Below are positions 1-55,262 of a DNA stretch of 55,262 nt, piece by piece (the stretch's first letter is position 1; each line of letters starts with the position of its first letter). The notes beneath the pieces were generated by a model, which was given only the letters and a program-made list of their open reading frames with translations, did no database searches and was not told the DNA's origin. Location: NCBI RefSeq assembly GCF_902652685.1, contig NZ_CACRUY010000036.1, positions 1 through 55,262 of the forward strand. The letters run 5' to 3'. Source of the stretch: Mycobacterium sp. Marseille-P9652. Its GTDB lineage: Bacteria; Actinomycetota; Actinomycetes; Mycobacteriales; Mycobacteriaceae. A program made the translations under genes and the position numbers.

Positions 1-1184
1 AACGGCGGCAACGCCGGGAACGGCGGCAGCCCCGCATTCACCACCGCGTTAATCGCCGCGGTGATATCCGCACCCAAATTGGGCAACGCCGGCAAGGTGA
101 ACGGCGGCAACGCCGGGAACGGCGGCAACGCGGGGAACGGCGGCAGCGTGAACGTCGGCAACCCCGGCAACGTGAACGGCGGCAGCGTGAACGGCGGCAG
201 GCCGGCATTAACCACCGCGTTGATCGCCGCGGTGATATCCGCACCCAAGTTGGGCAGCGCCGGCAACGGCGGCAGGGTGAACGGCGGCAACGCCGGGAAC
301 GGCGGCAGCGTGAACGTCGGCAACCCCGGCAACGTGAACGGCGGCAGCGTGAACGGCGGCAACGCCGGGAACGGCGGCAGACCGGCATTAACCACCGCAT
401 TGATCGCCGCGGTGATATCCGCCCCCAAGTTCGGCAGCGCCGGCAGCGGCGGCAACGCGAAACCGGGCAGCCCCGGCGGCGGGAACGCCGGCAGACCCGG
501 CAGACCCGGCAGACCCGGCAGGGCCGGCAACCCCGGCAACCCCAGGTTCAATGTGGTGTTGAGCATCGCGGTGATATCCGCGCCCAAGTTGGCCTGGAGA
601 CCGGCCAGTCCGGCGCTCAAGCCGGTCAGGCTGGAAAGCCCGGTTCCAAGGTTAGTTCCGATACTGGTCGCCAGGGCACCACCGGTCTGAGCCAGGGTCA
701 ACAGGCCACCGTTCACGTCCGCTGCCAACGCGGTGCCCAGCGTGCCAAGGCCCGAGAGGCTGCCGCCGAGGTTGACCGACAGCGCGAGGTTGAAACTGTC
801 GCTGAGCGCGGAGACGTCGGCGCTCAGGCTGGCCGCCAGGCCGGCCAGTCCCGTACTGAAGTCGATGCCCAGCGCCGGGGCGGCGGCCGCCATGGTCTGG
901 ACAACACTGGCTTCCGCCGCCGCGTAGGTACCCGCGCCCGCCGTCAGGGCCTCGACGAACGTGTTGTGAAAGCTAGCGGCGGCCGCACTCAATTGCTGGT
1001 AACCCACGGCGTGTTGGGAGAACAGCTCCGCGATGGCAGTCGAAACCTCATCGGCGGCGGCCGGCAGCACGCCGGTTGTGGCCGCCGCGGCCGCCACGTT
1101 CGCCGAACCTATTGTCGAACCGATATTTGCGAGATTCGACGCCGCGTCGGCGATAAATTCCGGCCCTGCAATCAGAAACGACAT
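1..1184 (-). CDS. PE family protein with Pro/Leu-rich repeats (partial, C-terminus outside window)
   Basis: Translation from the ATG at 1184 gives [17 protein letters not shown], the typical opening of a PE domain (about residues 1-95, with the Pro-Glu pair at residues 8-9). PE domains target proteins to ESX (type VII) secretion, usually paired with a PPE partner; no PPE gene is beside it here. After the PE domain comes a helical, Ala/Leu-rich stretch (about 95-200) and then a repeat region built from LPPF, LPAL, LPGL and [16 protein letters not shown] units rather than the Gly-Gly-Ala/Asn repeats of PE_PGRS proteins. The reading frame is open to base 1, so the C-terminus is missing. Function unknown; cell-surface or secreted is inferred from the PE domain. 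Confidence 0.85.
35..600. repeat. Tandem 171-180 bp repeats inside the PE gene
   Basis: Units starting near 35, 206 and 386 each encode the phrase [16 protein letters not shown] followed by runs of LPPF/LPAL; a degenerate fourth copy lies near 550-600. The first two starts are 171 bp apart and the next two 180 bp apart. A 9-bp micro-repeat (GGCAGACCC, several copies near 489-517) encodes a GLP ladder. This is slippage-prone coding DNA, probably variable between strains. Confidence 0.85.
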
Positions 1185-1416
1185 GTGCGCCTCCCCGACT
1201 CACGAAATCCCACCCGATATCCCCACGCCCGACGTGCAGGACCGTTTCAATTCGGAGCGTAACGCTATCCCTAAGCGAAAATATTCATTTGCATTTACGA
1301 GGCACGCAAAAGGTCGCTGTCCATAAAAGACGCGTCGTAATCATCCGAATCGGTTAAATCGCTATGAATTTCGCGAACTGAAAACAGATGTTTTCGCTTA
1401 ATCACGCGTACGAATT
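1185..1416. other. Intergenic region upstream of the PE gene
   Basis: This 232-bp gap is clearly more AT-rich than its surroundings and lies between the lpqW stop and the PE start. It contains a perfect 10-bp inverted repeat with widely spaced arms, TAAGCGAAAA at 1272-1281 and TTTTCGCTTA at 1391-1400. It probably holds the PE promoter; I could not place a convincing -10/-35 pair. Confidence 0.5.
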
Positions 1417-3336
1417 TCAGGGCCCCGTCTTGATCCACTGGCCCGCGTCGCCGACGGTGCCCACCGGAACCGCACCGGTGAGACTGACGTTCTGCACGCT
1501 CGGGCCGGCGGCCACGATGGTGGTGTCCTGCAGGATGGGCAGAACCGTCGACATATTCCATATGCGTGGCTCGACGGCGGTGATGACGTCGTTGATGCTC
1601 TTGGTGCCGTTGAGGGCGGCGTCGATGTTCGACTGGATGCTGCGGTCGCAGATTCCGGTGAGGTTCGACGGCGCCTGCACCAAGGCGCCGGGCTCGGGCG
1701 GCCGGGTGGGCGACGTCTGGGTCGGTGTCGTGGCCGGGGTGGGCGGCCCGGCGGACGGCGGCGGCCCGACGGCCGTGGTCGCCGCCGCATTGGAGGTCGA
1801 CACCTGGGTGGTCTGCAACGCCGGGCAGCCGTAACGGGAGGCGAGCAGCGTCGCCAGGTTTCCGCCGGCCTTATGCCAGCCGACGATCGCGTCGACTTGA
1901 TTGTTGTTCAGCGCGTCGCGATAGAGGGAGACGGGATCGAGCGCCAGCACCGTCGCGGCGATCCCGACGTTGCGCAGTTGGTCGGCCGCCGTGTTGGCGA
2001 CCGCCACCGAGGTCGGGTCGTTAGCCGCGACGCCGATGACCAGCGAAAGCTGTTGTCCGTCTTTGCTTATGCGGCCGCGGACGACCTCCGGCGGGGCGGT
2101 GCTCGCCGGCGTCGGCGTCGGTGACGCCGAGTTGCCCTCGATCGTATAGCCCGCGCCGGACAGCAGCGCCAGCGCCGCCGGCGTCGTCATCGAGGGCGGG
2201 GCGGTGGGCTCGTAGCCCGGGTCGCTCGGCGAGCGGATCTGCGCCTGGTCGAGCGTGACGGTGTTGTCGCTGCCCGCTCCCACCGCCGCCAGCAGGTCGA
2301 CGTCGAGCAACCCGAGGATCGCCTTGCGCACCTGGGTGTCCGACAGCTTGGGTTCGTTCGCGCGCAACGTGAGCTGCATGACGCGGGGAGTCACGATGCG
2401 GGCGGTGCGCACGTCGGGAATCGCGGACAGTTGGGCGAACGCGGCCGAACCGCCGTGGACCTGGGCGACCTGCGTGTCGCCGTTACGGACCGAGTCGGCC
2501 AGGGCCGCCGGCGCGCCGGCGCGGCGGAACAGGATGAGCGCTGGCTTGGCGGGCGGCCCCCAGTAGCGGTCGTTGCGTGCGATCAGGATTTCGTCGCGCT
2601 GGGGGTCGATGCTCTCCACCCGGAACTGGCCGGCCGTGACCGGCAGCGCCCGGGCCAGTCCGGCCGCGAAGCCGCCCGGCACGTCCTTGACGATATGCGC
2701 CGGAAGGATGTTGTTGAACAGCTCCTTCCAGGCCGGGTACGGCTGACTGAACGTCACCACCGCCTGCTTGCCACCCTCGAGCGACTGCACCCCGGTGATG
2801 AGGTCGTAGCCGGCGGGGTCGACCACGCCGGGCTGGCTGACCATTTGGCGCCACAGGTACCAGAAGTCGTCGGCGGCGATTGGGGCGTTGTCGGTCCACT
2901 GCGCCTCCGGCCGGATCTTGTAGGTGATCGTGAACGGGTTCTGGTTGGTCACCTCGGCCGACACCAACAGCGTCGGATCCATCTCCCAGCGCGACCCCGT
3001 CGGCGAGTTCGCATCGGGCACCGGGCGGAACGCGCTGGGCAGCACCAGCGCGCTGATCGCCGCGTTGACGGGCGACAGGTCGGACAGCAGGTGTGGGTTG
3101 AATCCGGCTCCGATCGAGTCGATGCCCACGATGATCTGGCTGACCCGCGGCGGCGGGGGCGCCGAATTGTGCGGGGTGTCGGTGCTCTGCGGCGCGGGCG
3201 GTGGGTTCACCGTGCACGCCGCCAGCATCAGCCCGGCGAGCGAGAGCAGCACGCCGACCGTCGTGAGCAGGCGACGGGCTGGTCTCGGCACGCCGATCAG
3301 CGTATCGAGCAGCTGCCCGGCAGCCCGCCCAAGCAC
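1417..3336 (-). CDS. lpqW: LpqW, lipoprotein of the family 5 substrate-binding fold
   Basis: This 639-residue protein has an N-terminal lipoprotein signal ending in the lipobox LAAC (Cys41), then a family-5 (DppA/OppA-like) extracellular solute-binding fold with an inserted low-complexity Thr/Pro/Ser linker near residues 420-440 and a second near 550-590. Mycobacterial LpqW does not act as a peptide importer subunit; it is known to steer polar PIMs towards lipomannan/LAM synthesis, opposite PimE, which is also encoded in this window. It follows typA with only 6 bases between the typA stop and this GTG, so the two are probably co-transcribed. Start choice is uncertain: GTG 3336 or GTG 3291, both upstream of the signal peptide core. 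Confidence 0.9.
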
Positions 3337-3342
3337 GCGCGA

Positions 3343-5232
3343 TTAACCCCGGGCCTTGGCCCGCGCGCGGCTGCGGGCCCGCATGGTGGCGTCCAGCTCG
3401 ACCTTGCGGACCCGGACGATCTCCGGGGTCACCTCGACGCACTCGTCCTGCGCGCAGAATTCCATCGCCTGTTCCAGGTCGAGCTCGAGCGGCTTGGCCA
3501 GGGTCTCGATGACGTCGGCGGTCGACGACCGCATGTTCGTGAGCTTCTTCTCCCGCGTGACGTTGATGTCGAGATCCTCTGCGCGCGGGTTGATTCCGAC
3601 GACCATGCCCTCGTAAGTGTCCTGGCCGGGCTCGACGAAGAACTGGCCGCGGTCGGCGAGCTGAATCAGCGCGAACGGCGTGATGGTGCCCGCGCGGTCG
3701 GAGACCAGCGACCCGGTGTGGCGCGCCCGGATCTCCCCCGCCCAGGGCCGGTAGCCGTCGAACACGGCGTTGGCGATGCCGGTGCCCCGCGTGATGGTCA
3801 GAAAGTCGGTGCGGAAGCCGATCAGGCCGCGGCTCGGGACGATGAAGTCCATGCGGACCCAGCCGGCCGCGTGGTTGGTCATCTCCTCCATGCGGCCCTT
3901 GCGGGCGGCCATCAGCTGGGTGATCGCGCCGACGAATTCCTCGGGGCAGTCGATCGTCATCGCCTCGAAGGGCTCGTGCAGCTTGCCGTCGATCGTGCGG
4001 GTGACCACCTGCGGCTTGCCCACCGTGAGCTCGAAACCCTCGCGGCGCATCTGCTCGACGAGTACCGCCAGCGCCAGCTCACCGCGGCCCTGCACCTCCC
4101 AGGCGTCGGGCGCGCCGATGTCGACGACCCGGATGCTCACATTGCCGACGAGCTCCTGGTCAAGGCGGTTGCGTACCATGCGGGCGGTCAGCTTGTGCCC
4201 CGACACCTTGCCGGCCAGCGGCGACGTGTTGGTACCGATCGTCACCGAGATGGCGGGCTCGTCGACCGTGATCCGTGGCAGCGCGTGGGCGTGGTCGGGG
4301 TCGGCCAGGGTGTCGCCGATCATGATCTCCGGGAGGCCGGCCACGGCCACGATGTCACCGGCGACCGCCTCGTCGGTGGCGCTGCGTTCGACGCCCTCGG
4401 TCGCGAGCAATTCGGTGATCTTGGCGCTGGTGATGACGGGCAGGCCGTCGACCTCACGCATCCACGCGACCTGCTGGCCCTTGCGGATCTTCCCGTTGTA
4501 GATGCGGATCAGCGCGAGCCGGCCCAGGAACGCCGACGCGTCGAGGTTGGTGACCAGGGCCTGCAGCGGCGCCTCGGGATCACCGGACGGCGGCGGGATG
4601 TGCTCCATGAGCACGTCGAACAACGGATCCAGGTTGCTGCCGTCGGGCACCTGCCCGTCCGCTGGCTGTGTGGTGCTCGCGATCCCCGCGCGCCCCGATG
4701 CGTACAGCGTCGGCAGGCCCAACGCGTGCTCGGCGGCCTTGGCGGCCTCGTCGTCGAGGTCGGAGGCGACGTCGAGCAGCAGGTCGTGGCTGGCCTCCAC
4801 CACGTCGGCGATGCGGGCGTCGGGCCGGTCGGTCTTGTTGACGACGAGGATGACGGGCAGGTGGGCGGTCAGCGCCTTGCGCAGCACAAAACGCGTCTGC
4901 GGCAGCGGCCCCTCGGACGCGTCTACCAGCAGCAGGACGCCGTCCACCATGGACAGCCCACGTTCGACCTCCCCCCCGAAGTCGGCGTGGCCGGGGGTGT
5001 CGATGACGTTGATGACCGTCACGGACCCGTCCGGGTGATGCCGGTGCACGGCCGTGTTCTTGGCCAGGATGGTGATGCCCTTTTCTTTCTCGAGGTCACC
5101 GCTGTCCATGATGCGTTCCTGGGTGTCGTCACCGCGGTGCGTCAACGCGCCGGACTGCCGCAGCATCGCGTCGACCAGGGTGGTTTTGCCGTGGTCGACG
5201 TGGGCGACGATGGCGACGTTGCGGAAAGACAC
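3343..5232 (-). CDS. typA: TypA/BipA ribosome-associated translational GTPase
   Basis: Translation shows [20 protein letters not shown] at the N-terminus, then DTPGHAD (G3) and VNKTD (G4), the order seen in elongation-factor-type GTPases, followed by beta-barrel and EF-G-like domains and a basic Arg/Lys-rich tail. TypA binds the ribosome and acts in ribosome assembly and stress or cold adaptation. The GTG at 5232 was chosen because the family starts directly at (M/V)xFRNVAI; the longer open frame to 5490 has no homology-like content. Length (629 residues) is normal for the family. It is the first gene of a likely typA-lpqW unit. Confidence 0.95.
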
Positions 5233-5393
5233 GTCGGTGATTGTTTCAGCGGGGGCCTCAGATAGCGAACCGGCAGGTGCCGGGCGGCCGGGCTGCTCGA
5301 GTGTGCGGTGACGGCGTCGCTCGTGTACTGGTGGCGGCGCGCCTCGGCGTGTCGCCGCCCAGCGTTCACACTCGACGCCCAGGCGGGCGCGCC

Positions 5394-5798
5394 CTACGGC
5401 CCTTCCCGAAGCGCCCGGCGGAGGTCCGCGAGCCAACCCCGATCGGCGGGCACCCAGTCGACATCGTCCAGTTCCGCGGCCGTCACCCACCGCAAAGCCC
5501 GGTGGTCATGGGCCTGCGGCTCCCCGCGCACCAACCGCACGCGATAGGCCCGCAGGGTCGTCACGTCGTTCAAGGGGACATCGTCGCCGAGCCGTCCGCC
5601 GACCTCGACGCCGTCATCGGCGAGCCCCAGTTCCTCGGCGAGCTCACGGGCCAGCGCCCGGGGCTCGGTCTCGCCGGCCGCGACCTTGCCGCCCGGAAGC
5701 TCCCAGCGGCCGGCCAGCTCGGGCGGCCTGTCGCGCTGCGCCACCAGCAGGGTCGAGTCTCGGATCACCGCTCCGGCGACGACGATCTGCGTCGGCAT
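5394..5798 (-). CDS. mutT2: MutT2-type Nudix hydrolase
   Basis: A 134-residue single-domain Nudix protein. The Nudix box is complete (positions about 40-63): GGK, then Glu, then REL and EELGL, matching GX5EX7REUXEEXGU, so the metal-binding glutamates are present. MutT2 enzymes hydrolyse dCTP/5-methyl-dCTP and oxidised dGTP and clean the nucleotide pool. The ATG at 5798 (MPTQIVVAG) was preferred over an upstream in-frame start at 5834 because the family begins right before the first beta strand. In M. tuberculosis the narGHJI genes lie between mutT2 and typA; here only 161 bp separate the two. Confidence 0.92.
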   Translation of the reverse strand: MPTQIVVAGAVIRDSTLLVAQRDRPPELAGRWELPGGKVAAGETEPRALARELAEELGLADDGVEVGGRLGDDVPLNDVTTLRAYRVRLVRGEPQAHDHRALRWVTAAELDDVDWVPADRGWLADLRRALREGP

Positions 5799-5960
5799 GG
5801 CCAGTGACGCTATACGTGCCGGCCGCCGGGACATACGGTGAGCAGCTCCGTGGCGGACGTCCCGTGGATGTCATCGCGCGATCGACAGCCGGTTAGACAC
5901 CGTTGCGCACAGATCTTTCAGGCCTTCTGGCTATGCCGCCCCGGCCGTGGTGGCTGAATG

Positions 5961-6530
5961 TCAAACGCTCCGGCCTCGGGCGACATATTTATCCTGGTCC
6001 CGATCGACAGGGGCAGCCGCATCGTGCGGGTGACTGAAGCCGCCGTGCGACAACACAAGGCGAACGAGGTAGGCAAGCGCGCTGGCGCCGAACATGAACG
6101 CAATGAGCAACAACCAGCGACCGAGAAAGGGCTGCTGGGATTGTCCGGTGGCGGCCGAGTAGGTCCCAGCGCCCTGCCTCACTATGCCGGGCCAGAAGAT
6201 CAGGAACGTCAGTCCCGACGCCAGTGCCGGTATCCGCACGTGATTGCGGGCCGAAACTGGGAGTCGGCCCTGCCGTCGAGATCGACGAGCCGCCGAGCCC
6301 AAGAGCCGGTCGGCGAGGGCATATAGCGGGAACAACACGAGATCATGGAGGAGAACGGCCGCGGCGAGCCAGACGGCGATGGATTGCCACCACGCTCCAG
6401 GATTCCACAGCGCCGCCAGTTTGAAGGTGACAACGGTGTAGCCGGCCAGCGCAAAACCGGCGACCATGGTCAACAGGTGTAGCGGGTGCGAGCCGTAGAA
6501 CTTGCGCAGCCGCAGCAGTAGCGCAGACAT
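5961..6530 (-). CDS. Integral membrane protein, last gene of the redox operon
   Basis: A protein of 189 residues with about five hydrophobic segments (near 20-40, 45-65, 95-115, 125-150 by eye) and a charged C-terminal tail ending in Asp/Lys/Arg-rich residues. I recognise no family. The ATG at 6530 starts one base after the stop of the upstream cytochrome b/molybdopterin gene, so the two are translationally linked, and GGCGG-like bases in the upstream gene can serve as ribosome site. The context suggests a membrane subunit or assembly factor for that oxidoreductase; this is inference only. Confidence 0.75.
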   Translation of the reverse strand: MSALLLRLRKFYGSHPLHLLTMVAGFALAGYTVVTFKLAALWNPGAWWQSIAVWLAAAVLLHDLVLFPLYALADRLLGSAARRSRRQGRLPVSARNHVRIPALASGLTFLIFWPGIVRQGAGTYSAATGQSQQPFLGRWLLLIAFMFGASALAYLVRLVLSHGGFSHPHDAAAPVDRDQDKYVARGRSV

Positions 6531-6531
6531 C

Positions 6532-7908
6532 TCAGACCGCCTGGAAGTCAATGGAACTCACCCATTTGGTGTTGTGTACCCCCGGCAGTGCGGGCACGAT
6601 GGTCCGCGCAGGGTAACCATGGTCCAGCGAAAGGTCGACTCCGTTCACGCGCAGCGCCAAGAGTGCGTCCGGGCTACGCACCTCGTTTGCCTGCAACGCT
6701 GCGCGGCTGTAATCCCCGATTCTGTCCTCGGTGCGTTGCTGCAGCGATTGCACACGAGCCGAGAGCGGCGCTGGCACACCGGCGACCGTGGCCAGGTCGG
6801 CTAGTCGCACTCCGCTCCAGGTCTGGACCGTCGACCAGCCCTGGACGCAACTGATCGGCAGGCGCACGGTGTGCTGCGGCATGGCGGCCAGCGCGGCACG
6901 GTCAAGCACCACAGGCTTGGGTCCCCCGGTCAGCGTAAGTCGCCACGTGGCGTCGACCGCCGCAGCGTCGATCCCGGCGGAAGCGGCGGTCTTGTTGATC
7001 GGGAAGTCGTTGGGGCCGCCGGCACGGGTACGACCGTGCGGCAGGAACAGAACCGTCTCGCGGCCGGCGCCGCCGATGGCTTGCCCGGCGGTCAGTATGG
7101 CCACACCCAACGCGCCTGCGCCGACCAGCGCCAGAGCACCGCGGCGACTAACCGCAGCCGGCGCAGGGTCCTCCGCCACCAACCCGTCGGGGCCACGCGG
7201 CTCGGGGCGGGTATCGCTGCGACTGGTGCGCAACACCTTTCGCATCGACATTGACCGAAGGCCACGCACCATCTTCGGTAGCTTGAGCGTGACGTGCATC
7301 AAGAAACCGGCGATGAACACCCACGCTCCGAAGTAATGCGCGGTGTGCCACGGGAACCAGAAGAGAAAATCGTATTGAATGAACAGCAGCCCGGTGACGA
7401 TCTCGAAGAGGATTCCGCCAACCAACATCACCACCGAAACGCGTTCCACCAATTGGGCGATCGAGCGGGCCGGCGGCCACGCGAAAAGTCGCGGCATCAC
7501 CGACCACAATTTGGCGATCACCACGGGTATCAACACCAAGCCGAGGCCCACATGTAGACCCTGTGTCAACCGGTAGAGCCACACCGGACGAGACGGCCAG
7601 TCGAAGGTCGGCAGCTTCAGCCAACCCACATCGGCGGGAAGAGCCTGCCCCAACTTGGGCGCATATGCGACATACGACAAGAGTCCGGTGACGACCACGA
7701 TCGGCAACCCGATCAGCAACACTGCGCCGAAAACCGAGGTGAGCCACGGGCCGCGCAGCGGGCTTCGCCAATGCCGTCGCAGGCTCCTAGCGGCCGTACC
7801 AAGGCGGTCCAGGCGCCGCCACACCCGGGCGGGAAAGCCGTAGCCTCCCGAGTCGCTCGGGAGCTCGGACTCGAGCCGCTCGGTGGTCTTGGGCCCGTCG
7901 GACGCCAT
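6532..7908 (-). CDS. Cytochrome b561-like membrane domain fused to a sulfite-oxidase-type molybdopterin domain
   Basis: This 458-residue protein has four hydrophobic segments in its first half (about 56-82, 117-137, 157-178, 188-209) with histidines suited to haem b (H119, H188, H191, H205). A fifth segment (about 257-278) is preceded by an SRR motif at 254-256. The C-terminal half is an oxidoreductase molybdopterin domain with the Mo-ligand cysteine in SCVQGWS (C354). It resembles a fused YedY/YedZ (MsrP/MsrQ) pair in reverse logic: membrane haem relay plus extracytoplasmic molybdoenzyme. The substrate is unknown (sulfoxide, sulfite or N-oxide are candidates). It sits 17 bases after the hemerythrin gene in a four-gene operon. 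Confidence 0.85.
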   Translation of the reverse strand: MASDGPKTTERLESELPSDSGGYGFPARVWRRLDRLGTAARSLRRHWRSPLRGPWLTSVFGAVLLIGLPIVVVTGLLSYVAYAPKLGQALPADVGWLKLPTFDWPSRPVWLYRLTQGLHVGLGLVLIPVVIAKLWSVMPRLFAWPPARSIAQLVERVSVVMLVGGILFEIVTGLLFIQYDFLFWFPWHTAHYFGAWVFIAGFLMHVTLKLPKMVRGLRSMSMRKVLRTSRSDTRPEPRGPDGLVAEDPAPAAVSRRGALALVGAGALGVAILTAGQAIGGAGRETVLFLPHGRTRAGGPNDFPINKTAASAGIDAAAVDATWRLTLTGGPKPVVLDRAALAAMPQHTVRLPISCVQGWSTVQTWSGVRLADLATVAGVPAPLSARVQSLQQRTEDRIGDYSRAALQANEVRSPDALLALRVNGVDLSLDHGYPARTIVPALPGVHNTKWVSSIDFQAV

Positions 7909-7925
7909 CAGTCAGAATCCGACCG

Positions 7926-8405
7926 TCAGATCGCGCGCAGCACCGCCGCGCGGCCCTTCACACGAAGCTTTTCCATACGGGAGTCCCGCAGTTGGTGAAT
8001 GCGTTCACGCATCTGCTCGCCGAGTTCTTCAAGCATCTGATCACTCAATTCCACTGGCGGAGGGCATAAATCCCGTTCCTCCTCGTCGGCATGAGCATCC
8101 AACACGGCGACGAAGGCCTGCCATTGACCTTCGTACCGACTGTGCGTCGGCGAGGTGCGCAGCAGCGCCGTTAACTGGTCCCACACCTGCCGATGCTCGG
8201 CGTGGGCGATGGCCACCAGTTCGCTCGCCGCGGAAACGGCTGGATAGAAAAGGTCATCTTCGATGCGCATGTGGATATCCAGCTCGACCAGCAGCTCGTC
8301 GAGCACCTCTTGGCCCCGGCTGGAACCCGGGGGTCCCGCCGATATCTCCTTGCACAGGCCACGCAGCTGGTTGTGGTGCTCGAAGAGCACTTCGAAGGCG
8401 TTCAT
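7926..8405 (-). CDS. Hemerythrin-like HHE-domain protein
   Basis: A 159-residue soluble four-helix protein with metal-ligand-type residues spaced as in bacterial hemerythrins: EHH near 9-11, HMRIED near 45-50, HAEH near 68-71 and HADEEE near 105-110. Such proteins bind a di-iron centre and sense or carry O2 or NO, or act in iron or redox stress. The ATG at 8405 overlaps the stop of the upstream Rieske gene (ATGA), which fixes the start and shows translational coupling. As the only apparently soluble cytosolic member of this operon it may sense oxygen or NO, or supply electrons or oxygen; that is inference. Confidence 0.85.
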   Translation of the reverse strand: MNAFEVLFEHHNQLRGLCKEISAGPPGSSRGQEVLDELLVELDIHMRIEDDLFYPAVSAASELVAIAHAEHRQVWDQLTALLRTSPTHSRYEGQWQAFVAVLDAHADEEERDLCPPPVELSDQMLEELGEQMRERIHQLRDSRMEKLRVKGRAAVLRAI

Positions 8406-9340
8406 CGGGCACCTCCATCGGCCGCAGTGACCGTCCCGCGGACCTCGACGATGCCGGCACGCACACGAGTCGGATAGCGCGGCAGCGCAGCCGTCGCCGG
8501 ACCACGCACCACGTCGCCCGTATAGCACTCGAAATACGACCCGTGCCAAGGGCATACGATGCGGCCGCGATCAATCCAGCCATCCGACATCGGCGCTCCC
8601 AAATGGGGGCAGTGCTCACCGACGGCGAAGACCTGCCCACCGTTGCGGTACACAACCACGCCCACTCCGGCCAAGTCCACGCGCTGCGGACGCCCATCCA
8701 ATGCCGCGAGTGGCAGTGCCGGTGTCCACGCGTCCGACTTCAGTCGGGCACCGGAGCGATCCACCCCGATCCCCGCCCCAAAGACCAGCGCGCCGCCCAA
8801 ATACCCACTGGCCAGGGAGATCCCATAACCAAGCGCAGTGGCAGCGATGCCACGCAAATGGCGGCCGCGGCCGCGATCCCACCACGACGCCACGTACAGT
8901 CCCGTCGCCGCCACGTTCAACGCCCCATGGATCAAACCGATGCGACGTGAATGCTCGTGGGTGTGCTGCCAATCAGTCACACCAGTGCAGGCCGCGCCCA
9001 CGCTCCCGGCGATGCCCAGACCAAGCGCAAGACGCGACGCTTCGCGCAGTGCGGCTTTGTCGCCGGGCAAAAGACTGACCGCGTCCAGTGCCACCGCTGT
9101 CCCGATCGCTCCGGTGGGTACCGCCGTCAACGCCGGATGTAGCGGATGACCGAGCCAGGTGCCGTGCAGCGCGTTGCTCACTCGATCGCGATACCGCCCG
9201 CAGGAGGCGAACACCAGTGTGAGGACGTGTTCGAGACGATAACTTGGCCGATCGAGCCAAACTTGGCGTCCCAATGTTTGGACTATGCGATTTCCTTTAG
9301 TGCGGATTCGAGCGTCCGTGTGACGTGATGGCGTACTCAC
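8402..9340 (-). CDS. DUF2231 membrane domain fused to a Rieske [2Fe-2S] domain
   Basis: The N-terminal part (about residues 55-190) is a DUF2231-type four-helix membrane domain with the conserved GHPLHPALTAVPTG segment. The C-terminal part is a Rieske domain with both cluster-binding motifs, CPH at 244-246 and CPWH at 263-266, spaced normally. The GTG at 9340 was chosen because a strong Shine-Dalgarno sequence, AAGGAGG, lies about 6 bases upstream; the longer frame to 9493 has no such signal. First gene of an operon (ATGA overlap with the hemerythrin gene). The likely role is membrane-bound electron transfer to or from the molybdopterin/cytochrome b protein. Confidence 0.87.
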   Translation of the reverse strand: MSTPSRHTDARIRTKGNRIVQTLGRQVWLDRPSYRLEHVLTLVFASCGRYRDRVSNALHGTWLGHPLHPALTAVPTGAIGTAVALDAVSLLPGDKAALREASRLALGLGIAGSVGAACTGVTDWQHTHEHSRRIGLIHGALNVAATGLYVASWWDRGRGRHLRGIAATALGYGISLASGYLGGALVFGAGIGVDRSGARLKSDAWTPALPLAALDGRPQRVDLAGVGVVVYRNGGQVFAVGEHCPHLGAPMSDGWIDRGRIVCPWHGSYFECYTGDVVRGPATAALPRYPTRVRAGIVEVRGTVTAADGGAR

Positions 9341-9346
9341 GGCATC

Positions 9347-9353
9347 CCTCCTT
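9347..9353 (-). promoter_or_regulatory. Strong Shine-Dalgarno site of the redox operon
   Basis: On the minus strand AAGGAGG precedes the GTG at 9340 by about six bases. It decides the start of the DUF2231/Rieske gene, since the open frame extends 51 codons further upstream. Confidence 0.7.
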
Positions 9354-9533
9354 GGGTGACCGATCTGCGCCAGCGAAATTGCGGATGTGCAGTAGCCATG
9401 TCGATTTGCCATAGCGATGTCGCAGGACCAGCTGGCGCCCGGCTCGTTAAGGTTCCCTACTAGGTCTACGAAAGCCGCCGCCAATCCGTTCAAAGCGACA
9501 CGCTTATCGAATGGTGAACCTGCGCTCCGGCCG

Positions 9534-9539
9534 TATGCT
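9534..9539 (+). promoter_or_regulatory. -10 element of a probable leaderless phhB transcript
   Basis: TATGCT ends seven bases before the ATG at 9547, the spacing at which transcription would start at or next to the start codon. No Shine-Dalgarno sequence is present. Confidence 0.5.
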
Positions 9540-9546
9540 GGTGCAT

Positions 9547-9831
9547 ATGGCTGTGTTATCGGATGACGAGGTCGACGCCGCCCTGCCGGAGCTCAACGGA
9601 TGGGAGCGCGCCGAGGGCGCCCTTCGCCGGTCCATCAAGTTCCCGGCGTTCCTCGCCGGCATCGACGCCGTGCGTCGCGTGGCCGAGCACGCCGAGAGCA
9701 AGGATCACCATCCCGACATCGATATTCGTTGGCGCACAGTGACTTTCGCGCTCGTCACGCACTCCGAGGGCGGCATCACCGATAAGGATGTGGCGATGGC
9801 ACGCGACATCAACGACATCGTCGGGACGTAG
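9547..9831 (+). CDS. phhB: 4a-hydroxytetrahydrobiopterin (pterin-4-alpha-carbinolamine) dehydratase-like protein
   Basis: A 94-residue protein with the family signature around ESKDHHPDI, whose two adjacent histidines form the pterin-binding catalytic site, and the downstream [17 protein letters not shown] block typical of the C-terminal half. The usual reaction dehydrates 4a-hydroxytetrahydropterin in pterin recycling; in mycobacteria without aromatic hydroxylases it may act in molybdopterin or other pterin metabolism, which is notable because the neighbouring divergent operon encodes a molybdopterin enzyme. The ATG at 9547 was chosen over 9511 because a -10 element lies immediately upstream. 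Confidence 0.9.
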
Positions 9832-9843
9832 CGACTCGGGCGG

Positions 9844-10992
9844 CTAAGCGGCCGTAACGCCGGCATCGTGCTCGGCTCGCCGGCCGGCGACTGCGATCCA
9901 CAGCAATGTCGCCATCGCCGCGACGATGTAGACCAGGCCGGCCCATGCCAGATACCACGGCCGGCTGATCTGCCAGATCGTCGGTTGGGCGAAGCTGAGC
10001 AACCACGGCACGCCCACGAGGGTCAGCGCCAGCCACCCCCAACCCACCGTCCGCGCGCCGGGCAGACCGCGCACCGGCCCGTGAATGGCCCACATCATCA
10101 GCGGCACCAGCCACACCCAGTGGTGCGTCCACGAGATGGGCGACAGCAGCAGCCCGAACAATTCGACCACCAGCAACCTGCCCAGCCGGTCGGAGTCGTC
10201 CAGCGCCCGCCACGCCAGGACCGCCAGCACGGCGGTGACGGCGAGGGCCGCCAGAACCGGCGGACCGTAACCGGCGTCGTGGCCGAGGATGCGCGAAATC
10301 CCGCCCCGCCACGACTGATTGAACGAGGTGGCGATCGGCCCGACGCGGTGGGCGTCGCCCAACAGCTTCGTGAAGTAGTAGCGGGTCTGGTCGCCGACGA
10401 CCACGACCGAGAGCGCGATGGTGGCGGCAAAGACGGCGGCCGAGCAGACCGCCGCGCCCCAGCGCCGCATGCCGACCAGGTACAGGCCGGCGATGGCCGG
10501 GGTGAGCTTGATGCCGGCGGCCAGGCCGACCAGCGACCCCGACAGCCACCACCGCGCGCTGTAGGCCGCCCACAGGACGGCGAGCATCAGCAACACGTTG
10601 ATCTGCCCGTAGTCGAATGTGCTGCGCAGCGGCTCGATCCAGATGGTGACCGCCGTCCACAGCATCGCGGCGCGCCGATCGTCAGCGCCCATGAGCCGCT
10701 GGCTGAGGCGGACCGCGCCGTACAGCGCGCCGAAGGTGGCGATCTGCCACAGGAAGGCCACGAGCCCGAACGGCAGCACATGCAGGGGGTAGAAGACCAC
10801 GGCCGCGAAGGGCGGATAGGTGAAGGGGAGCGGAAAGTCCGGGGTCTGCTCGGCGTAGACGTAGCTGTAAAGGGTGCCGGGATGGTCGAGTGCCGCCGCG
10901 CCGCCGAGGTAGACGTGCAGGTCGACGAAGTTCGCGCCGTGGGGGGTCAGGTAGGTCCAGGCGAGTCGCGCGGCGATGCTGGCGGCCAGCAA
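9844..10992 (-). CDS. pimE: PimE, polyprenol-phosphate-mannose-dependent alpha-1,2-mannosyltransferase
   Basis: A GT-C fold (GT87-type) polytopic membrane enzyme. It carries the conserved aspartate in NFVDLHVY near the N-terminus, TYPPFAAV in the first large extracytoplasmic loop, [15 protein letters not shown] and SWTHHWVW motifs. PimE adds the fifth mannose in polar PIM synthesis at the outer face of the membrane. Its pathway partner LpqW is encoded nearby. The start is uncertain: the furthest standard start codon in frame is TTG 10992, yet the frame stays open upstream to beyond 11150 and encodes [11 protein letters not shown], which resembles the N-terminus of the M. tuberculosis protein as I remember it. 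Confidence 0.9.
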
Positions 10993-11225
10993 CAGCGGCG
11001 CGGCGGCCGCGAGCCGCCGGGATCGGGGTGGCGCCGCGCCGGCCTGGGTGGTGTCTATCCGCCCGACTTTAGCGATTCGGCCGGGCGGGACGGTCGAGCG
11101 CGGCGGCCGTGGCGTCCGGTCACCGCCGTCATTCGAAGCGGTAACGATCGAATAAATGCCACACGTGTCACTTGAGTCACACCAGCATCAAAGTAGCTTC
11201 GGCCAGGGACCAGTCGTCGACAACC

Positions 11226-11231
11226 AGGGAG
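11226..11231 (+). promoter_or_regulatory. Shine-Dalgarno site of the first Ala/Pro-rich gene
   Basis: AGGGAGAG lies a few bases before the ATG at 11236 and supports that start. Confidence 0.5.
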
Positions 11232-11235
11232 AGTC

Positions 11236-11913
11236 ATGCCAACCATTTGGACTTACGTGCGAGCAGCCGCCGTCGTAGTCGGTTCGTCCGCCGCACTATT
11301 GACGGGCGGAATCGCCCACGCCGACCCAGTGCCGGCTCCGCCGGTGCCGAACATTCCGCAGCAGCTGATCAGCTCCGCGGCCAACGCACCTCAAATCCTG
11401 CAGAATCTCGCCACCGCGCTGGGGGCGACGCCGCCCGCCGCGCCGGCGACCCCGGGCATCAGCTTCCCGGGCGTGCCGTCCGCCGCCGCACCCGCGGCAC
11501 CCACGGCTGGCATCCCCTCGATCCCGGGCCTGACGCCTCCCGCGGCACCCGCCGCGCCGACGGCGACGTCCGGTCTGCAGAACATGTTGCCCGGGCTGTT
11601 GGGGCAGGCGCCGGCGGCGCCCGCCACGCCGGCCGCTCCGGCCGCTCCGTCGATTCCGGGCCTTCCGGCGATCCCGGGGTTGTCGACCCCGCCCGCGCCG
11701 GCGACACCGCCCGCCCCTCAGATGCCGCAGGCGAAGGTCGACATGCCGGCGCTTCCTGGCAACCTGGGGGCCAACGTTCCCGCGCAGCTGACGCTGCCGC
11801 AGGACCTCACGGCGCTGGCCACCGGCCAGGCTCCGGCCGCACCGGCGGCGCCGGCAGCGGCGGCGGCCAGCCCGGCGGGGCCGATGGCGCCGCTCCTTTC
11901 CGCCATCCCCTGA
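11236..11913 (+). CDS. Exported Ala/Pro-rich protein (Rv1158c-like)
   Basis: A 225-residue protein with a Sec signal peptide (charged MPTIWTYVR, hydrophobic core to about residue 25, cleavage after AHA near 27-29). The mature part begins DPVPAPPVPNIPQQL and is then dominated by Ala-Pro-rich low-complexity sequence with repeated GIPSIPGL/GLPAIPGL phrases. No catalytic motif is visible; a cell-wall or secreted structural role is likely. It lies 46 bases upstream of a second Ala/Pro-rich exported protein on the same strand, forming a two-gene operon divergent from pimE, as in M. tuberculosis. Confidence 0.85.
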   Translation: MPTIWTYVRAAAVVVGSSAALLTGGIAHADPVPAPPVPNIPQQLISSAANAPQILQNLATALGATPPAAPATPGISFPGVPSAAAPAAPTAGIPSIPGLTPPAAPAAPTATSGLQNMLPGLLGQAPAAPATPAAPAAPSIPGLPAIPGLSTPPAPATPPAPQMPQAKVDMPALPGNLGANVPAQLTLPQDLTALATGQAPAAPAAPAAAAASPAGPMAPLLSAIP

Positions 11914-11950
11914 TCGACCGCCAAGACAGCTAAGCCACTACCCAGGACCG

Positions 11951-11955
11951 GAGGA
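11951..11955 (+). promoter_or_regulatory. Shine-Dalgarno site deciding a GTG start
   Basis: GGAGG four bases before the GTG at 11960 supports that non-ATG start for the second Ala/Pro-rich protein. Confidence 0.7.
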
Positions 11956-11959
11956 ATTC

Positions 11960-12994
11960 GTGGCAATCACTTGGAATCTGTCCAAAGGTTTGGCCGCTGT
12001 CGTCACGGCGTCGGCTGCCGCGCTCGGGATGTGCCCGAGCGCGGCGGCCGACCCGGCGGCGCCGCAGCCTAACACCGCCCAACAAATGCCTGGACTGCCG
12101 GCGCTCTCCGAACTGAGCCCGATCATTCAGCAGGCCGCCAGCAACCCAGGGCAGGCGACCCAGCTGCTCATGGCCGCCGCGCAAGCCTTCGCCCACAGCC
12201 CGACGGCGCCGTCGGAATCAAAAAGCGTTGCGGCGAACGTCAATCAGTTCGTGCAGGCACCCGGATCGCCGGCGGGCGTGACGTCGCCGGACGCGGGACC
12301 GGTGCCGCACGTGCCGCCCGCCGAGCTGGCGGCCGGCGGGCAGGCGCACCTGCCGACCGGTGTGGACCCGGCCCACGCGGCGGGTCCCCCGCCCGTTGCC
12401 GCCCCGACGGCAACCGCCGCCCCCGCCGCCGCGCCCGCACCGGCGCCGGAAGTTCCGCAGCGGGTCGCGGCGCCCGTCGCCGCACCGGCACCCGAGGTCC
12501 CACAGCCGGTCGCGGCACCCGCTCCGGCTCCGGCACCGGCCCCGGACGGTGCCGCACCGGCCGCCGCTCCGGGGTTCGGCCCTGACGCGCCGCCGACTCA
12601 GGACTTCATGTATCCCTCGATCGGCACCAACTGCCTTGCGGATGGCACGAGTTCGATCGCGACGGCCCTGTCGGTGGCCGGCCCGGCCAAGATCCCGACT
12701 CCGGGACCCGGCCCCGGCCAGACCGCCTACGTGTTCACGGCCGTCGGCACCCCCGGCCCCGCCGAGGTGCAGAAGCTGCCGCTGAATGTCACCTGGGTCA
12801 ACCTGACCACCGGCAAGTCGGGCACGGTTGCGCTCAAGCCGCGCACCGACATCAACGGCGACGGCCCGACGACGCTGACCGCGATCGCCGACACCGGCTC
12901 GGGCAGCATCATGTCGACGATCTTCGGTCAGGTGACCACCAAGGAACGGCAGTGCCAGTTCATGCCCACCATCGGTTCGACGGTGGTGCCCTAA
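11960..12994 (+). CDS. Exported Ala/Pro-rich protein with a folded C-terminal domain (Rv1157c-like)
   Basis: A 344-residue protein beginning at a GTG. It has a signal peptide (hydrophobic 10-28, cleavage near SAAADP), an N-terminal segment conserved with its neighbour (NTAQQMPGLPALSELSP), a long Ala/Pro-rich linker (about 120-205) and a C-terminal domain (about 210-344) starting QDFMYPSIGTNC. That domain has two cysteines (near the start and in RQCQF near the end), which could form a disulfide outside the cell, and a beta-rich pattern. Function unknown. Second gene of the two-gene exported-protein operon. Confidence 0.87.
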   Translation: MAITWNLSKGLAAVVTASAAALGMCPSAAADPAAPQPNTAQQMPGLPALSELSPIIQQAASNPGQATQLLMAAAQAFAHSPTAPSESKSVAANVNQFVQAPGSPAGVTSPDAGPVPHVPPAELAAGGQAHLPTGVDPAHAAGPPPVAAPTATAAPAAAPAPAPEVPQRVAAPVAAPAPEVPQPVAAPAPAPAPAPDGAAPAAAPGFGPDAPPTQDFMYPSIGTNCLADGTSSIATALSVAGPAKIPTPGPGPGQTAYVFTAVGTPGPAEVQKLPLNVTWVNLTTGKSGTVALKPRTDINGDGPTTLTAIADTGSGSIMSTIFGQVTTKERQCQFMPTIGSTVVP

Positions 12995-13015
12995 AGGTCC
13001 GAGACCACATCACGT

Positions 13016-13045
13016 CGGCGCGCGTGTCCATCGGCACGCGCGCCG
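13016..13045. terminator. Stem-loop between convergent genes
   Basis: Arms CGGCGCGCGTG (13016-13026) and CACGCGCGCCG (13035-13045) are perfect reverse complements with an 8-base loop. It lies 20 bases after the plus-strand stop and just beyond the minus-strand stop at 13049. There is no T-tract, so termination efficiency is uncertain; a bidirectional terminator or transcript-end stabiliser is likely. Confidence 0.6.
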
Positions 13046-13048
13046 TCG

Positions 13049-13195
13049 TCAGTACGCCATGAAGAGGATTGCGTCGCGGTCGTACTCGAGGCCGGGGTGA
13101 ACGCTCGCGAGATGCGCCTGGGTCAGTTCGACCAGTTCGTCCTCGTCCTTGCCGACGATGGCCTCCCCGCACGGACACGTTATGTGTGTCTTCAC
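13049..13195 (-). CDS. Small Cys-containing protein (48 aa, DUF1059-like)
   Basis: The frame starts with a GTG that overlaps the stop of the HhH-GPD gene (GTGA) and encodes MKTHITCPCGEAIVGKDEDE, ending FMAY. The CPCG pair with a helix rich in Glu/Asp and a conserved His resembles the small DUF1059 family, thought to bind metal. Length is 48 residues plus stop. The overlap means it is translationally coupled to the upstream glycosylase-fold protein, suggesting they function together or at least share expression. Confidence 0.75.
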   Translation of the reverse strand: MKTHITCPCGEAIVGKDEDELVELTQAHLASVHPGLEYDRDAILFMAY

Positions 13196-13770
13196 GTTGC
13201 CGCCTTTCCCTTCGCTTTCATCTGCGTCTTATACGACCGCACCTGCCCCAGCGACTCGTCGTCGACGATGTCCGCGACCGAAAGGTGGGAGCCCGGGCGG
13301 CCGAAGTCCCCCGCGGCCTCCCGCCAGCCTTCGGGCGTCACCCCGTATTGCTTGCCCAGCAGCGCCAGGAAGATCCGCGCCTTCTGCTCGCCGAACCCCG
13401 GAAGACCCTTCAGCCGCCGCAGCAGTTCCTTCCCGTCGGGCTCGCCCGCGGTCCACAGACGCGACGCGTCGCCGTCGTACTGGTCGACGATGATCCGCGC
13501 GAGCGCCTGGATGCGCTTGGCCATTGATCCCGGAAAGCGATGCACCGCAGGCCTTTCCGAGCACAGCGCGGCGAATTTGTCCGGGTCGTAGTCGGCGATC
13601 TCGGCGGCGTCCAGGCCGCCCATCCGGTCCGCGATCTTCTTCGGACCCGCGAACGCGGTCTCCAGCGGCACCTGTTGATCCAGGAGCATGCCGACCAGCA
13701 ACGCGAACGGGTCGTCGTCGAGCAGCGCATCGGCTTCGGGATCTTGCGCGAGCCACAGTTTCACCGTCAA
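13192..13770 (-). CDS. HhH-GPD base-excision glycosylase-fold protein (Rv1156-like)
   Basis: A 192-residue alpha-helical protein with the helix-hairpin-helix block LKGLPGFGEQKARIFLALLG near residues 121-140 and the N-terminal DPFALLVGMLLDQQVPLETA segment, typical of the HhH-GPD superfamily. No iron-sulfur cysteine cluster is present. The usual catalytic Lys/Asp of the superfamily cannot be placed with confidence, so it may bind DNA without classical glycosylase chemistry. Followed by the overlapping 48-residue metal-binding-like gene. Confidence 0.85.
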   Translation of the reverse strand: MTVKLWLAQDPEADALLDDDPFALLVGMLLDQQVPLETAFAGPKKIADRMGGLDAAEIADYDPDKFAALCSERPAVHRFPGSMAKRIQALARIIVDQYDGDASRLWTAGEPDGKELLRRLKGLPGFGEQKARIFLALLGKQYGVTPEGWREAAGDFGRPGSHLSVADIVDDESLGQVRSYKTQMKAKGKAAT

Positions 13771-13827
13771 ACGGCCCTCCTTTCGCTCAACACCCTACGA
13801 CCGGAGACCGGCGCACCACCACAGCGT

Positions 13828-13833
13828 TATCGT
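13828..13833 (+). promoter_or_regulatory. -10 element of a probable leaderless GTG transcript
   Basis: TATCGT followed by six bases and then GTG 13840. This geometry supports GTG 13840 as a leaderless start. Confidence 0.5.
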
Positions 13834-13839
13834 GGCGCG

Positions 13840-14358
13840 GTGGTCGATGACGCCAGACTGCGGAAGATGCTGACCCGAGACGAACTTGATCGCCTCGTCA
13901 ATGCCTACTGCCGGGCCGTCGACCGCGCCGACTACGAGGCCCTGCGCGACCTCTACCACCCCGGCGCGACCGATTCGCACGGCTCGTTCTCGTCGGGCGG
14001 CGTCGAGGAGTTCATCACGCAGCTACGGGCCGCGGAACCGTATGTGCGTGTCTCCCAACACAACATCACCACGACGAACTTCGTGATCGAGGACGAGAAG
14101 GCCCGCGGCGAAATCTACTGCCTGGTGTTTCACACCTTCGCCGGCCCGGACCACGACGTCGACGTCATCATCGGCGGCCGGTACCTCGATGAATACGTCC
14201 AACACGAAGGCCACTGGAAGTTCGGCCGGCGCACCATCGTGGCGGACTGGGCCTACCGGAACGACCCGTCACGGGTGGACTTCGGGCACCCCAGCACCCG
14301 GGGAAGCCTGCGCGGCGAAGCGGGCCAGGCCGATCCTTCGGTCGACTGGTTCGCTTGA
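13840..14358 (+). CDS. SnoaL/NTF2-like protein
   Basis: A 172-residue protein of the SnoaL-4/NTF2-like alpha+beta barrel fold: long N-terminal helix (LTRDELDRLVNAYCRAVDRA), the DLYHPGATDSHG loop, and later strands with HWKFGRRTIVADW. The family includes small hydratases, dehydratases and isomerases with an internal hydrophobic pocket; the actual substrate is unknown. GTG 13840 is preferred because of the adjacent -10 element; ATG 13867 is the alternative. It is divergent from the HhH-GPD gene and 26 bases upstream of a membrane protein gene on the same strand. Confidence 0.8.
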   Translation: MVDDARLRKMLTRDELDRLVNAYCRAVDRADYEALRDLYHPGATDSHGSFSSGGVEEFITQLRAAEPYVRVSQHNITTTNFVIEDEKARGEIYCLVFHTFAGPDHDVDVIIGGRYLDEYVQHEGHWKFGRRTIVADWAYRNDPSRVDFGHPSTRGSLRGEAGQADPSVDWFA

Positions 14359-14384
14359 GGCGCAGTAAGTGCCATCCTTTCCCC

Positions 14385-15467
14385 ATGAGCATTGACGGCG
14401 AACCGGGTGCGGAACGCCAATTCGTGGCATCGGCGACGGTCTATTCGCCGATCTGGGAGAAAATGACCGGCAAGCGGGCGACCATCGTGATCCAGGTCGT
14501 GTTCTGGGCGGTCGTCATCTTTTTCGTGTCGCGGATGTTTATGCGCGCGGAAGGCCGTCATCCTTTCCCGGCGATCAGCGGGCGCGCGATCGCAGTGGGC
14601 ATGCTGGCGGGGCTGGCGGTTCTCAGCGTCGTTGTGTGCGCCTATTTGCTCTGGCGATGGCGCCTCAACTACCCGATCACCGTCACCACCGAGGGGCTCG
14701 CCATCGGCGGCCGACGAGGCGTCTACTCCCTCGACGACGCCGAACTTGGCATCTGGGTCGATTCGGGAGTGGCCCTACATCTGCACCGCGGCCGTCGCCG
14801 CTTTCTTCTCGGGGGCCGAGACCGTCGGGTCGGGCCGTCGACACCACTGAATGCGCCGCCCGTGCGACTCGTCGACGCGTGGCTCCCGGAGCACGACTTC
14901 GATCGACTTCTCTCGATGAGCGCCCGCTGGAGCGGGCCGACCGCGCGGGCACCCGCTCCGGGGGACCCGACCCGTTGTCAGCTGTTTCCCAATTCGGGCT
15001 TGATTCAACAGATGGGACCGTTCGCATTCCTGAAAAAGCAACGACTCATGCGATCACTTTCCGACATCCAATTGTTCGTCGACGTCGACAATGACTCGAT
15101 CCGGGTGCTCGACCCGAATACCAATGCGCTCAACGGCTCGGCCGCTTTGTCGCACGTCACCGCCAGGGTGTCGACCTACCAATTGTCGGCGGGCCATGCG
15201 TTCGCGTCGGCGGAAACCGTGGTGGGCGACGCCGTCGGCGAGTACTTCTCCGCGATGCCGACAATGACCCTGGGCGTCGCGGGCATGCAGCCGCTGAGCA
15301 TCGGGTGCAGGGACTTCGCCGGGGTTCGGCGCCGATTCTGGTGGCGCGGCGACGTGCCCGTTACCAGCGATCCCCCGGCCTACACGGTGTCGGCCGCCGA
15401 CTGGCTGACGCTCGTGGAGCGACTGGGGTTGACCCACTACCTGATGGAGAGCGGCGCCGAAAGATGA
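14385..15467 (+). CDS. Membrane-anchored protein of unknown function
   Basis: A 360-residue protein with two N-terminal hydrophobic segments (about 27-47 and 66-88), then a long soluble part of beta-rich character without recognised catalytic motifs. The start ATG 14385 is the first in frame that keeps the two-helix hairpin near the N-terminus; no good ribosome site is visible. It lies 26 bases after the SnoaL-like gene, so the two may be co-transcribed. I do not recognise the family; a membrane-anchored binding or scaffold role is a guess. Confidence 0.75.
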   Translation: MSIDGEPGAERQFVASATVYSPIWEKMTGKRATIVIQVVFWAVVIFFVSRMFMRAEGRHPFPAISGRAIAVGMLAGLAVLSVVVCAYLLWRWRLNYPITVTTEGLAIGGRRGVYSLDDAELGIWVDSGVALHLHRGRRRFLLGGRDRRVGPSTPLNAPPVRLVDAWLPEHDFDRLLSMSARWSGPTARAPAPGDPTRCQLFPNSGLIQQMGPFAFLKKQRLMRSLSDIQLFVDVDNDSIRVLDPNTNALNGSAALSHVTARVSTYQLSAGHAFASAETVVGDAVGEYFSAMPTMTLGVAGMQPLSIGCRDFAGVRRRFWWRGDVPVTSDPPAYTVSAADWLTLVERLGLTHYLMESGAER

Positions 15468-15479
15468 ACTGCCGCAGCC

Positions 15480-15665
15480 TTATCCGCTCTTGCGGCGGAA
15501 CTCCCGACGGCCTTCCACCGGCCCGTGCGCCCGGGACTGCTTGCCGCCGGCGTCCTTGTGGTCGGATCCGCCCGACGAATGCGCCTTCTTGCGGTCGAGC
15601 GCCTCTTTGAACTTGCGCTTGGTGTCGTCCTCGGGCGCCGACTCGGAAGACTTCGATTCAGCCAT
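15480..15665 (-). CDS. Small charged protein (DUF5302-like)
   Basis: A 61-residue, highly charged, disordered-looking protein (MAESKSSESAPEDDTKRKFK...) with a helical KEALDRKKA stretch and a basic Gly-rich tail. The sequence matches the small actinobacterial DUF5302 group as I remember it; function unknown. A TAGGCT element six bases before the ATG (minus strand, 15672-15677) suggests a leaderless transcript. Confidence 0.75.
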   Translation of the reverse strand: MAESKSSESAPEDDTKRKFKEALDRKKAHSSGGSDHKDAGGKQSRAHGPVEGRREFRRKSG

Positions 15666-15681
15666 AGCGGCAGCCTAGCCC

Positions 15682-16134
<453 letters not shown>

Positions 16135-16190
16135 CTACGTCCCGCGTCCCGCGTCCCCTCCCCGGAGGCCGACCTGATGGAATCGGGGGC

Positions 16191-16712
16191 ATGACCCGAT
16201 ACGTGGCCTTCCTGCGCGGCGTCAACGTCGGCGGCGTCAACCTGAAGATGGCCGAGGTGGCGCGGGCACTCACCGATGCCGGGTTCGGCGAGGTCCGCAC
16301 CGTCCTCGCGACCGGCAATGTGCTGCTCGAGTCGTCCGCCAAGGCCGCCACCGTACGCAAGAAGGCCGAAACGGCGTTGCGCGACGCGTTCGGATACGAC
16401 GCCTGGGTACTCGTGTACGACGTCGAATCGGTGCGCGACATCGACGAGGCCTACCCGTTCGAACGCGAGGTCGACGGGTACCAGTCCTACGTCACGTTCG
16501 TCGCCAACGCCGCGGTGCTCGACGAACTGGCCGCCCTGGCCGCCGACGCCGGCCCGGACGAGAAGGTCCAAAAAGGCGCGGGCGTGGTGTATTGGCAGGT
16601 GCCCAAGGGCGGCACGCTGGACAGCACGATCGGCAAGACGATGGGCAAACCGCGCTACAAGTCGTCGACCACTACCCGCAACCTGCGGACACTGGCGAAA
16701 GTGTTGCGGTGA
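16191..16712 (+). CDS. DUF1697 family protein
   Basis: A 173-residue protein with the DUF1697 signature opening RYVAFLRGVNVGGVNLKMAE and the later conserved LATGNVLLES and TTTRNLRTLAKVL segments. The family is widespread and uncharacterised. Its stop overlaps the GTG of the downstream methyltransferase (GTGA), so translation is coupled and a shared role with that enzyme is possible. Confidence 0.88.
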   Translation: MTRYVAFLRGVNVGGVNLKMAEVARALTDAGFGEVRTVLATGNVLLESSAKAATVRKKAETALRDAFGYDAWVLVYDVESVRDIDEAYPFEREVDGYQSYVTFVANAAVLDELAALAADAGPDEKVQKGAGVVYWQVPKGGTLDSTIGKTMGKPRYKSSTTTRNLRTLAKVLR

Positions 16713-17530
16713 ACCGGCACAGCGTCGTGCTGAGCGGGGTGTCCGAAACCGCGCTGCTGACCCTGCACGCCCGCGCCTGCGAGGCCCGTCGGGACAATCC
16801 CGTCCTCGACGATCCGATGGCGGTCGCGCTGCACGACTCGATCGACTTCGACTTCGCGAAGTTCGGCCCCACCCGGCAGGACATCGCGTTGCGCGCCCGG
16901 CTTTTCGACACGCAAATCCTGGCGTATCTCGAGGATCACCCGGCGGCGACGGTGGTGGCGCTGGCCGAGGGCCTGCAGACCACCTTCTGGCGGCTCGACG
17001 CCGCGCTGCCCGACGGCCGATTCCGTTGGCTGACGGTCGATTTGCCGCCCATCGTCGATGTCCGAACCCGGCTGCTGCCCGCTTCACCGCGCATTTCGGT
17101 GTGCGCCCAGTCAGCCCTGGACTTCGACTGGATGACATCGGTGGACGCCTCACAGGGAGTCATCGTCACCGCCGAGGGCCTGCTGATGTACCTGCAGCCC
17201 GAGCAGGCGCTGGGGCTGATCGCCGCGTGCGCCAAGGCGTTTCCCGGCGGCCGGATGCTGTTAGACCTGCCGCCGGCGTGGTTCGCCCGCGTCAGCCGGT
17301 TTGGGGCGCTGCGAACTTCGTTGCGCTACAAGGTGCCCCCGATGCCGTTCAGCCTGTCGCCGCGCCAGGCCGCGGACCTGGCGCACACCGTGCCCGGCGT
17401 GCGCGCGGTCCGCGATCTGCGGTTGCCCCCGGGACGCGGGCCCGTGTTCAACACCGCGGTGTCGGCGGTCTACCGGATACCCGCCCTCGATTCGCTGCGG
17501 CCGTGCCTGACGCTGCTGGAGTTCGGCTAG
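16709..17530 (+). CDS. omt: Class I SAM-dependent O-methyltransferase of the LCM/TcmP type
   Basis: A 273-residue protein of the leucine carboxyl methyltransferase superfamily (Ppm1/TcmP-like), shown by the SETALLTLHARACEARRDNP opening with the ILDDPxA-type motif, the TVVALAEGLQTTFWR motif-I region, VDLPPIV and the VIVTAEGLLMYL block. Acceptor substrate unknown; family members methylate polyketides, proteins or small acids. GTG 16709 is fixed by the GTGA overlap with the DUF1697 stop. The position matches M. tuberculosis Rv1153c (omt). Confidence 0.88.
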   Translation: MNRHSVVLSGVSETALLTLHARACEARRDNPVLDDPMAVALHDSIDFDFAKFGPTRQDIALRARLFDTQILAYLEDHPAATVVALAEGLQTTFWRLDAALPDGRFRWLTVDLPPIVDVRTRLLPASPRISVCAQSALDFDWMTSVDASQGVIVTAEGLLMYLQPEQALGLIAACAKAFPGGRMLLDLPPAWFARVSRFGALRTSLRYKVPPMPFSLSPRQAADLAHTVPGVRAVRDLRLPPGRGPVFNTAVSAVYRIPALDSLRPCLTLLEFG

Positions 17531-17562
17531 GCGCGATCGCCGCGCCGCGCTCGCGATCGCCG

Positions 17563-17940
17563 CTAGGCGCCGGGGTCCTCGTCCGGCACCTCGGCGACGT
17601 AGCGCAGGGCGTCGGCCTTCTCGACTCCCAGCCCGTGGGCAACCCGGAGGTACTCGCGGGCCGCGGCCGCCATCGCGGCGTCGGTCGGGTCGTAGCGGGC
17701 AACGAAAGTGCCCAACCGGCCGCGGGTTTCGATGATGGCCGCCGACTCCAGCTCGCGGTACGCCCGGGCCACGGTGTTAGCGGCCACCCCCAGCTGGCCG
17801 GCGAGCTCGCGCACCGTCGGCAGACGGGCGCCGGGCGGCAGCGTGCCCTCCCGGACACCGTCGATCACCTGAGTCCTGAGCTGGTCGAACAGCGGTTTGC
17901 CCGCCTTCATGTCGACCCGCAGCCAGTCGCGAAGCTCCAC
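17563..17940 (-). CDS. GntR-family regulator, YtrA-like
   Basis: A 125-residue short GntR protein. The N-terminal winged helix-turn-helix contains [20 protein letters not shown] and [20 protein letters not shown]; the effector domain is only a short helical tail, as in the YtrA subfamily. It starts at a GTG with a -10 element (GATACT) six bases upstream, so the transcript is probably leaderless. The gene is divergent from a sirtuin gene with overlapping promoters, so autoregulation and control of the sirtuin gene are likely. Confidence 0.9.
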
Positions 17941-17946
17941 CCAACC

Positions 17947-17971
17947 AGTATCACCCAGTCACGACTATCTT
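17947..17971. promoter_or_regulatory. Back-to-back leaderless promoters of gntR and the sirtuin gene
   Basis: On the minus strand GATACT (17947-17952) is followed by six bases and the GTG of gntR. On the plus strand TATCTT (17966-17971) is followed by six bases and the ATG of the sirtuin. Only 37 bases separate the two start codons, so any regulator bound here affects both. Confidence 0.6.
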
Positions 17972-17977
17972 TGTGGG

Positions 17978-18691
17978 ATGCGAGTAACGGTGCTGAGCGG
18001 CGCGGGAATCTCCGCCGAGAGCGGCGTGCCGACCTTTCGGGACGACAAGAACGGACTGTGGGCCCGGTTCGACCCCTACGAGCTGTCCAGCACCCAAGGG
18101 TGGCGCGACAACCCGGAGCGGGTATGGGGCTGGTACCTGTGGCGTCATTACCTCGTCTCCAAGGTCGAGCCCAACGAGGGGCACCGCGCAATCGCCAGCT
18201 GGCAGCGGCACGTCGATGTCAGCGTGATCACCCAAAACGTCGACGACCTGCACGAGCGCGCGGGCAGCGTGCCGGTGCATCACCTGCACGGGAGCCTTTT
18301 CGAATTCCGTTGTGACCGTTGCGGTTTGCCCTATTCGGGCATGCTCCCGGAAATGCCCGAGCCGGCGCTGGAGGTGGAGCCCCCAGTATGCCACTGCGGC
18401 GGGCTGATCCGCCCCGACATCGTGTGGTTCGGTGAACCACTGCCCGACGAGCCGTGGCAGCGGGCGGTCGAAGCGACCGAATCCGCCGACGTCATGGTGG
18501 TGGTCGGGACCTCGGCGATCGTGTATCCCGCGGCCGGACTGCCCGAACTGGCGCTTTCACGCGGCATACCCGTCGTCGAGGTCAACCCGGAGGTGACGCC
18601 GCTTTCCCGGAGCGCCACCATCAGCGTGCGGGAGACCGCCAGCCAGGCGCTGCCCGAGTTGCTGCAGCGCCTGCCGGCGATGCTGAGCTAA
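17978..18691 (+). CDS. Sirtuin, NAD-dependent protein deacylase
   Basis: A 237-residue sirtuin. Visible elements are [14 protein letters not shown] (NAD site), [12 protein letters not shown], the catalytic histidine H104 in HLHGS, a zinc site (C112, C115, C138, C140) and [10 protein letters not shown]. The YLWR motif (Y53, R56) is the YxxR pair that, in SIRT5/CobB-type enzymes, binds negatively charged acyl groups, so desuccinylation in addition to deacetylation is expected. Known mycobacterial substrates include acyl-CoA synthetases. The ATG at 17978 is preferred over the upstream in-frame start 17897 because of the adjacent -10 element. Confidence 0.93.
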
Positions 18692-18732
18692 CCGAGTCTG
18701 CGCACAGATCGGGGTTCGTCCACAGAAACGCA

Positions 18733-18744
18733 CGCTGGGCGCAG
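18733..18744 (+). repeat. Intergenic repeat core, copy 1
   Basis: CGCTGGGCGCAG, found exactly again at 19684-19695 and 19834-19845. All three copies are intergenic around the DUF559 gene. Confidence 0.6.
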
Positions 18745-18786
18745 TTTCGATGAGGCGTTGTCCCCCGATTCGGCGATGCTGCCGCG

Positions 18787-19638
18787 GTGGACGAGCCGTT
18801 CATCGGCAGCGAAGCTCTGGCGGAGGGATCGCTGAGGCCGCATCAGCTCCGGTCGCGGTTCCGTGCCGTGTTCCCCAACGTCTACGTGCCGCGCGATCGT
18901 CAGGTGAGTTTTTGTGATCGCGCCGTGGCGGCGTGGCTCTGGTCGCACCGGCGGGGAGTGCTCGCGGGGTTGACCGCGGCCGCCTGGCACGGGTCGAGAT
19001 GGGTGGACGAGGACACGCCGGTGGAGTTGGTGTTCTCGAACGCGCGACCGCCTGCGGGGATACGCACCTACGACATGCGGCTGTCCCCGGACGAGTTCCA
19101 GGAGAGGCGAGGCATTCCGGTGACAACGCCTGCGCGTACGGCGTTCGACATCGGCAGGCGCGCGACGACGGGTGTCGCCGTCGCCCACCTCGACGCCCTC
19201 ATGCGAGCCACCGGCGTCGCGGTGCACGACATCGCCCTCGTCGCCGACCGGCACCGTGGCGCGCGGGGGCTTCGACAACTGGAGACGGCGCTCGACTTGG
19301 TGGACGCCGGTTCCCAGTCGCCCAAGGAAACCTGGTTGCGACTGCTGCTGATTCGCGCCGGCCTGCCGCGGCCCATAACCCAGATTCCCGTTCTGATCCC
19401 GGACGGCACCGCGAAGTATTACCTCGACATGGGGTGGCCGGACCTCATGGTCGCTGCCGAGTACGACGGCGAGCAACACCGGCTGGACCCGTGGCAATAC
19501 CGCAAGGACATCCGTCGATGGGAGGCGCTGGACCGAGTGGGCTGGATCGTCATCCGGGTGCTCGCGGCGGATCAGCCGTCGGAGATCGTCCGTCGCGTCC
19601 GCGACGCGCTCGACTTTCGCGCGTCGAGCCTGCGGTGA
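18787..19638 (+). CDS. AbiEi/DUF559-like protein with a VSR/PD-(D/E)xK nuclease fold
   Basis: A 283-residue protein. The N-terminal half resembles the AbiEi-type winged-helix and antitoxin-like region (HQLRSRFRAVFPNVYVPRD, then VLAGLTAAAWHG). The C-terminal part has the DUF559/Vsr-like core YLDMGWPDLMVAAEYDGEQH with acidic residues and a Glu-x-Asp pair, followed by WQYRKDIRRWEAL. Such proteins are common in actinobacterial genomes in many copies and may be nuclease-like; activity is unproven. It starts at GTG 18787. The 3' end is part of a 150-bp-offset duplication, so it sits in a repeat-rich, recombination-prone spot. Confidence 0.75.
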   Translation: MDEPFIGSEALAEGSLRPHQLRSRFRAVFPNVYVPRDRQVSFCDRAVAAWLWSHRRGVLAGLTAAAWHGSRWVDEDTPVELVFSNARPPAGIRTYDMRLSPDEFQERRGIPVTTPARTAFDIGRRATTGVAVAHLDALMRATGVAVHDIALVADRHRGARGLRQLETALDLVDAGSQSPKETWLRLLLIRAGLPRPITQIPVLIPDGTAKYYLDMGWPDLMVAAEYDGEQHRLDPWQYRKDIRRWEALDRVGWIVIRVLAADQPSEIVRRVRDALDFRASSLR

Positions 19639-19698
19639 GCGCGCCGACCCTGAGCCCAGATCGTGAAATTGCGCGAAATCACGCGCTGGGCGCAGTCT
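19589..19698 (+). repeat. Duplicated segment, copy A (3' end of the DUF559 gene and downstream)
   Basis: This stretch recurs at 19739-19848 with an offset of exactly 150 bp and few mismatches. It covers the last 17 codons of the DUF559 gene, the stop and about 60 bases beyond it. Confidence 0.85.
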
Positions 19699-19738
19699 CG
19701 GCATCGTTCGCCGCCGCGCTCAGCGCTCTCGCCTGAGG

Positions 19739-19848
19739 TCCGTCGCGTCCGCGACGCGCTCGACTTTCGCGCGTCGAGCCTGCGGTGAGCGCGCCGAGCC
19801 TGAGCCCAGGTCGAGGAATTGCGCGAAATGACGCGCTGGGCGCAGACT
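19739..19848 (+). repeat. Duplicated segment, copy B (partial gene-end duplicate)
   Basis: Near-identical copy of 19589-19698, including the same coding tail and stop of the DUF559 gene without the rest of the gene. It is non-coding here. Copy B runs directly into the 20-bp tandem repeats. Confidence 0.85.
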
Positions 19849-19920
19849 CAGCGCGGCCAGCGCAGACTCAGCGCGGCCAGCGCAGACTCGGCGCGGCCAG
19901 CGCAGACTCGGCGCGGCAAG
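19841..19920 (+). repeat. Four tandem copies of a 20-bp repeat
   Basis: Unit CGCAGACTCRGCGCGGCCAG is repeated at 19841, 19861, 19881 and 19901, with A at the variable position in the first two and G in the last two; the final unit ends AAG. There are no spacers, so this is a VNTR-like array, not CRISPR. The 306-bp gap 19639-19944 otherwise holds only the duplication above. Confidence 0.85.
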
Positions 19921-19944
19921 AAACGCGGCCCAAGAAACAGCCGC

Positions 19945-20586
19945 TTAAGGCCGGCGCGCGCGGCCCAGCAACAGTTCCGAAACGGGCATCGGCGCCCAGG
20001 CCGGCAGCGTCCACTCCCGCCGCGACGTGTCGACTTCGAAGCCCGCCTCGATGATCGAGCGCTCAGTGTCGCGATGGGTGTGGCAGTTGCCGAACAGCCT
20101 GGGCCACAGCGTCGCGTCGGCGAGCCGCTGAAAGCGGCCCCGCGCGCCGGCGCTCGCCACGTGTTCGAGATAGCGCAGCTCACCGCCCGGACGCAGCAAC
20201 GAGTAGAGCCGCCGCAAGACGCCCACCGGGTCGTGCACGGAGCACAGAACCAGCGAGCACACGATCGCGTCGAACGGCTCGTCACCGCTGATCCCCTCCG
20301 CGGTCTCGCTCACCACATCGACGTGGGTGGGCACGACGGCGGCCGCGGCGCGGGCCTGCTCGGCGAGGCGCGGCTCGGGCTCGACGGCCAGTACATGCTT
20401 CACGGACGCCGGGTAGTTCGGGAAGTTCGTCCCGATGCCGGCGCCCACCTCGAGCACGCGGCCCGACAGGCCGGCCAGGTTCTCCCGGCGCAGCGCCCGC
20501 ACCGCCTCGGTCTCATGCGAGGCGACGACGGGCCAGACCCGCGCGAAGAATGGGTTGTCGACCTTGACCGCCCCCGCCCGCGTCAT
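19945..20586 (-). CDS. Class I SAM-dependent methyltransferase (Rv1147-like)
   Basis: A 213-residue Methyltransf_11-type protein: motif I is VLEVGAGIGTNFPNYP, followed by AVEPEP, DAIVCSLVLCSV and LRPGGELRYLEHV. The C-terminal HTHRDTERSIIEAGFEV block is typical of ubiquinone/phospholipid methyltransferase relatives. Substrate unknown. ATG 20586 overlaps the stop of the TetR gene (ATGA), which fixes the start and links it to the mmpL13-tetR operon. A lipid or small-molecule methylation role linked to MmpL13 cargo is inference. Confidence 0.87.
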   Translation of the reverse strand: MTRAGAVKVDNPFFARVWPVVASHETEAVRALRRENLAGLSGRVLEVGAGIGTNFPNYPASVKHVLAVEPEPRLAEQARAAAAVVPTHVDVVSETAEGISGDEPFDAIVCSLVLCSVHDPVGVLRRLYSLLRPGGELRYLEHVASAGARGRFQRLADATLWPRLFGNCHTHRDTERSIIEAGFEVDTSRREWTLPAWAPMPVSELLLGRARRP

Positions 20587-21284
20587 CGCCGCGCTCCCCG
20601 CGGCGACCGGTGCGCGGTCACCCACTCGGCCAGCAGCCGGGGGGTGGAGTCGGTGTCGCAGTAGCCGATCACCACCTGCCCGCAGAAGACCGAGCACAGC
20701 ACCCGGTCGGCGAACGCCTCGGCGTCTCCGAATGGCAAGTGCGGCTTGGAAATCAGCATGGCCGCCACCCCGTGTGCCGCGCTCCACACCTGCAGGGCGA
20801 CCTTGGTCGGGTCGTCCTCCGAGAGGTAGACGCCGTCGTCCATCAATTTCTGCACGGTGTCACGCATGTGCGTGAAGGCCGAGCTGTCGAGTGTCACGTC
20901 GACGCTGCTCCCCGACCGCCACTCGCCCATGGTGGCGATCCGGTACAGCTCCGGGTTCTGGATGGCGAAGCGGACGTAGGCCAGGCCTTGGGCGCGTAAT
21001 ACCTCGACCGCGGAGGTGCGTTCGGCGCTCACCCGCTGCATTTCCACGTCGAGCTTTTCGAAGTAGCGGGCGCACACCGCGTCCATCAGCGCCTCTTTGT
21101 CGGCGAAGTGCAGATAGATCGACGGCGGTGTGACGCCCACCCGCTGGGCCACCGAACGGATCGACACCGACCTCGCGTGCCCGGTTTCCAGCAGCAGACC
21201 GGTGGCGGCATCGAGGATCTCGTCGCGGAGCCGTTCACCGGAACCGCGGGGCGCACGCGCGCGCCGGAGGCCCTCAATCGCCAC
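20583..21284 (-). CDS. TetR-family transcriptional regulator
   Basis: A 233-residue TetR protein with an N-terminal helix-turn-helix (SIRSVAQRVGVTPPSIYLHF, then DKEALMDAVCARYF) and an all-helical ligand domain. GTG 21284, one base after the mmpL13 stop, is taken as the start; TTG 21293 inside the mmpL13 end is the alternative. An inverted repeat, ACCAA-TG-TTGGT, spans this junction. It is sandwiched between mmpL13 and a methyltransferase gene, so it probably regulates this operon, including itself, in response to an exported or modified lipid-like ligand. Confidence 0.88.
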   Translation of the reverse strand: MAIEGLRRARAPRGSGERLRDEILDAATGLLLETGHARSVSIRSVAQRVGVTPPSIYLHFADKEALMDAVCARYFEKLDVEMQRVSAERTSAVEVLRAQGLAYVRFAIQNPELYRIATMGEWRSGSSVDVTLDSSAFTHMRDTVQKLMDDGVYLSEDDPTKVALQVWSAAHGVAAMLISKPHLPFGDAEAFADRVLCSVFCGQVVIGYCDTDSTPRLLAEWVTAHRSPRGARR

Positions 21285-21285
21285 G

Positions 21286-23610
21286 TCAACCAATGTTGGT
21301 CACCGACTCCCTGATCTCCCTGCCGTTGTGCTCGACCGGCGCCCCGGTCGGCTCGACGGGGGCCGGTGCGGGGGCGGGCCCCTCGCTGATGCCGAACCGC
21401 TCGTGCAACCAGGCCAGGGGCTTTGGCGCCCACCAGTTCCAGCGGCCCATGACGTGCATGAACGCCGGAACCAACACCATACGCACCAGGGTGGCGTCAG
21501 CAAACACCGCGAGCGTAAGCCCCAGACCGAACATTCGCATGAATGACACGTGAGCGGCGATCAGGGCCGCGAACGACATCGACATCACCAGCGCGGCGGC
21601 GGTGATCACCCGCCCGGTGCGGGCCACGCCGTGCGCGACGGCCTCGTCGTTGGCGGCATTCGCCTCGGCCGCACCGGCCTTCGCCGGTCGGTATTCGAGC
21701 CAGTACTCGCGGATCCGCGAGATCAGGAACACCTCGTAGTCCATCGACAGGCCGAACGCGATGCAGAACAGCAACACCGGCATGTTGGCCACCAGCGTGC
21801 CGCTGGGGGTGGTTCCCAACGCGCCGAGATGCCCGTCCTGGAAGATCCACACCAGCGCTCCGAAGGCCGCGCTCAGCGACAGCACATTGCAGGCCAGCGC
21901 TTTGAGCGGCAGCACCAGGCTGCCGGTCAGCAGGAACAGCAGCGCGAAGGTGATCGCGGCCATCAGTCCCAGGACGAGCGGCAGCCGCTCGGTCACCGCG
22001 TCCACGCTGTCGCGGTTGATCTGGGCGAAGCCGGCCATCTCGACCGCCCGGCCGGCGGGCCCGCGAACCTCGTGCAACCGCCTGAGCTGGGCGTCGGAGG
22101 CCTTGGAGAACAGCGGTGCGGCGCTGTTGACGGTCAAAAACGCGCTGCCGTCCGCCGTCCCGGTGGCCGCGGCCGGCGGTCCGACCCGGTTGCCGGCGAC
22201 GAACGTCCCGCTGGGCGCGCTCACGGCGGAAACGTCGGGGACCCGGGACAGGTCGGCGGCGTAGTTGTCGAGGTCGGCGGGGCCGAGCCCGCGGACGTCG
22301 GGCACGACGATCGGCACCGCCGTCGCCGAGTCGGTGGCGAAGTTGGTGCGCAGCTGATCGCCGACCTGGTGCGACGATGCCGAGCGGGGCAGCACGCGGT
22401 CGTCGGGGAAACCCCATTTGACCGAGAAGAACGGCAGCCCCAGCAGCGCCATCAGCGCGACCACGGCCGCGCCGATCGGCAGCCAGCGCCGCATGACGAA
22501 CTTGCTCGACCGGTACCAGAAGAGCTGCTCGACGGGCTTGTGCACCGGTTCCGGACGGCGCAGGGCCCGGCGCACCAGCCGGCGGACGTCGAGCGCGTCG
22601 AGCTTCGGGCCGAGCAGGACGATCGCGGCGGGGGTCAGCACGATCGAGGCGGTGGCCACGAAGGCCACCGTGGCCACCCCGGCGTAGGCGAACGACTTGA
22701 GGAAGTACATCGGGAACAGCGCGGTGGCCGACATCGACAGCGCCACGGTGACGGCGGAGAACAGCACAGTGCGGCCGGACGTGGCCATGGTCCGGATCAG
22801 CGCCTGTTCGCGGTCACATCCGTCGGCCAACTCGTCCCGATAACGGCTGACGATCAGCAGTGTGTAGTCGATCGCGAGGGCCAGACCCAGCGCCGTGCTG
22901 AGGTTGAGCGCGAAAATCGAGACTTCGGTGGTGAAGGTGATAAGCCGCAGCACCGTCATCGAGCCGACGACCGCCAGGGCGCCGAGCGTCATGGGCAGGG
23001 CCGCCGCCAGCAGGCCGCCGAACACCCAAACCAGCACCAGGAAGCTCAGCGGGATCGCGATGACCTCCATGACCAGGAGGTCTTCCTGATTCTGCTTATT
23101 GATCTGGGCGTACTCCATGGCCGAGCCACCGGCACGGACGGAAACCCCGTCACGGTCGTGAACGAACTGGTCGGACAGCGTCTGGGCGTTCTTCTGGGCG
23201 TTGTTCTCGCCGCCCTTGAGGTTGACGACGATCAGCCCCGACTTCCCGTCGCTGCTGGTCAGGTTCTTCGCGGCCTGCGGCGGCGCCGTCCACGGCGCCG
23301 TCACGTTGTAGACCAGCGGCGACTGCCGCAGATCGTCGGCGAGGCCGGTGGCGACCTTGCGCGCCTGGTCGCTGTCGACGCCCCCCGGCGCCGTCACCAG
23401 GATCAGCATCTGCTGGCCGCTCTGCCCGAACTTGTCGCTCAACACGGCGATGGCGCGGGCCGACTCCGAGTGGGGGTCCTGAAAGCCGCCGGGCGACAAG
23501 CTGTCGGCGACGGGAATGCCGAACACCGCCGCGGCGACGAAGATGAGGAACCAGATCGCAACGATCCGCCGAGGCGCCGCAATGGCCAGTCGAGCGATCC
23601 GTTGCAACAT
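21286..23610 (-). CDS. mmpL13: MmpL13, RND-superfamily transporter (intact)
   Basis: A 774-residue MmpL protein. Architecture by eye: TM1 at about 13-34, a first periplasmic domain (about 45-190), five TMs, a large loop near 340-370, TM7, a second periplasmic domain (about 400-520), then TMs 8-12 and a charged tail. The motifs SMDYEVFLISRIREYW (after TM 9) and ALAIDYTLLIVSRYRDEL are the usual MmpL signatures with the proton-relay Asp-Tyr pairs. MmpL proteins export lipids or siderophores. In M. tuberculosis this locus is split into mmpL13a and mmpL13b; here the frame is continuous. First gene of mmpL13-tetR-methyltransferase. Confidence 0.93.
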   Translation of the reverse strand: MLQRIARLAIAAPRRIVAIWFLIFVAAAVFGIPVADSLSPGGFQDPHSESARAIAVLSDKFGQSGQQMLILVTAPGGVDSDQARKVATGLADDLRQSPLVYNVTAPWTAPPQAAKNLTSSDGKSGLIVVNLKGGENNAQKNAQTLSDQFVHDRDGVSVRAGGSAMEYAQINKQNQEDLLVMEVIAIPLSFLVLVWVFGGLLAAALPMTLGALAVVGSMTVLRLITFTTEVSIFALNLSTALGLALAIDYTLLIVSRYRDELADGCDREQALIRTMATSGRTVLFSAVTVALSMSATALFPMYFLKSFAYAGVATVAFVATASIVLTPAAIVLLGPKLDALDVRRLVRRALRRPEPVHKPVEQLFWYRSSKFVMRRWLPIGAAVVALMALLGLPFFSVKWGFPDDRVLPRSASSHQVGDQLRTNFATDSATAVPIVVPDVRGLGPADLDNYAADLSRVPDVSAVSAPSGTFVAGNRVGPPAAATGTADGSAFLTVNSAAPLFSKASDAQLRRLHEVRGPAGRAVEMAGFAQINRDSVDAVTERLPLVLGLMAAITFALLFLLTGSLVLPLKALACNVLSLSAAFGALVWIFQDGHLGALGTTPSGTLVANMPVLLFCIAFGLSMDYEVFLISRIREYWLEYRPAKAGAAEANAANDEAVAHGVARTGRVITAAALVMSMSFAALIAAHVSFMRMFGLGLTLAVFADATLVRMVLVPAFMHVMGRWNWWAPKPLAWLHERFGISEGPAPAPAPVEPTGAPVEHNGREIRESVTNIG

Positions 23611-23664
23611 GTTCGAGCCCTCCCCGTCAGCCGGTGCCCCACGCCCGGCCGCTCTATCCGCGCA

Positions 23665-23694
23665 AACTTACCGGCGCTAACTTACAGGTGTCAA
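23665..23694 (-). promoter_or_regulatory. mmpL13 promoter with a direct repeat
   Basis: On the minus strand TTGACA (23689-23694) and TAAGTT (23665-23670) are 18 bases apart, a near-consensus sigma-A promoter. On the plus strand the heptamer AACTTAC occurs at 23665-23671 and 23679-23685, a 14-bp period covering the -10 and spacer, which could be a regulator site. Confidence 0.6.
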
Positions 23695-23902
23695 ACAACG
23701 CCATGGCTTGTAAACGGGTGGGCCGGAGGCCAAGTTCAACGCGGCGCGAAAACCACGGCGACACTAAGAATCCGGCAAGAAAACGGGGCGAGAAAGGCCC
23801 GCTCAAGGCCGCAATCCCGGCCGCGACCCCGAAAAACCTACCCGCCGGTAAATTGCCACCATTTTCCGAATCGCGACTCAAAGATTCCTTAGAGCCGGCC
23901 CA

Positions 23903-23908
23903 TACGCT
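23903..23908 (+). promoter_or_regulatory. -10 element of the small acidic ORF
   Basis: TACGCT, seven bases before ATG 23916, suggests a leaderless transcript. Confidence 0.45.
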
Positions 23909-23915
23909 CAGTGTC

Positions 23916-24047
23916 ATGTGGATCGACGACACAAGTGCCGACGTCATCAAGGCCGACTTCGAGGCCCTCTACCACGGCGACATGTTGGTCGAGGGGGAGA
24001 CCTCGGAGCAGTTCGAGGACTACCAGCCCCTCCCGACGGCGAGTTGA
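23916..24047 (+). CDS. Small acidic protein, 43 aa
   Basis: The frame encodes MWIDDTSADVIKADFEALYH and ends DYQPLPTAS, strongly acidic with a short amphipathic helix. No family recognised. It is supported as a gene by the -10 element seven bases upstream, acidic protein-like composition, a second small ORF directly after it and a strong terminator downstream. It could be a regulatory peptide, a modified-peptide precursor or a small adaptor; none of these is shown. Confidence 0.55.
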   Translation: MWIDDTSADVIKADFEALYHGDMLVEGETSEQFEDYQPLPTAS

Positions 24048-24056
24048 GGTAGATCA

Positions 24057-24119
24057 TGAGCATGCTTGCACGGTTACTGATGGCCGAACCCGCCGTGAGC
24101 CGGTGGTTCCGCCGCTAGG
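24057..24119 (+). CDS. Very small basic ORF, 20 aa
   Basis: ATG 24057 opens MSMLARLLMAEPAVSRWFRR and stops at TAG. GAGGT lies about five bases before it. The peptide is basic and amphipathic, in contrast to the acidic ORF just upstream. It may simply be chance, but the ribosome site, spacing and terminator make a two-peptide message plausible. Confidence 0.35.
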
Positions 24120-24139
24120 TGAACCTCAGTGAAAACGTC

Positions 24140-24170
24140 AGCCCCCCGCGCATCGCGGGGGGCTTTCGTT
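24140..24170 (+). terminator. Rho-independent terminator
   Basis: An 11-bp perfect stem, A + GCCCCCCGCG (24140-24150) with CGCGGGGGGC + T (24154-24164), loop CAT, followed by TTCGTT. This is one of the few canonical intrinsic terminators in the window and ends the small-ORF transcript. It can also act on the minus strand, although the gene there converges from the other side. Confidence 0.8.
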
Positions 24171-24189
24171 ATGTCGGGGCGCTGAAATC

Positions 24190-24942
<753 letters not shown>

Positions 24943-24961
24943 CCGAGTCCTTCCCTATCCA

Positions 24962-24986
24962 GCCAACCAGTTGGTTGGCGACTATA
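24962..24986 (-). promoter_or_regulatory. Operator-like inverted repeat and -10 element before the SDR gene
   Basis: GCCAACCA-GT-TGGTTGGC (24962-24979) is a perfect 8-bp inverted repeat and includes CCAAC-CA-GTTGG. On the minus strand TATAGT (24981-24986) lies just upstream of it, overlapping the mcr stop codon, so a repressor on the repeat would cover the transcription start. Confidence 0.6.
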
Positions 24987-26067
24987 CCCAGTCGCCGAGG
25001 ATCGTCTCGACGTCGGTCACCGGCGCGGACGGAGGCCGCGGCCTGTCGGTCGCGGTGCGGGAGAACCGCGGCGCGGGCAACGGCTGCAGTCCGCCGTCGA
25101 CCTCGTAGAAGGTGTTGCGTTCGGTGATGTGCGGCTCGCTCTGCACCTCCCCGAACGCCAGGACGGGCGTCACGCAGGCATCGGAGTCGGCGAACACCTT
25201 GGCCCAGTGGTCGCGGTCCTGGCTTGCGAACCTCTCGGTCAGGGCCGCCCGCAGCTCGGGCCAACGGCCGACGTCGTTCTGCCCGGGCAGGTTGGCGGGA
25301 TCCAGGCCGAGGCCGGCCAGCATGGCGGCGTAGAACTGCGGCTCGATGGCGCCGACGGCGACGTAGCGCCCGTCGGCGCACTCGTAGGTGTCGTAGTAGG
25401 GGGCGCCGCCGTCGAGCATGTTGGTGCCGCGCGCGTCCGACCACATGCCCATCGAGCGCATCGACCACATCATCTGGATGAGCATGCTGGAGCCGTCGAC
25501 CATTGCGGCGTCGACGACCTGTCCCTTGCCCGAGTGCTGCCGCTCCCACAGCGCCGACAGGATTCCCAGGAGCAGGAACATCGAGCCACCGCCGAAATCG
25601 CCGACCAGGTTCAGGGGCGGCACTGGACGCTCGCCCGCCCGGCCGATCGCGTGCAGGATCCCGTTGAGCGAGATGTAGTTGATGTCGTGACCCGCCTGCT
25701 GGCTGCGCGGGCCCGTCTGTCCCCAGCCCGTCATCCGGCCGTAGACCAGTCGGTCGTTGACCTTTGCGCAGTCCTCGGGTCCCAGCCCGAGGCGCTCGGT
25801 GACGCCGGGACGGTAGCCCTCGATCAGCACGTCGGCCTTGGCCACGAGGCGGAGCACCGCCTCGCGGCCCTCGTCGGACTTGAGATCGGCCGTCACGACG
25901 CGGCGGTTGCGCATCATCGCGTCGCGGGCGGCACCCCGGGGGCCGCCGGTCGGCCGGTCGATGCGGACGACGTCGGCGCCGAGGTCACCGAGAATCATCG
26001 CGGCGTGTGGGCCGGGTCCGATGCCGGCAAGTTCGATGACGCGCAGCCCTCTCAACGGTCCAGCCAT
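24982..26067 (-). CDS. mcr: Alpha-methylacyl-CoA racemase
   Basis: A 361-residue CoA-transferase family III protein. The catalytic residues known from M. tuberculosis MCR are all present one residue shifted: H127 and D157 as the proton shuttle and E242. [11 protein letters not shown] and the CoA-binding PTGGPRG segment are intact. The enzyme interconverts (R)- and (S)-2-methylacyl-CoA so that branched fatty acids and the sterol side chain can enter beta-oxidation. ATG 26067 ([15 protein letters not shown]) was chosen over the 50-codon upstream extension because the family starts there; AGGGAT is the likely ribosome site. Confidence 0.94.
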
Positions 26068-26174
26068 ATCCCTGAAAGACCTTTCGTCCACTCTGACGCA
26101 CCCGGTGACAACCGGCCGTTCGCATCTTCGCAGCCGACGCGCGCGGGCGCGCACCGGGTGGCTCTCCGGGCCAC

Positions 26175-26180
26175 TAGGGT
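26175..26180 (+). promoter_or_regulatory. -10 element of a probable leaderless crotonase transcript
   Basis: TAGGGT followed by six bases and ATG 26187. No ribosome site is visible. Confidence 0.5.
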
Positions 26181-26186
26181 GAGCGC

Positions 26187-26993
26187 ATGCCACACTCTGG
26201 GATCGACTCCCTCGCACCCGTCGCGGGCCTCGCGGTCACGCTGACCGACGGCGTGCTGTCGGTGACCATCGACCGCCCCGACAGCCTGAATTCGCTGACC
26301 GTGCCGGTCATCACGGGCCTGGCCGACGTGATGGAACGCGCGGCCACCGACCCCGGCGTGCGCGTGGTGCGCCTGGGCGGCGCGGGTCGCGGCTTCTGTT
26401 CCGGGGCCGGCATCAGCGCCGACGACACCGCCGGCGGGGTCCCCCCGGACGAGATCGTCCGGGAGATCAACCGGTTGATCCGCGCGATCGCCGCCGTGCC
26501 GCACCCGGTGGTCGCCGTTGTCCAGGGACCGGCCGCCGGCGTGGGCGTGTCGATCGCGCTGACCTGTGACGTCGTGCTGGCGTCGGAGAAGGCGTTCTTT
26601 CTGCTCGCCTTCACCAAGATCGGGTTGATGCCCGACGGCGGCGCGTCCGCGCTGGTGGCCGCCGCGGTCGGCCGCATCCGGGCGATGCGGATGGCGCTGC
26701 TGCCCGAGCGCCTGCCGGCCGCCGAGGCCCTGGAGTGGGGACTGGTGACCGCGGTTTACCCGCCCGACGAATTCGATGCCGAAGTGGACAAGGTGATCGC
26801 ACGGCTGCTGGCGGGCCCGGCGGTCGCGTTCGCCAAGACCAAGCAGGCGATCAATGCGGCTACGCTCACCGAGCTCGATCCGGCGTTGCAGCGCGAACTG
26901 GAAGGGCAGGCGCACCTGCTGGTGTCGCACGACTTCAAAGAGGGGACAACGGCTTTCCAGGAGCACCGCGCGCCCACATTCGTCGATCACTGA
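26187..26993 (+). CDS. Enoyl-CoA hydratase/isomerase family protein (EchA10/11-like)
   Basis: A 268-residue crotonase. The oxyanion-hole motifs are [10 protein letters not shown] near 72 and [10 protein letters not shown] near 110; the region where hydratases carry catalytic Glu pairs reads [13 protein letters not shown], so the second glutamate position holds Asp/Gly and isomerase or other crotonase chemistry is possible. It is divergent from mcr, in the place of echA10/echA11 in M. tuberculosis, but only one copy exists here. Likely role: a step in branched or unsaturated acyl-CoA oxidation. Confidence 0.87.
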
Positions 26994-27086
26994 AAACCCT
27001 CGCCGCGCACGGTTTCGCGCGGCCGCGGCAGGCAATCCTCTCCAGCGTCGGGTCCGAATCCCTGACCGACCAGAAACGGAGATTCC

Positions 27087-28415
27087 ATGGTGGATCAGGT
27101 GCGGTGCCTGGTGACCGGCGCGACGGGCTACATCGGCGCCCGGCTAGCGCCGCGATTGCTGGACGCGGGCCACGGTGTTCGCGCGCTGGCCCGCAACCCG
27201 GACAAGCTGTCCGGCGTGCCGTGGCGCGACCGGGCGGAGGTGGCGCGCGGCGACCTGGGTGACGTCGACTCGCTGATCGCGGCGTTCGAGGGGATCGACG
27301 TGGTCTACTACCTCGTCCACTCGATGGGCACGTCGGACGACTTCGCCGACGAGGAGGCCCGCTCGGCCCGCAACGTCGTGACGGCCGCCCGGCGCGCCGG
27401 GGTGCGCCGGATCGTGTACCTCAGCGGCCTGCACCCGGAGGGCCGCAAGCTCTCCCCCCACCTCGAGTCGCGGGCGGCGGTGGGCGACGCCCTCATCGAG
27501 TCCGGCATCGAAACGGTGGTCCTGCAGGCCGGCGTGGTCGTCGGCTCGGGCTCGGCGTCGTTCGAGATGATCCGCCACCTCACCGACCGCCTGCCCGTGA
27601 TGACCACGCCGAAGTGGGTGCACAACAAGATTCAGCCGATCGCGGTGCGCGACGTGCTGTACTACCTCGTCGCCGCGGCGACCGCGCCCGTCCCGTCATC
27701 GCGGACCTGGGACATCGGCGGCCCGGACGTGCTCGAGTACGGCGACATGATGCGCGTCTACGCCGACGTGGCGGGGCTGGGCAAGCGCTACCTGATCGTG
27801 TTGCCGTTCCTCACGCCGACGATCGCCAGCCTCTGGGTCGGCACCGTCACGCCGATCCCGCCGGGACTGGCCCGGCCGCTGATCGAATCGCTGGAGTGCG
27901 ACGCGGTGATGCGCAACCACGACATCGACGGCGTCATCGAACCGCCGCCGGGCGGCCTGATCGGCTACCGCCACGCCGTCGAGCTGGCGCTCAGCCGGGC
28001 GATGCGCGGCCTGCCCGAGGCAACCTGGGCCTCGCTGCGCACCGAGCCGGCCGAGCCGCTGCCCAGCGACCCCGACTGGGCCGGCGAAATCGTCTACATC
28101 GACGAGCGGACATTGGCCGCCCCCGCCCCGCCCCCCGACGTGTGGAAGGCCCTCGAGCGCGTCGTCGAGCGTTCACAAGGCTGGCGGGTGGAGGAGAGCG
28201 ATCCCGGCTCGATGATGCGGCTGCAGGTGAAAACCCGCGCCCCCGGGCGCGAGTGGCTGGAGATCACCATCGCCCCGCAGGACGGCGGCACCCGCTACAC
28301 GCAGCGGTCGATCTTCATGCCGACCGGCATCCCGGGCCGGGTGTATTGGGGGGCGGCGCGGCGCCGGCACGCCGCCGCCGCGCAGGCTCTGGCCGACGAG
28401 GTCGTCGGAGCCTAG
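27087..28415 (+). CDS. NAD(P)-binding atypical SDR with a C-terminal DUF2867 domain
   Basis: A 442-residue protein. Residues 1-290 form an atypical/extended SDR (VTGATGYIGARL; VYYLVHSMG; GVRRIVYLSGLHP). Residues about 330-440 (from EIVYIDERTL) match a DUF2867-type helix-grip domain with aromatic and acidic pocket residues (WRVEE, WLEITIAP). GGAG precedes the ATG. Function unknown; quinone or lipid-linked substrates are plausible. It is paralogous to the minus-strand gene at 29141-30280. Its stop lies 3 bases from the stop of the convergent CPBP gene. Confidence 0.85.
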   Translation: MVDQVRCLVTGATGYIGARLAPRLLDAGHGVRALARNPDKLSGVPWRDRAEVARGDLGDVDSLIAAFEGIDVVYYLVHSMGTSDDFADEEARSARNVVTAARRAGVRRIVYLSGLHPEGRKLSPHLESRAAVGDALIESGIETVVLQAGVVVGSGSASFEMIRHLTDRLPVMTTPKWVHNKIQPIAVRDVLYYLVAAATAPVPSSRTWDIGGPDVLEYGDMMRVYADVAGLGKRYLIVLPFLTPTIASLWVGTVTPIPPGLARPLIESLECDAVMRNHDIDGVIEPPPGGLIGYRHAVELALSRAMRGLPEATWASLRTEPAEPLPSDPDWAGEIVYIDERTLAAPAPPPDVWKALERVVERSQGWRVEESDPGSMMRLQVKTRAPGREWLEITIAPQDGGTRYTQRSIFMPTGIPGRVYWGAARRRHAAAAQALADEVVGA

Positions 28416-28418
28416 CCG

Positions 28419-29144
28419 TCAGACCCCGAACATCGGGGGCAGGACCAGCACCATGATGAGGCCCCACACGAAGTGGGTCAGCACCGGCGCCAGCACGCCC
28501 CCGGTCGCGCGGCGCTCGAACGCGCACACGGTCCCGAGGATCACCGCGGCGAACCCGAGCATCGGGTTGCCGCTGGCCAGCGTGGCGCAGGTGTACAGGA
28601 TGGTGGAGATCAACACGGGGCGGTGGCGCCCCAGCGCGCTGTAGAGCGCCCCGCGGAAGAACACTTCCTCGGCGACGGCGTTCACGACCGTGATCGCGAC
28701 GATCACCGGATACCACCCCTGGTGCGCGTACTCGAGCACCCGCGTGATCAGGGCGGCGACGGGATGGATCTCGCGGGCGATCAGCCCGCCGACGATGAAC
28801 ACGAGCCCGAGCAGCAGGCCGACGGACGTCCCCGTGATCACCGGCCGCTGGTTGCGGCCGCGCCAGCAGATCCCGCCCAGGTGCAGCGGGCCGGAGACCA
28901 GGGCGCCGGCGATCCACACCGCCGCCAGCGCGAAGGTCAGCCAGTAGAAGCTCGGCTCGCCCGGGTGCAGGCGCAGCGAATAGCCCAGCACCGCGGCGCC
29001 GACGACCAGCGTGATCGCAACGATGATGCGCCGGCGCCGCACCACGCCGGGCGCCTCGTTGGGTGACACCGCGACCTTGGTGAGCGCGCGACGAAACTCC
29101 GAGACGGCGTTGACGGGGGTCTCGGAGGTCTGTGACTGGCTCAT
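28419..29144 (-). CDS. CPBP-family intramembrane glutamic endopeptidase (Abi-type)
   Basis: A 241-residue polytopic membrane protein with about seven hydrophobic segments. It has the family motifs EEVFFRGAL (Glu-Glu-x-x-Phe-x-Arg) and later a His in THFVWG, the residues that make up the active site of CAAX/CPBP proteases. It is encoded in an operon with an atypical SDR (ATGA overlap fixes ATG 29144). Neighbouring plus-strand genes include an isoprenylcysteine methyltransferase homologue, another CAAX-like processing function, but the two are on different strands. Substrate unknown. Confidence 0.87.
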   Translation of the reverse strand: MSQSQTSETPVNAVSEFRRALTKVAVSPNEAPGVVRRRRIIVAITLVVGAAVLGYSLRLHPGEPSFYWLTFALAAVWIAGALVSGPLHLGGICWRGRNQRPVITGTSVGLLLGLVFIVGGLIAREIHPVAALITRVLEYAHQGWYPVIVAITVVNAVAEEVFFRGALYSALGRHRPVLISTILYTCATLASGNPMLGFAAVILGTVCAFERRATGGVLAPVLTHFVWGLIMVLVLPPMFGV

Positions 29145-30280
29145 GCGAGGCGCACCTTCGGGGTCAGGGAGATCAGGATGTCGAGGCCCGTGCGCAGCGC
29201 GCCGGCCAGTGGGCCGGGTACCCGGTCGACGAGCCCGAGCGTCGGCCGGGCGAGGGGCGGCGTGACGGCCCGGGCCAGCCTTCGAATGCGCAGCGCGTCG
29301 CCGCCGGCCCAGGCGGGATCGCTGTCGGCCAGGTGGTGCGGATCGGCCAGGGCGTTGACGGGCTTGGGGCGCCCGTCGGTCAGCGCCAGCGCGATGGCCT
29401 CGTCGACGCCGAGCAGGCCGCCAGGTGGGTCGGGAACGCGGCCCCGCAGACCGCTGGCGGATGCCACCATCGGGTGGTCCAGCGACCCGACCAGGTCGCC
29501 GGCTAGCCCGGGCGGCACCGGGAGGGCGACGCCGGTGATCAGCGATGCCAGGCCGGTGTCGACCCTGCCGACCGGCACGGCGGCGTGCCACCGGCCGGAG
29601 ACGCGCGCGTAGGTCCGGAGCAGCTCCCGGTACGAGGTGGTGTCCGGTCCGGAGATGTCGTAGGAGCCCGCGGGCACCCGCTCCGCGTCGGCGGAGGCAA
29701 CCAGGTAGTGCAGCACGTCCCGGATTGAGATCGGGTCGATCGGGTTGTCCATCCAGCTCGGCGTGGGGATCAGCGGGAATCGGTCGCCGACGTAGCGCAT
29801 CATCTCGAAGGACGTCGAGCCGGCGCCGATGATGATCGCGGCGCCCAGCCACACCAGGTCGGGGCCGTCCGCGACGGTCAGGGCCTCGGCCACCTCGGCG
29901 CGGCTGGCCAGATGCTCGGAGAGGGCCTCGTCGGCCGGCACGAAGCCGCCGAGGTAGACGATGCGCCGCACGCCGGCGTCGCGCGCCGCGGCCGCGACGT
30001 TGGCGGCCGAGGCCCTGTCGACGTCGCGAAAGCCCGGCTGGCCGATGGCGTGCACCAGGTAATACACGACGTCCACGGCGCCCGCGTCGGCGAACGCCGC
30101 ACGCACGGACGCCGGGTCGGACGCGTCGAGCGCGACGGGCGTGACGTCGGCGAACCAGCCGAAGCGCCGGAGGCTTTCGGGTTTCCGGGTCGCGGCAACG
30201 ACCTGGTGCTTTTGCTGAAGCAACTCCGTGACCAGCCGCGATCCCACATAACCCGTCGCCCCCGTGACGAGGATGCGCAT
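29141..30280 (-). CDS. NAD(P)-binding atypical SDR (NmrA-like)
   Basis: A 379-residue protein with VTGATGYVGSRL, VYYLVHAIG, GVRRIVYLGGFVPA and TSFEMMRYVGDRFPLIPTP, closely parallel to the first 290 residues of the gene at 27087 but lacking its DUF2867 domain; its C-terminus has instead a short hydrophobic segment ending PKVRLA. A TAGTGT element seven bases before the ATG (minus strand, 30288-30293) suggests a leaderless message. First gene of an operon with the CPBP protease. Confidence 0.87.
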   Translation of the reverse strand: MRILVTGATGYVGSRLVTELLQQKHQVVAATRKPESLRRFGWFADVTPVALDASDPASVRAAFADAGAVDVVYYLVHAIGQPGFRDVDRASAANVAAAARDAGVRRIVYLGGFVPADEALSEHLASRAEVAEALTVADGPDLVWLGAAIIIGAGSTSFEMMRYVGDRFPLIPTPSWMDNPIDPISIRDVLHYLVASADAERVPAGSYDISGPDTTSYRELLRTYARVSGRWHAAVPVGRVDTGLASLITGVALPVPPGLAGDLVGSLDHPMVASASGLRGRVPDPPGGLLGVDEAIALALTDGRPKPVNALADPHHLADSDPAWAGGDALRIRRLARAVTPPLARPTLGLVDRVPGPLAGALRTGLDILISLTPKVRLA

Positions 30281-30375
30281 AATCTCGACACTAGCCGCTG
30301 CGCGACAATGCAGCAGATGAACCCATGCGGGCTCGGCGCCGTGATGCAGCCGGCACGAATGGAAGAAGTGGAGAC

Positions 30376-30876
30376 ATGTATTACCTGCTGATCCTGGCGG
30401 TGGGCATCGAACGCCTGGTTGAGCTGGTGTTGTCCAAGCGCAACGCGCAGTGGTCGTTTGCCCGGGGCGCCAAGGAGTTTGGCCGGCCGCACTACGCGGC
30501 GATGGTCGCCATCCACACCGCCCTGCTGGTCGGCTGCCTCGTGGAACCGTGGGCGCTGCACCGGCCGTTCCTGCCCTGGCTGGGCTGGCCGATGCTGGCG
30601 GTGGTGGCGGCGAGCCAGGGGCTGCGCTGGTGGTGCATCGCGACGCTGGGCCACCGGTGGAACACGCGGGTGATCGTGCTGCCGGACGCCCCGCTGGTAT
30701 CCGGGGGCCCCTACCGGTGGCTGCACCACCCCAATTACGTTGCCGTGGTCGCCGAGGGGCTGGCGCTGCCGCTGGTGCACACCGCGTGGCTGACCGCGCT
30801 GGCGTTCACCGCCGCCAACGCGGTGGTGCTGCGGGTGCGGCTGAACGTCGAGAACTCCGCGCTGGGCTACGCATGA
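30376..30876 (+). CDS. Isoprenylcysteine carboxyl methyltransferase (ICMT)-like membrane protein
   Basis: A 166-residue membrane protein with four to five hydrophobic segments and the conserved C-terminal GHRWNTRV and GPYRWLHHPNYVAV motifs of the ICMT/PEMT family. In actinobacteria such proteins often accompany type III polyketide or isoprenoid oxidoreductase genes. ATG 30376 has GGAG five bases upstream; an upstream in-frame start at 30325 is less likely. Its stop overlaps the ATG of the FAD reductase (ATGA), so the two are translationally coupled, as in Rv1139c-Rv1138c. Confidence 0.9.
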   Translation: MYYLLILAVGIERLVELVLSKRNAQWSFARGAKEFGRPHYAAMVAIHTALLVGCLVEPWALHRPFLPWLGWPMLAVVAASQGLRWWCIATLGHRWNTRVIVLPDAPLVSGGPYRWLHHPNYVAVVAEGLALPLVHTAWLTALAFTAANAVVLRVRLNVENSALGYA

Positions 30877-31889
30877 CCGACTACGACGCGGACCTCTTGG
30901 TCGTGGGCGGCGGCCCGGGCGGCCTGGCCACCGCGCTGCACGCCCGCCGGCACGGCCTCTCGGTGATCGTGGCCGAACCGCGGGAGGGCCCCATCGACAA
31001 GGCCTGCGGCGAGGGGCTGATGCCCGGGGGACTCGCGGAGCTGACGTCTCTCGGCGTGGACCCGGCCGGCATGCCTTTCCGCGGCATCGCCTACGTGAGC
31101 GGAACCCGCCGCGCCCAGGCGCGGTTCCGCGGCGGACCGGGCCGGGGCGTGCGCCGGACCACCCTGCACGCGGCGCTGCAGGCGCGGGCCAAAGAGCAGG
31201 ACACCGAATGGATCCGGGCCAAGGTCACCGGCGTCCGGCAGGACCGGCAGGGAGTGACGGCCGCCGGCGTGCGGGCGCGGTGGCTGGTGGGCGCCGACGG
31301 GCTGCACTCGGCGGTGCGGCGCGCGGTCGGCATCCCGGCGACGGCCGGTACCCCACGACGGCACGGCATGCGGTGGCACTTTCAGGTCCCGGCGTGGTCG
31401 GAATTCGTCGAGGTGCACTGGTCGCGGTGGGGCGAGGCGTACGTGACCCCGGTGGAACCCGACCTCGTCGGCGTGGCCATCCTGTCGCGGGGACGCCCCG
31501 ACCTGGCGTGGTTTCCGGAGCTGGCGGCGCGGTTGGACGGCGCCGCCCACGGACGGCCCCGCGGCTGCGGGCCACTGCGCCAAGTAGTTTCGCGCCGGGT
31601 CGCCGGGCGGGTGTTGTTGGTGGGCGACGCGGCGGGGTACGAGGACGCGCTGACCGGCGAGGGCGTCAGCCTGGCGGTCAAGCAGGCCGCCGCGGCGGTC
31701 GAGGCCATCGTGGACGACGCACCGTCGGCGTATGAATCTGCGTGGCACCGGGTTACACGCAATTACCGGTGGCTGACCCGCGGACTGGTGCTGGCCACGA
31801 CGCCTCGCCCGGTCCGGCGTGTCGTCGTGCCCGCGGGCGCCCTGCTGCCGACGGTGTTCGAGCGGGCCGTGAACGTCCTGGCTTCTTAG
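30873..31889 (+). CDS. FAD-dependent oxidoreductase, geranylgeranyl-reductase-like
   Basis: A 338-residue flavoprotein: dinucleotide-binding VVGGGPGGLATALHARRHG at the N-terminus, GADGLHSAVR in the middle and GRVLLVGDAAGYEDALTGEG for the FAD ribityl site. The PxxxACGEGLMP segment resembles geranylgeranyl reductases and halogenase-type monooxygenases (ACGEGL, near 47). It is co-transcribed with the ICMT-like gene. A role in reducing or oxidising an isoprenoid or polyketide is inferred. The stop codon shares bases with the stop of the convergent crotonase gene. Confidence 0.87.
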   Translation: MTDYDADLLVVGGGPGGLATALHARRHGLSVIVAEPREGPIDKACGEGLMPGGLAELTSLGVDPAGMPFRGIAYVSGTRRAQARFRGGPGRGVRRTTLHAALQARAKEQDTEWIRAKVTGVRQDRQGVTAAGVRARWLVGADGLHSAVRRAVGIPATAGTPRRHGMRWHFQVPAWSEFVEVHWSRWGEAYVTPVEPDLVGVAILSRGRPDLAWFPELAARLDGAAHGRPRGCGPLRQVVSRRVAGRVLLVGDAAGYEDALTGEGVSLAVKQAAAAVEAIVDDAPSAYESAWHRVTRNYRWLTRGLVLATTPRPVRRVVVPAGALLPTVFERAVNVLAS

Positions 31890-32689
31890 CGGGCCTGCCA
31901 GACCGGTTCCCGCTTCTCGGCGAAGGCCCGCGGCCCTTCCTTGGCGTCCTCCGACCTCATCAGCGACCGCATCTCGCGCATGGTGCGCTCCCAGCCCGGC
32001 TCGTCACCGGTGATCACACCGTCGTCGACCCCGTAGGCGATGCGCTTGCTCGCCTGCACCGACAGCGGCGCGTTGACGGTCACGCGGGCGGCCAGCGCCA
32101 GCGCGGCGTCCAGCACCGCCCCGTCGTCGACTACCTGGTTGATCAGGCCCCACTTGCATGCGTCGGACGCGGAGATCGGCTCGCCGGTCATCAGCAGTTC
32201 GAGCGCCACCTTGCGGGGCAAGTGGTCGACGATCCGGAACACGCCGCCGGCGGCCGCGATGAGGCCGCGCTTGACCTCCGGCAGGCCGAACGTGGCGCTC
32301 TGTGCGGCGACGACGAGGTCGCTCGCCAGCGCGATCTCCGTTCCACCGCCGAGCGCGGTGCCGTTGACGGCGGCGATGGTCGGCTTGTCGATGAAGTGCC
32401 GCACGTAGCCGGCGAAGCCCCACTCGGCGTGGTCAGGGTGGTAGATGTTCTCCCGGCGCGCGATGGCCTTCAGGTCGGCCCCCGCGCAGAACGACTTGCC
32501 ACCCGCGCCGGTGATGACCACGGCCCGCACTTGCGGGTCACGCTGCGCCTCGTCCAGCGCTCCCCCGACGCCGATGCTCACCGCCGCGTTGATCGCGTTG
32601 CGCGCCTCCGGCCGGTTGATCGTGATGACCATGACGTTGCCGCGACCTTCGGCCAGCACCGCCGGCTGGCCATCACCAGCCTCCGTCAC
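31886..32689 (-). CDS. Enoyl-CoA hydratase/isomerase family protein
   Basis: A 267-residue crotonase: oxyanion-hole KSFCAGADLKA, GTALGGGTEIALASD with a candidate catalytic Glu, and GLPEVKRGLIAAAG with the second Glu, so both glutamates expected for hydration are present. GTG 32689 overlaps the thiolase stop (GTGA), which decides the start; the longer frame to 32890 is a shadow over the thiolase gene. Operon with the thiolase gene suggests beta-oxidation of a specific acyl-CoA. Confidence 0.9.
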   Translation of the reverse strand: MTEAGDGQPAVLAEGRGNVMVITINRPEARNAINAAVSIGVGGALDEAQRDPQVRAVVITGAGGKSFCAGADLKAIARRENIYHPDHAEWGFAGYVRHFIDKPTIAAVNGTALGGGTEIALASDLVVAAQSATFGLPEVKRGLIAAAGGVFRIVDHLPRKVALELLMTGEPISASDACKWGLINQVVDDGAVLDAALALAARVTVNAPLSVQASKRIAYGVDDGVITGDEPGWERTMREMRSLMRSEDAKEGPRAFAEKREPVWQAR

Positions 32690-33834
32690 AGGAGTTCGAC
32701 GATGGTCGCGTTGGCCTGGCCGCCGCCCTCGCACATGGTCTGCAGGCCGTAGCGAATTCCCTTGTCGCGCATGTGGTACAGCAGCGTGGTCATCAGCCGC
32801 GCGCCCGATCCGCCGAGCGGGTGGCCCAACGCGATGGCGCCGCCATTCGGGTTGAGCTTCTTCTCGTCGGCGCCGATGTCCTTCAGCCACGCCAGCGGGA
32901 CCGGCGCGAACGCCTCGTTCACCTCGTAGGCCCCGATGTCGTCGATCGACAGCCCGGAGCGCTTGAGCACCTTCTGGGTCGCCGGGATGGGCGCGGTCAG
33001 CATGATCACCGGGTCGGCCCCGGCCAGCGTCGCGGTGTGCACCTTCGCGATCGGCTTGAGCCCCAACGACTTCGCCTTCTCGGCGGACATGAACAGGATC
33101 GCGGCCGAACCGTCGGAGATCTGCGACGAGTTGCCGGCGTGGATCACGCCGTCCTCCTTGAACGCCGGCTTCAGCGACGCCATCTTCTCCATCGGCGTGC
33201 CGCGGCGGATGCCCTCGTCCTTGAGCACCACGTTCTCGTCCTGGTCCTTGATGCCCACGATCTGGTCGTCAAACGCGCCGGAATCCTGTGCGGCGGCAGC
33301 CTTTTCGTGAGAGGCGAGGGAGAACTCGTCGAGCGCGGTGCGGTCCAGGCCCCACTGCTCGGCGATCATCTCGGCGCCGATGCCCTGGTTGGGGATCCGG
33401 CCCTCGTAGCGATCCAGGAAGGTCTGCGGGTACGGCCGCCCGCCGTTGGCCAGCGACGATCCCATCGGGGTCCGCGACATCGACTCCACGCCACCGGCGA
33501 CGACGACGTCGTAGTGCCCGGCCACGACGCCGGCCGCCGCGAAGTGAATGGACTGCTGGCTCGACCCGCACTGCCGGTCGACGGTCACGCCCGGCACAGT
33601 CTCCGGCCAGCCGGCGGCCAGCAGGGCGGTGCGGCCGATGTCGAGGGCCTGCTCCCCCGCCTGCATGACGCAGCCCCAGATGACGTCGTCCACGATGCCC
33701 GGGTCGATGCCGGCCTTATCGGCCAGCCCGTTGAGCACCTGCGCGGACAGGTCGGCCGGGTGGACCCCGGACAGTCCGCCGTTGCGCTTCCCGATCGGCG
33801 ATCGCACTGCCTCGACGATGACGGCTTCAGCCAT
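32686..33834 (-). CDS. Acetyl-CoA acetyltransferase (thiolase), intact
   Basis: A 382-residue thiolase. The nucleophile is C89 in RQCGSSQQ, NEAFA follows, H338 lies in GHPLGGSG and C368 in CEGGG, so all catalytic residues are present. It starts at ATG 33834 with AAAGGAG about nine bases upstream. M. tuberculosis has only a short fragment (Rv1135A) at this place, so this is the undegraded form. It is the first gene of a thiolase-crotonase operon preceded by a palindromic operator-like site. Confidence 0.93.
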   Translation of the reverse strand: MAEAVIVEAVRSPIGKRNGGLSGVHPADLSAQVLNGLADKAGIDPGIVDDVIWGCVMQAGEQALDIGRTALLAAGWPETVPGVTVDRQCGSSQQSIHFAAAGVVAGHYDVVVAGGVESMSRTPMGSSLANGGRPYPQTFLDRYEGRIPNQGIGAEMIAEQWGLDRTALDEFSLASHEKAAAAQDSGAFDDQIVGIKDQDENVVLKDEGIRRGTPMEKMASLKPAFKEDGVIHAGNSSQISDGSAAILFMSAEKAKSLGLKPIAKVHTATLAGADPVIMLTAPIPATQKVLKRSGLSIDDIGAYEVNEAFAPVPLAWLKDIGADEKKLNPNGGAIALGHPLGGSGARLMTTLLYHMRDKGIRYGLQTMCEGGGQANATIVELL

Positions 33835-33885
33835 GGTGATGTCTCCTTTGACGGTCGGACTTCAGACGCTTGCGTCGATTGTCAA

Positions 33886-33897
33886 CCAACGCGTTGG
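33886..33897. promoter_or_regulatory. Palindromic operator-like site upstream of the thiolase operon
   Basis: CCAACGCGTTGG is a perfect 12-bp palindrome 52 bases upstream of the thiolase start. On the minus strand TTGACA follows it almost directly. The arms, CCAAC/GTTGG with a 2-bp centre, are the same as those of the site before the SDR gene at 24963-24974. Confidence 0.6.
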
Positions 33898-34114
33898 GAG
33901 GGCGGGGGGCGGGGTGGTGTCAACAAGCTGGACAGCGAATGCCGATCGGTCGCGCGCATTGACATTTCGCCGTGAAATTCGTCGTCGCGCAATCAAAGTC
34001 GGCACCGAATTCCATGCGGTGTTGCGCAAAAGCCCGCAAATTTCCCGCCGGAGTCTTTAGCATCGCGATAAGACCGTGACGACGGACTGATGTAGGCCGG
34101 CCGAAGGATCGCGC

Positions 34115-35617
34115 ATGTCATACGTGGATTTCGCACCAGAGGCAGCGGCGGCCGCGGCGGGCAACATAGCGGAGATCGGCTCGAACCTCACGGCCGCCAA
34201 CGCGGCGGCGGTGGGTCCGACGACGGGCATCGCGGTGGCGGCGGCCGACGAGGTGTCCACGGCGGTCGCCGCGCTCTTCGGGACATTCGCCCAGGACTTT
34301 CAGGCCCTCAGCGCGCAAGCGGCGGCGTTCCACGATTCGTTCGTCCGGGGCCTGGCCCAGGCAACAGGTCTGTATGCGTTCGCCGAGTCGGCCAACGCGT
34401 CGCCCCTGCGGGACGTCGCCCGGGCATTACTGAACGCCGCGGGTGCGCCTCTGGAGGAGGGCGGAGCCGCCACCGGGGGCGGCACCACCGGAGGCGGAGG
34501 CGGAACCACGACCGGCGGAACCACGAATGGGGGCGGAACCACGACCGGTGGGGGCGGGAGCGGCGGCGGTGGGCTGGCGGCGACGTACACGCTCACGTCG
34601 CAGTGGAGCAATGGCTTCACCGCCGATTACACGATCACCAATTCCGGCACGACTCCACTGACCAACTGGCAGGCCCAATTCACCCTGCCGGCAAACGAAT
34701 CCATTACGAGTGTGTGGAATGCGCAGTTTGCGCAATCGGGGACGCAATACACCCTCACCCCGCAAAGTTTTGACGCGACCATTGCGCCGGGCGGTTCGGT
34801 CACCGTGGGCTTCCAGGCCAGCCAGACCGGCACGTACTCTGCGCCGACAAACCTGCTTGTCAACGGCCAACCGGTGACCGTGGGCGGCACGGGCACGGGC
34901 ACGGGCGGCACGGGCGGCACGGGCACGGGCACAGCCGGTGGGACCGTCATCACCACCCAGTACGGCACGACGACGATCGCGAATGCCTACGTGGTGCAGA
35001 ACAATGCCTGGAACAACCCGGGCGGGCAATCCATCAGCGTCAGCCCCACCGGGTTCACCATCGCCACCGAAATCGGCTCGGCGCCCACCAACGGCGCCCC
35101 GCTTGGGTACCCGTCGATCTACGACGGCTGGCACTACGGCACCGGATCGCCCGGGACGAACCTGCCCCTGCAACTGAGCGGCATCCAAACGGCCACCAGC
35201 AGCATCAGTTACACCTATCCGAGCAGTGGAATCTACGACGCCTCCTACGACATCTGGCTCAATCCCACGCCCATCACCACCGGGGTCAACCAGCAGGAGA
35301 TCATGATCTGGTTCAACCACGTGGGCCCGATTCAGCCGGTCGGCTCCGTGGTCGGCAACGCCACGATCGACGGGCAGAACTTCCAGGTGTGGAAGGGCGG
35401 CAACGGCCAGAACAACGTGGTGTCGTACGTCGCGACCGCCCCCATCACCTCCTGGGACAACATGGACGTGCTGGGCTTCATCGACAACACCGAAACCCTT
35501 GAGCCCGTTACCAACTCGTGGTACCTGACGAGCATCCAGGCCGGCTTCGAGCCGTGGACCGGCAGCGTCGGCGCGTCGGTCGACTCGTTCTCCGCCAGCG
35601 TCAACGGCGTCAGCTAG
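34115..35617 (+). CDS. PE-CBM2-GH12 protein, secreted endoglucanase-like
   Basis: A 500-residue three-part protein. PE domain at 1-95 (MSYVDFAPEAAAAAAGN), Gly/Thr linker at 115-153, carbohydrate-binding module family 2 at about 155-256 (ATYTLTSQWSNGFTADYTIT, with the surface tryptophans W164, W185, W201), a second Gly/Thr linker, and a glycoside hydrolase family 12 domain at about 276-498. The catalytic glutamates are E395 in QQEIMIWF (nucleophile) and E479 in AGFEPW (acid/base), both intact. PE fusion implies ESX secretion. Predicted beta-1,4-glucanase acting on cellulose-like polymer. GAAGGA precedes the ATG. M. tuberculosis has separate broken pieces of this type (PE10, celA2a, celA2b). 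Confidence 0.9.
   Translation: MSYVDFAPEAAAAAAGNIAEIGSNLTAANAAAVGPTTGIAVAAADEVSTAVAALFGTFAQDFQALSAQAAAFHDSFVRGLAQATGLYAFAESANASPLRDVARALLNAAGAPLEEGGAATGGGTTGGGGGTTTGGTTNGGGTTTGGGGSGGGGLAATYTLTSQWSNGFTADYTITNSGTTPLTNWQAQFTLPANESITSVWNAQFAQSGTQYTLTPQSFDATIAPGGSVTVGFQASQTGTYSAPTNLLVNGQPVTVGGTGTGTGGTGGTGTGTAGGTVITTQYGTTTIANAYVVQNNAWNNPGGQSISVSPTGFTIATEIGSAPTNGAPLGYPSIYDGWHYGTGSPGTNLPLQLSGIQTATSSISYTYPSSGIYDASYDIWLNPTPITTGVNQQEIMIWFNHVGPIQPVGSVVGNATIDGQNFQVWKGGNGQNNVVSYVATAPITSWDNMDVLGFIDNTETLEPVTNSWYLTSIQAGFEPWTGSVGASVDSFSASVNGVS
34888..34935 (+). repeat. GGC-ACG microsatellite in the GH12 linker
   Basis: Tandem GGCACGGGC-type repeats encode the GTGTGGTGGTG linker between the CBM2 and GH12 domains. 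Linker length is likely to vary by slippage without shifting the frame. Confidence 0.7.
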
Positions 35618-35695
35618 GGACGGCCTCGCACCGAGCTTGCCGTAGAAGTCGTGCGTCGCACCACGATCGCAGCCGCAATCTCGGCGACAAGCGCC

Positions 35696-37180
35696 TCAGC
35701 CCACGGGGTACCCCACCGACTTGACCTCGGTGTACTGGTCGAAGCCGGCCACCCCGTTCTGGCGTCCCACCCCCCTGTACTTGTACCCGCCGAATGGGGT
35801 GTCGGCGCCGTAGGGGGCGCCGCCGTTGACGCCGATGAAGCCCGCGCGGATGCGGCGGGCCACCGCCAGCGAACGCTCCAGCGAGCCGGACATCACGTTG
35901 CCCGCCAGACCGTACTTGCTGTCGTTGGCGATCCGGATCGCGTCCTCCTCGTCGTCGTACGGGATGACCGACAGCACCGGGCCGAAGATCTCTTCCTGCG
36001 CGATGGTCATCGAGTTGTCGACGTTGACGAAAAGCGTTGGCCGCACGAAGAATCCCTTGTCGAAGCCGGTGGGGGCGTCCGGTCCGCCGACGAGGGCGGT
36101 GGCCCCCTCCTCGACACCCTTGCGGATGTAGCCCATCACCCGATCGCGCTGCCGCTCCGAAATCACCGGGCCGCAGAGGGTTCCGGGGTCCTGCGGGTCG
36201 CCGCAGGTGACGTTCTCGTAGATGCTCTGGAGAATCGCCACCCCCTCGTCGTAGCGGGACCGCGGCAGCAGCATCCGGGTCGGGTTGGCGCAGCCCTGGC
36301 CGGCGTGCATGCACGGCGCGATCCCGATCGCGCACGCCAAGCCGAAGTCGGCGTCCTCCAAGACGATGGTGGCCGACTTCCCGCCGAGCTCCAAAAACAG
36401 CCGCTTCATGGTGGCGGCGCCCTTTTCCATGATCCGCTGGCCCACCACCGTCGAACCCGTGAACGAGATCAGGTCGACCTTCGGTGACAAGGTGAGCTCC
36501 TCGCCCACGAAGTGATCCGAGGCGGTGACGACGTTCACCACGCCGGGCGGGATGTCGGTCTTCTCGGCGATCAGCCGGCCCAGCCGGGTCGCGTTGAACG
36601 GCGTGTTCGGCGCCGGCTTGAGCACCACGGTGTTGCCGGTGCCCAGGGCCTGCCCGAGCTTGTTCAGGGTGACCTCGAACGGGAAGTTCCACGGCACGAT
36701 CGCGCCGACGACGCCGACCGGCTCCCGCCACACTTTGATGGACGTGTTCGCGCCGGTCAGGCTGATCACCCGGTCACCCAGATCGGTTTCCCAGGCGTAC
36801 TCGTCGATCAGCCGGGCCGGATACTTCAGGCCGTCCTGCAGCGGGGCGTCCAGCTGGGGGCCGTACGTGATGGCTCGCGGTGCACCGACCTCGAGAATCA
36901 GCTCCTCGCGCAGCTCTTCCTTCTCCGACTCGATCGCCTCGTGCAGCTGGAGCAGGCAGCGCTTGCGCAGCTCCCGGTTGGTCGACCAGTCGGTCTCGTC
37001 GAAGGCCCGCCGGGCGGCGTCGATCGCCCGGTGCATGTCCTCCTTGGACGCGTCGGCAACCTCCCCGAGGCTCTCCTCGGTGGCCGGGTTGATGTTGGTG
37101 AAGGTGCCGGCCTGGCCGTCGACGAGCTTGCCGTCGATCATCATCTTCGGCTCGAAGCGGACCTTTACAGCCTCGGTCAT
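35696..37180 (-). CDS. NAD-dependent aldehyde dehydrogenase
   Basis: A 494-residue ALDH-superfamily enzyme with VVGAIVPWNFPF (N165), K188 in LKPAPNTP, the general base E264 in LELGGKS and catalytic C297 in AGQGC. Length and motif order are normal. ATG 37180 (MTEAVKVRF) is chosen over a 25-codon upstream extension. It lies 90 bases after the P450 gene on the same strand and likely ends that unit: P450 and SDR could generate an alcohol/aldehyde that this enzyme oxidises to an acid. Confidence 0.92.
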   Translation of the reverse strand: MTEAVKVRFEPKMMIDGKLVDGQAGTFTNINPATEESLGEVADASKEDMHRAIDAARRAFDETDWSTNRELRKRCLLQLHEAIESEKEELREELILEVGAPRAITYGPQLDAPLQDGLKYPARLIDEYAWETDLGDRVISLTGANTSIKVWREPVGVVGAIVPWNFPFEVTLNKLGQALGTGNTVVLKPAPNTPFNATRLGRLIAEKTDIPPGVVNVVTASDHFVGEELTLSPKVDLISFTGSTVVGQRIMEKGAATMKRLFLELGGKSATIVLEDADFGLACAIGIAPCMHAGQGCANPTRMLLPRSRYDEGVAILQSIYENVTCGDPQDPGTLCGPVISERQRDRVMGYIRKGVEEGATALVGGPDAPTGFDKGFFVRPTLFVNVDNSMTIAQEEIFGPVLSVIPYDDEEDAIRIANDSKYGLAGNVMSGSLERSLAVARRIRAGFIGVNGGAPYGADTPFGGYKYRGVGRQNGVAGFDQYTEVKSVGYPVG

Positions 37181-37270
37181 GTTTGTCACTCTCTTGTGGG
37201 TCGTTCGGTGGCTATGGAGAGCCTTACCGGAAACTAGCCGATTGGCAAGGTGCAACCGCCGCCGCCCTGC

Positions 37271-38488
37271 TCACTGGGGGTCGAAGAGCACCGGCAGCGA
37301 CGTCGGCGACCGGAAGACCTGCCCCCGGATGTGCGGATCGTCGCCCTCGGGATCGAGCCGCAGATTCGGGAGCCGGTCGAGCAAGAGATTGACGGCGGTT
37401 CGCATCTCCAGCCGGGCCAGGTGCATGCCGAGGCAGACGTGTACGCCGTGGCCCCAGGCAAGATTGGGCTTGTACTGCCGGTTGATGTCGAACCGGTCCG
37501 GCTCGGGGTAGCGATCTTCTTGCCGGTTCGCCGAGCCCAGCATCGGCATGACCGTCGCACCGGCCGGGATCGCGACCCCGCCCAGTTCGGTGTCGCGGGT
37601 CGCCACCCGGGTGATGGTCAACAGCGGCGGCTCCCATCGCACGCCCTCCTCGATGGCCTGCGGGAGCAGCGACCGGTCCGCGCGGATGGCGTCCAACTGC
37701 GCCGGATCGCACAGCAGTCCGAACAACAGGCTGCCCAGCGCGCGGTAGGTCGTCTCGACGCCGGCGGGCAGCAGCAGGCGCAGGAACGAGTAGATTTCCT
37801 CGTCCTCGAGCTTTTGCCCGTCGATCTCGGCCCGCGCCAGCGCGCTGATGAGATCGTCCTTCGGTTCGGCGCGGCGGGCCGCGAGGATCGGTGCGAAGTA
37901 GTCGCACAGCGCGGCCGAGGCGGCCAGCCCGCGCTCCGGGTTCATCAGCCAGCTCAGCAGCGAGATCGACCAGCGCTGAAACTGCGGGTAGTCCTCCTGC
38001 GGCAGGCCCAGCAGGCCGGCGATGATCTGGCTGGGGTAATCGAAGGTGAACTCTTTCACCAGATCCGCCTTGCCGCGGGGCGCGAATTCATCGATCAAGG
38101 CGTTTGCTACCCGGCCGACGAGCTCGTCCTGCCATCGCGCCAATGACTTCTGCGAGAACGCCTTTGACACCAACGACCGCAGCCGGCCGTGGATCGGCTC
38201 GTCCATGCCGAGCATCACGCCTTCGCCCAGCACCGGTCCGAACGCCGCGATCACGGCCGACGACGAGAACGTCTCGTTGTCGCGCAGCATCTGCTGGACG
38301 TCCTCGTGGCGATACACGATGAACATCGGCAGCGATTCCTCGTGCGGCAGCGCCCCCGACGTCTCCAGGCGCTGCACCGGTTCTTCGCGGCGAATCCGCG
38401 CCAGTTCGGTGTACGGGTCGCGCACGTCACCGGATATCGCGTCGTCGAAGGCGCCGAAGTCCGCCAGGTCGTCGAAAAGCTGTTCCAT
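37271..38488 (-). CDS. Cytochrome P450
   Basis: A 405-residue soluble bacterial-type P450. Haem motif AWGHGVHVCLG carries the axial C352; the first motif position is Trp, which the family pattern allows. The I-helix has AGVETT (242-247) and the K-helix E281-x-x-R284. ATG 38488 shares one base with the stop of the SDR gene (TAATG), so translation is coupled. Electron donors (ferredoxin, reductase) are not encoded nearby. Probable hydroxylation of a lipid-like substrate handled by the cluster. Confidence 0.94.
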   Translation of the reverse strand: MEQLFDDLADFGAFDDAISGDVRDPYTELARIRREEPVQRLETSGALPHEESLPMFIVYRHEDVQQMLRDNETFSSSAVIAAFGPVLGEGVMLGMDEPIHGRLRSLVSKAFSQKSLARWQDELVGRVANALIDEFAPRGKADLVKEFTFDYPSQIIAGLLGLPQEDYPQFQRWSISLLSWLMNPERGLAASAALCDYFAPILAARRAEPKDDLISALARAEIDGQKLEDEEIYSFLRLLLPAGVETTYRALGSLLFGLLCDPAQLDAIRADRSLLPQAIEEGVRWEPPLLTITRVATRDTELGGVAIPAGATVMPMLGSANRQEDRYPEPDRFDINRQYKPNLAWGHGVHVCLGMHLARLEMRTAVNLLLDRLPNLRLDPEGDDPHIRGQVFRSPTSLPVLFDPQ

Positions 38489-39468
38489 TACTTCTCCCCT
38501 GATTGTTGATGCCGCGCGGCCAGGCGCTCCAGCAGCGGCTTCGGCAGAATCCGCGCGACGAGCACCATCCCGCGTTGGGCAGCGGTCAACGGCCACGCAC
38601 CGCCGCGCATCGACCCCTGCCGGGGTATGCCCAGCACGATCCGCGACATGTGATGCATACCCGAGGCCGGCATGAATCTGTTGGCGGCCAACAACATCGA
38701 CGCATCCAGACCGACGCCGCGGCGGCGAAACGCCCCCCGGTCGTTCAGCGCCTCGAGCAGGCCGTCGGCGAACCGCTCGGGCGGCCGTGCAAGCTTCATC
38801 GCCGCCCGCCCGCGGGTGTTCATGGTGGTGTGCAGCCGGGCATACGGGCCGGTGAAGTCGCGGTTGTCGGTGGTCCCCGCGTCCGTGATGATGTCGGTGT
38901 CGTACATCCCGGCGACCAGGATCGTGACGCCGAGACCGAACGGCGCGATCTCGGACGCCATCGCCTCGCCCCAGCGCTCCCTCGCGCCCTTGGCCGCCGA
39001 GTACGGTCCGGTGGCCGGCTGACCCCGCACCCCCGCCGCGCTCGACACCAGGACGATGCGGCCCTCCCCCGCCGCCCGCATCGACGGCAGCAGCGCCTGC
39101 GTGAGGGCGACGGGACCCAGGACACTGGTGGCGAACATGTTGTGCCACAACGCCATATCCGTCTCCTCCACCATGCCGGCCGCGGAGATGCCCGCATTGT
39201 GGACGAGGGCGTACGGCGCACCGACGGCGTCCTCGATCGCCTTGGCGGCTGCGGCCACCGACGCGGCGTCCAGCAGATCGAGCTGGACGCCGATCAGCCG
39301 ATCGTCGTCCGGTCGGGTGCCGGTCGCCTCGCGCAGCGCCGGCATCCCCCGGTCCGGGTCGCGGATGGCCGCGACGACGCGCCACCCGTCACGGTAGAGG
39401 CGGACGGCCGAGGCGAACCCGAGCCCCCGCGACGCCCCGGTGATGACGACGGTGCGCGGCTCAGCCAT
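38488..39468 (-). CDS. Short-chain dehydrogenase
   Basis: A 326-residue classical SDR with a C-terminal extension: TGASRGLG (10-17), HNAG, SSAAG with the catalytic serine and YSAAK. The tail beyond residue 270 (basic, amphipathic, RFMPASGMHHMSR...) could associate with membrane. It overlaps the AveC-like gene by 8 bases and the P450 start by one, so all three are made together. Likely oxidises or reduces the P450/AveC product. Confidence 0.9.
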   Translation of the reverse strand: MAEPRTVVITGASRGLGFASAVRLYRDGWRVVAAIRDPDRGMPALREATGTRPDDDRLIGVQLDLLDAASVAAAAKAIEDAVGAPYALVHNAGISAAGMVEETDMALWHNMFATSVLGPVALTQALLPSMRAAGEGRIVLVSSAAGVRGQPATGPYSAAKGARERWGEAMASEIAPFGLGVTILVAGMYDTDIITDAGTTDNRDFTGPYARLHTTMNTRGRAAMKLARPPERFADGLLEALNDRGAFRRRGVGLDASMLLAANRFMPASGMHHMSRIVLGIPRQGSMRGGAWPLTAAQRGMVLVARILPKPLLERLAARHQQSGEK

Positions 39469-40609
39469 TCTTGCCCGAAGACGCAGTCGCGCACGGACCT
39501 TGGCCCGGTGGCGGCGGCTCGACGTGCGGCCGCCCGTTGGGCTCCCCGCTCGCCCACGTCGACCAGATGCCTACCGAGTAGGGACCTTGGGCGCCGGCCT
39601 TCTCGTAAAATCCTTGCGGGTCATACACTTTGGCCTCGGGGTACGGCCACGGGCAGGCCACCGATGTCGCGGCGTGGCTGACCTTGATGAGCCAGAACCA
39701 GCCACCGTAGGCGAAATAGGACACGTTGATGATGGCGAACATCACCAGGAACGTGCCGAGCACCGGACGCGTCGGGAAGATCTTCGCCTTCGCGGCCAGC
39801 TTCTCCGCAACCGATTTGCCGGTGTCGTCGCGGTAGCACAGGATCGCGGCCGGGATCATCACGAAGGTCACCGACAGCGATTCCCAGATGAGCGGGAATT
39901 GGAAGGTCGTGCCGGTGAACACCGACCCCCACGGGATCACCTGGGCGTAGATGTACATGCCCCAGTGGATCAAGGTGTTCTCCAGGAAGGCATCCATGAC
40001 GAACCCGAGCACCAGGACTATCGCCCCCAGGCAGAGGAGCGGGTGCCGCGACACGAAGGCCTCCGGCCCGTGCCGGGCCTGCAGCCTGCGCAGCATCCAT
40101 ACCCCGGGGAAGTACGGCCCGAAGTAGAACATCACGTATCCGAAGACCACAAAAGGTTCGACCGTGGGCGAGATCGACACCAGTGGCCAGGATTCCGGCC
40201 AATGCACCAGATCGGGGTTGTAGACCGCGAACGGCGACCAGTTCATGATCGGGTCCTGCCACACGATCAGCGTCGTGCACAGGAACATCAGCATCACCGG
40301 GCTCCCGGGATTGCGGCGCCAGCCCCTGACGAACACGATCAACAGCACGATCAGCGCCACGACCGTCGCCCAGTCGAGGAAACCGATGTAGTCCAGCCCG
40401 AACGTGAATCTCACCGGTCGCGGCCGCCCCTGCACGTTCGGGTTGGCGACCCGTGGGTCGAGCGCTACGCGGCAATTCGCGATGAAGAAAAGCGTGAACG
40501 CCGCCAGAGCGGCGCCCGCCACCCAGCCGCCCCAACTTCCCCTGCGATCGGTCCGTGCGGATTTCAGATCCTGTTGCGCCGCAACCGGTGCGGACTGCTC
40601 GGTGCTCAT
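39461..40609 (-). CDS. AveC-like (spirocyclase family) integral membrane protein
   Basis: A 382-residue membrane protein with about eight hydrophobic segments (N-terminal near 28-46, then a series between 75 and 330) and conserved loops PIMNWSPFAVYNPDLVHWPE and WGMYIYAQVIPWG. By pattern it matches the AveC/spirocyclase family; AveC acts in avermectin spiroketal formation and dehydration. Mycobacteria have AveC-like proteins without avermectin clusters, so here the chemistry is unknown. It starts 10 bases after the binding-protein gene and overlaps the SDR gene. Probably a membrane-bound cyclase, dehydratase or lipid-binding partner of the P450. Confidence 0.8.
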   Translation of the reverse strand: MSTEQSAPVAAQQDLKSARTDRRGSWGGWVAGAALAAFTLFFIANCRVALDPRVANPNVQGRPRPVRFTFGLDYIGFLDWATVVALIVLLIVFVRGWRRNPGSPVMLMFLCTTLIVWQDPIMNWSPFAVYNPDLVHWPESWPLVSISPTVEPFVVFGYVMFYFGPYFPGVWMLRRLQARHGPEAFVSRHPLLCLGAIVLVLGFVMDAFLENTLIHWGMYIYAQVIPWGSVFTGTTFQFPLIWESLSVTFVMIPAAILCYRDDTGKSVAEKLAAKAKIFPTRPVLGTFLVMFAIINVSYFAYGGWFWLIKVSHAATSVACPWPYPEAKVYDPQGFYEKAGAQGPYSVGIWSTWASGEPNGRPHVEPPPPGQGPCATASSGKNG

Positions 40610-40619
40610 CGCTCGTCGC

Positions 40620-41732
40620 CTACTCTCCGAAACGGTCGACCAGATGTGAGTTGACGCCGTCGGCGTCGAGGGAGCGGGCCACCAGGTAGCCGGCGCCCAT
40701 CCAACCGCGGCGGGTCCACTTACCGAAGGACACTCGGGTGCCCGGCGCCCCCGAGGCGGCGGGCATCATCTTCACCCGCTCCAGTGCCTCCTTGACCCCA
40801 CGCGGGCTGAGCGGATGCGCGTCAGCGAACGCCCGCACGAGGGTGGCGGCCACGTCACGGTTGACCACCGAGACGCAATATTCCGGACGGCTGCCGTCGT
40901 ATCTCGTCGCGTACCGGTCGAGGAAGTCCTGGCCGATGGGATTGCCCTCGTCGTACTGGTCGACCCCGATCCAGCCCGTGAACGCGTCCCACATGATCGG
41001 ATTCACCCACGCGTTCTGGAACGCGGTGGTCGTGAATCTCGGTGGATCCCAGTCGACGGCCTGCAGAGCGGGGTTGATGAACACGATCCCGAAGCCGAAG
41101 CCAAGGTGCACGAGCGCCTCGGCCTTCGCGTCGTGCAGGGTACGCACGGCCTCGTTGATGTCCTGGGCGGTCTGCGCGATCGCCGCCTCAGCCACGATGC
41201 GGATCCCGTTGCGGCGGCAGGCGCTTCGGAGGTTCTTCAGATAGCTCTCGCCGATCAGGTTCTGTTCGACGAGGACCCCGATCTCGGAGAGACCGCGCTT
41301 GGCGAGCAGGTCCGCGATGAAGATGGGTTCATCGGTCATCGAACCCTGCGGAAATGAGAAGGTCCATTCGCCGAGCCAGTCGTCGGTACCGGTGACGCTG
41401 ATCGCCGGCACCTTGAACCGCTCCTCGATCGCCTCGCGCGTGGGCACGCAGTTGTCGGTGATGTGCGGCCCGAACACCACCAGGCAGCCCTCCTCGACGA
41501 GCTCACCGAACGCGTCGATCACCGCCTTGACCGATCCCTTGGGAAGGCCTTCGACCTCGCGGTAGATCATCTGCACCGGGCGATCCATCACGCCCTGCTC
41601 GACGGCCTCGGAGAAGACGAGGTCGAAGCATCGCGTGAAACTCGCCATCAATTCCTCGGGGAACCCGGGGGGAAGCGTGAAGTCCATCAGGTAGCCGACC
41701 TTGATCGGCTCCGCGCTGCTTTCGTAGGACAT
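40620..41732 (-). CDS. Cytoplasmic periplasmic-binding-protein-fold protein (Leu/AmiC-like)
   Basis: A 370-residue type I periplasmic-binding fold (IKVGYLMDFTLPPGF; VVFGPHITDNCVP; VPAISVTGTDDWLGEW; EIGVLVEQNLIGESYLKNL). There is no signal peptide or lipobox: the protein begins MSYESSAEPIKVGY, and no ABC permease or ATPase genes are near. So it is probably a cytosolic ligand sensor or carrier, like AmiC, and not a transporter subunit. GGGAGGT six bases before ATG 41732 decides the start. A 15-bp operator-like motif lies 46 bases upstream. First gene of the AveC-SDR-P450 unit. Confidence 0.85.
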   Translation of the reverse strand: MSYESSAEPIKVGYLMDFTLPPGFPEELMASFTRCFDLVFSEAVEQGVMDRPVQMIYREVEGLPKGSVKAVIDAFGELVEEGCLVVFGPHITDNCVPTREAIEERFKVPAISVTGTDDWLGEWTFSFPQGSMTDEPIFIADLLAKRGLSEIGVLVEQNLIGESYLKNLRSACRRNGIRIVAEAAIAQTAQDINEAVRTLHDAKAEALVHLGFGFGIVFINPALQAVDWDPPRFTTTAFQNAWVNPIMWDAFTGWIGVDQYDEGNPIGQDFLDRYATRYDGSRPEYCVSVVNRDVAATLVRAFADAHPLSPRGVKEALERVKMMPAASGAPGTRVSFGKWTRRGWMGAGYLVARSLDADGVNSHLVDRFGE

Positions 41733-41777
41733 TCGACCTCCCGGGGCGACCACCGACGTGCACTGACCCCAACGCAA

Positions 41778-41792
41778 AACCTAATATTTGTT
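41778..41792 (-). promoter_or_regulatory. Cluster operator-like site 1
   Basis: AACCTAATATTTGTT fits AACnnAnnnTnnGTT. It lies in the 90-bp gap upstream of the binding-protein gene. Confidence 0.6.
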
Positions 41793-41822
41793 CAGCACCC
41801 TAGCCCGGGCCCGCACGCACCG

Positions 41823-42659
41823 TCAATCAGACCCCAGGTAGATCTCGATCATGTCGCCCAGGGCCGTTCCCATCGCCGCATCGTCGGTGAGCGGCCCGGC
41901 GATCGCGGCCCGGGCCGCCTCCCGCAGGCTCAGGCCGCCGGCGGCCAGCCTGCCCGCCGCGACGAGCACGCGGGTCGACGCCACCTCGCGCAGTCCACCC
42001 GTCTCCAAGCGGCGGATGGCATGACCCAAGCGCACCAGCTCGGCCGCGGTGGCATCGTCCACCCCCGCCTCGCGCTGCACGATCCCCTGCTCGACATCGG
42101 CTGGCGGGAAACCGAATTCGATGGCCACCATCCGCTGACGCGTCGAGTCCTTCAGGTCCTTGAGCACGCTCTGGTAGCCGGGGTTGTACGACACCACCAA
42201 GCCGAATCCGGGCGCCGCGTTCAACGTGACGCCGAGGCGCTCGATCGGGAGCTGACGGCGGTAGTCGGCCAGTGGGTGCAGCACCACGGTGGTGTCCTGC
42301 CGGGCCTCCACGACCTCGTCGAGGTAGCAGATGGCGCCCTCGCGGACCGCCCGGGTCAGCGGACCGTCCACCCACACCGTCTCGTCGCCCTGCAGCAGGT
42401 ACCGGCCCACGAGATCCGCGGTGGTGAGGTCGTCGTGGCAGGCGACGGTGATCAGCGGGCGGCCGAGGTCGTGGGCCATCGCCTCGACGAATCGGGTCTT
42501 CCCGCAACCGGTCGGCCCCTTCAGAAGCAGCGCCAGCCCCTGCCGGTAGGCCGCCTTGAAGACCGCCTCCTCGTTGCCGATCGCCTGATAGTAGGGCCGC
42601 ACCGGTTCCGCCTCGACGCCCCCGCCGACCCGCCGAGCCAGCCCGGCCTCGTCGCCCAT
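41823..42659 (-). CDS. MoxR-type AAA+ ATPase, CbbQ/NorQ/NirQ-like
   Basis: A 278-residue AAA+ ATPase: Walker A GPTGCGKT (48-55), Walker B CYLDEV (111-116), then NPGYQ and STRQRM with the sensor/arginine-finger region. This matches the CbbQ/NorQ group, which works with a von Willebrand A partner (CbbO/NorD) to activate a metalloenzyme (Rubisco, nitric oxide reductase) by inserting or remodelling it. The partner gene lies 20 bases upstream. ATG 42659 is supported by AGGGAAGG just before it. The client here must differ from NOR or Rubisco, since neither is encoded nearby; the P450, AveC-like protein or dehydrogenases are candidates. Confidence 0.92.
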
Positions 42660-42679
42660 AGCCACCTTCCCTGAGTGAA

Positions 42680-44449
42680 TCAACGACCGCGAACGTGCGT
42701 GGATGTACGCGACTCGCCGCGTGTCGTCGCGCCGACACGCACGCTCACGGTTCGTCGCCGGACTTCGGCCGAGCGCAGCGCGGAGCGGAACAGCGGTCCG
42801 ATGACACCGGCGAGTTGGTCCGGCCGCGCGATCGTCGCGTGGGCGGTATCGCCGAACACCCGGCGCAGGGAGGGCACGTCGGTGCCGGCCCCGATCGTGA
42901 GGCACACGCTGCCGGTGCCGCGCCGCCGGGCCTCGGCCAGCGCCCGTCGCGCGTCGGCGGCGCCGTACGCCCGTTCGTACCCGTGGTCGTACGCGAGCCC
43001 GTCCGACAACACCACCAACAGCCGCCGGGACGTGCCGCCGCGCGCCTCCACGACCGCCGACCCGTGGCGGATCGCCGCACCCAGGCGGGAGTACGCGCCC
43101 GGCTCGAGGCTGTTGAGCCGCTTCATCACTCGCGAATCCAGATGGTCGTCGAATCGCTTGACGGGCACCATGGTGACCGCGCCTCGGCCCTGTGAGTAGT
43201 AGGCGTACAGCGCGACGCGGTCACCGAGGTCGTGCAACGCGACGGCGAGATTGGCGACGGCCGCGCGCTGTTGTTCGTGCACGGTGCGGCCCGCGGTCCC
43301 GGGCTCCGCCGCCGACCCGGAGACATCGAGGAGGAGGAGGACCGACAAATCGCGGCGACGTCGCAGGCTGGCGAGGTACACCGACTCGTCGGGGACCGAC
43401 CGGGCCAGCACCTCGACACGCGCCTCGACCGCCGCGTCGATGTCGATGTCGTCACCCTGCGACTGGCGGTGGCACCGGTGCGGGCCCACCCCCAGGCGCG
43501 CCAAGGGGCGCCGCACCCCGACGGCGGCTTCGATAGCGTGGGTGGCCGACGCGCTGATCTGCGGCTCCACCTCACGCACGGTGCACCACGCGGGCCGGTA
43601 ACGACGGCGCGCCGCGTCCCACTCCGGATACCTCAGGCCGTCCTCGCCCGGCGAACGCCGGTAGCCGTCGGCGGCGTCGTTCGACACCGCCGCCAGCGAG
43701 GACACCGCGTGCGCACCGCGTGTCGCGGAGTCGGTCCGGTGTGTCGGGGTGTCCGCGCCGGGCGGCCCACCGCCGCTACCCGTCTTGCGCGCGGACGACA
43801 GCATCTTCTTCAACCACGTGCCGATGAAGCCGCCCCCGCCGACCGGGCTGGTGAACAGGTCCGGATCGTCGGACTCGTCGGTCGCCGCCGCGTCGAGTTC
43901 GTCGAGTTCCGGGGCGCCGCGGCGTCGCGGGGCGTGACCTTGGTTCTCCCTTTGCTCCTGTTCCGCGGCCCGCGCGGACGCGATCAGCTTCGCCGGGCGA
44001 ATCCCGCCGAATTCCGGCGGTGGGTCTCCGACCGCCGCCCTGCTACGGGCGACGTCGAGGGAATCCGCGGGTGACCCACTGCGACAGGCGATCTCGGGGT
44101 CTCCTAGGGAGGCCAACGTCGCGGGGAGCAGGTCGGAATTGCCGACCAGAGCGCGGTGCCCCTCGACCGCCAGGTAGCGGGTGGCCAGCCGCGGGCGGTG
44201 CAGGATTGCCCGCGCGACGACGGCATCCAGGCTGCCGGCCCCGATCATCGAGGCCTGAACGGCTACCGCTTCCAGTCTGGCGCGCGACGGTGCACACGCG
44301 TCGACGTAGATCGTGTGGCCGTCCGTCCACGCAGGTCCCGGCGAAGCATGTCCCGCCACCGCGACCGGCCGGCCGGCGAGCGCCGACGCGAACATGCTCA
44401 AGCCGGGTGACCACGGGGTCTGGGCGTCGTTCGCCACGCTCGACCTCAT
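42680..44449 (-). CDS. VWA-domain protein, CbbO/NorD-like partner of the MoxR ATPase
   Basis: A 589-residue protein. The N-terminal two-thirds contains an alpha-helical region, an acidic linker ([10 protein letters not shown]) and a Gly/Ser-rich insert; the C-terminal third is a von Willebrand factor A domain with an intact [14 protein letters not shown], the later Thr/Ser positions and VLSDGLAYD. It is the NorD/CbbO-type adaptor that recruits the client to the MoxR ATPase. ATG 44449 (MRSSVAND) is taken; the frame is open to 44512 but crosses the promoter. First gene of the VWA-MoxR unit, read from a promoter with TTGACC and TACGGT 17 bases apart. Confidence 0.9.
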
Positions 44450-44462
44450 TTGCACACGGCGT

Positions 44463-44513
44463 CGTTGACCAAATATCTGTTCCACCGTAAGGTCCCGGCG
44501 TACCGCGGTCAAT
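44463..44513. promoter_or_regulatory. Overlapping divergent promoters A, with cluster operator-like site 2
   Basis: Plus strand: TTGACC (44465-44470), 17-base spacer, TAAGGT (44488-44493). Minus strand: TTGACC (44507-44512), 17-base spacer, TACGGT (44484-44489). The two -10 elements overlap, so the promoters exclude each other. The operator-like motif GACCAAATATCTGTT lies at 44467-44481, across the plus -35/spacer and the minus transcription start. The minus promoter serves the VWA gene, the plus promoter an SDR remnant. Confidence 0.75.
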
Positions 44514-44628
44514 GAACGGCGCAGCCCCTCGCATGCACTGCACCATTGATTCCACCGGCCGGGCCGCGGTGGTCACCCGCGGCGGCCGGGGGCTGGGGCG
44601 TCTTCACCGGCTCGAGCGAGCGCGTTGA
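44512..44628 (+). pseudogene. Remnant of a short-chain dehydrogenase gene (38 codons)
   Basis: ATG 44512 to TGA 44626-44628 encodes a peptide containing GRAAVVTRGGRGLGR, the N-terminal Rossmann motif of an SDR (normally VVTGGGRGLGRAHA), then LHRLERAR, then a stop inside the second promoter. The rest of an SDR is absent. Downstream of promoter A and ended by promoter B, it looks like a gene truncated by deletion or by insertion of a duplicated promoter. Confidence 0.6.
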
Positions 44629-44673
44629 CCAGATTTCCGCTCCGCCGTAGAGTCCGGCTTGGCCGCAGTCAAT
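44623..44673. promoter_or_regulatory. Promoter B, degenerate duplicate of promoter A
   Basis: Plus strand: TTGACC (44625-44630), 17-base spacer, TAGAGT (44648-44653), driving the acyl-CoA dehydrogenase genes. The minus-strand copy TTGACT/TACGGC (17 bases apart) is also retained. The block aligns with promoter A at an offset of 160 bp with roughly three quarters of bases identical. The operator-like motif is degenerate here (GACCAGATTTCCGCT). Confidence 0.7.
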
Positions 44674-44691
44674 CGCGCGAAGTCGAGCAAC

Positions 44692-45843
44692 GTGGATTTC
44701 TCATACCCGGCGGAAGTCGAGCAGTTCCGCGCCGACCTGCGCACCTGGCTCTCGGACAATCTCACCGAAGAGCTTGTGGCGGCGCGCCGTTCCCCCGGCC
44801 GTGACGACGCGACGTTCGAACTCCTGCGCGCCTGGAACCGCACGATCGCCGACGCCGGATGGGCGGCGGTCTCCTGGCCGCGGGAGTACGGCGGCCGCGG
44901 CGCGACACTCCTCGAGCAACTCGTCCACAGTGAGGAGACCACACGGGCGCGGGCGCCCATGCCGCTCAACGTCATCGGCATGAACAACATCGCGCCGGCC
45001 ATCATGCAATACGGCTCCGAAGCCCAGAAGCTGACTCTGCTTCCCCGCATGATGCGCGGCGACGACATCTGGTGCCAGGGCATGTCCGAACCGGAGGCGG
45101 GGTCCGATCTCGCCGCGCTGCGCACTCGCGCAATCCGCGACGGCGACGACTTCGTCATCAACGGGCAGAAGATCTGGACCTCCCTGGGCCATCGCGCCCA
45201 GTGGTGCCAGCTCTACGTCCGCACCGATCCGGAAGCTCCGAAGCACAAGGGCATCTCCTGCCTCATCGTGGACATGACCCTGCCGGGCATCGAGGTGCGC
45301 CCGCTCGTCACGCTGAACGGCGACACCGATTTCGCCGAGGTCTTCTTCCACGATGTGCGGGTGCCCGCTACCGCGCTCCTCGGCCCGCTCGACGGCGGCT
45401 GGCGGGTGGCTACCACCACGCTGAGCCACGAACGCGCCGGGGCCGCGCGACTGTACGCCGAGTTGGAGGTGCGACTGGAGGAACTGGTGGCCGACTTCGC
45501 CGCCGCCGGCTGCCTCGACGACCCGGTCACCCTGCGGCGCCTCGGCGAGATCGCGGTTCGCATCAAGTATCTCGAGGTCCTGTGCCAGCGATCGATCTCG
45601 GCGACGCTGCACGGGGGCTCAGAGAAGACCGCCATGGGATCGGCGAGTCTCGCCAAGACCGTGTGGGGCGAGATCGGACAGGACATGGCGGCGTTGGCCT
45701 TTGACGTCCTGGGCTGGCGGGTGCCGCAGGGCCGCTGGGTCGACTACCGCCTCACGTCACGATCCCTGACCATCGCGGGCGGCACGACCCAGATCACGAA
45801 GAACATCACGGCGCAGCGCGTGCTGGGATTGCCCCGCGAATGA
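44692..45843 (+). CDS. Acyl-CoA dehydrogenase, subunit 1 of a pair
   Basis: A 383-residue FadE-type flavoprotein: YPAEVEQFRADLRTWL at the N-terminus, WCQGMSEPEAGSDLAALRT (FAD-binding segment), the DFVINGQKIWTSLGHRA block and the C-terminal TSRSLTIAGGTTQITKNI motif. GTG 44692 is preferred; TTG 44659 would start almost at the predicted transcription start. Its stop overlaps the next gene (ATGA). Tandem, unequal FadE genes in mycobacteria usually make alpha2beta2 enzymes acting on steroid or other bulky side-chain CoA thioesters. Confidence 0.9.
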   Translation: MDFSYPAEVEQFRADLRTWLSDNLTEELVAARRSPGRDDATFELLRAWNRTIADAGWAAVSWPREYGGRGATLLEQLVHSEETTRARAPMPLNVIGMNNIAPAIMQYGSEAQKLTLLPRMMRGDDIWCQGMSEPEAGSDLAALRTRAIRDGDDFVINGQKIWTSLGHRAQWCQLYVRTDPEAPKHKGISCLIVDMTLPGIEVRPLVTLNGDTDFAEVFFHDVRVPATALLGPLDGGWRVATTTLSHERAGAARLYAELEVRLEELVADFAAAGCLDDPVTLRRLGEIAVRIKYLEVLCQRSISATLHGGSEKTAMGSASLAKTVWGEIGQDMAALAFDVLGWRVPQGRWVDYRLTSRSLTIAGGTTQITKNITAQRVLGLPRE

Positions 45844-46961
45844 ACCTCGAGCTCAGCGACGAGCAGGTGGCGCTGCGCGACACCGTGCGCCGCTTCCTCG
45901 CCGAGAAGGCGCCGCTGTCGAGCCACGTGCGTCCGTTGCTCGACGACGAGACGGGGACCACCGACGCCACCTGGCGGAGCCTCGCCGACCTGGGGACCAC
46001 CGGCCTGTTGGTGCCGCCGGAATTCGGCGGCGCCGGCATGACGATGACCGAGGCGGGCGTCGTCGCGGAGGAACTCGGCGCCGCCGTGCACCCGGGGCCG
46101 TGGTTGTCGACGGCGGTCGCCGCGCCGCGCGCCCTGACCCGATGCGGTGCCGCCGGCGCGGCGACCGAGATCTTGACCGGCATCGCCGACGGCAGCGCCA
46201 TCGCGGCGGTCGGACCGCTGGAGCCGGGCCCCGGCCCGGTGGCCGTTCAGCGCGGGGCGGACGTCGCGCTGAACGGCGCGGTTCCGATGTCGGACGCGGC
46301 GGCGGCCGACGTCTTGCTGGTGTTCGCCGAATACCGGCAGTCGGTGGGCCTTTTCGCGGTGCGGACGCGCTCGGACGGCGTCTCGCTGACTCGCGAGCGC
46401 GGCGTCGACCCGACGCGCAAGCGATTCCGGGTCAGGTTCGACGACGCGGCCGCGCAGTGGCTGGGCAATGCCGCACCCGACGCCTTCGGGGCGGTGGTCG
46501 ACGACGTGCTGATCGCCACGGCCGCCGACGCGCTCGGCGCCGCGCGCGAGATCATGCACCTGGCCGTCGAATACGCCAAGGTGCGAAGGCAGTTCGGCCA
46601 TGCCATCGGCTCGTTCCAGGCCATCCAGCACCTCTGTGTGGACATGTTCGAGACGGTCGAGCTGGCCCGCAGCGGAGTGATACACGCGTTGTGGGCGGCC
46701 GACAACGCGGATCCCGGCGAGCGGCACCTGTCCGCCCTGCGCGCCAAGGCATTCGCCGGCCGGCTTGCCACCGTTGGGGACACCGCGATCCAGATTTTCG
46801 GCGGCATCGGCTACACGTGGGAACACGACGCCCACCTGTACCTCAAGCGCCTACTCGGCTGGAGCACGTTCCTCGGTGGGCCCGACCGCTACCTCATCGA
46901 GCTGGGGTCCGCCCTCGCGAACGGTGCGGTGCCCGGGCTCGGCCGCATCGAAGCCCGGTAG
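45840..46961 (+). CDS. Acyl-CoA dehydrogenase, subunit 2 of a pair
   Basis: A 373-residue FadE protein, divergent from its neighbour: MNLELSDEQVALRDTVRRFL start, a shortened and changed FAD-binding middle part (no SEPEAGSD-like stretch is visible; instead PLEPGPGPVAVQRG), and the conserved C-terminal QFGHAIGSFQAIQH and IQIFGGIGYTWEHDAHLYLKR blocks. Loss of one motif set in each partner is typical of heteromeric acyl-CoA dehydrogenases that share FAD sites across the interface. ATGA overlap with subunit 1. Confidence 0.9.
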   Translation: MNLELSDEQVALRDTVRRFLAEKAPLSSHVRPLLDDETGTTDATWRSLADLGTTGLLVPPEFGGAGMTMTEAGVVAEELGAAVHPGPWLSTAVAAPRALTRCGAAGAATEILTGIADGSAIAAVGPLEPGPGPVAVQRGADVALNGAVPMSDAAAADVLLVFAEYRQSVGLFAVRTRSDGVSLTRERGVDPTRKRFRVRFDDAAAQWLGNAAPDAFGAVVDDVLIATAADALGAAREIMHLAVEYAKVRRQFGHAIGSFQAIQHLCVDMFETVELARSGVIHALWAADNADPGERHLSALRAKAFAGRLATVGDTAIQIFGGIGYTWEHDAHLYLKRLLGWSTFLGGPDRYLIELGSALANGAVPGLGRIEAR

Positions 46962-46990
46962 CCCCCAGCAGCGATCGACCTTCGCCGCGA

Positions 46991-47010
46991 AACAAATCTT
47001 AGGTTATGCT
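46991..47010 (+). promoter_or_regulatory. Cluster operator-like site 3 with a -10 element
   Basis: AACAAATCTTAGGTT (46991-47005) fits AACnnAnnnTnnGTT and overlaps TATGCT (47005-47010), a likely -10 for the LLM gene. A repressor here would block transcription of the LLM/DapB-like unit. Confidence 0.6.
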
Positions 47011-47012
47011 AC

Positions 47013-47035
47013 CGACGGACCGCGGCGGTCCGTCG
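47013..47035 (+). other. GC-rich hairpin in the leader of the LLM gene
   Basis: CGACGGACCG (47013-47022) and CGGTCCGTCG (47026-47035) form a perfect 10-bp stem with a 3-base loop, starting three bases after the -10 element. It could act as a 5' stabilising stem or as an end signal for the upstream operon. No T-tract follows. Confidence 0.6.
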
Positions 47036-47058
47036 CGCTACGTGCTGGGAGTTGTTGG

Positions 47059-48054
47059 ATGTTGACGCTCAGGTTCGACATGCGCAGCCCCCGCTGGGGT
47101 CCCCCGACGCGAGACCTGTACGCGGCGGCGATCGACATGTGCGCCTGGGCGGAGCCGCGGGGCGCGGTCCTCGTGGTGCTCTCCGAGCACCACGCCACCG
47201 AAGACGGACATCTGCCCGCGCCGACCATCCTCGCGTCCGCGATCGCCGCGCGAACCACCAACCTCGCCATTCTCCTTGCGGCGGTGCCGCTTCCGCTGTG
47301 GGACCCGGTGCGGTTGGCCGAGCAGATCAATGTCCTCGACCTCGTCAGCAACGGCCGCGTGTCCTACGCCTTCGGCGTCGGGCATCGCGAAGCGGAGTAC
47401 GCCCACTTCGGCGTGGACTGGGCGGCGCGCGGCCGGCTCGCCGACGAAAACCTCGCGGCCGTACGGAGCCTCGTTGTCGGCGAGCCCTTCGACTATCGCG
47501 GGCGACGGGTATGCGTGACACCGTCGTGCGGGAGCCGGAAGGGCCCACCGATGGTCATCGCCGGCGGCAGTGCGGCGGCCGCCCGACGAGCGGCCCAACA
47601 CGGCATGGGACTGATCGCACAGGCGGACGTGCCCGGCCTCGCGGAGACGTACGAGACTCTCTGCCGCGCTCAGGGCCGAGAGCCCGGCTTCGTCCAGTTC
47701 CCGATCGCCGGCGCGCCGACTACGGTGTTCGTCACCGACGACGTCGATCACGCGTGGCAGGAACTCGGGCCGCATCTGCTGCACGACGCCGTCACGGCGG
47801 CAAGCTACCGCCACGGGGACGACTCGGTCGCCAGCATCACCCGCGCCACGACGGTCTCCGAATTGCGGGAATTTGATGGTCCGTACCGCATCATGACCCT
47901 CGACGAAGCCGAGGCATACGTCCGCGACGGACGGCCACTGCCGCTGCACCCGCTGTGCGGCGGCGTCGCCCCCGAGGTGGCATGGCGCTACCTGACCCTC
48001 GCCGCCGACGCCGTCGACTCCGCACAACGGCCAGTCACCAAAACGGCGGGATGA
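47059..48054 (+). CDS. LLM-class flavin-dependent oxidoreductase
   Basis: A 331-residue luciferase-like TIM-barrel protein: VLVVLSEHHATEDGHLP near the N-terminus (the usual substrate-pocket His pair), TNLAILLAAVPLPLWDPVRLAEQ, VSYAFGVGHREAEY, and GPPMVIAGGSAAAARRAA. It could use FMN or F420. GGAG nine bases before ATG 47059 supports that start; upstream frame is a shadow of the FadE gene. ATGA overlap with the DapB-like gene. Probably a monooxygenase or hydride-transfer step on the cluster substrate. Confidence 0.9.
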   Translation: MLTLRFDMRSPRWGPPTRDLYAAAIDMCAWAEPRGAVLVVLSEHHATEDGHLPAPTILASAIAARTTNLAILLAAVPLPLWDPVRLAEQINVLDLVSNGRVSYAFGVGHREAEYAHFGVDWAARGRLADENLAAVRSLVVGEPFDYRGRRVCVTPSCGSRKGPPMVIAGGSAAAARRAAQHGMGLIAQADVPGLAETYETLCRAQGREPGFVQFPIAGAPTTVFVTDDVDHAWQELGPHLLHDAVTAASYRHGDDSVASITRATTVSELREFDGPYRIMTLDEAEAYVRDGRPLPLHPLCGGVAPEVAWRYLTLAADAVDSAQRPVTKTAG

Positions 48055-49187
48055 CAACACCGATGCCGTCGTCCGCGTCGCCCACCGGGCCGCTTCGCAC
48101 CGTCGTGTGGTCCACCGGGGGCGTCGGCTCGGCCGCCATCGACGCCATCAGCCGCCGGCCCGACCTCGACCTCGTCGGGGTGTGGGTGCACTCCCGCGAC
48201 AAAGTCGGGGCGGACGCGGGCCTGTTGGCCGGCGGGGAACCGTTGGGGCTCTGCGCCACCGACGACGCCGACGCGTTGATCGCGCTGCGACCCGACTGTG
48301 TCGTCTATGCCGCGAGCGGCCCCGACCGCGACGCGGGGGCCGTGCCCGCATACGTCAGGCTCTTGCGGGCCGGCCTCAACGTCGTCTCGACGTCGTCGAC
48401 CGCCCTGGTGTACCCGCCCGCCTACTTCGCGGCCCAGTGGCGCGACGAACTCGAGGCGGCGGCCCGCGCCGGGAAGGCATCGCTGTACGTGTCCGGAATC
48501 TTCCCGGGCTTCGCATCGGACCAACTCGCCCTGCTGCTGACCACCCAGTCGAGCGGGATTCGTTCGATCACCGTCAGCGAGGTCGCACTCAACGACCACT
48601 ACCCCGTCGCCGACGTCATGATGGACGGGATGGGGTTCGGCAGGCCGCTTGATTTCGAGCCCCTCCTCGCGACGCCCGGCTTCATCGAATTGGCCTGGGC
48701 CGCACCGATTCGCCTGATCGCCGCGGGGCTCGGGGTGGAGATCGAGGGGGTGCGGGGAACTCTGGACCGCCGGCCGACCGACCGCGACATCGAGGTGGCG
48801 TTCGGAACCATCGCGGCGGGCACCTGCGGCGCGGTGCGCACCAGGGCAGCCGGTGTGGTCGACGGGCGCGACGCGATCGTCCTGGAGCACATCATCCGGA
48901 TGTCGCGCGATGTCGCGCCGGACTGGCCCTCCGCGCACAACGACGCCACGTACCGCGTCGACGTCGACGGGGTCCCCGAGATTCACTGCGAGATGACGGT
49001 GGGAGCCGTCGAGGGGCACGGCGCGGGCCGCGCCGCCATGGCGGCCACCGCCATGCGTGTCGTCAACGCGATCCCCTATGTCGTCGCCGCCGAACCCGGA
49101 CTGCTGAGCTCGCTCGACCTGCCGATGACGCTGCCCCGGTTTGTGTTCGGCGAGCGCACGCCGACCCCTGCCAAGCAAGCCCGATGA
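48051..49187 (+). CDS. Dihydrodipicolinate-reductase-like NAD(P) dehydrogenase
   Basis: A 378-residue Rossmann protein, N-terminal LRTVVWSTGGVGSAAIDAISRRPDLDLVGVWVHS, with the conserved LRAGLNVVSTSSTALVYPP and GIFPGFASDQLALLLT segments of the DapB-like amine/opine dehydrogenase group common in mycobacterial steroid and terpenoid clusters. It lacks the lysine-pathway context, so DapB activity itself is unlikely. Coupled to the LLM gene. Confidence 0.85.
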   Translation: MTTPMPSSASPTGPLRTVVWSTGGVGSAAIDAISRRPDLDLVGVWVHSRDKVGADAGLLAGGEPLGLCATDDADALIALRPDCVVYAASGPDRDAGAVPAYVRLLRAGLNVVSTSSTALVYPPAYFAAQWRDELEAAARAGKASLYVSGIFPGFASDQLALLLTTQSSGIRSITVSEVALNDHYPVADVMMDGMGFGRPLDFEPLLATPGFIELAWAAPIRLIAAGLGVEIEGVRGTLDRRPTDRDIEVAFGTIAAGTCGAVRTRAAGVVDGRDAIVLEHIIRMSRDVAPDWPSAHNDATYRVDVDGVPEIHCEMTVGAVEGHGAGRAAMAATAMRVVNAIPYVVAAEPGLLSSLDLPMTLPRFVFGERTPTPAKQAR

Positions 49188-49233
49188 CGACCGGAGCGCC
49201 GGCCGTCGACCTCTCCCCGTGGTGATAACCTTC

Positions 49234-49248
49234 AACAAAGATTTGGTT
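49234..49248 (+). promoter_or_regulatory. Cluster operator-like site 4
   Basis: AACAAAGATTTGGTT fits AACnnAnnnTnnGTT. It lies 66 bases upstream of the tandem TetR gene, suggesting autoregulation. Confidence 0.6.
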
Positions 49249-49313
49249 CGGCCGGAGGCTCAGTGCAGTCAGTCGCGATTCCGCAGTCCCCACGATCAAC
49301 GGACCGCTAGGAA

Positions 49314-50603
49314 ATGCCCAAAGGCCCGTCTCCGGCGAACAGCCGGCCCGCTCCCACCGACGAAACCGGCACCCGCCGCGACGAAATCCTCACCACCGCA
49401 GCTTCGTTGATCGCGACGTCCGGCCTGCGGACGTCGTTGCAAGAGATCGCCGACGCCGCGGGCATCCTTCCCGGCAGCCTGTATCACCACTTCGAGTCCA
49501 AAGAAGCGATCCTGATCGAGCTGATCCATCGTTATCAGGAAGACCTGGACCGAATCGGGCGCACCGCCCTTTCGCGATTGGACGGGCCCGACCCCCGTCC
49601 CATATCGGATCAGATCGTCGAACTCGGGTCGGCGATCGCCGACTGCGCGGTGCGGCACCGGGCGGCCCTCCAGATGTCCTTCTACGAAGGGCCGAGCACG
49701 GACCCGGAGTTGGTGCAGCTCACGCAACGACGTCCCGTCGCAATCCAGGAGGCGATGCTCCAAACGCTGCGCGCCGGCAGGTGGAGCGGCTACATCAAAG
49801 CCGACCTGGACCTGCCCACGCTGGCCGACCGCATCTGCCAGACCATGCTGCAGGTAGGGCTCGACGTCATGCGCCACCGATCCCCGGCCACCCAGGTCGC
49901 CGGGCTGCTGTGCCGAATCATCCTGCAAGGCTTGGCGGCCCGGTCACCGACCGACTCGTCACTCGATCGGTCCGCCGCCTTCGCCGCCGCCAACGACGCC
50001 ATCGCGACGTGGTCGGACGACGGCGACGCCGACCCCGCGGACAAGGCCGCGCACGTGCGCGCGGTGGCACGGACGGAATTCGGCCGCAGGGGCTATGAGG
50101 TCACCACCATCCGGGACATCGCGTCCGCCGCGGGTCTCGGCACGGGAACCGTCTACCGGGTGATCGGCTCTAAGGACGAACTGCTCGCCTCGATCATGGA
50201 GTCCTTCGGCCGCAAGGTCGAGGCCGGCTGGGTGAGCGTGCTGCGCTCGGACGCGGGTTGCATCGAGAAGCTGGACGCCCTGAGCTGGGTCAACGTCAAC
50301 GCGCTCGACCGGTTCTCCGACGAGTTCCGCATCCAGCTGGCGTGGATGCGTCAGTCGCCGCCCGACACACCCAACCCTGGCTGGCTCTACACCACCCGGC
50401 TCCGGCAGATGAAATCACTGCTGGCGGAGGGCATCCGGTCGGGAGACGTCGCCGTCGACGCCCCGTCCACTGCGATGCTGGCGCGGTGCGTCATCGGACT
50501 GCAGTGGATACCGGAGAACATCTTGAGGGACGTCGGTAAGCGCGCGGCCTTGGTGCACGTCCGCGACACCGTCCTGCGCGGCGCGGCGGTCCGGAGCGGG
50601 TAG
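49314..50603 (+). CDS. Tandem (two-domain) TetR regulator, Mce3R-like architecture
   Basis: A 429-residue protein holding two complete TetR units in one chain. Unit 1 has a helix-turn-helix at about 40-65 (SLQEIADAAGILPGSLYHHF, SKEAIL). Unit 2 has a second one at about 265-290 (TIRDIASAAGLGTGTVYRVI, SKDELL). Single-chain pseudo-dimers of this kind are rare; Mce3R of M. tuberculosis is the known example and represses lipid and steroid side-chain genes. It is located inside the regulon it probably controls. Its predicted asymmetric site would fit the quasi-palindromic operator found upstream of the four transcription units. Confidence 0.9.
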   Translation: MPKGPSPANSRPAPTDETGTRRDEILTTAASLIATSGLRTSLQEIADAAGILPGSLYHHFESKEAILIELIHRYQEDLDRIGRTALSRLDGPDPRPISDQIVELGSAIADCAVRHRAALQMSFYEGPSTDPELVQLTQRRPVAIQEAMLQTLRAGRWSGYIKADLDLPTLADRICQTMLQVGLDVMRHRSPATQVAGLLCRIILQGLAARSPTDSSLDRSAAFAAANDAIATWSDDGDADPADKAAHVRAVARTEFGRRGYEVTTIRDIASAAGLGTGTVYRVIGSKDELLASIMESFGRKVEAGWVSVLRSDAGCIEKLDALSWVNVNALDRFSDEFRIQLAWMRQSPPDTPNPGWLYTTRLRQMKSLLAEGIRSGDVAVDAPSTAMLARCVIGLQWIPENILRDVGKRAALVHVRDTVLRGAAVRSG

Positions 50604-50606
50604 GTG

Positions 50607-50636
50607 TTGAACCCGATAACTGTTACCCATACAGTT
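50607..50636 (+). promoter_or_regulatory. Promoter of the SDR gene with an inverted repeat
   Basis: TTGAAC (50607-50612), 17-base spacer, TACAGT (50630-50635). Inverted repeat AACTGT (50618-50623) / ACAGTT (50631-50636) with 7-base centre overlaps the spacer and -10, so it is an operator candidate. It is unlike the cluster 15-mer. Confidence 0.65.
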
Positions 50637-50680
50637 GGTCGATTAGAACCGGGTTGGCAGTTAGCGAGAAGGGGATTTCC

Positions 50681-51523
50681 ATGACCATTGTCGATCGGCT
50701 GCGCTATGACGGCAAACGGGCACTCGTCGTCGGCGGCGCGACCGGCATGGGCGCCGCGGCGGCCAAGTCGGCCGGCGAACTCGGCGCCGAAGTCATCGTG
50801 ATGGACTACGCGCCGGTGAACTACGACGTCGCCCAGGCGATTCAGGTGGACCTGCGAGACCCTGCGTCGATCGACGCCGCGCTGGATCAGCTGGGCGGAC
50901 CGGTCCACGCGGTCTTCTCCGCCGCCGGCATCGCCGACGGGACGACCGACCTGATGGCGATCAATTTCCTCGGCCACCGGCATCTGATCGACCGCCTGAT
51001 CGAGAAGAACCAGCTTCCGTCGGGCTCGGCGATCTGCTTCATCTCCTCGGTCGCCGGCATGGGCTGGGAGAACGACCTGGAGCTGCTGACGGAGTTCCTC
51101 GCCGCGCCGGACTTCGCGTCGGCGCAGGAGTGGGTCAAAGCCCACGAGGCCGAAGGCATCATCCACTACGGCTTCTCCAAGAAGGTCGTCAACGCCTACG
51201 TGGCGACGCAGGGCTACCCGCTGCTGAAGAAGGGCATCCGGATCAACGCGATCTGCCCCGGCCCCACCGACACCCCGCTAGCGCAGTCCAATGCCGACCT
51301 CTGGCTGACCTTCGCCCAGGACTACCGCGACGAGACCGGGTCGAAAGTGCACACCCCCGAGCAAATGGGCGACGTCATGGCGTTCCTGAACAGCGCCGCC
51401 GCCTTCGGCATCAACGGGATCACGCTGCTGGTCGACTACGGGCACACCATGGCGTCGCTCACCAACGCCTACCCGCCGGGCAAGCCGATCATCGACCTGA
51501 TCATGGGGCGCGTGAAGCTTTAG
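50681..51523 (+). CDS. Short-chain dehydrogenase (steroid/alcohol dehydrogenase-like)
   Basis: A 280-residue SDR with VVGGATGMGAAAAK (cofactor site), FSAAG, catalytic Ser in CFISSVAGMGWEN, YGFSKK (Tyr/Lys) and ICPGPTDTPL. The insert between the Ser and Tyr strands is typical of 3-alpha-hydroxysteroid dehydrogenase/carbonyl reductase relatives. GAAGGGG precedes ATG 50681. It has its own promoter. Confidence 0.9.
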   Translation: MTIVDRLRYDGKRALVVGGATGMGAAAAKSAGELGAEVIVMDYAPVNYDVAQAIQVDLRDPASIDAALDQLGGPVHAVFSAAGIADGTTDLMAINFLGHRHLIDRLIEKNQLPSGSAICFISSVAGMGWENDLELLTEFLAAPDFASAQEWVKAHEAEGIIHYGFSKKVVNAYVATQGYPLLKKGIRINAICPGPTDTPLAQSNADLWLTFAQDYRDETGSKVHTPEQMGDVMAFLNSAAAFGINGITLLVDYGHTMASLTNAYPPGKPIIDLIMGRVKL

Positions 51524-51587
51524 CGGGAAGCACCCACCCGCCTGCCCGGCCGGCCGGGCGCTCGGCGCGACGGCTACCGTCGAGGAC

Positions 51588-52232
51588 ATGGCACGCGTCA
51601 CCGTCATCGGCGGGCACGGCAAGGTCGCGCTGCACCTGGCCCGCATCCTGACCGGCCGCGGCGACGAGGTCAGCTCGGTCTTCCGCAACCCCGCCCACAC
51701 CGACGACGTCGCCGCGACCGGCGCAACACCCGTGGTCGCCGACATCGAATACCTCGACACCGATGCCCTGGCGGGCCTGGTCGCCGGCCACGACGCGGTC
51801 GTCTTCTCCGCCGGGGCCGGTGGCGGCGACCCCGCGCGGACCTACGCCGTCGACCGCGACGCGGCCATCCGTGTGATCGACGCGGCCAGGCGCGCCGGGG
51901 TCACGCGGTTCGTGATGGTGTCCTATTTCGGCGCGGGGCCCGATCATGGCGTGCCAGAGGATAATTCGTTCTTCCCCTACGCCGAGGCCAAGGCGGCCGC
52001 GGACGCGCACCTGCGCACAAGCGACTTGCGGTGGACGGTGCTGGGCCCCGGCCGCCTGACCCTGGAGCCGGCGACGGGCCGCATCGCGCTGGGCGAGGGC
52101 AAGGGGGAGGTTTCGCGGGAGGACGTCGCACTCGTGGTCGCCGCCACGCTGGCCGACGACTCCACGGTCGGCCGCACCATCGACTTCAACAACGGCGACA
52201 CCCCCATCGCTGAGGCATTGGCTCACCGGTAG
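51588..52232 (+). CDS. NAD(P)-binding protein, NmrA/atypical SDR
   Basis: A 214-residue protein: VTVIGGHGKVALHLARILTG at the N-terminus, GVTRFVMVSYFGAGP in the middle and a C-terminal GEVSREDVALVVAATL block typical of YwnB-like SDRs. TACCGT seven bases before ATG 51588 suggests a leaderless transcript. Role unknown: probably flavin- or quinone-related oxidoreductase. Confidence 0.88.
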   Translation: MARVTVIGGHGKVALHLARILTGRGDEVSSVFRNPAHTDDVAATGATPVVADIEYLDTDALAGLVAGHDAVVFSAGAGGGDPARTYAVDRDAAIRVIDAARRAGVTRFVMVSYFGAGPDHGVPEDNSFFPYAEAKAAADAHLRTSDLRWTVLGPGRLTLEPATGRIALGEGKGEVSREDVALVVAATLADDSTVGRTIDFNNGDTPIAEALAHR

Positions 52233-52312
52233 ATTCCGCTGTCGAGCCACCTCATTTGCCACCGCTGAGAACGAGCAGGGAGGCATGACGAGGGCGTAGC
52301 TGCGCGAGCGGA

Positions 52313-54037
52313 CTAACCCGACAGCACCTCGACCGGGACGTCGTCGGCCCACGGTTGCCGCGTGACCATGTCGGCCACCTTGACGATGCCGCGCTCGAAC
52401 TCACCGGTCGCCGCGTCCACCAGGCGGTAGGCCTGCGTCTGCTTGTGGATCGGCTGCGCGTCGAGCAACACCACCCGCACCTCGCCCGGCTCGAAGTTGC
52501 AGCGCTTCTGCAGCGCGGCGATCAACTGCTCGTTGTGCATGTGGCCGTCACCGAAGTTCCACCCGATTGCCGTGCTGCAGATCCGTTCGCCGTCGGTGAT
52601 GACGTAGTCGTCCTCGTTCTGGCCCGCCATGGCGCGGTGGGCCAGCGTGAACAGCGCGCGGCCGTGAGTGTTGAAGCCGCGGAACGCATATCCCATGTAG
52701 ATCGGGATCTGCGCGGCCTCCGGGCTGCCGTAGAACCGCTCGAGTTGCGCCTGCGGCATGCTGGCGATCGCGACGATGCCGCGCGAGATCTTCTCGCTCG
52801 CCGAGGGCTTGATGCACCACAGCGTGGTGTCCCAGTTGCCGGCGTAGTACCGCATGCCGGGCAGGAACGAGATCTTGCGCGGAAACATGTTGCCCAGCGC
52901 GACGATTCCCGCGATGACGACGAAGAGGATCGCGACCGCGACGGGGTGCCTCAGGTCGGCCAGGCCCAGCCGCGCGTGCGCGACGAACAGCGACAGCACG
53001 CCGAAGATCATGAACACGTTCCACTCCAGCGGCACACCCATGGGGATCGACAGCAGGATGCCGAGGTGAAAGCACACCATGACGATCGCCGCGATGACGG
53101 TCGGCCGGCCGCCGTGGGAGAAGAACAGGACCAGTGGCACGAGCATCTCGATGGCCGTGCTCACGTGCGCCACCCACCGCGACAACCGGCCGGGCCGCAG
53201 GTCGTCCGGAAACCGTTCGAAGAACCGGCGTTTCAGCCACCGCGGCCGCACCAGCGGATTGTTGGACATCATCGTGGAGATGACGAACGGGAAGTGCTTG
53301 TTGAGTTTCGAGGTCGCCGCCCCCATCCAGATGACGAGAAACACCACCTTGGAGGCGACGATCATGTCGGGGCCGCCGAACAGGAACGTCACCGCCATGG
53401 TGGCGTAGACCTCGCCGCGCGCGGCCAGGAAGATCACTTTGTCGCGCAGCCCGAGGACGCCGAGGATCAGCAGGATCAGCACGATCTGCCACGTCGGAAG
53501 CAGCCCGACGGTGGTGCCGAGTTCGGGCACCGGGCCGGTGCCGTCCGAGAACAGCACCCGCAACGTCACCAGCAACAGCAGCGCGTATAGCGCGACGTCG
53601 ATCGGCTTGCGCTTGGTTCCCTTGGTCCACGGGACGCGGTCGGGCCAGGGTGGCAGCCGGATGGTGCCGAAGCGCATCCAGTAGAGGATCGAACCCATCG
53701 GCGGGAAGAACCGGTTGTTCAGCGGTCCGAAGCCGCAGCCGAGGCCGATCACCTCGAACAGCATCGTGTAGAGCACGACCTTCTCGAAAACGATCGGCTC
53801 CGACCACCACGACCCGACGTGGGTGAACCCGCCGAGGCCGTTGGTGGCGGACGCGAAGAGCCATCCGCCGAGGATGTACAGCAGGATCTTGGCGACGTAG
53901 AACAGGTGCAGGGCGACGGGTGTGCCGAAACCGACCTCGGCCCAGTGCCGGGCCATGGGCCGGATCTTGTCGCTGCGGCTGCCCTTCTTCCACTCCTCCA
54001 TGTTGATCTGCGGAAGGTCGGGCTTGAGGAATCCCAT
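52313..54037 (-). CDS. DUF3556-like polytopic membrane protein
   Basis: A 574-residue protein with an N-terminal soluble stretch (MGFLKPDLPQINMEEWKKGS), about ten hydrophobic segments between residues 40 and 400, and a C-terminal soluble domain of about 175 residues. I place it in the DUF3556 group by its opening and overall layout. Some features recall vitamin K carboxylase-like HTTM proteins. ATG 54037 is the only sensible start; a KstR-type operator sits just upstream, so it belongs with sterol-responsive genes. Confidence 0.75.
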   Translation of the reverse strand: MGFLKPDLPQINMEEWKKGSRSDKIRPMARHWAEVGFGTPVALHLFYVAKILLYILGGWLFASATNGLGGFTHVGSWWSEPIVFEKVVLYTMLFEVIGLGCGFGPLNNRFFPPMGSILYWMRFGTIRLPPWPDRVPWTKGTKRKPIDVALYALLLLVTLRVLFSDGTGPVPELGTTVGLLPTWQIVLILLILGVLGLRDKVIFLAARGEVYATMAVTFLFGGPDMIVASKVVFLVIWMGAATSKLNKHFPFVISTMMSNNPLVRPRWLKRRFFERFPDDLRPGRLSRWVAHVSTAIEMLVPLVLFFSHGGRPTVIAAIVMVCFHLGILLSIPMGVPLEWNVFMIFGVLSLFVAHARLGLADLRHPVAVAILFVVIAGIVALGNMFPRKISFLPGMRYYAGNWDTTLWCIKPSASEKISRGIVAIASMPQAQLERFYGSPEAAQIPIYMGYAFRGFNTHGRALFTLAHRAMAGQNEDDYVITDGERICSTAIGWNFGDGHMHNEQLIAALQKRCNFEPGEVRVVLLDAQPIHKQTQAYRLVDAATGEFERGIVKVADMVTRQPWADDVPVEVLSG

Positions 54038-54049
54038 GGTTTCACAGAC

Positions 54050-54063
54050 TAGAACGTGTTCTA
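54050..54063. promoter_or_regulatory. KstR-type operator
   Basis: TAGAACGTGTTCTA is a perfect match to the published KstR consensus TnnAACnnGTTnnA; the inverted repeat extends one base each side (54049-54064). It lies 12-26 bases upstream of the DUF3556 start and 115 bases before the divergent exported-protein gene. Confidence 0.85.
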
Positions 54064-54163
54064 GGTCGGCGCGGAAGTACCTTTGCGATTCCTTTGCCGG
54101 AAGGTCGGCGTGGCGTTACCGTGAGGCTTCGGGTTTCTTGGTTCGGGCTGCCTACTCATCGCT

Positions 54164-54169
54164 GAGGGG
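54164..54169 (+). promoter_or_regulatory. Shine-Dalgarno site deciding between two starts
   Basis: GAGGGG directly abuts ATG 54170 but is nine bases from ATG 54179. The latter spacing is functional, so 54179 is taken. Confidence 0.6.
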
Positions 54170-54178
54170 ATGTCGACA

Positions 54179-54415
54179 ATGACCAGACTTCGCTTTGCCG
54201 CATTGGCCGCGGTCACTGCCATCGCACCAGTCGCCGTCGTCGCCGGAACGGGCGTCGCGCAGGCCCGAGGGGCTCACGCCGGTGATACCTGTTCGGTGTT
54301 GCACGCGACCACGATGGGCCCTGACGGCGAGACGTTGACGTGCAACCCGACGATGACCACGAACCCGGCCACCGGGCAGCCAACGCTGGTGTGGCAGATG
54401 GGCGGACCGGCCTAG
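54179..54415 (+). CDS. Small exported protein with two cysteines
   Basis: A 78-residue protein with a signal peptide (basic MTRLRFAALAA start, hydrophobic core, cleavage near VAQA-RG) and a mature part of about 50 residues holding two cysteines (GDTCSV and LTCNP), suited to one disulfide, and a C-terminal LVWQMGGPA. Family not recognised; small secreted Cys-pair proteins like this are frequent in mycobacteria. Confidence 0.8.
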   Translation: MTRLRFAALAAVTAIAPVAVVAGTGVAQARGAHAGDTCSVLHATTMGPDGETLTCNPTMTTNPATGQPTLVWQMGGPA

Positions 54416-54455
54416 AAGCCGGCCACTCGAGTGGGCGCCCGGCCCAGTCGAGCCC

Positions 54456-55262
54456 TCAGCCGAAGACGCCCGCCGGAACGTCGGGCGCCCGCTCCATCAC
54501 CAGCGGGTCGACCACCACGTTGAGCGCAGTCACGGCGTCGCCGTCGAGTGCCGCCAGCGCATCGACGGCGGCTAAAAACCGTTGCTGCTCAGCGGTTTTG
54601 ACGATGCCGTCGGCGAGGTCGGTGAACTTCTTCACGTATTCCCGACGTCGGAACGGCCTGGCGCCCAGCGGGTGGGCGTCCGCGACGGCCAGCTCGTCGA
54701 CGACGACCTCACCGCTCTTCAGCGTGACCTCGGCGCGCGCCCCGAACGCCTTCTCGCGCGGATCGTTGGAGTGGTAGCGGCGGGTCCACTCGGGGTCCTC
54801 GACGGTCGAGATCTTGCGCCACAGGACGACGGTGTCGGGGCGGTGTGCCCGCGCGGGGGCATAGGAGCGTTCGTGGTGCCAGCTACCGTCCTGGAGAGCG
54901 ACGGCGAAGATGTAGGGCAGCGAGTGGTCGAGGGTTTCCCGCGACGCTTCCGGGTCGAACTTCTGCGGGTCCCCCGATCCGGTTCCGATGACGACGTGGG
55001 TGTGGTGGCTGGTGTGCAGCACGATCGACACGACGTCGTTCAGGTCGCCGAGGCGCGTTCGCAGCCGCCGCGCCAGGTCGATCGGCGCCTGGCTCTGGTA
55101 CTCGGCCGAATGCTCCTTGGTGAAACTGTCGAGAATGGCGCGCTTGGGCTCGCCCGGGGCCGGCAGCGGCACGCGGTCGTCGACCGGCGCCGGGAAGCGC
55201 CCGGGCAACGAGAAGAAAAGCAGGTCGCGGCCGTCGGCCAGCTTCGCCCGCGTCGGCCCGGT
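54456..55262 (-). CDS. prpD: 2-Methylcitrate dehydratase PrpD (partial, C-terminal half)
   Basis: The frame is open to the window end, so only about 268 C-terminal residues are present. The MmgE/PrpD fold is recognisable from [60 protein letters not shown] and [18 protein letters not shown]. PrpD dehydrates 2-methylcitrate in the methylcitrate cycle that detoxifies propionyl-CoA from odd-chain fatty acids and cholesterol. Its place next to the accessory cluster matches M. tuberculosis Rv1130. Convergent with the small exported-protein gene. Confidence 0.9.

Follow-up and report, generated by a model that had tools for sequence, protein, structure and literature searches.

A NorQ/NorD-type MoxR-VWA pair linked to an AveC-like membrane protein, its candidate client, in a conserved mycobacterial operon

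The window that we analysed, a whole stretch of 55,262 nucleotides from Mycobacterium sp. Marseille-P9652, carries a predicted operon extending from 44449 to 35696, in which the gene for a VWA-domain protein comes first and an aldehyde dehydrogenase gene comes last, together with a divergent flank that opens with two acyl-CoA dehydrogenase genes (Table 1). Every gene family named in the original prediction has its Pfam match here. The block had been taken to start at 37271, at the P450 gene; the conserved unit reaches further left and includes the aldehyde dehydrogenase. A 704-aa open reading frame at 37271-39385 is over-extended, the P450 itself being the shorter protein of Table 1. Its best solved matches are to CYP125MRCA (8vxi, E 9.7e-70; 8vxg, E 1.2e-68), at the head of 408 distinct sequences within an E limit of 1e-10; many other P450s score almost as well. 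The best NCBIfam models for the second acyl-CoA dehydrogenase, IpdE2 and pimD-small, both score far under cut-off. The binding-protein-fold (PBP) protein has no solved relatives at E up to 0.001 and, its translation being judged by eye, no apparent hydrophobic stretch at its N-terminus; no ABC transporter genes were found among the 20 window translations scanned.

Table 1. Features of the predicted operon, the divergent flank and the sequence between them
Feature	Position	Strand	Evidence and remarks
Aldehyde dehydrogenase, last operon gene	35696..37180	-	Pfam 1.7e-141
Cytochrome P450, ~405 aa	37271..38488	-	Pfam 3.4e-28
Short-chain dehydrogenase/reductase (SDR)	38488..39468	-	Pfam 4.8e-40
AveC-like integral membrane protein, 382 aa, 7 long predicted helices	39461..40609	-	PF17198 7.1e-66
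Peripla_BP_6 binding-protein-fold protein (PBP), 370 aa	40620..41732	-	Pfam 7e-24
NorQ/CbbQ-like MoxR AAA+ ATPase, 278 aa	41823..42659	-	AAA_5 2.7e-33 and CbbQ_C 2.4e-26; NorQ 9qh4
NorD-like VWA protein, 589 aa, first operon gene	42680..44449	-	Pfam VWA_2 1.9e-09; phmmer NorD 9qhd
25-bp element TTGACCAAATATCTGTTCCACCGTA, just upstream of the VWA gene	44465..44489	+	near-invariant; conservation spans ~33 bp
Second copy of the 25-bp element, upstream of ACD1	44625..44649	+	
Acyl-CoA dehydrogenase 1 (ACD1), start codon uncertain	44659..45843	+	Pfam
Acyl-CoA dehydrogenase 2 (ACD2)	45840..46961	+	Pfam
LLM-class flavin/F420 oxidoreductase, variable, start approximate	47080..48054	+	Pfam Bac_luciferase 7e-37
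DapB-like / diaminopentanoate-dehydrogenase-like oxidoreductase, variable	48051..49187	+	Pfam DAP_DH_C 3.5e-13
Tandem TetR regulator, two TetR_N stretches	49314..50603	+	Pfam TetR_N 2.6e-26

Across 80 named mycobacterial loci, those of Mycolicibacterium vaccae and Mycobacterium aurum among them, the PBP gene lies near AveC in all 80, the SDR and P450 genes in 79 each, MoxR in 77 and VWA in 76; named and unnamed loci share genomes (e.g. L037 and L186), so that pooled counts do not all represent distinct genomes. Related genomes thus keep a common neighbourhood for these genes and do not have them scattered, and the proposal of a conserved block with its own MoxR-VWA pair is borne out. The aldehyde dehydrogenase occurs in 67 of the 80 loci, ACD1 in 56 and ACD2 in 54, and the tandem TetR gene, in a count limited by the flanks retrieved, in 30; the last recurs with the loci that we call type A (below). 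Two of the genes first assigned to the block do not belong to its core, and we rejected them as such: LLM is present in 2/80 loci and the DapB-like gene in 1/80 (a count partly limited by the flanks).

The related genome G026 keeps ECH, SDR2, NADB, DUF3556 and PrpD in unchanged order; in the two stretches fetched from it no block gene is found at E up to 1e-15, nor are THL and the PE cellulase, and ~10 kb of other sequence separates ECH from SDR2. In 10 genomes where the window's AveC has no match, its aldehyde dehydrogenase reaches at most 58% identity. The block thus seems to come and go as a whole, as might be expected if it were a degradation pathway of ordinary parts in which the MoxR-VWA pair, a general chaperone, persists through operon inertia. 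We consider this very unlikely, however, since the link between AveC and VWA survives both replacement of the operon around it and divergence of the VWA protein to ~35-40% identity.

MoxR-VWA pairs are widespread, and few of their clients are known. The window's VWA protein matches NorD (9qhd) by phmmer at E 4.5e-34, with residues 31-556 aligned; its solved-structure matches are of NorD type only, and its VWA_CoxE match falls below the cut-off (25.1 vs 26.4 bits). It keeps the MIDAS motif DxSxS, and its SDG aligns with the TDG of NorD. DxSxS is present in 125 of 130 unique VWA relatives examined, the exceptions being L061, L097, L102, L145 and L149, of which L097 and L102 are the two non-mycobacterial VWA proteins and L145 and L149 come from AveC-rich genomes. 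The MoxR protein matches NorQ (9qh4) at E 6.6e-91 and CbbQ nearly as well (5c3c, E 8.6e-88; 6l1q, E 5.7e-87), and all 135 unique MoxR relatives examined contain Walker A and Walker B motifs. On these alignments, the two proteins are homologues of NorQ and NorD over most of their length.

The view that the usual clients are lacking is upheld at the level of the source genome, where RuBisCO has no match and each of the two COX1-family proteins carries HPEVY, which we take to be the mark of ordinary CtaD; we read both as CtaD and neither as NorB-like. No NorB or cNOR was found among the window translations scanned. Within the genus, a listed AveC gene lies no more than 6 kb from 147 of the 149 listed VWA matches (median gap 2.1 kb) and at 9.4 and 13.7 kb from the remaining two, and a listed AveC occurs in every one of the 122 genomes that have a listed VWA. 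The 149 are the matches listed, excluding the window's own, and the genus holds more; the AveC set for this count comprised 138 matches of one search, leaving out the lowest-scoring ones and the window's own, and 93 of a second (those at 558 bits or more plus one lower match, G187:C10, added since it adjoins a listed VWA). Many type-A loci are orthologous, so that the 147 linkages are not 147 independent events. A client outside the locus, be it nitric oxide reductase, RuBisCO or some other metalloenzyme, with AveC a neighbour of the pair by accident, is on this evidence the least likely of the readings that we considered: the linkage recurs in several arrangements, no listed VWA match lies more than 14 kb from a listed AveC, and the source genome offers neither RuBisCO nor anything beyond CtaD-like COX1 proteins. 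What speaks for such a client is the existence of weaker VWA matches (80-92 bits) in G315, G179 and G142, that of G315 having MoxR beside it (L101).

The VWA-AveC linkage is found in at least five gene arrangements, some of them without P450, SDR or PBP. Loci in several of the sets compared were hand-picked and non-random. We grouped loci by hand as type A, type B or other linked, leaving out L064, L065, L101, L103, L116, L120 and L123. Within 3.5 kb of AveC, VWA is found in 26/28 type-A, 19/19 type-B and 7/7 other linked cases, and MoxR in 24/28, 15/19 and 7/7; for P450 the corresponding figures are 25/28, 5/19 and 4/7, and for SDR 22/28, 3/19 and 2/7. Diverged AveC genes, recognised by Pfam, are adjoined by VWA paralogues 37-40% identical in L055 and L061, the MoxR-VWA-AveC trio is also found in L097, from another family of the phylum, and VWA-AveC in L102, from a further one.

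It could be argued that the P450, or some other soluble enzyme of the cluster, is what the pair activates, AveC being a fellow enzyme of the pathway. The P450 does carry a metal cofactor and is near AveC in almost every named locus and type-A case; indeed, in type-A loci linkage is as tight for the P450, PBP and SDR genes as for AveC. Yet no P450 lies within 3.5 kb of AveC in 14 of 19 type-B cases and in 3 of 7 other linked ones, SDR is missing from 16 of 19 and 5 of 7 respectively, and we know of no requirement of P450s for MoxR-VWA proteins, so that we regard a soluble client as unlikely. The P450 as an obligate client was set aside, linked loci without it keeping AveC, MoxR and VWA. Because the linkage persists across such differing gene settings, we single out the AveC-like protein, and not the P450, as the probable client. 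The original prediction had left open the P450, the AveC-like protein or an oxygenase elsewhere; comparative context narrows this in favour of the AveC-like protein and against the P450. We therefore suggest that the operon encodes both a NorQ/NorD-type pair and the membrane protein that it activates, a reading that gene context makes rather likely.

Dependence on the pair would not extend to every AveC protein. In the stretches fetched from five AveC-rich genomes, a single MoxR-VWA pair stands next to AveC in each, which again favours AveC as the client; most AveC copies in AveC-rich stretches, however, have no pair within 3.5 kb (VWA at 8/38, MoxR at 9/38). The genome G132 has at least eight AveC copies within ~150 kb. 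In 16 of 20 further AveC-bearing genomes VWA of this type is absent at E up to 1e-10, which indicates that the AveC family as a whole needs no pair. In genus g7, provisionally labelled Streptomyces-like, neither MoxR nor VWA was found in any of 15 stretches.

The AveC-like protein covers profile positions 1-234 of 234 of PF17198 with 222.4 bits (cut-off 26.6). Its AlphaFold2 model (pLDDT 87.8, pTM 0.85) has no PDB match by Foldseek at E up to 0.001, the best being 0.99. We aligned AveC proteins according to the presence of this VWA type in the genome, leaving out L258, L261 and L262 and not aligning L263, whose AveC is in two weak pieces. D119 and E210, which are putative catalytic acids, show conservation both with and without the VWA, and this favours acid/base roles over those of metal ligands delivered by the pair; carboxylates as a clear pair-dependent metal site were accordingly not upheld. 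No His or Cys is conserved family-wide. Among 25 type-A sequences H136, C319 and C373 do not vary, and a metal site specific to these proteins is conceivable. Spiroketalisation and dehydration, to our knowledge, need no metal. In genomes that have this VWA type, loop residues 261 and 262 are more often acidic.

These features also bear on a second reading, with the same client and hence overlapping in its odds with the first, in which the pair is a metal-free repair chaperone of AveC resembling a Rubisco activase, freeing it of bound product or inhibitor. The family-wide lack of conserved His or Cys and the acids shared with genomes lacking this VWA would fit it, as would the close score of CbbQ for the MoxR member, and CbbQ-type relatives are reported to repair Rubisco. 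Set against this, the VWA protein matches NorD, which together with NorQ inserts iron into a protein of the membrane; we hold repair to be possible, if doubtful.

If the AveC-like protein is the client, the VWA protein would dock on its cytoplasmic side, for which the loop 260-275 (RDD..G....E) is a candidate, and the MoxR ring would act on VWA using ATP. AveC might thereby be remodelled so that a putative active site close to the outer face of the membrane (D119, E151, D206, E210 and Q237) is switched on, whether a metal is inserted, as in NorB, or the conformation is repaired, as in Rubisco. Its product could then pass to the SDR, P450 and aldehyde dehydrogenase, and to the acyl-CoA dehydrogenases where present, which would oxidise a hydrophobic compound of terpenoid- or lipid-like kind. 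The neighbouring genes for alcohol, aldehyde and acyl-CoA oxidation agree with lipid or terpenoid oxidation, as far as class of substrate is concerned; the side-chain catabolism of a bulky lipid and the cyclase-like step of the original prediction would be hypothetical at this stage. More tentatively, mycobacterial AveC-like proteins could form a so far unrecognised group of enzymes that sit within the membrane and mature with the help of a NorQ/NorD pair of their own. They might be metal-dependent oxygenases or hydratases with terpenoid-like lipids as substrates; Foldseek gave no solved counterpart of their fold, and in some species they would have expanded around a shared activator. This wider proposal we regard as speculative.

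CoxE is the VWA partner of the MoxR protein CoxD. The CoxD/CoxE system of CO dehydrogenase resembles ours in that a MoxR ATPase of a mycobacterial CO-dehydrogenase cluster has been reported (PMC12657314), but here the VWA_CoxE match is below cut-off and no CO dehydrogenase was found among the window translations scanned. In the case of NorQ/NorD both proteins are homologous and their known client, cNOR, is an integral membrane protein (PMC13036017); here, by contrast, no NorB was found, the linked membrane protein is AveC-like, and the operon adds aldehyde dehydrogenase, P450, SDR and PBP. The CbbQ/CbbO Rubisco activases compare through CbbQ, to which the MoxR protein is almost as close as to NorQ, whereas the genome has no RuBisCO match and the VWA protein's only solved matches are of NorD type. 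AveC of avermectin biosynthesis, which carries out spiroketalisation and dehydration (PMC13303154), shares the family PF17198, compared by profile; unlike it, the protein studied here has NorQ/NorD alongside and no polyketide synthase was found among the 20 window translations scanned. In the accessible part of PMC5819568 a mycobacterial AveC-family protein serves only as an indel marker, and no connection of AveC with MoxR/VWA was found in one library of open-access PMC papers among the matches listed. If our reading is true, a family familiar mainly through a single polyketide pathway would become an ATP-activated membrane enzyme family in mycobacteria and would provide a second case for how NorD-type proteins choose membrane clients; it is also a lead to the function of many mycobacterial operons and AveC-rich regions.

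Regulation of the block may involve the 25-bp element of Table 1, which matches twice in the window and in none of 100 shuffles. In 98 of 137 loci it lies no more than 500 bp from the start of VWA, and it is present in 99/107 type-A loci, a set of overlapping genomes, as against 0/74 other loci. A search for palindromes upstream of VWA returned mainly GC-rich, low-count strings, which we discarded; the true signal is the 25-bp element, a probable operator or promoter. Assigned to the nearest start, 85 sites go to VWA and 54 to ACD1; inter-gene sites being given to the nearer start, the latter figure does not amount to 54 second copies. At least two sites near VWA were found in 8/137 loci, and an ACD1-type copy 9 times. 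Through this element the tandem TetR protein probably controls the operon together with ACD1-ACD2. Both window copies are oriented towards ACD1 and away from VWA, an orientation that a simple promoter for the VWA operon leaves unexplained.

This VWA type (the NorD-like member of the MoxR-VWA pair) has one constant partner, the AveC-like seven-transmembrane protein, hereafter AveC. VWA was found in 140/198 genomes of the genus, and matches to the window's AveC and to a type-B AveC (from diverged AveC loci with other gene settings) occurred in 119/198 and 96/198 respectively, all at E values up to 1e-20. Among the matches listed, 147 of the 149 VWA genes had an AveC gene within 6 kb, the remaining two lying at 9.4 and 13.7 kb; and profiles detected AveC in all 40 stretches chosen by their VWA match. 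These included the diverged AveC that adjoins a second VWA group, 37-40% identical to the window's VWA; in L055 and L061 it was missed by tblastn at 1e-15 and recovered by Pfam at 8.6e-105 and 1.8e-94. Within 3.5 kb of 19 type-B AveC genes we found VWA 19 times, MoxR 15, P450 five and SDR three. When 40 stretches were instead chosen by their AveC match, MoxR and VWA were both present in 16 (L101 and L103 with a weak VWA match only), VWA alone in one (L102) and MoxR alone in one, at the stretch end (L123).

The pair itself aligns with NorQ and NorD: MoxR matched NorQ 9qh4 at E 6.6e-91, with CbbQ close behind, and residues 31-556 of VWA matched NorD 9qhd at E 4.5e-34, an alignment in which DxSxS is kept and SDG stands opposite the TDG of NorD. 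Among relatives above the score threshold, Walker A and B were present in 135/135 unique MoxR proteins and DxSxS in 125/130 unique VWA proteins (those of L061, L097, L102, L145 and L149 being the ones without it). The membrane protein cNOR is reported to receive non-haem iron through NorQ/NorD (PMC13036017). Most likely, a NorQ/NorD-type machine activates the AveC-like membrane enzyme in a pathway oxidising a hydrophobic compound; such activation would consist of either metal insertion or conformational repair.

AveC also occurs without the pair. PF17198 was rare in our samples, with 7/296 genomes of the phylum, 22/151 of the family and 12/392 of g7, another genus sampled. Neither MoxR nor VWA was found in any of the 15 stretches fetched from g7, and 16 of the 20 AveC-bearing genomes searched (eight from other genera of the family and eight of g7) lacked this type of VWA at E values up to 1e-10, so the pair is not a general requirement of AveC.

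The AlphaFold2 model of AveC was confident (pLDDT 87.8, pTM 0.85) and has seven long helices; Foldseek returned no solved counterpart, the best E value being 0.99. On our reading by the positive-inside rule, residues 260-275 form a cytoplasmic loop, and D119, E151, D206, E210 and Q237 sit nearer the outer face. Positions 119/151/206/210 read D-E-D-E in 62 of the 68 AveC proteins whose genes have both MoxR and VWA no further than 6 kb away, versus 29 of the 60 whose genes do not, and residues 119, 206 and 210 were acidic in 110 of these 128 proteins versus 4/14 proteins of g7. In a non-redundant set from genomes with (n = 49) and without (n = 18) this VWA type, a comparison confounded by relatedness and alignment error, position 261 was acidic in 84% versus 22% and position 262 in 94% versus 50%, while E210 and D119 were conserved in both sets. 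Positions 261 and 262 ranked fourth and twenty-second among the discriminating columns, and columns 331, 157 and 97, which have no obvious docking role, ranked ahead of or among them. Across the AveC family there was no conserved His or Cys; H136, C319 and C373 were invariant in 25 sequences from type-A loci, those orthologous to the window's. A further AveC-like gene in the window's own genome is short and adjoins a P450; it reads E-V-A-N at 119/151/206/210, and the fetched stretch has no MoxR-VWA.

Features discussed, with positions in the window unless another contig is named
Feature	Position	Strand	Remark
PE-domain protein fused to cellulose-binding domain and GH12 glycosyl hydrolase	34115-35617		Pfam assignment
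Seven-gene run, VWA to aldehyde dehydrogenase	35696-44449	-	gaps of 90 bp or less, or small overlaps; gene starts our choice
AveC	39461-40609	-	AveC-like, seven predicted long helices
MoxR	41823-42659	-	NorQ/CbbQ-like AAA+ ATPase
VWA	42680-44449	-	NorD-like
25-bp element, first copy	44465-44489		near-invariant among type-A loci
25-bp element, second copy	44625-44649		near-invariant among type-A loci
DUF3556 membrane protein	52313-54037		adjoins block; kept in genome without block
Short AveC-like gene (L091)	contig C12, 60919-61599		beside P450

Pfam searches of the window translations recovered every gene that the original prediction had named: P450, SDR, AveC_like, Peripla_BP_6 (PBP), AAA_5/CbbQ_C, VWA_2, two acyl-CoA dehydrogenases (ACD1 and ACD2), a luciferase-like oxidoreductase (LLM), a diaminopentanoate-dehydrogenase-like protein and a tandem TetR. 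The aldehyde dehydrogenase (ALDH) that ends the seven-gene run falls beyond the interval first proposed. In 40 stretches around VWA matches, picked across the identity range and searched with window proteins and profiles, the type-A loci mostly retained ALDH, P450, SDR, AveC, PBP, MoxR and VWA in an almost constant order, and a subset of these loci also has the ACD pair. A scan of named genomes gave 236 type-A AveC relatives, and the best 80, which were retained, all bore Mycobacterium, Mycolicibacterium or Mycolicibacter titles. Near AveC in these 80 we counted PBP 80 times, SDR 79, P450 79, MoxR 77, VWA 76, ALDH 67, ACD1 56, ACD2 54, TetR 30, LLM two and the DapB-like dehydrogenase one; the outer genes are undercounted, since flanks were 8 kb and 12/80 stretches were shorter than 17 kb. 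Genome G026, in which the two stretches fetched showed none of the block's genes at E values up to 1e-15, keeps the order ECH, SDR2, NADB, DUF3556, PrpD; its ECH and SDR2 are separated by roughly 10 kb of unrelated sequence. Where the window's AveC had no match (10 genomes), ALDH matches reached 58% identity at most. Both observations agree with the block having been gained or lost as a unit. Beside one type-A locus (L036), MoxR-VWA-ACD1-ACD2 is duplicated in tandem.

Allowing up to four substitutions, the 25-bp element lay no more than 500 bp from the start of VWA in 98 of 137 VWA loci (at more than one site in eight), versus about nine loci expected if all element sites were spread uniformly. 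It had no match in 100 shuffled versions of the window. By class, it was present in 99/107 type-A loci, which are orthologues with some genomes counted twice, and in 0/17 type-B, 0/20 AveC-rich (from five genomes with many AveC copies), 0/22 unlinked and 0/15 g7 loci. Conservation around it reaches about 33 bp. Judged from its sequence, the element resembles a promoter, TTGACC-N17-TANAGT, directed away from VWA and overlapped by a putative operator, which the tandem TetR would be the natural candidate to bind.

Many diverged AveC copies were found in the five AveC-rich genomes (G132, G164, G045, G018 and G043; stretches L131-L150), with eight copies within about 150 kb in G132 among the matches listed. 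The fetched stretches of each hold one MoxR-VWA pair with an adjoining AveC; most copies lie more than 3.5 kb from the pair, VWA being near 8/38 and MoxR near 9/38. In G132 the genes around the copies encode, among others, flavin oxidases (PF01593), acyl-CoA dehydrogenases, an acyl-CoA ligase and a thiolase. Taken together, the AveC-rich regions hold flavin oxidases, acyl-CoA enzymes and also families of membrane proteins that Pfam did not match at 1e-5; one of these families carries, by eye, a D-x3-E pattern like that of AveC helix 5.
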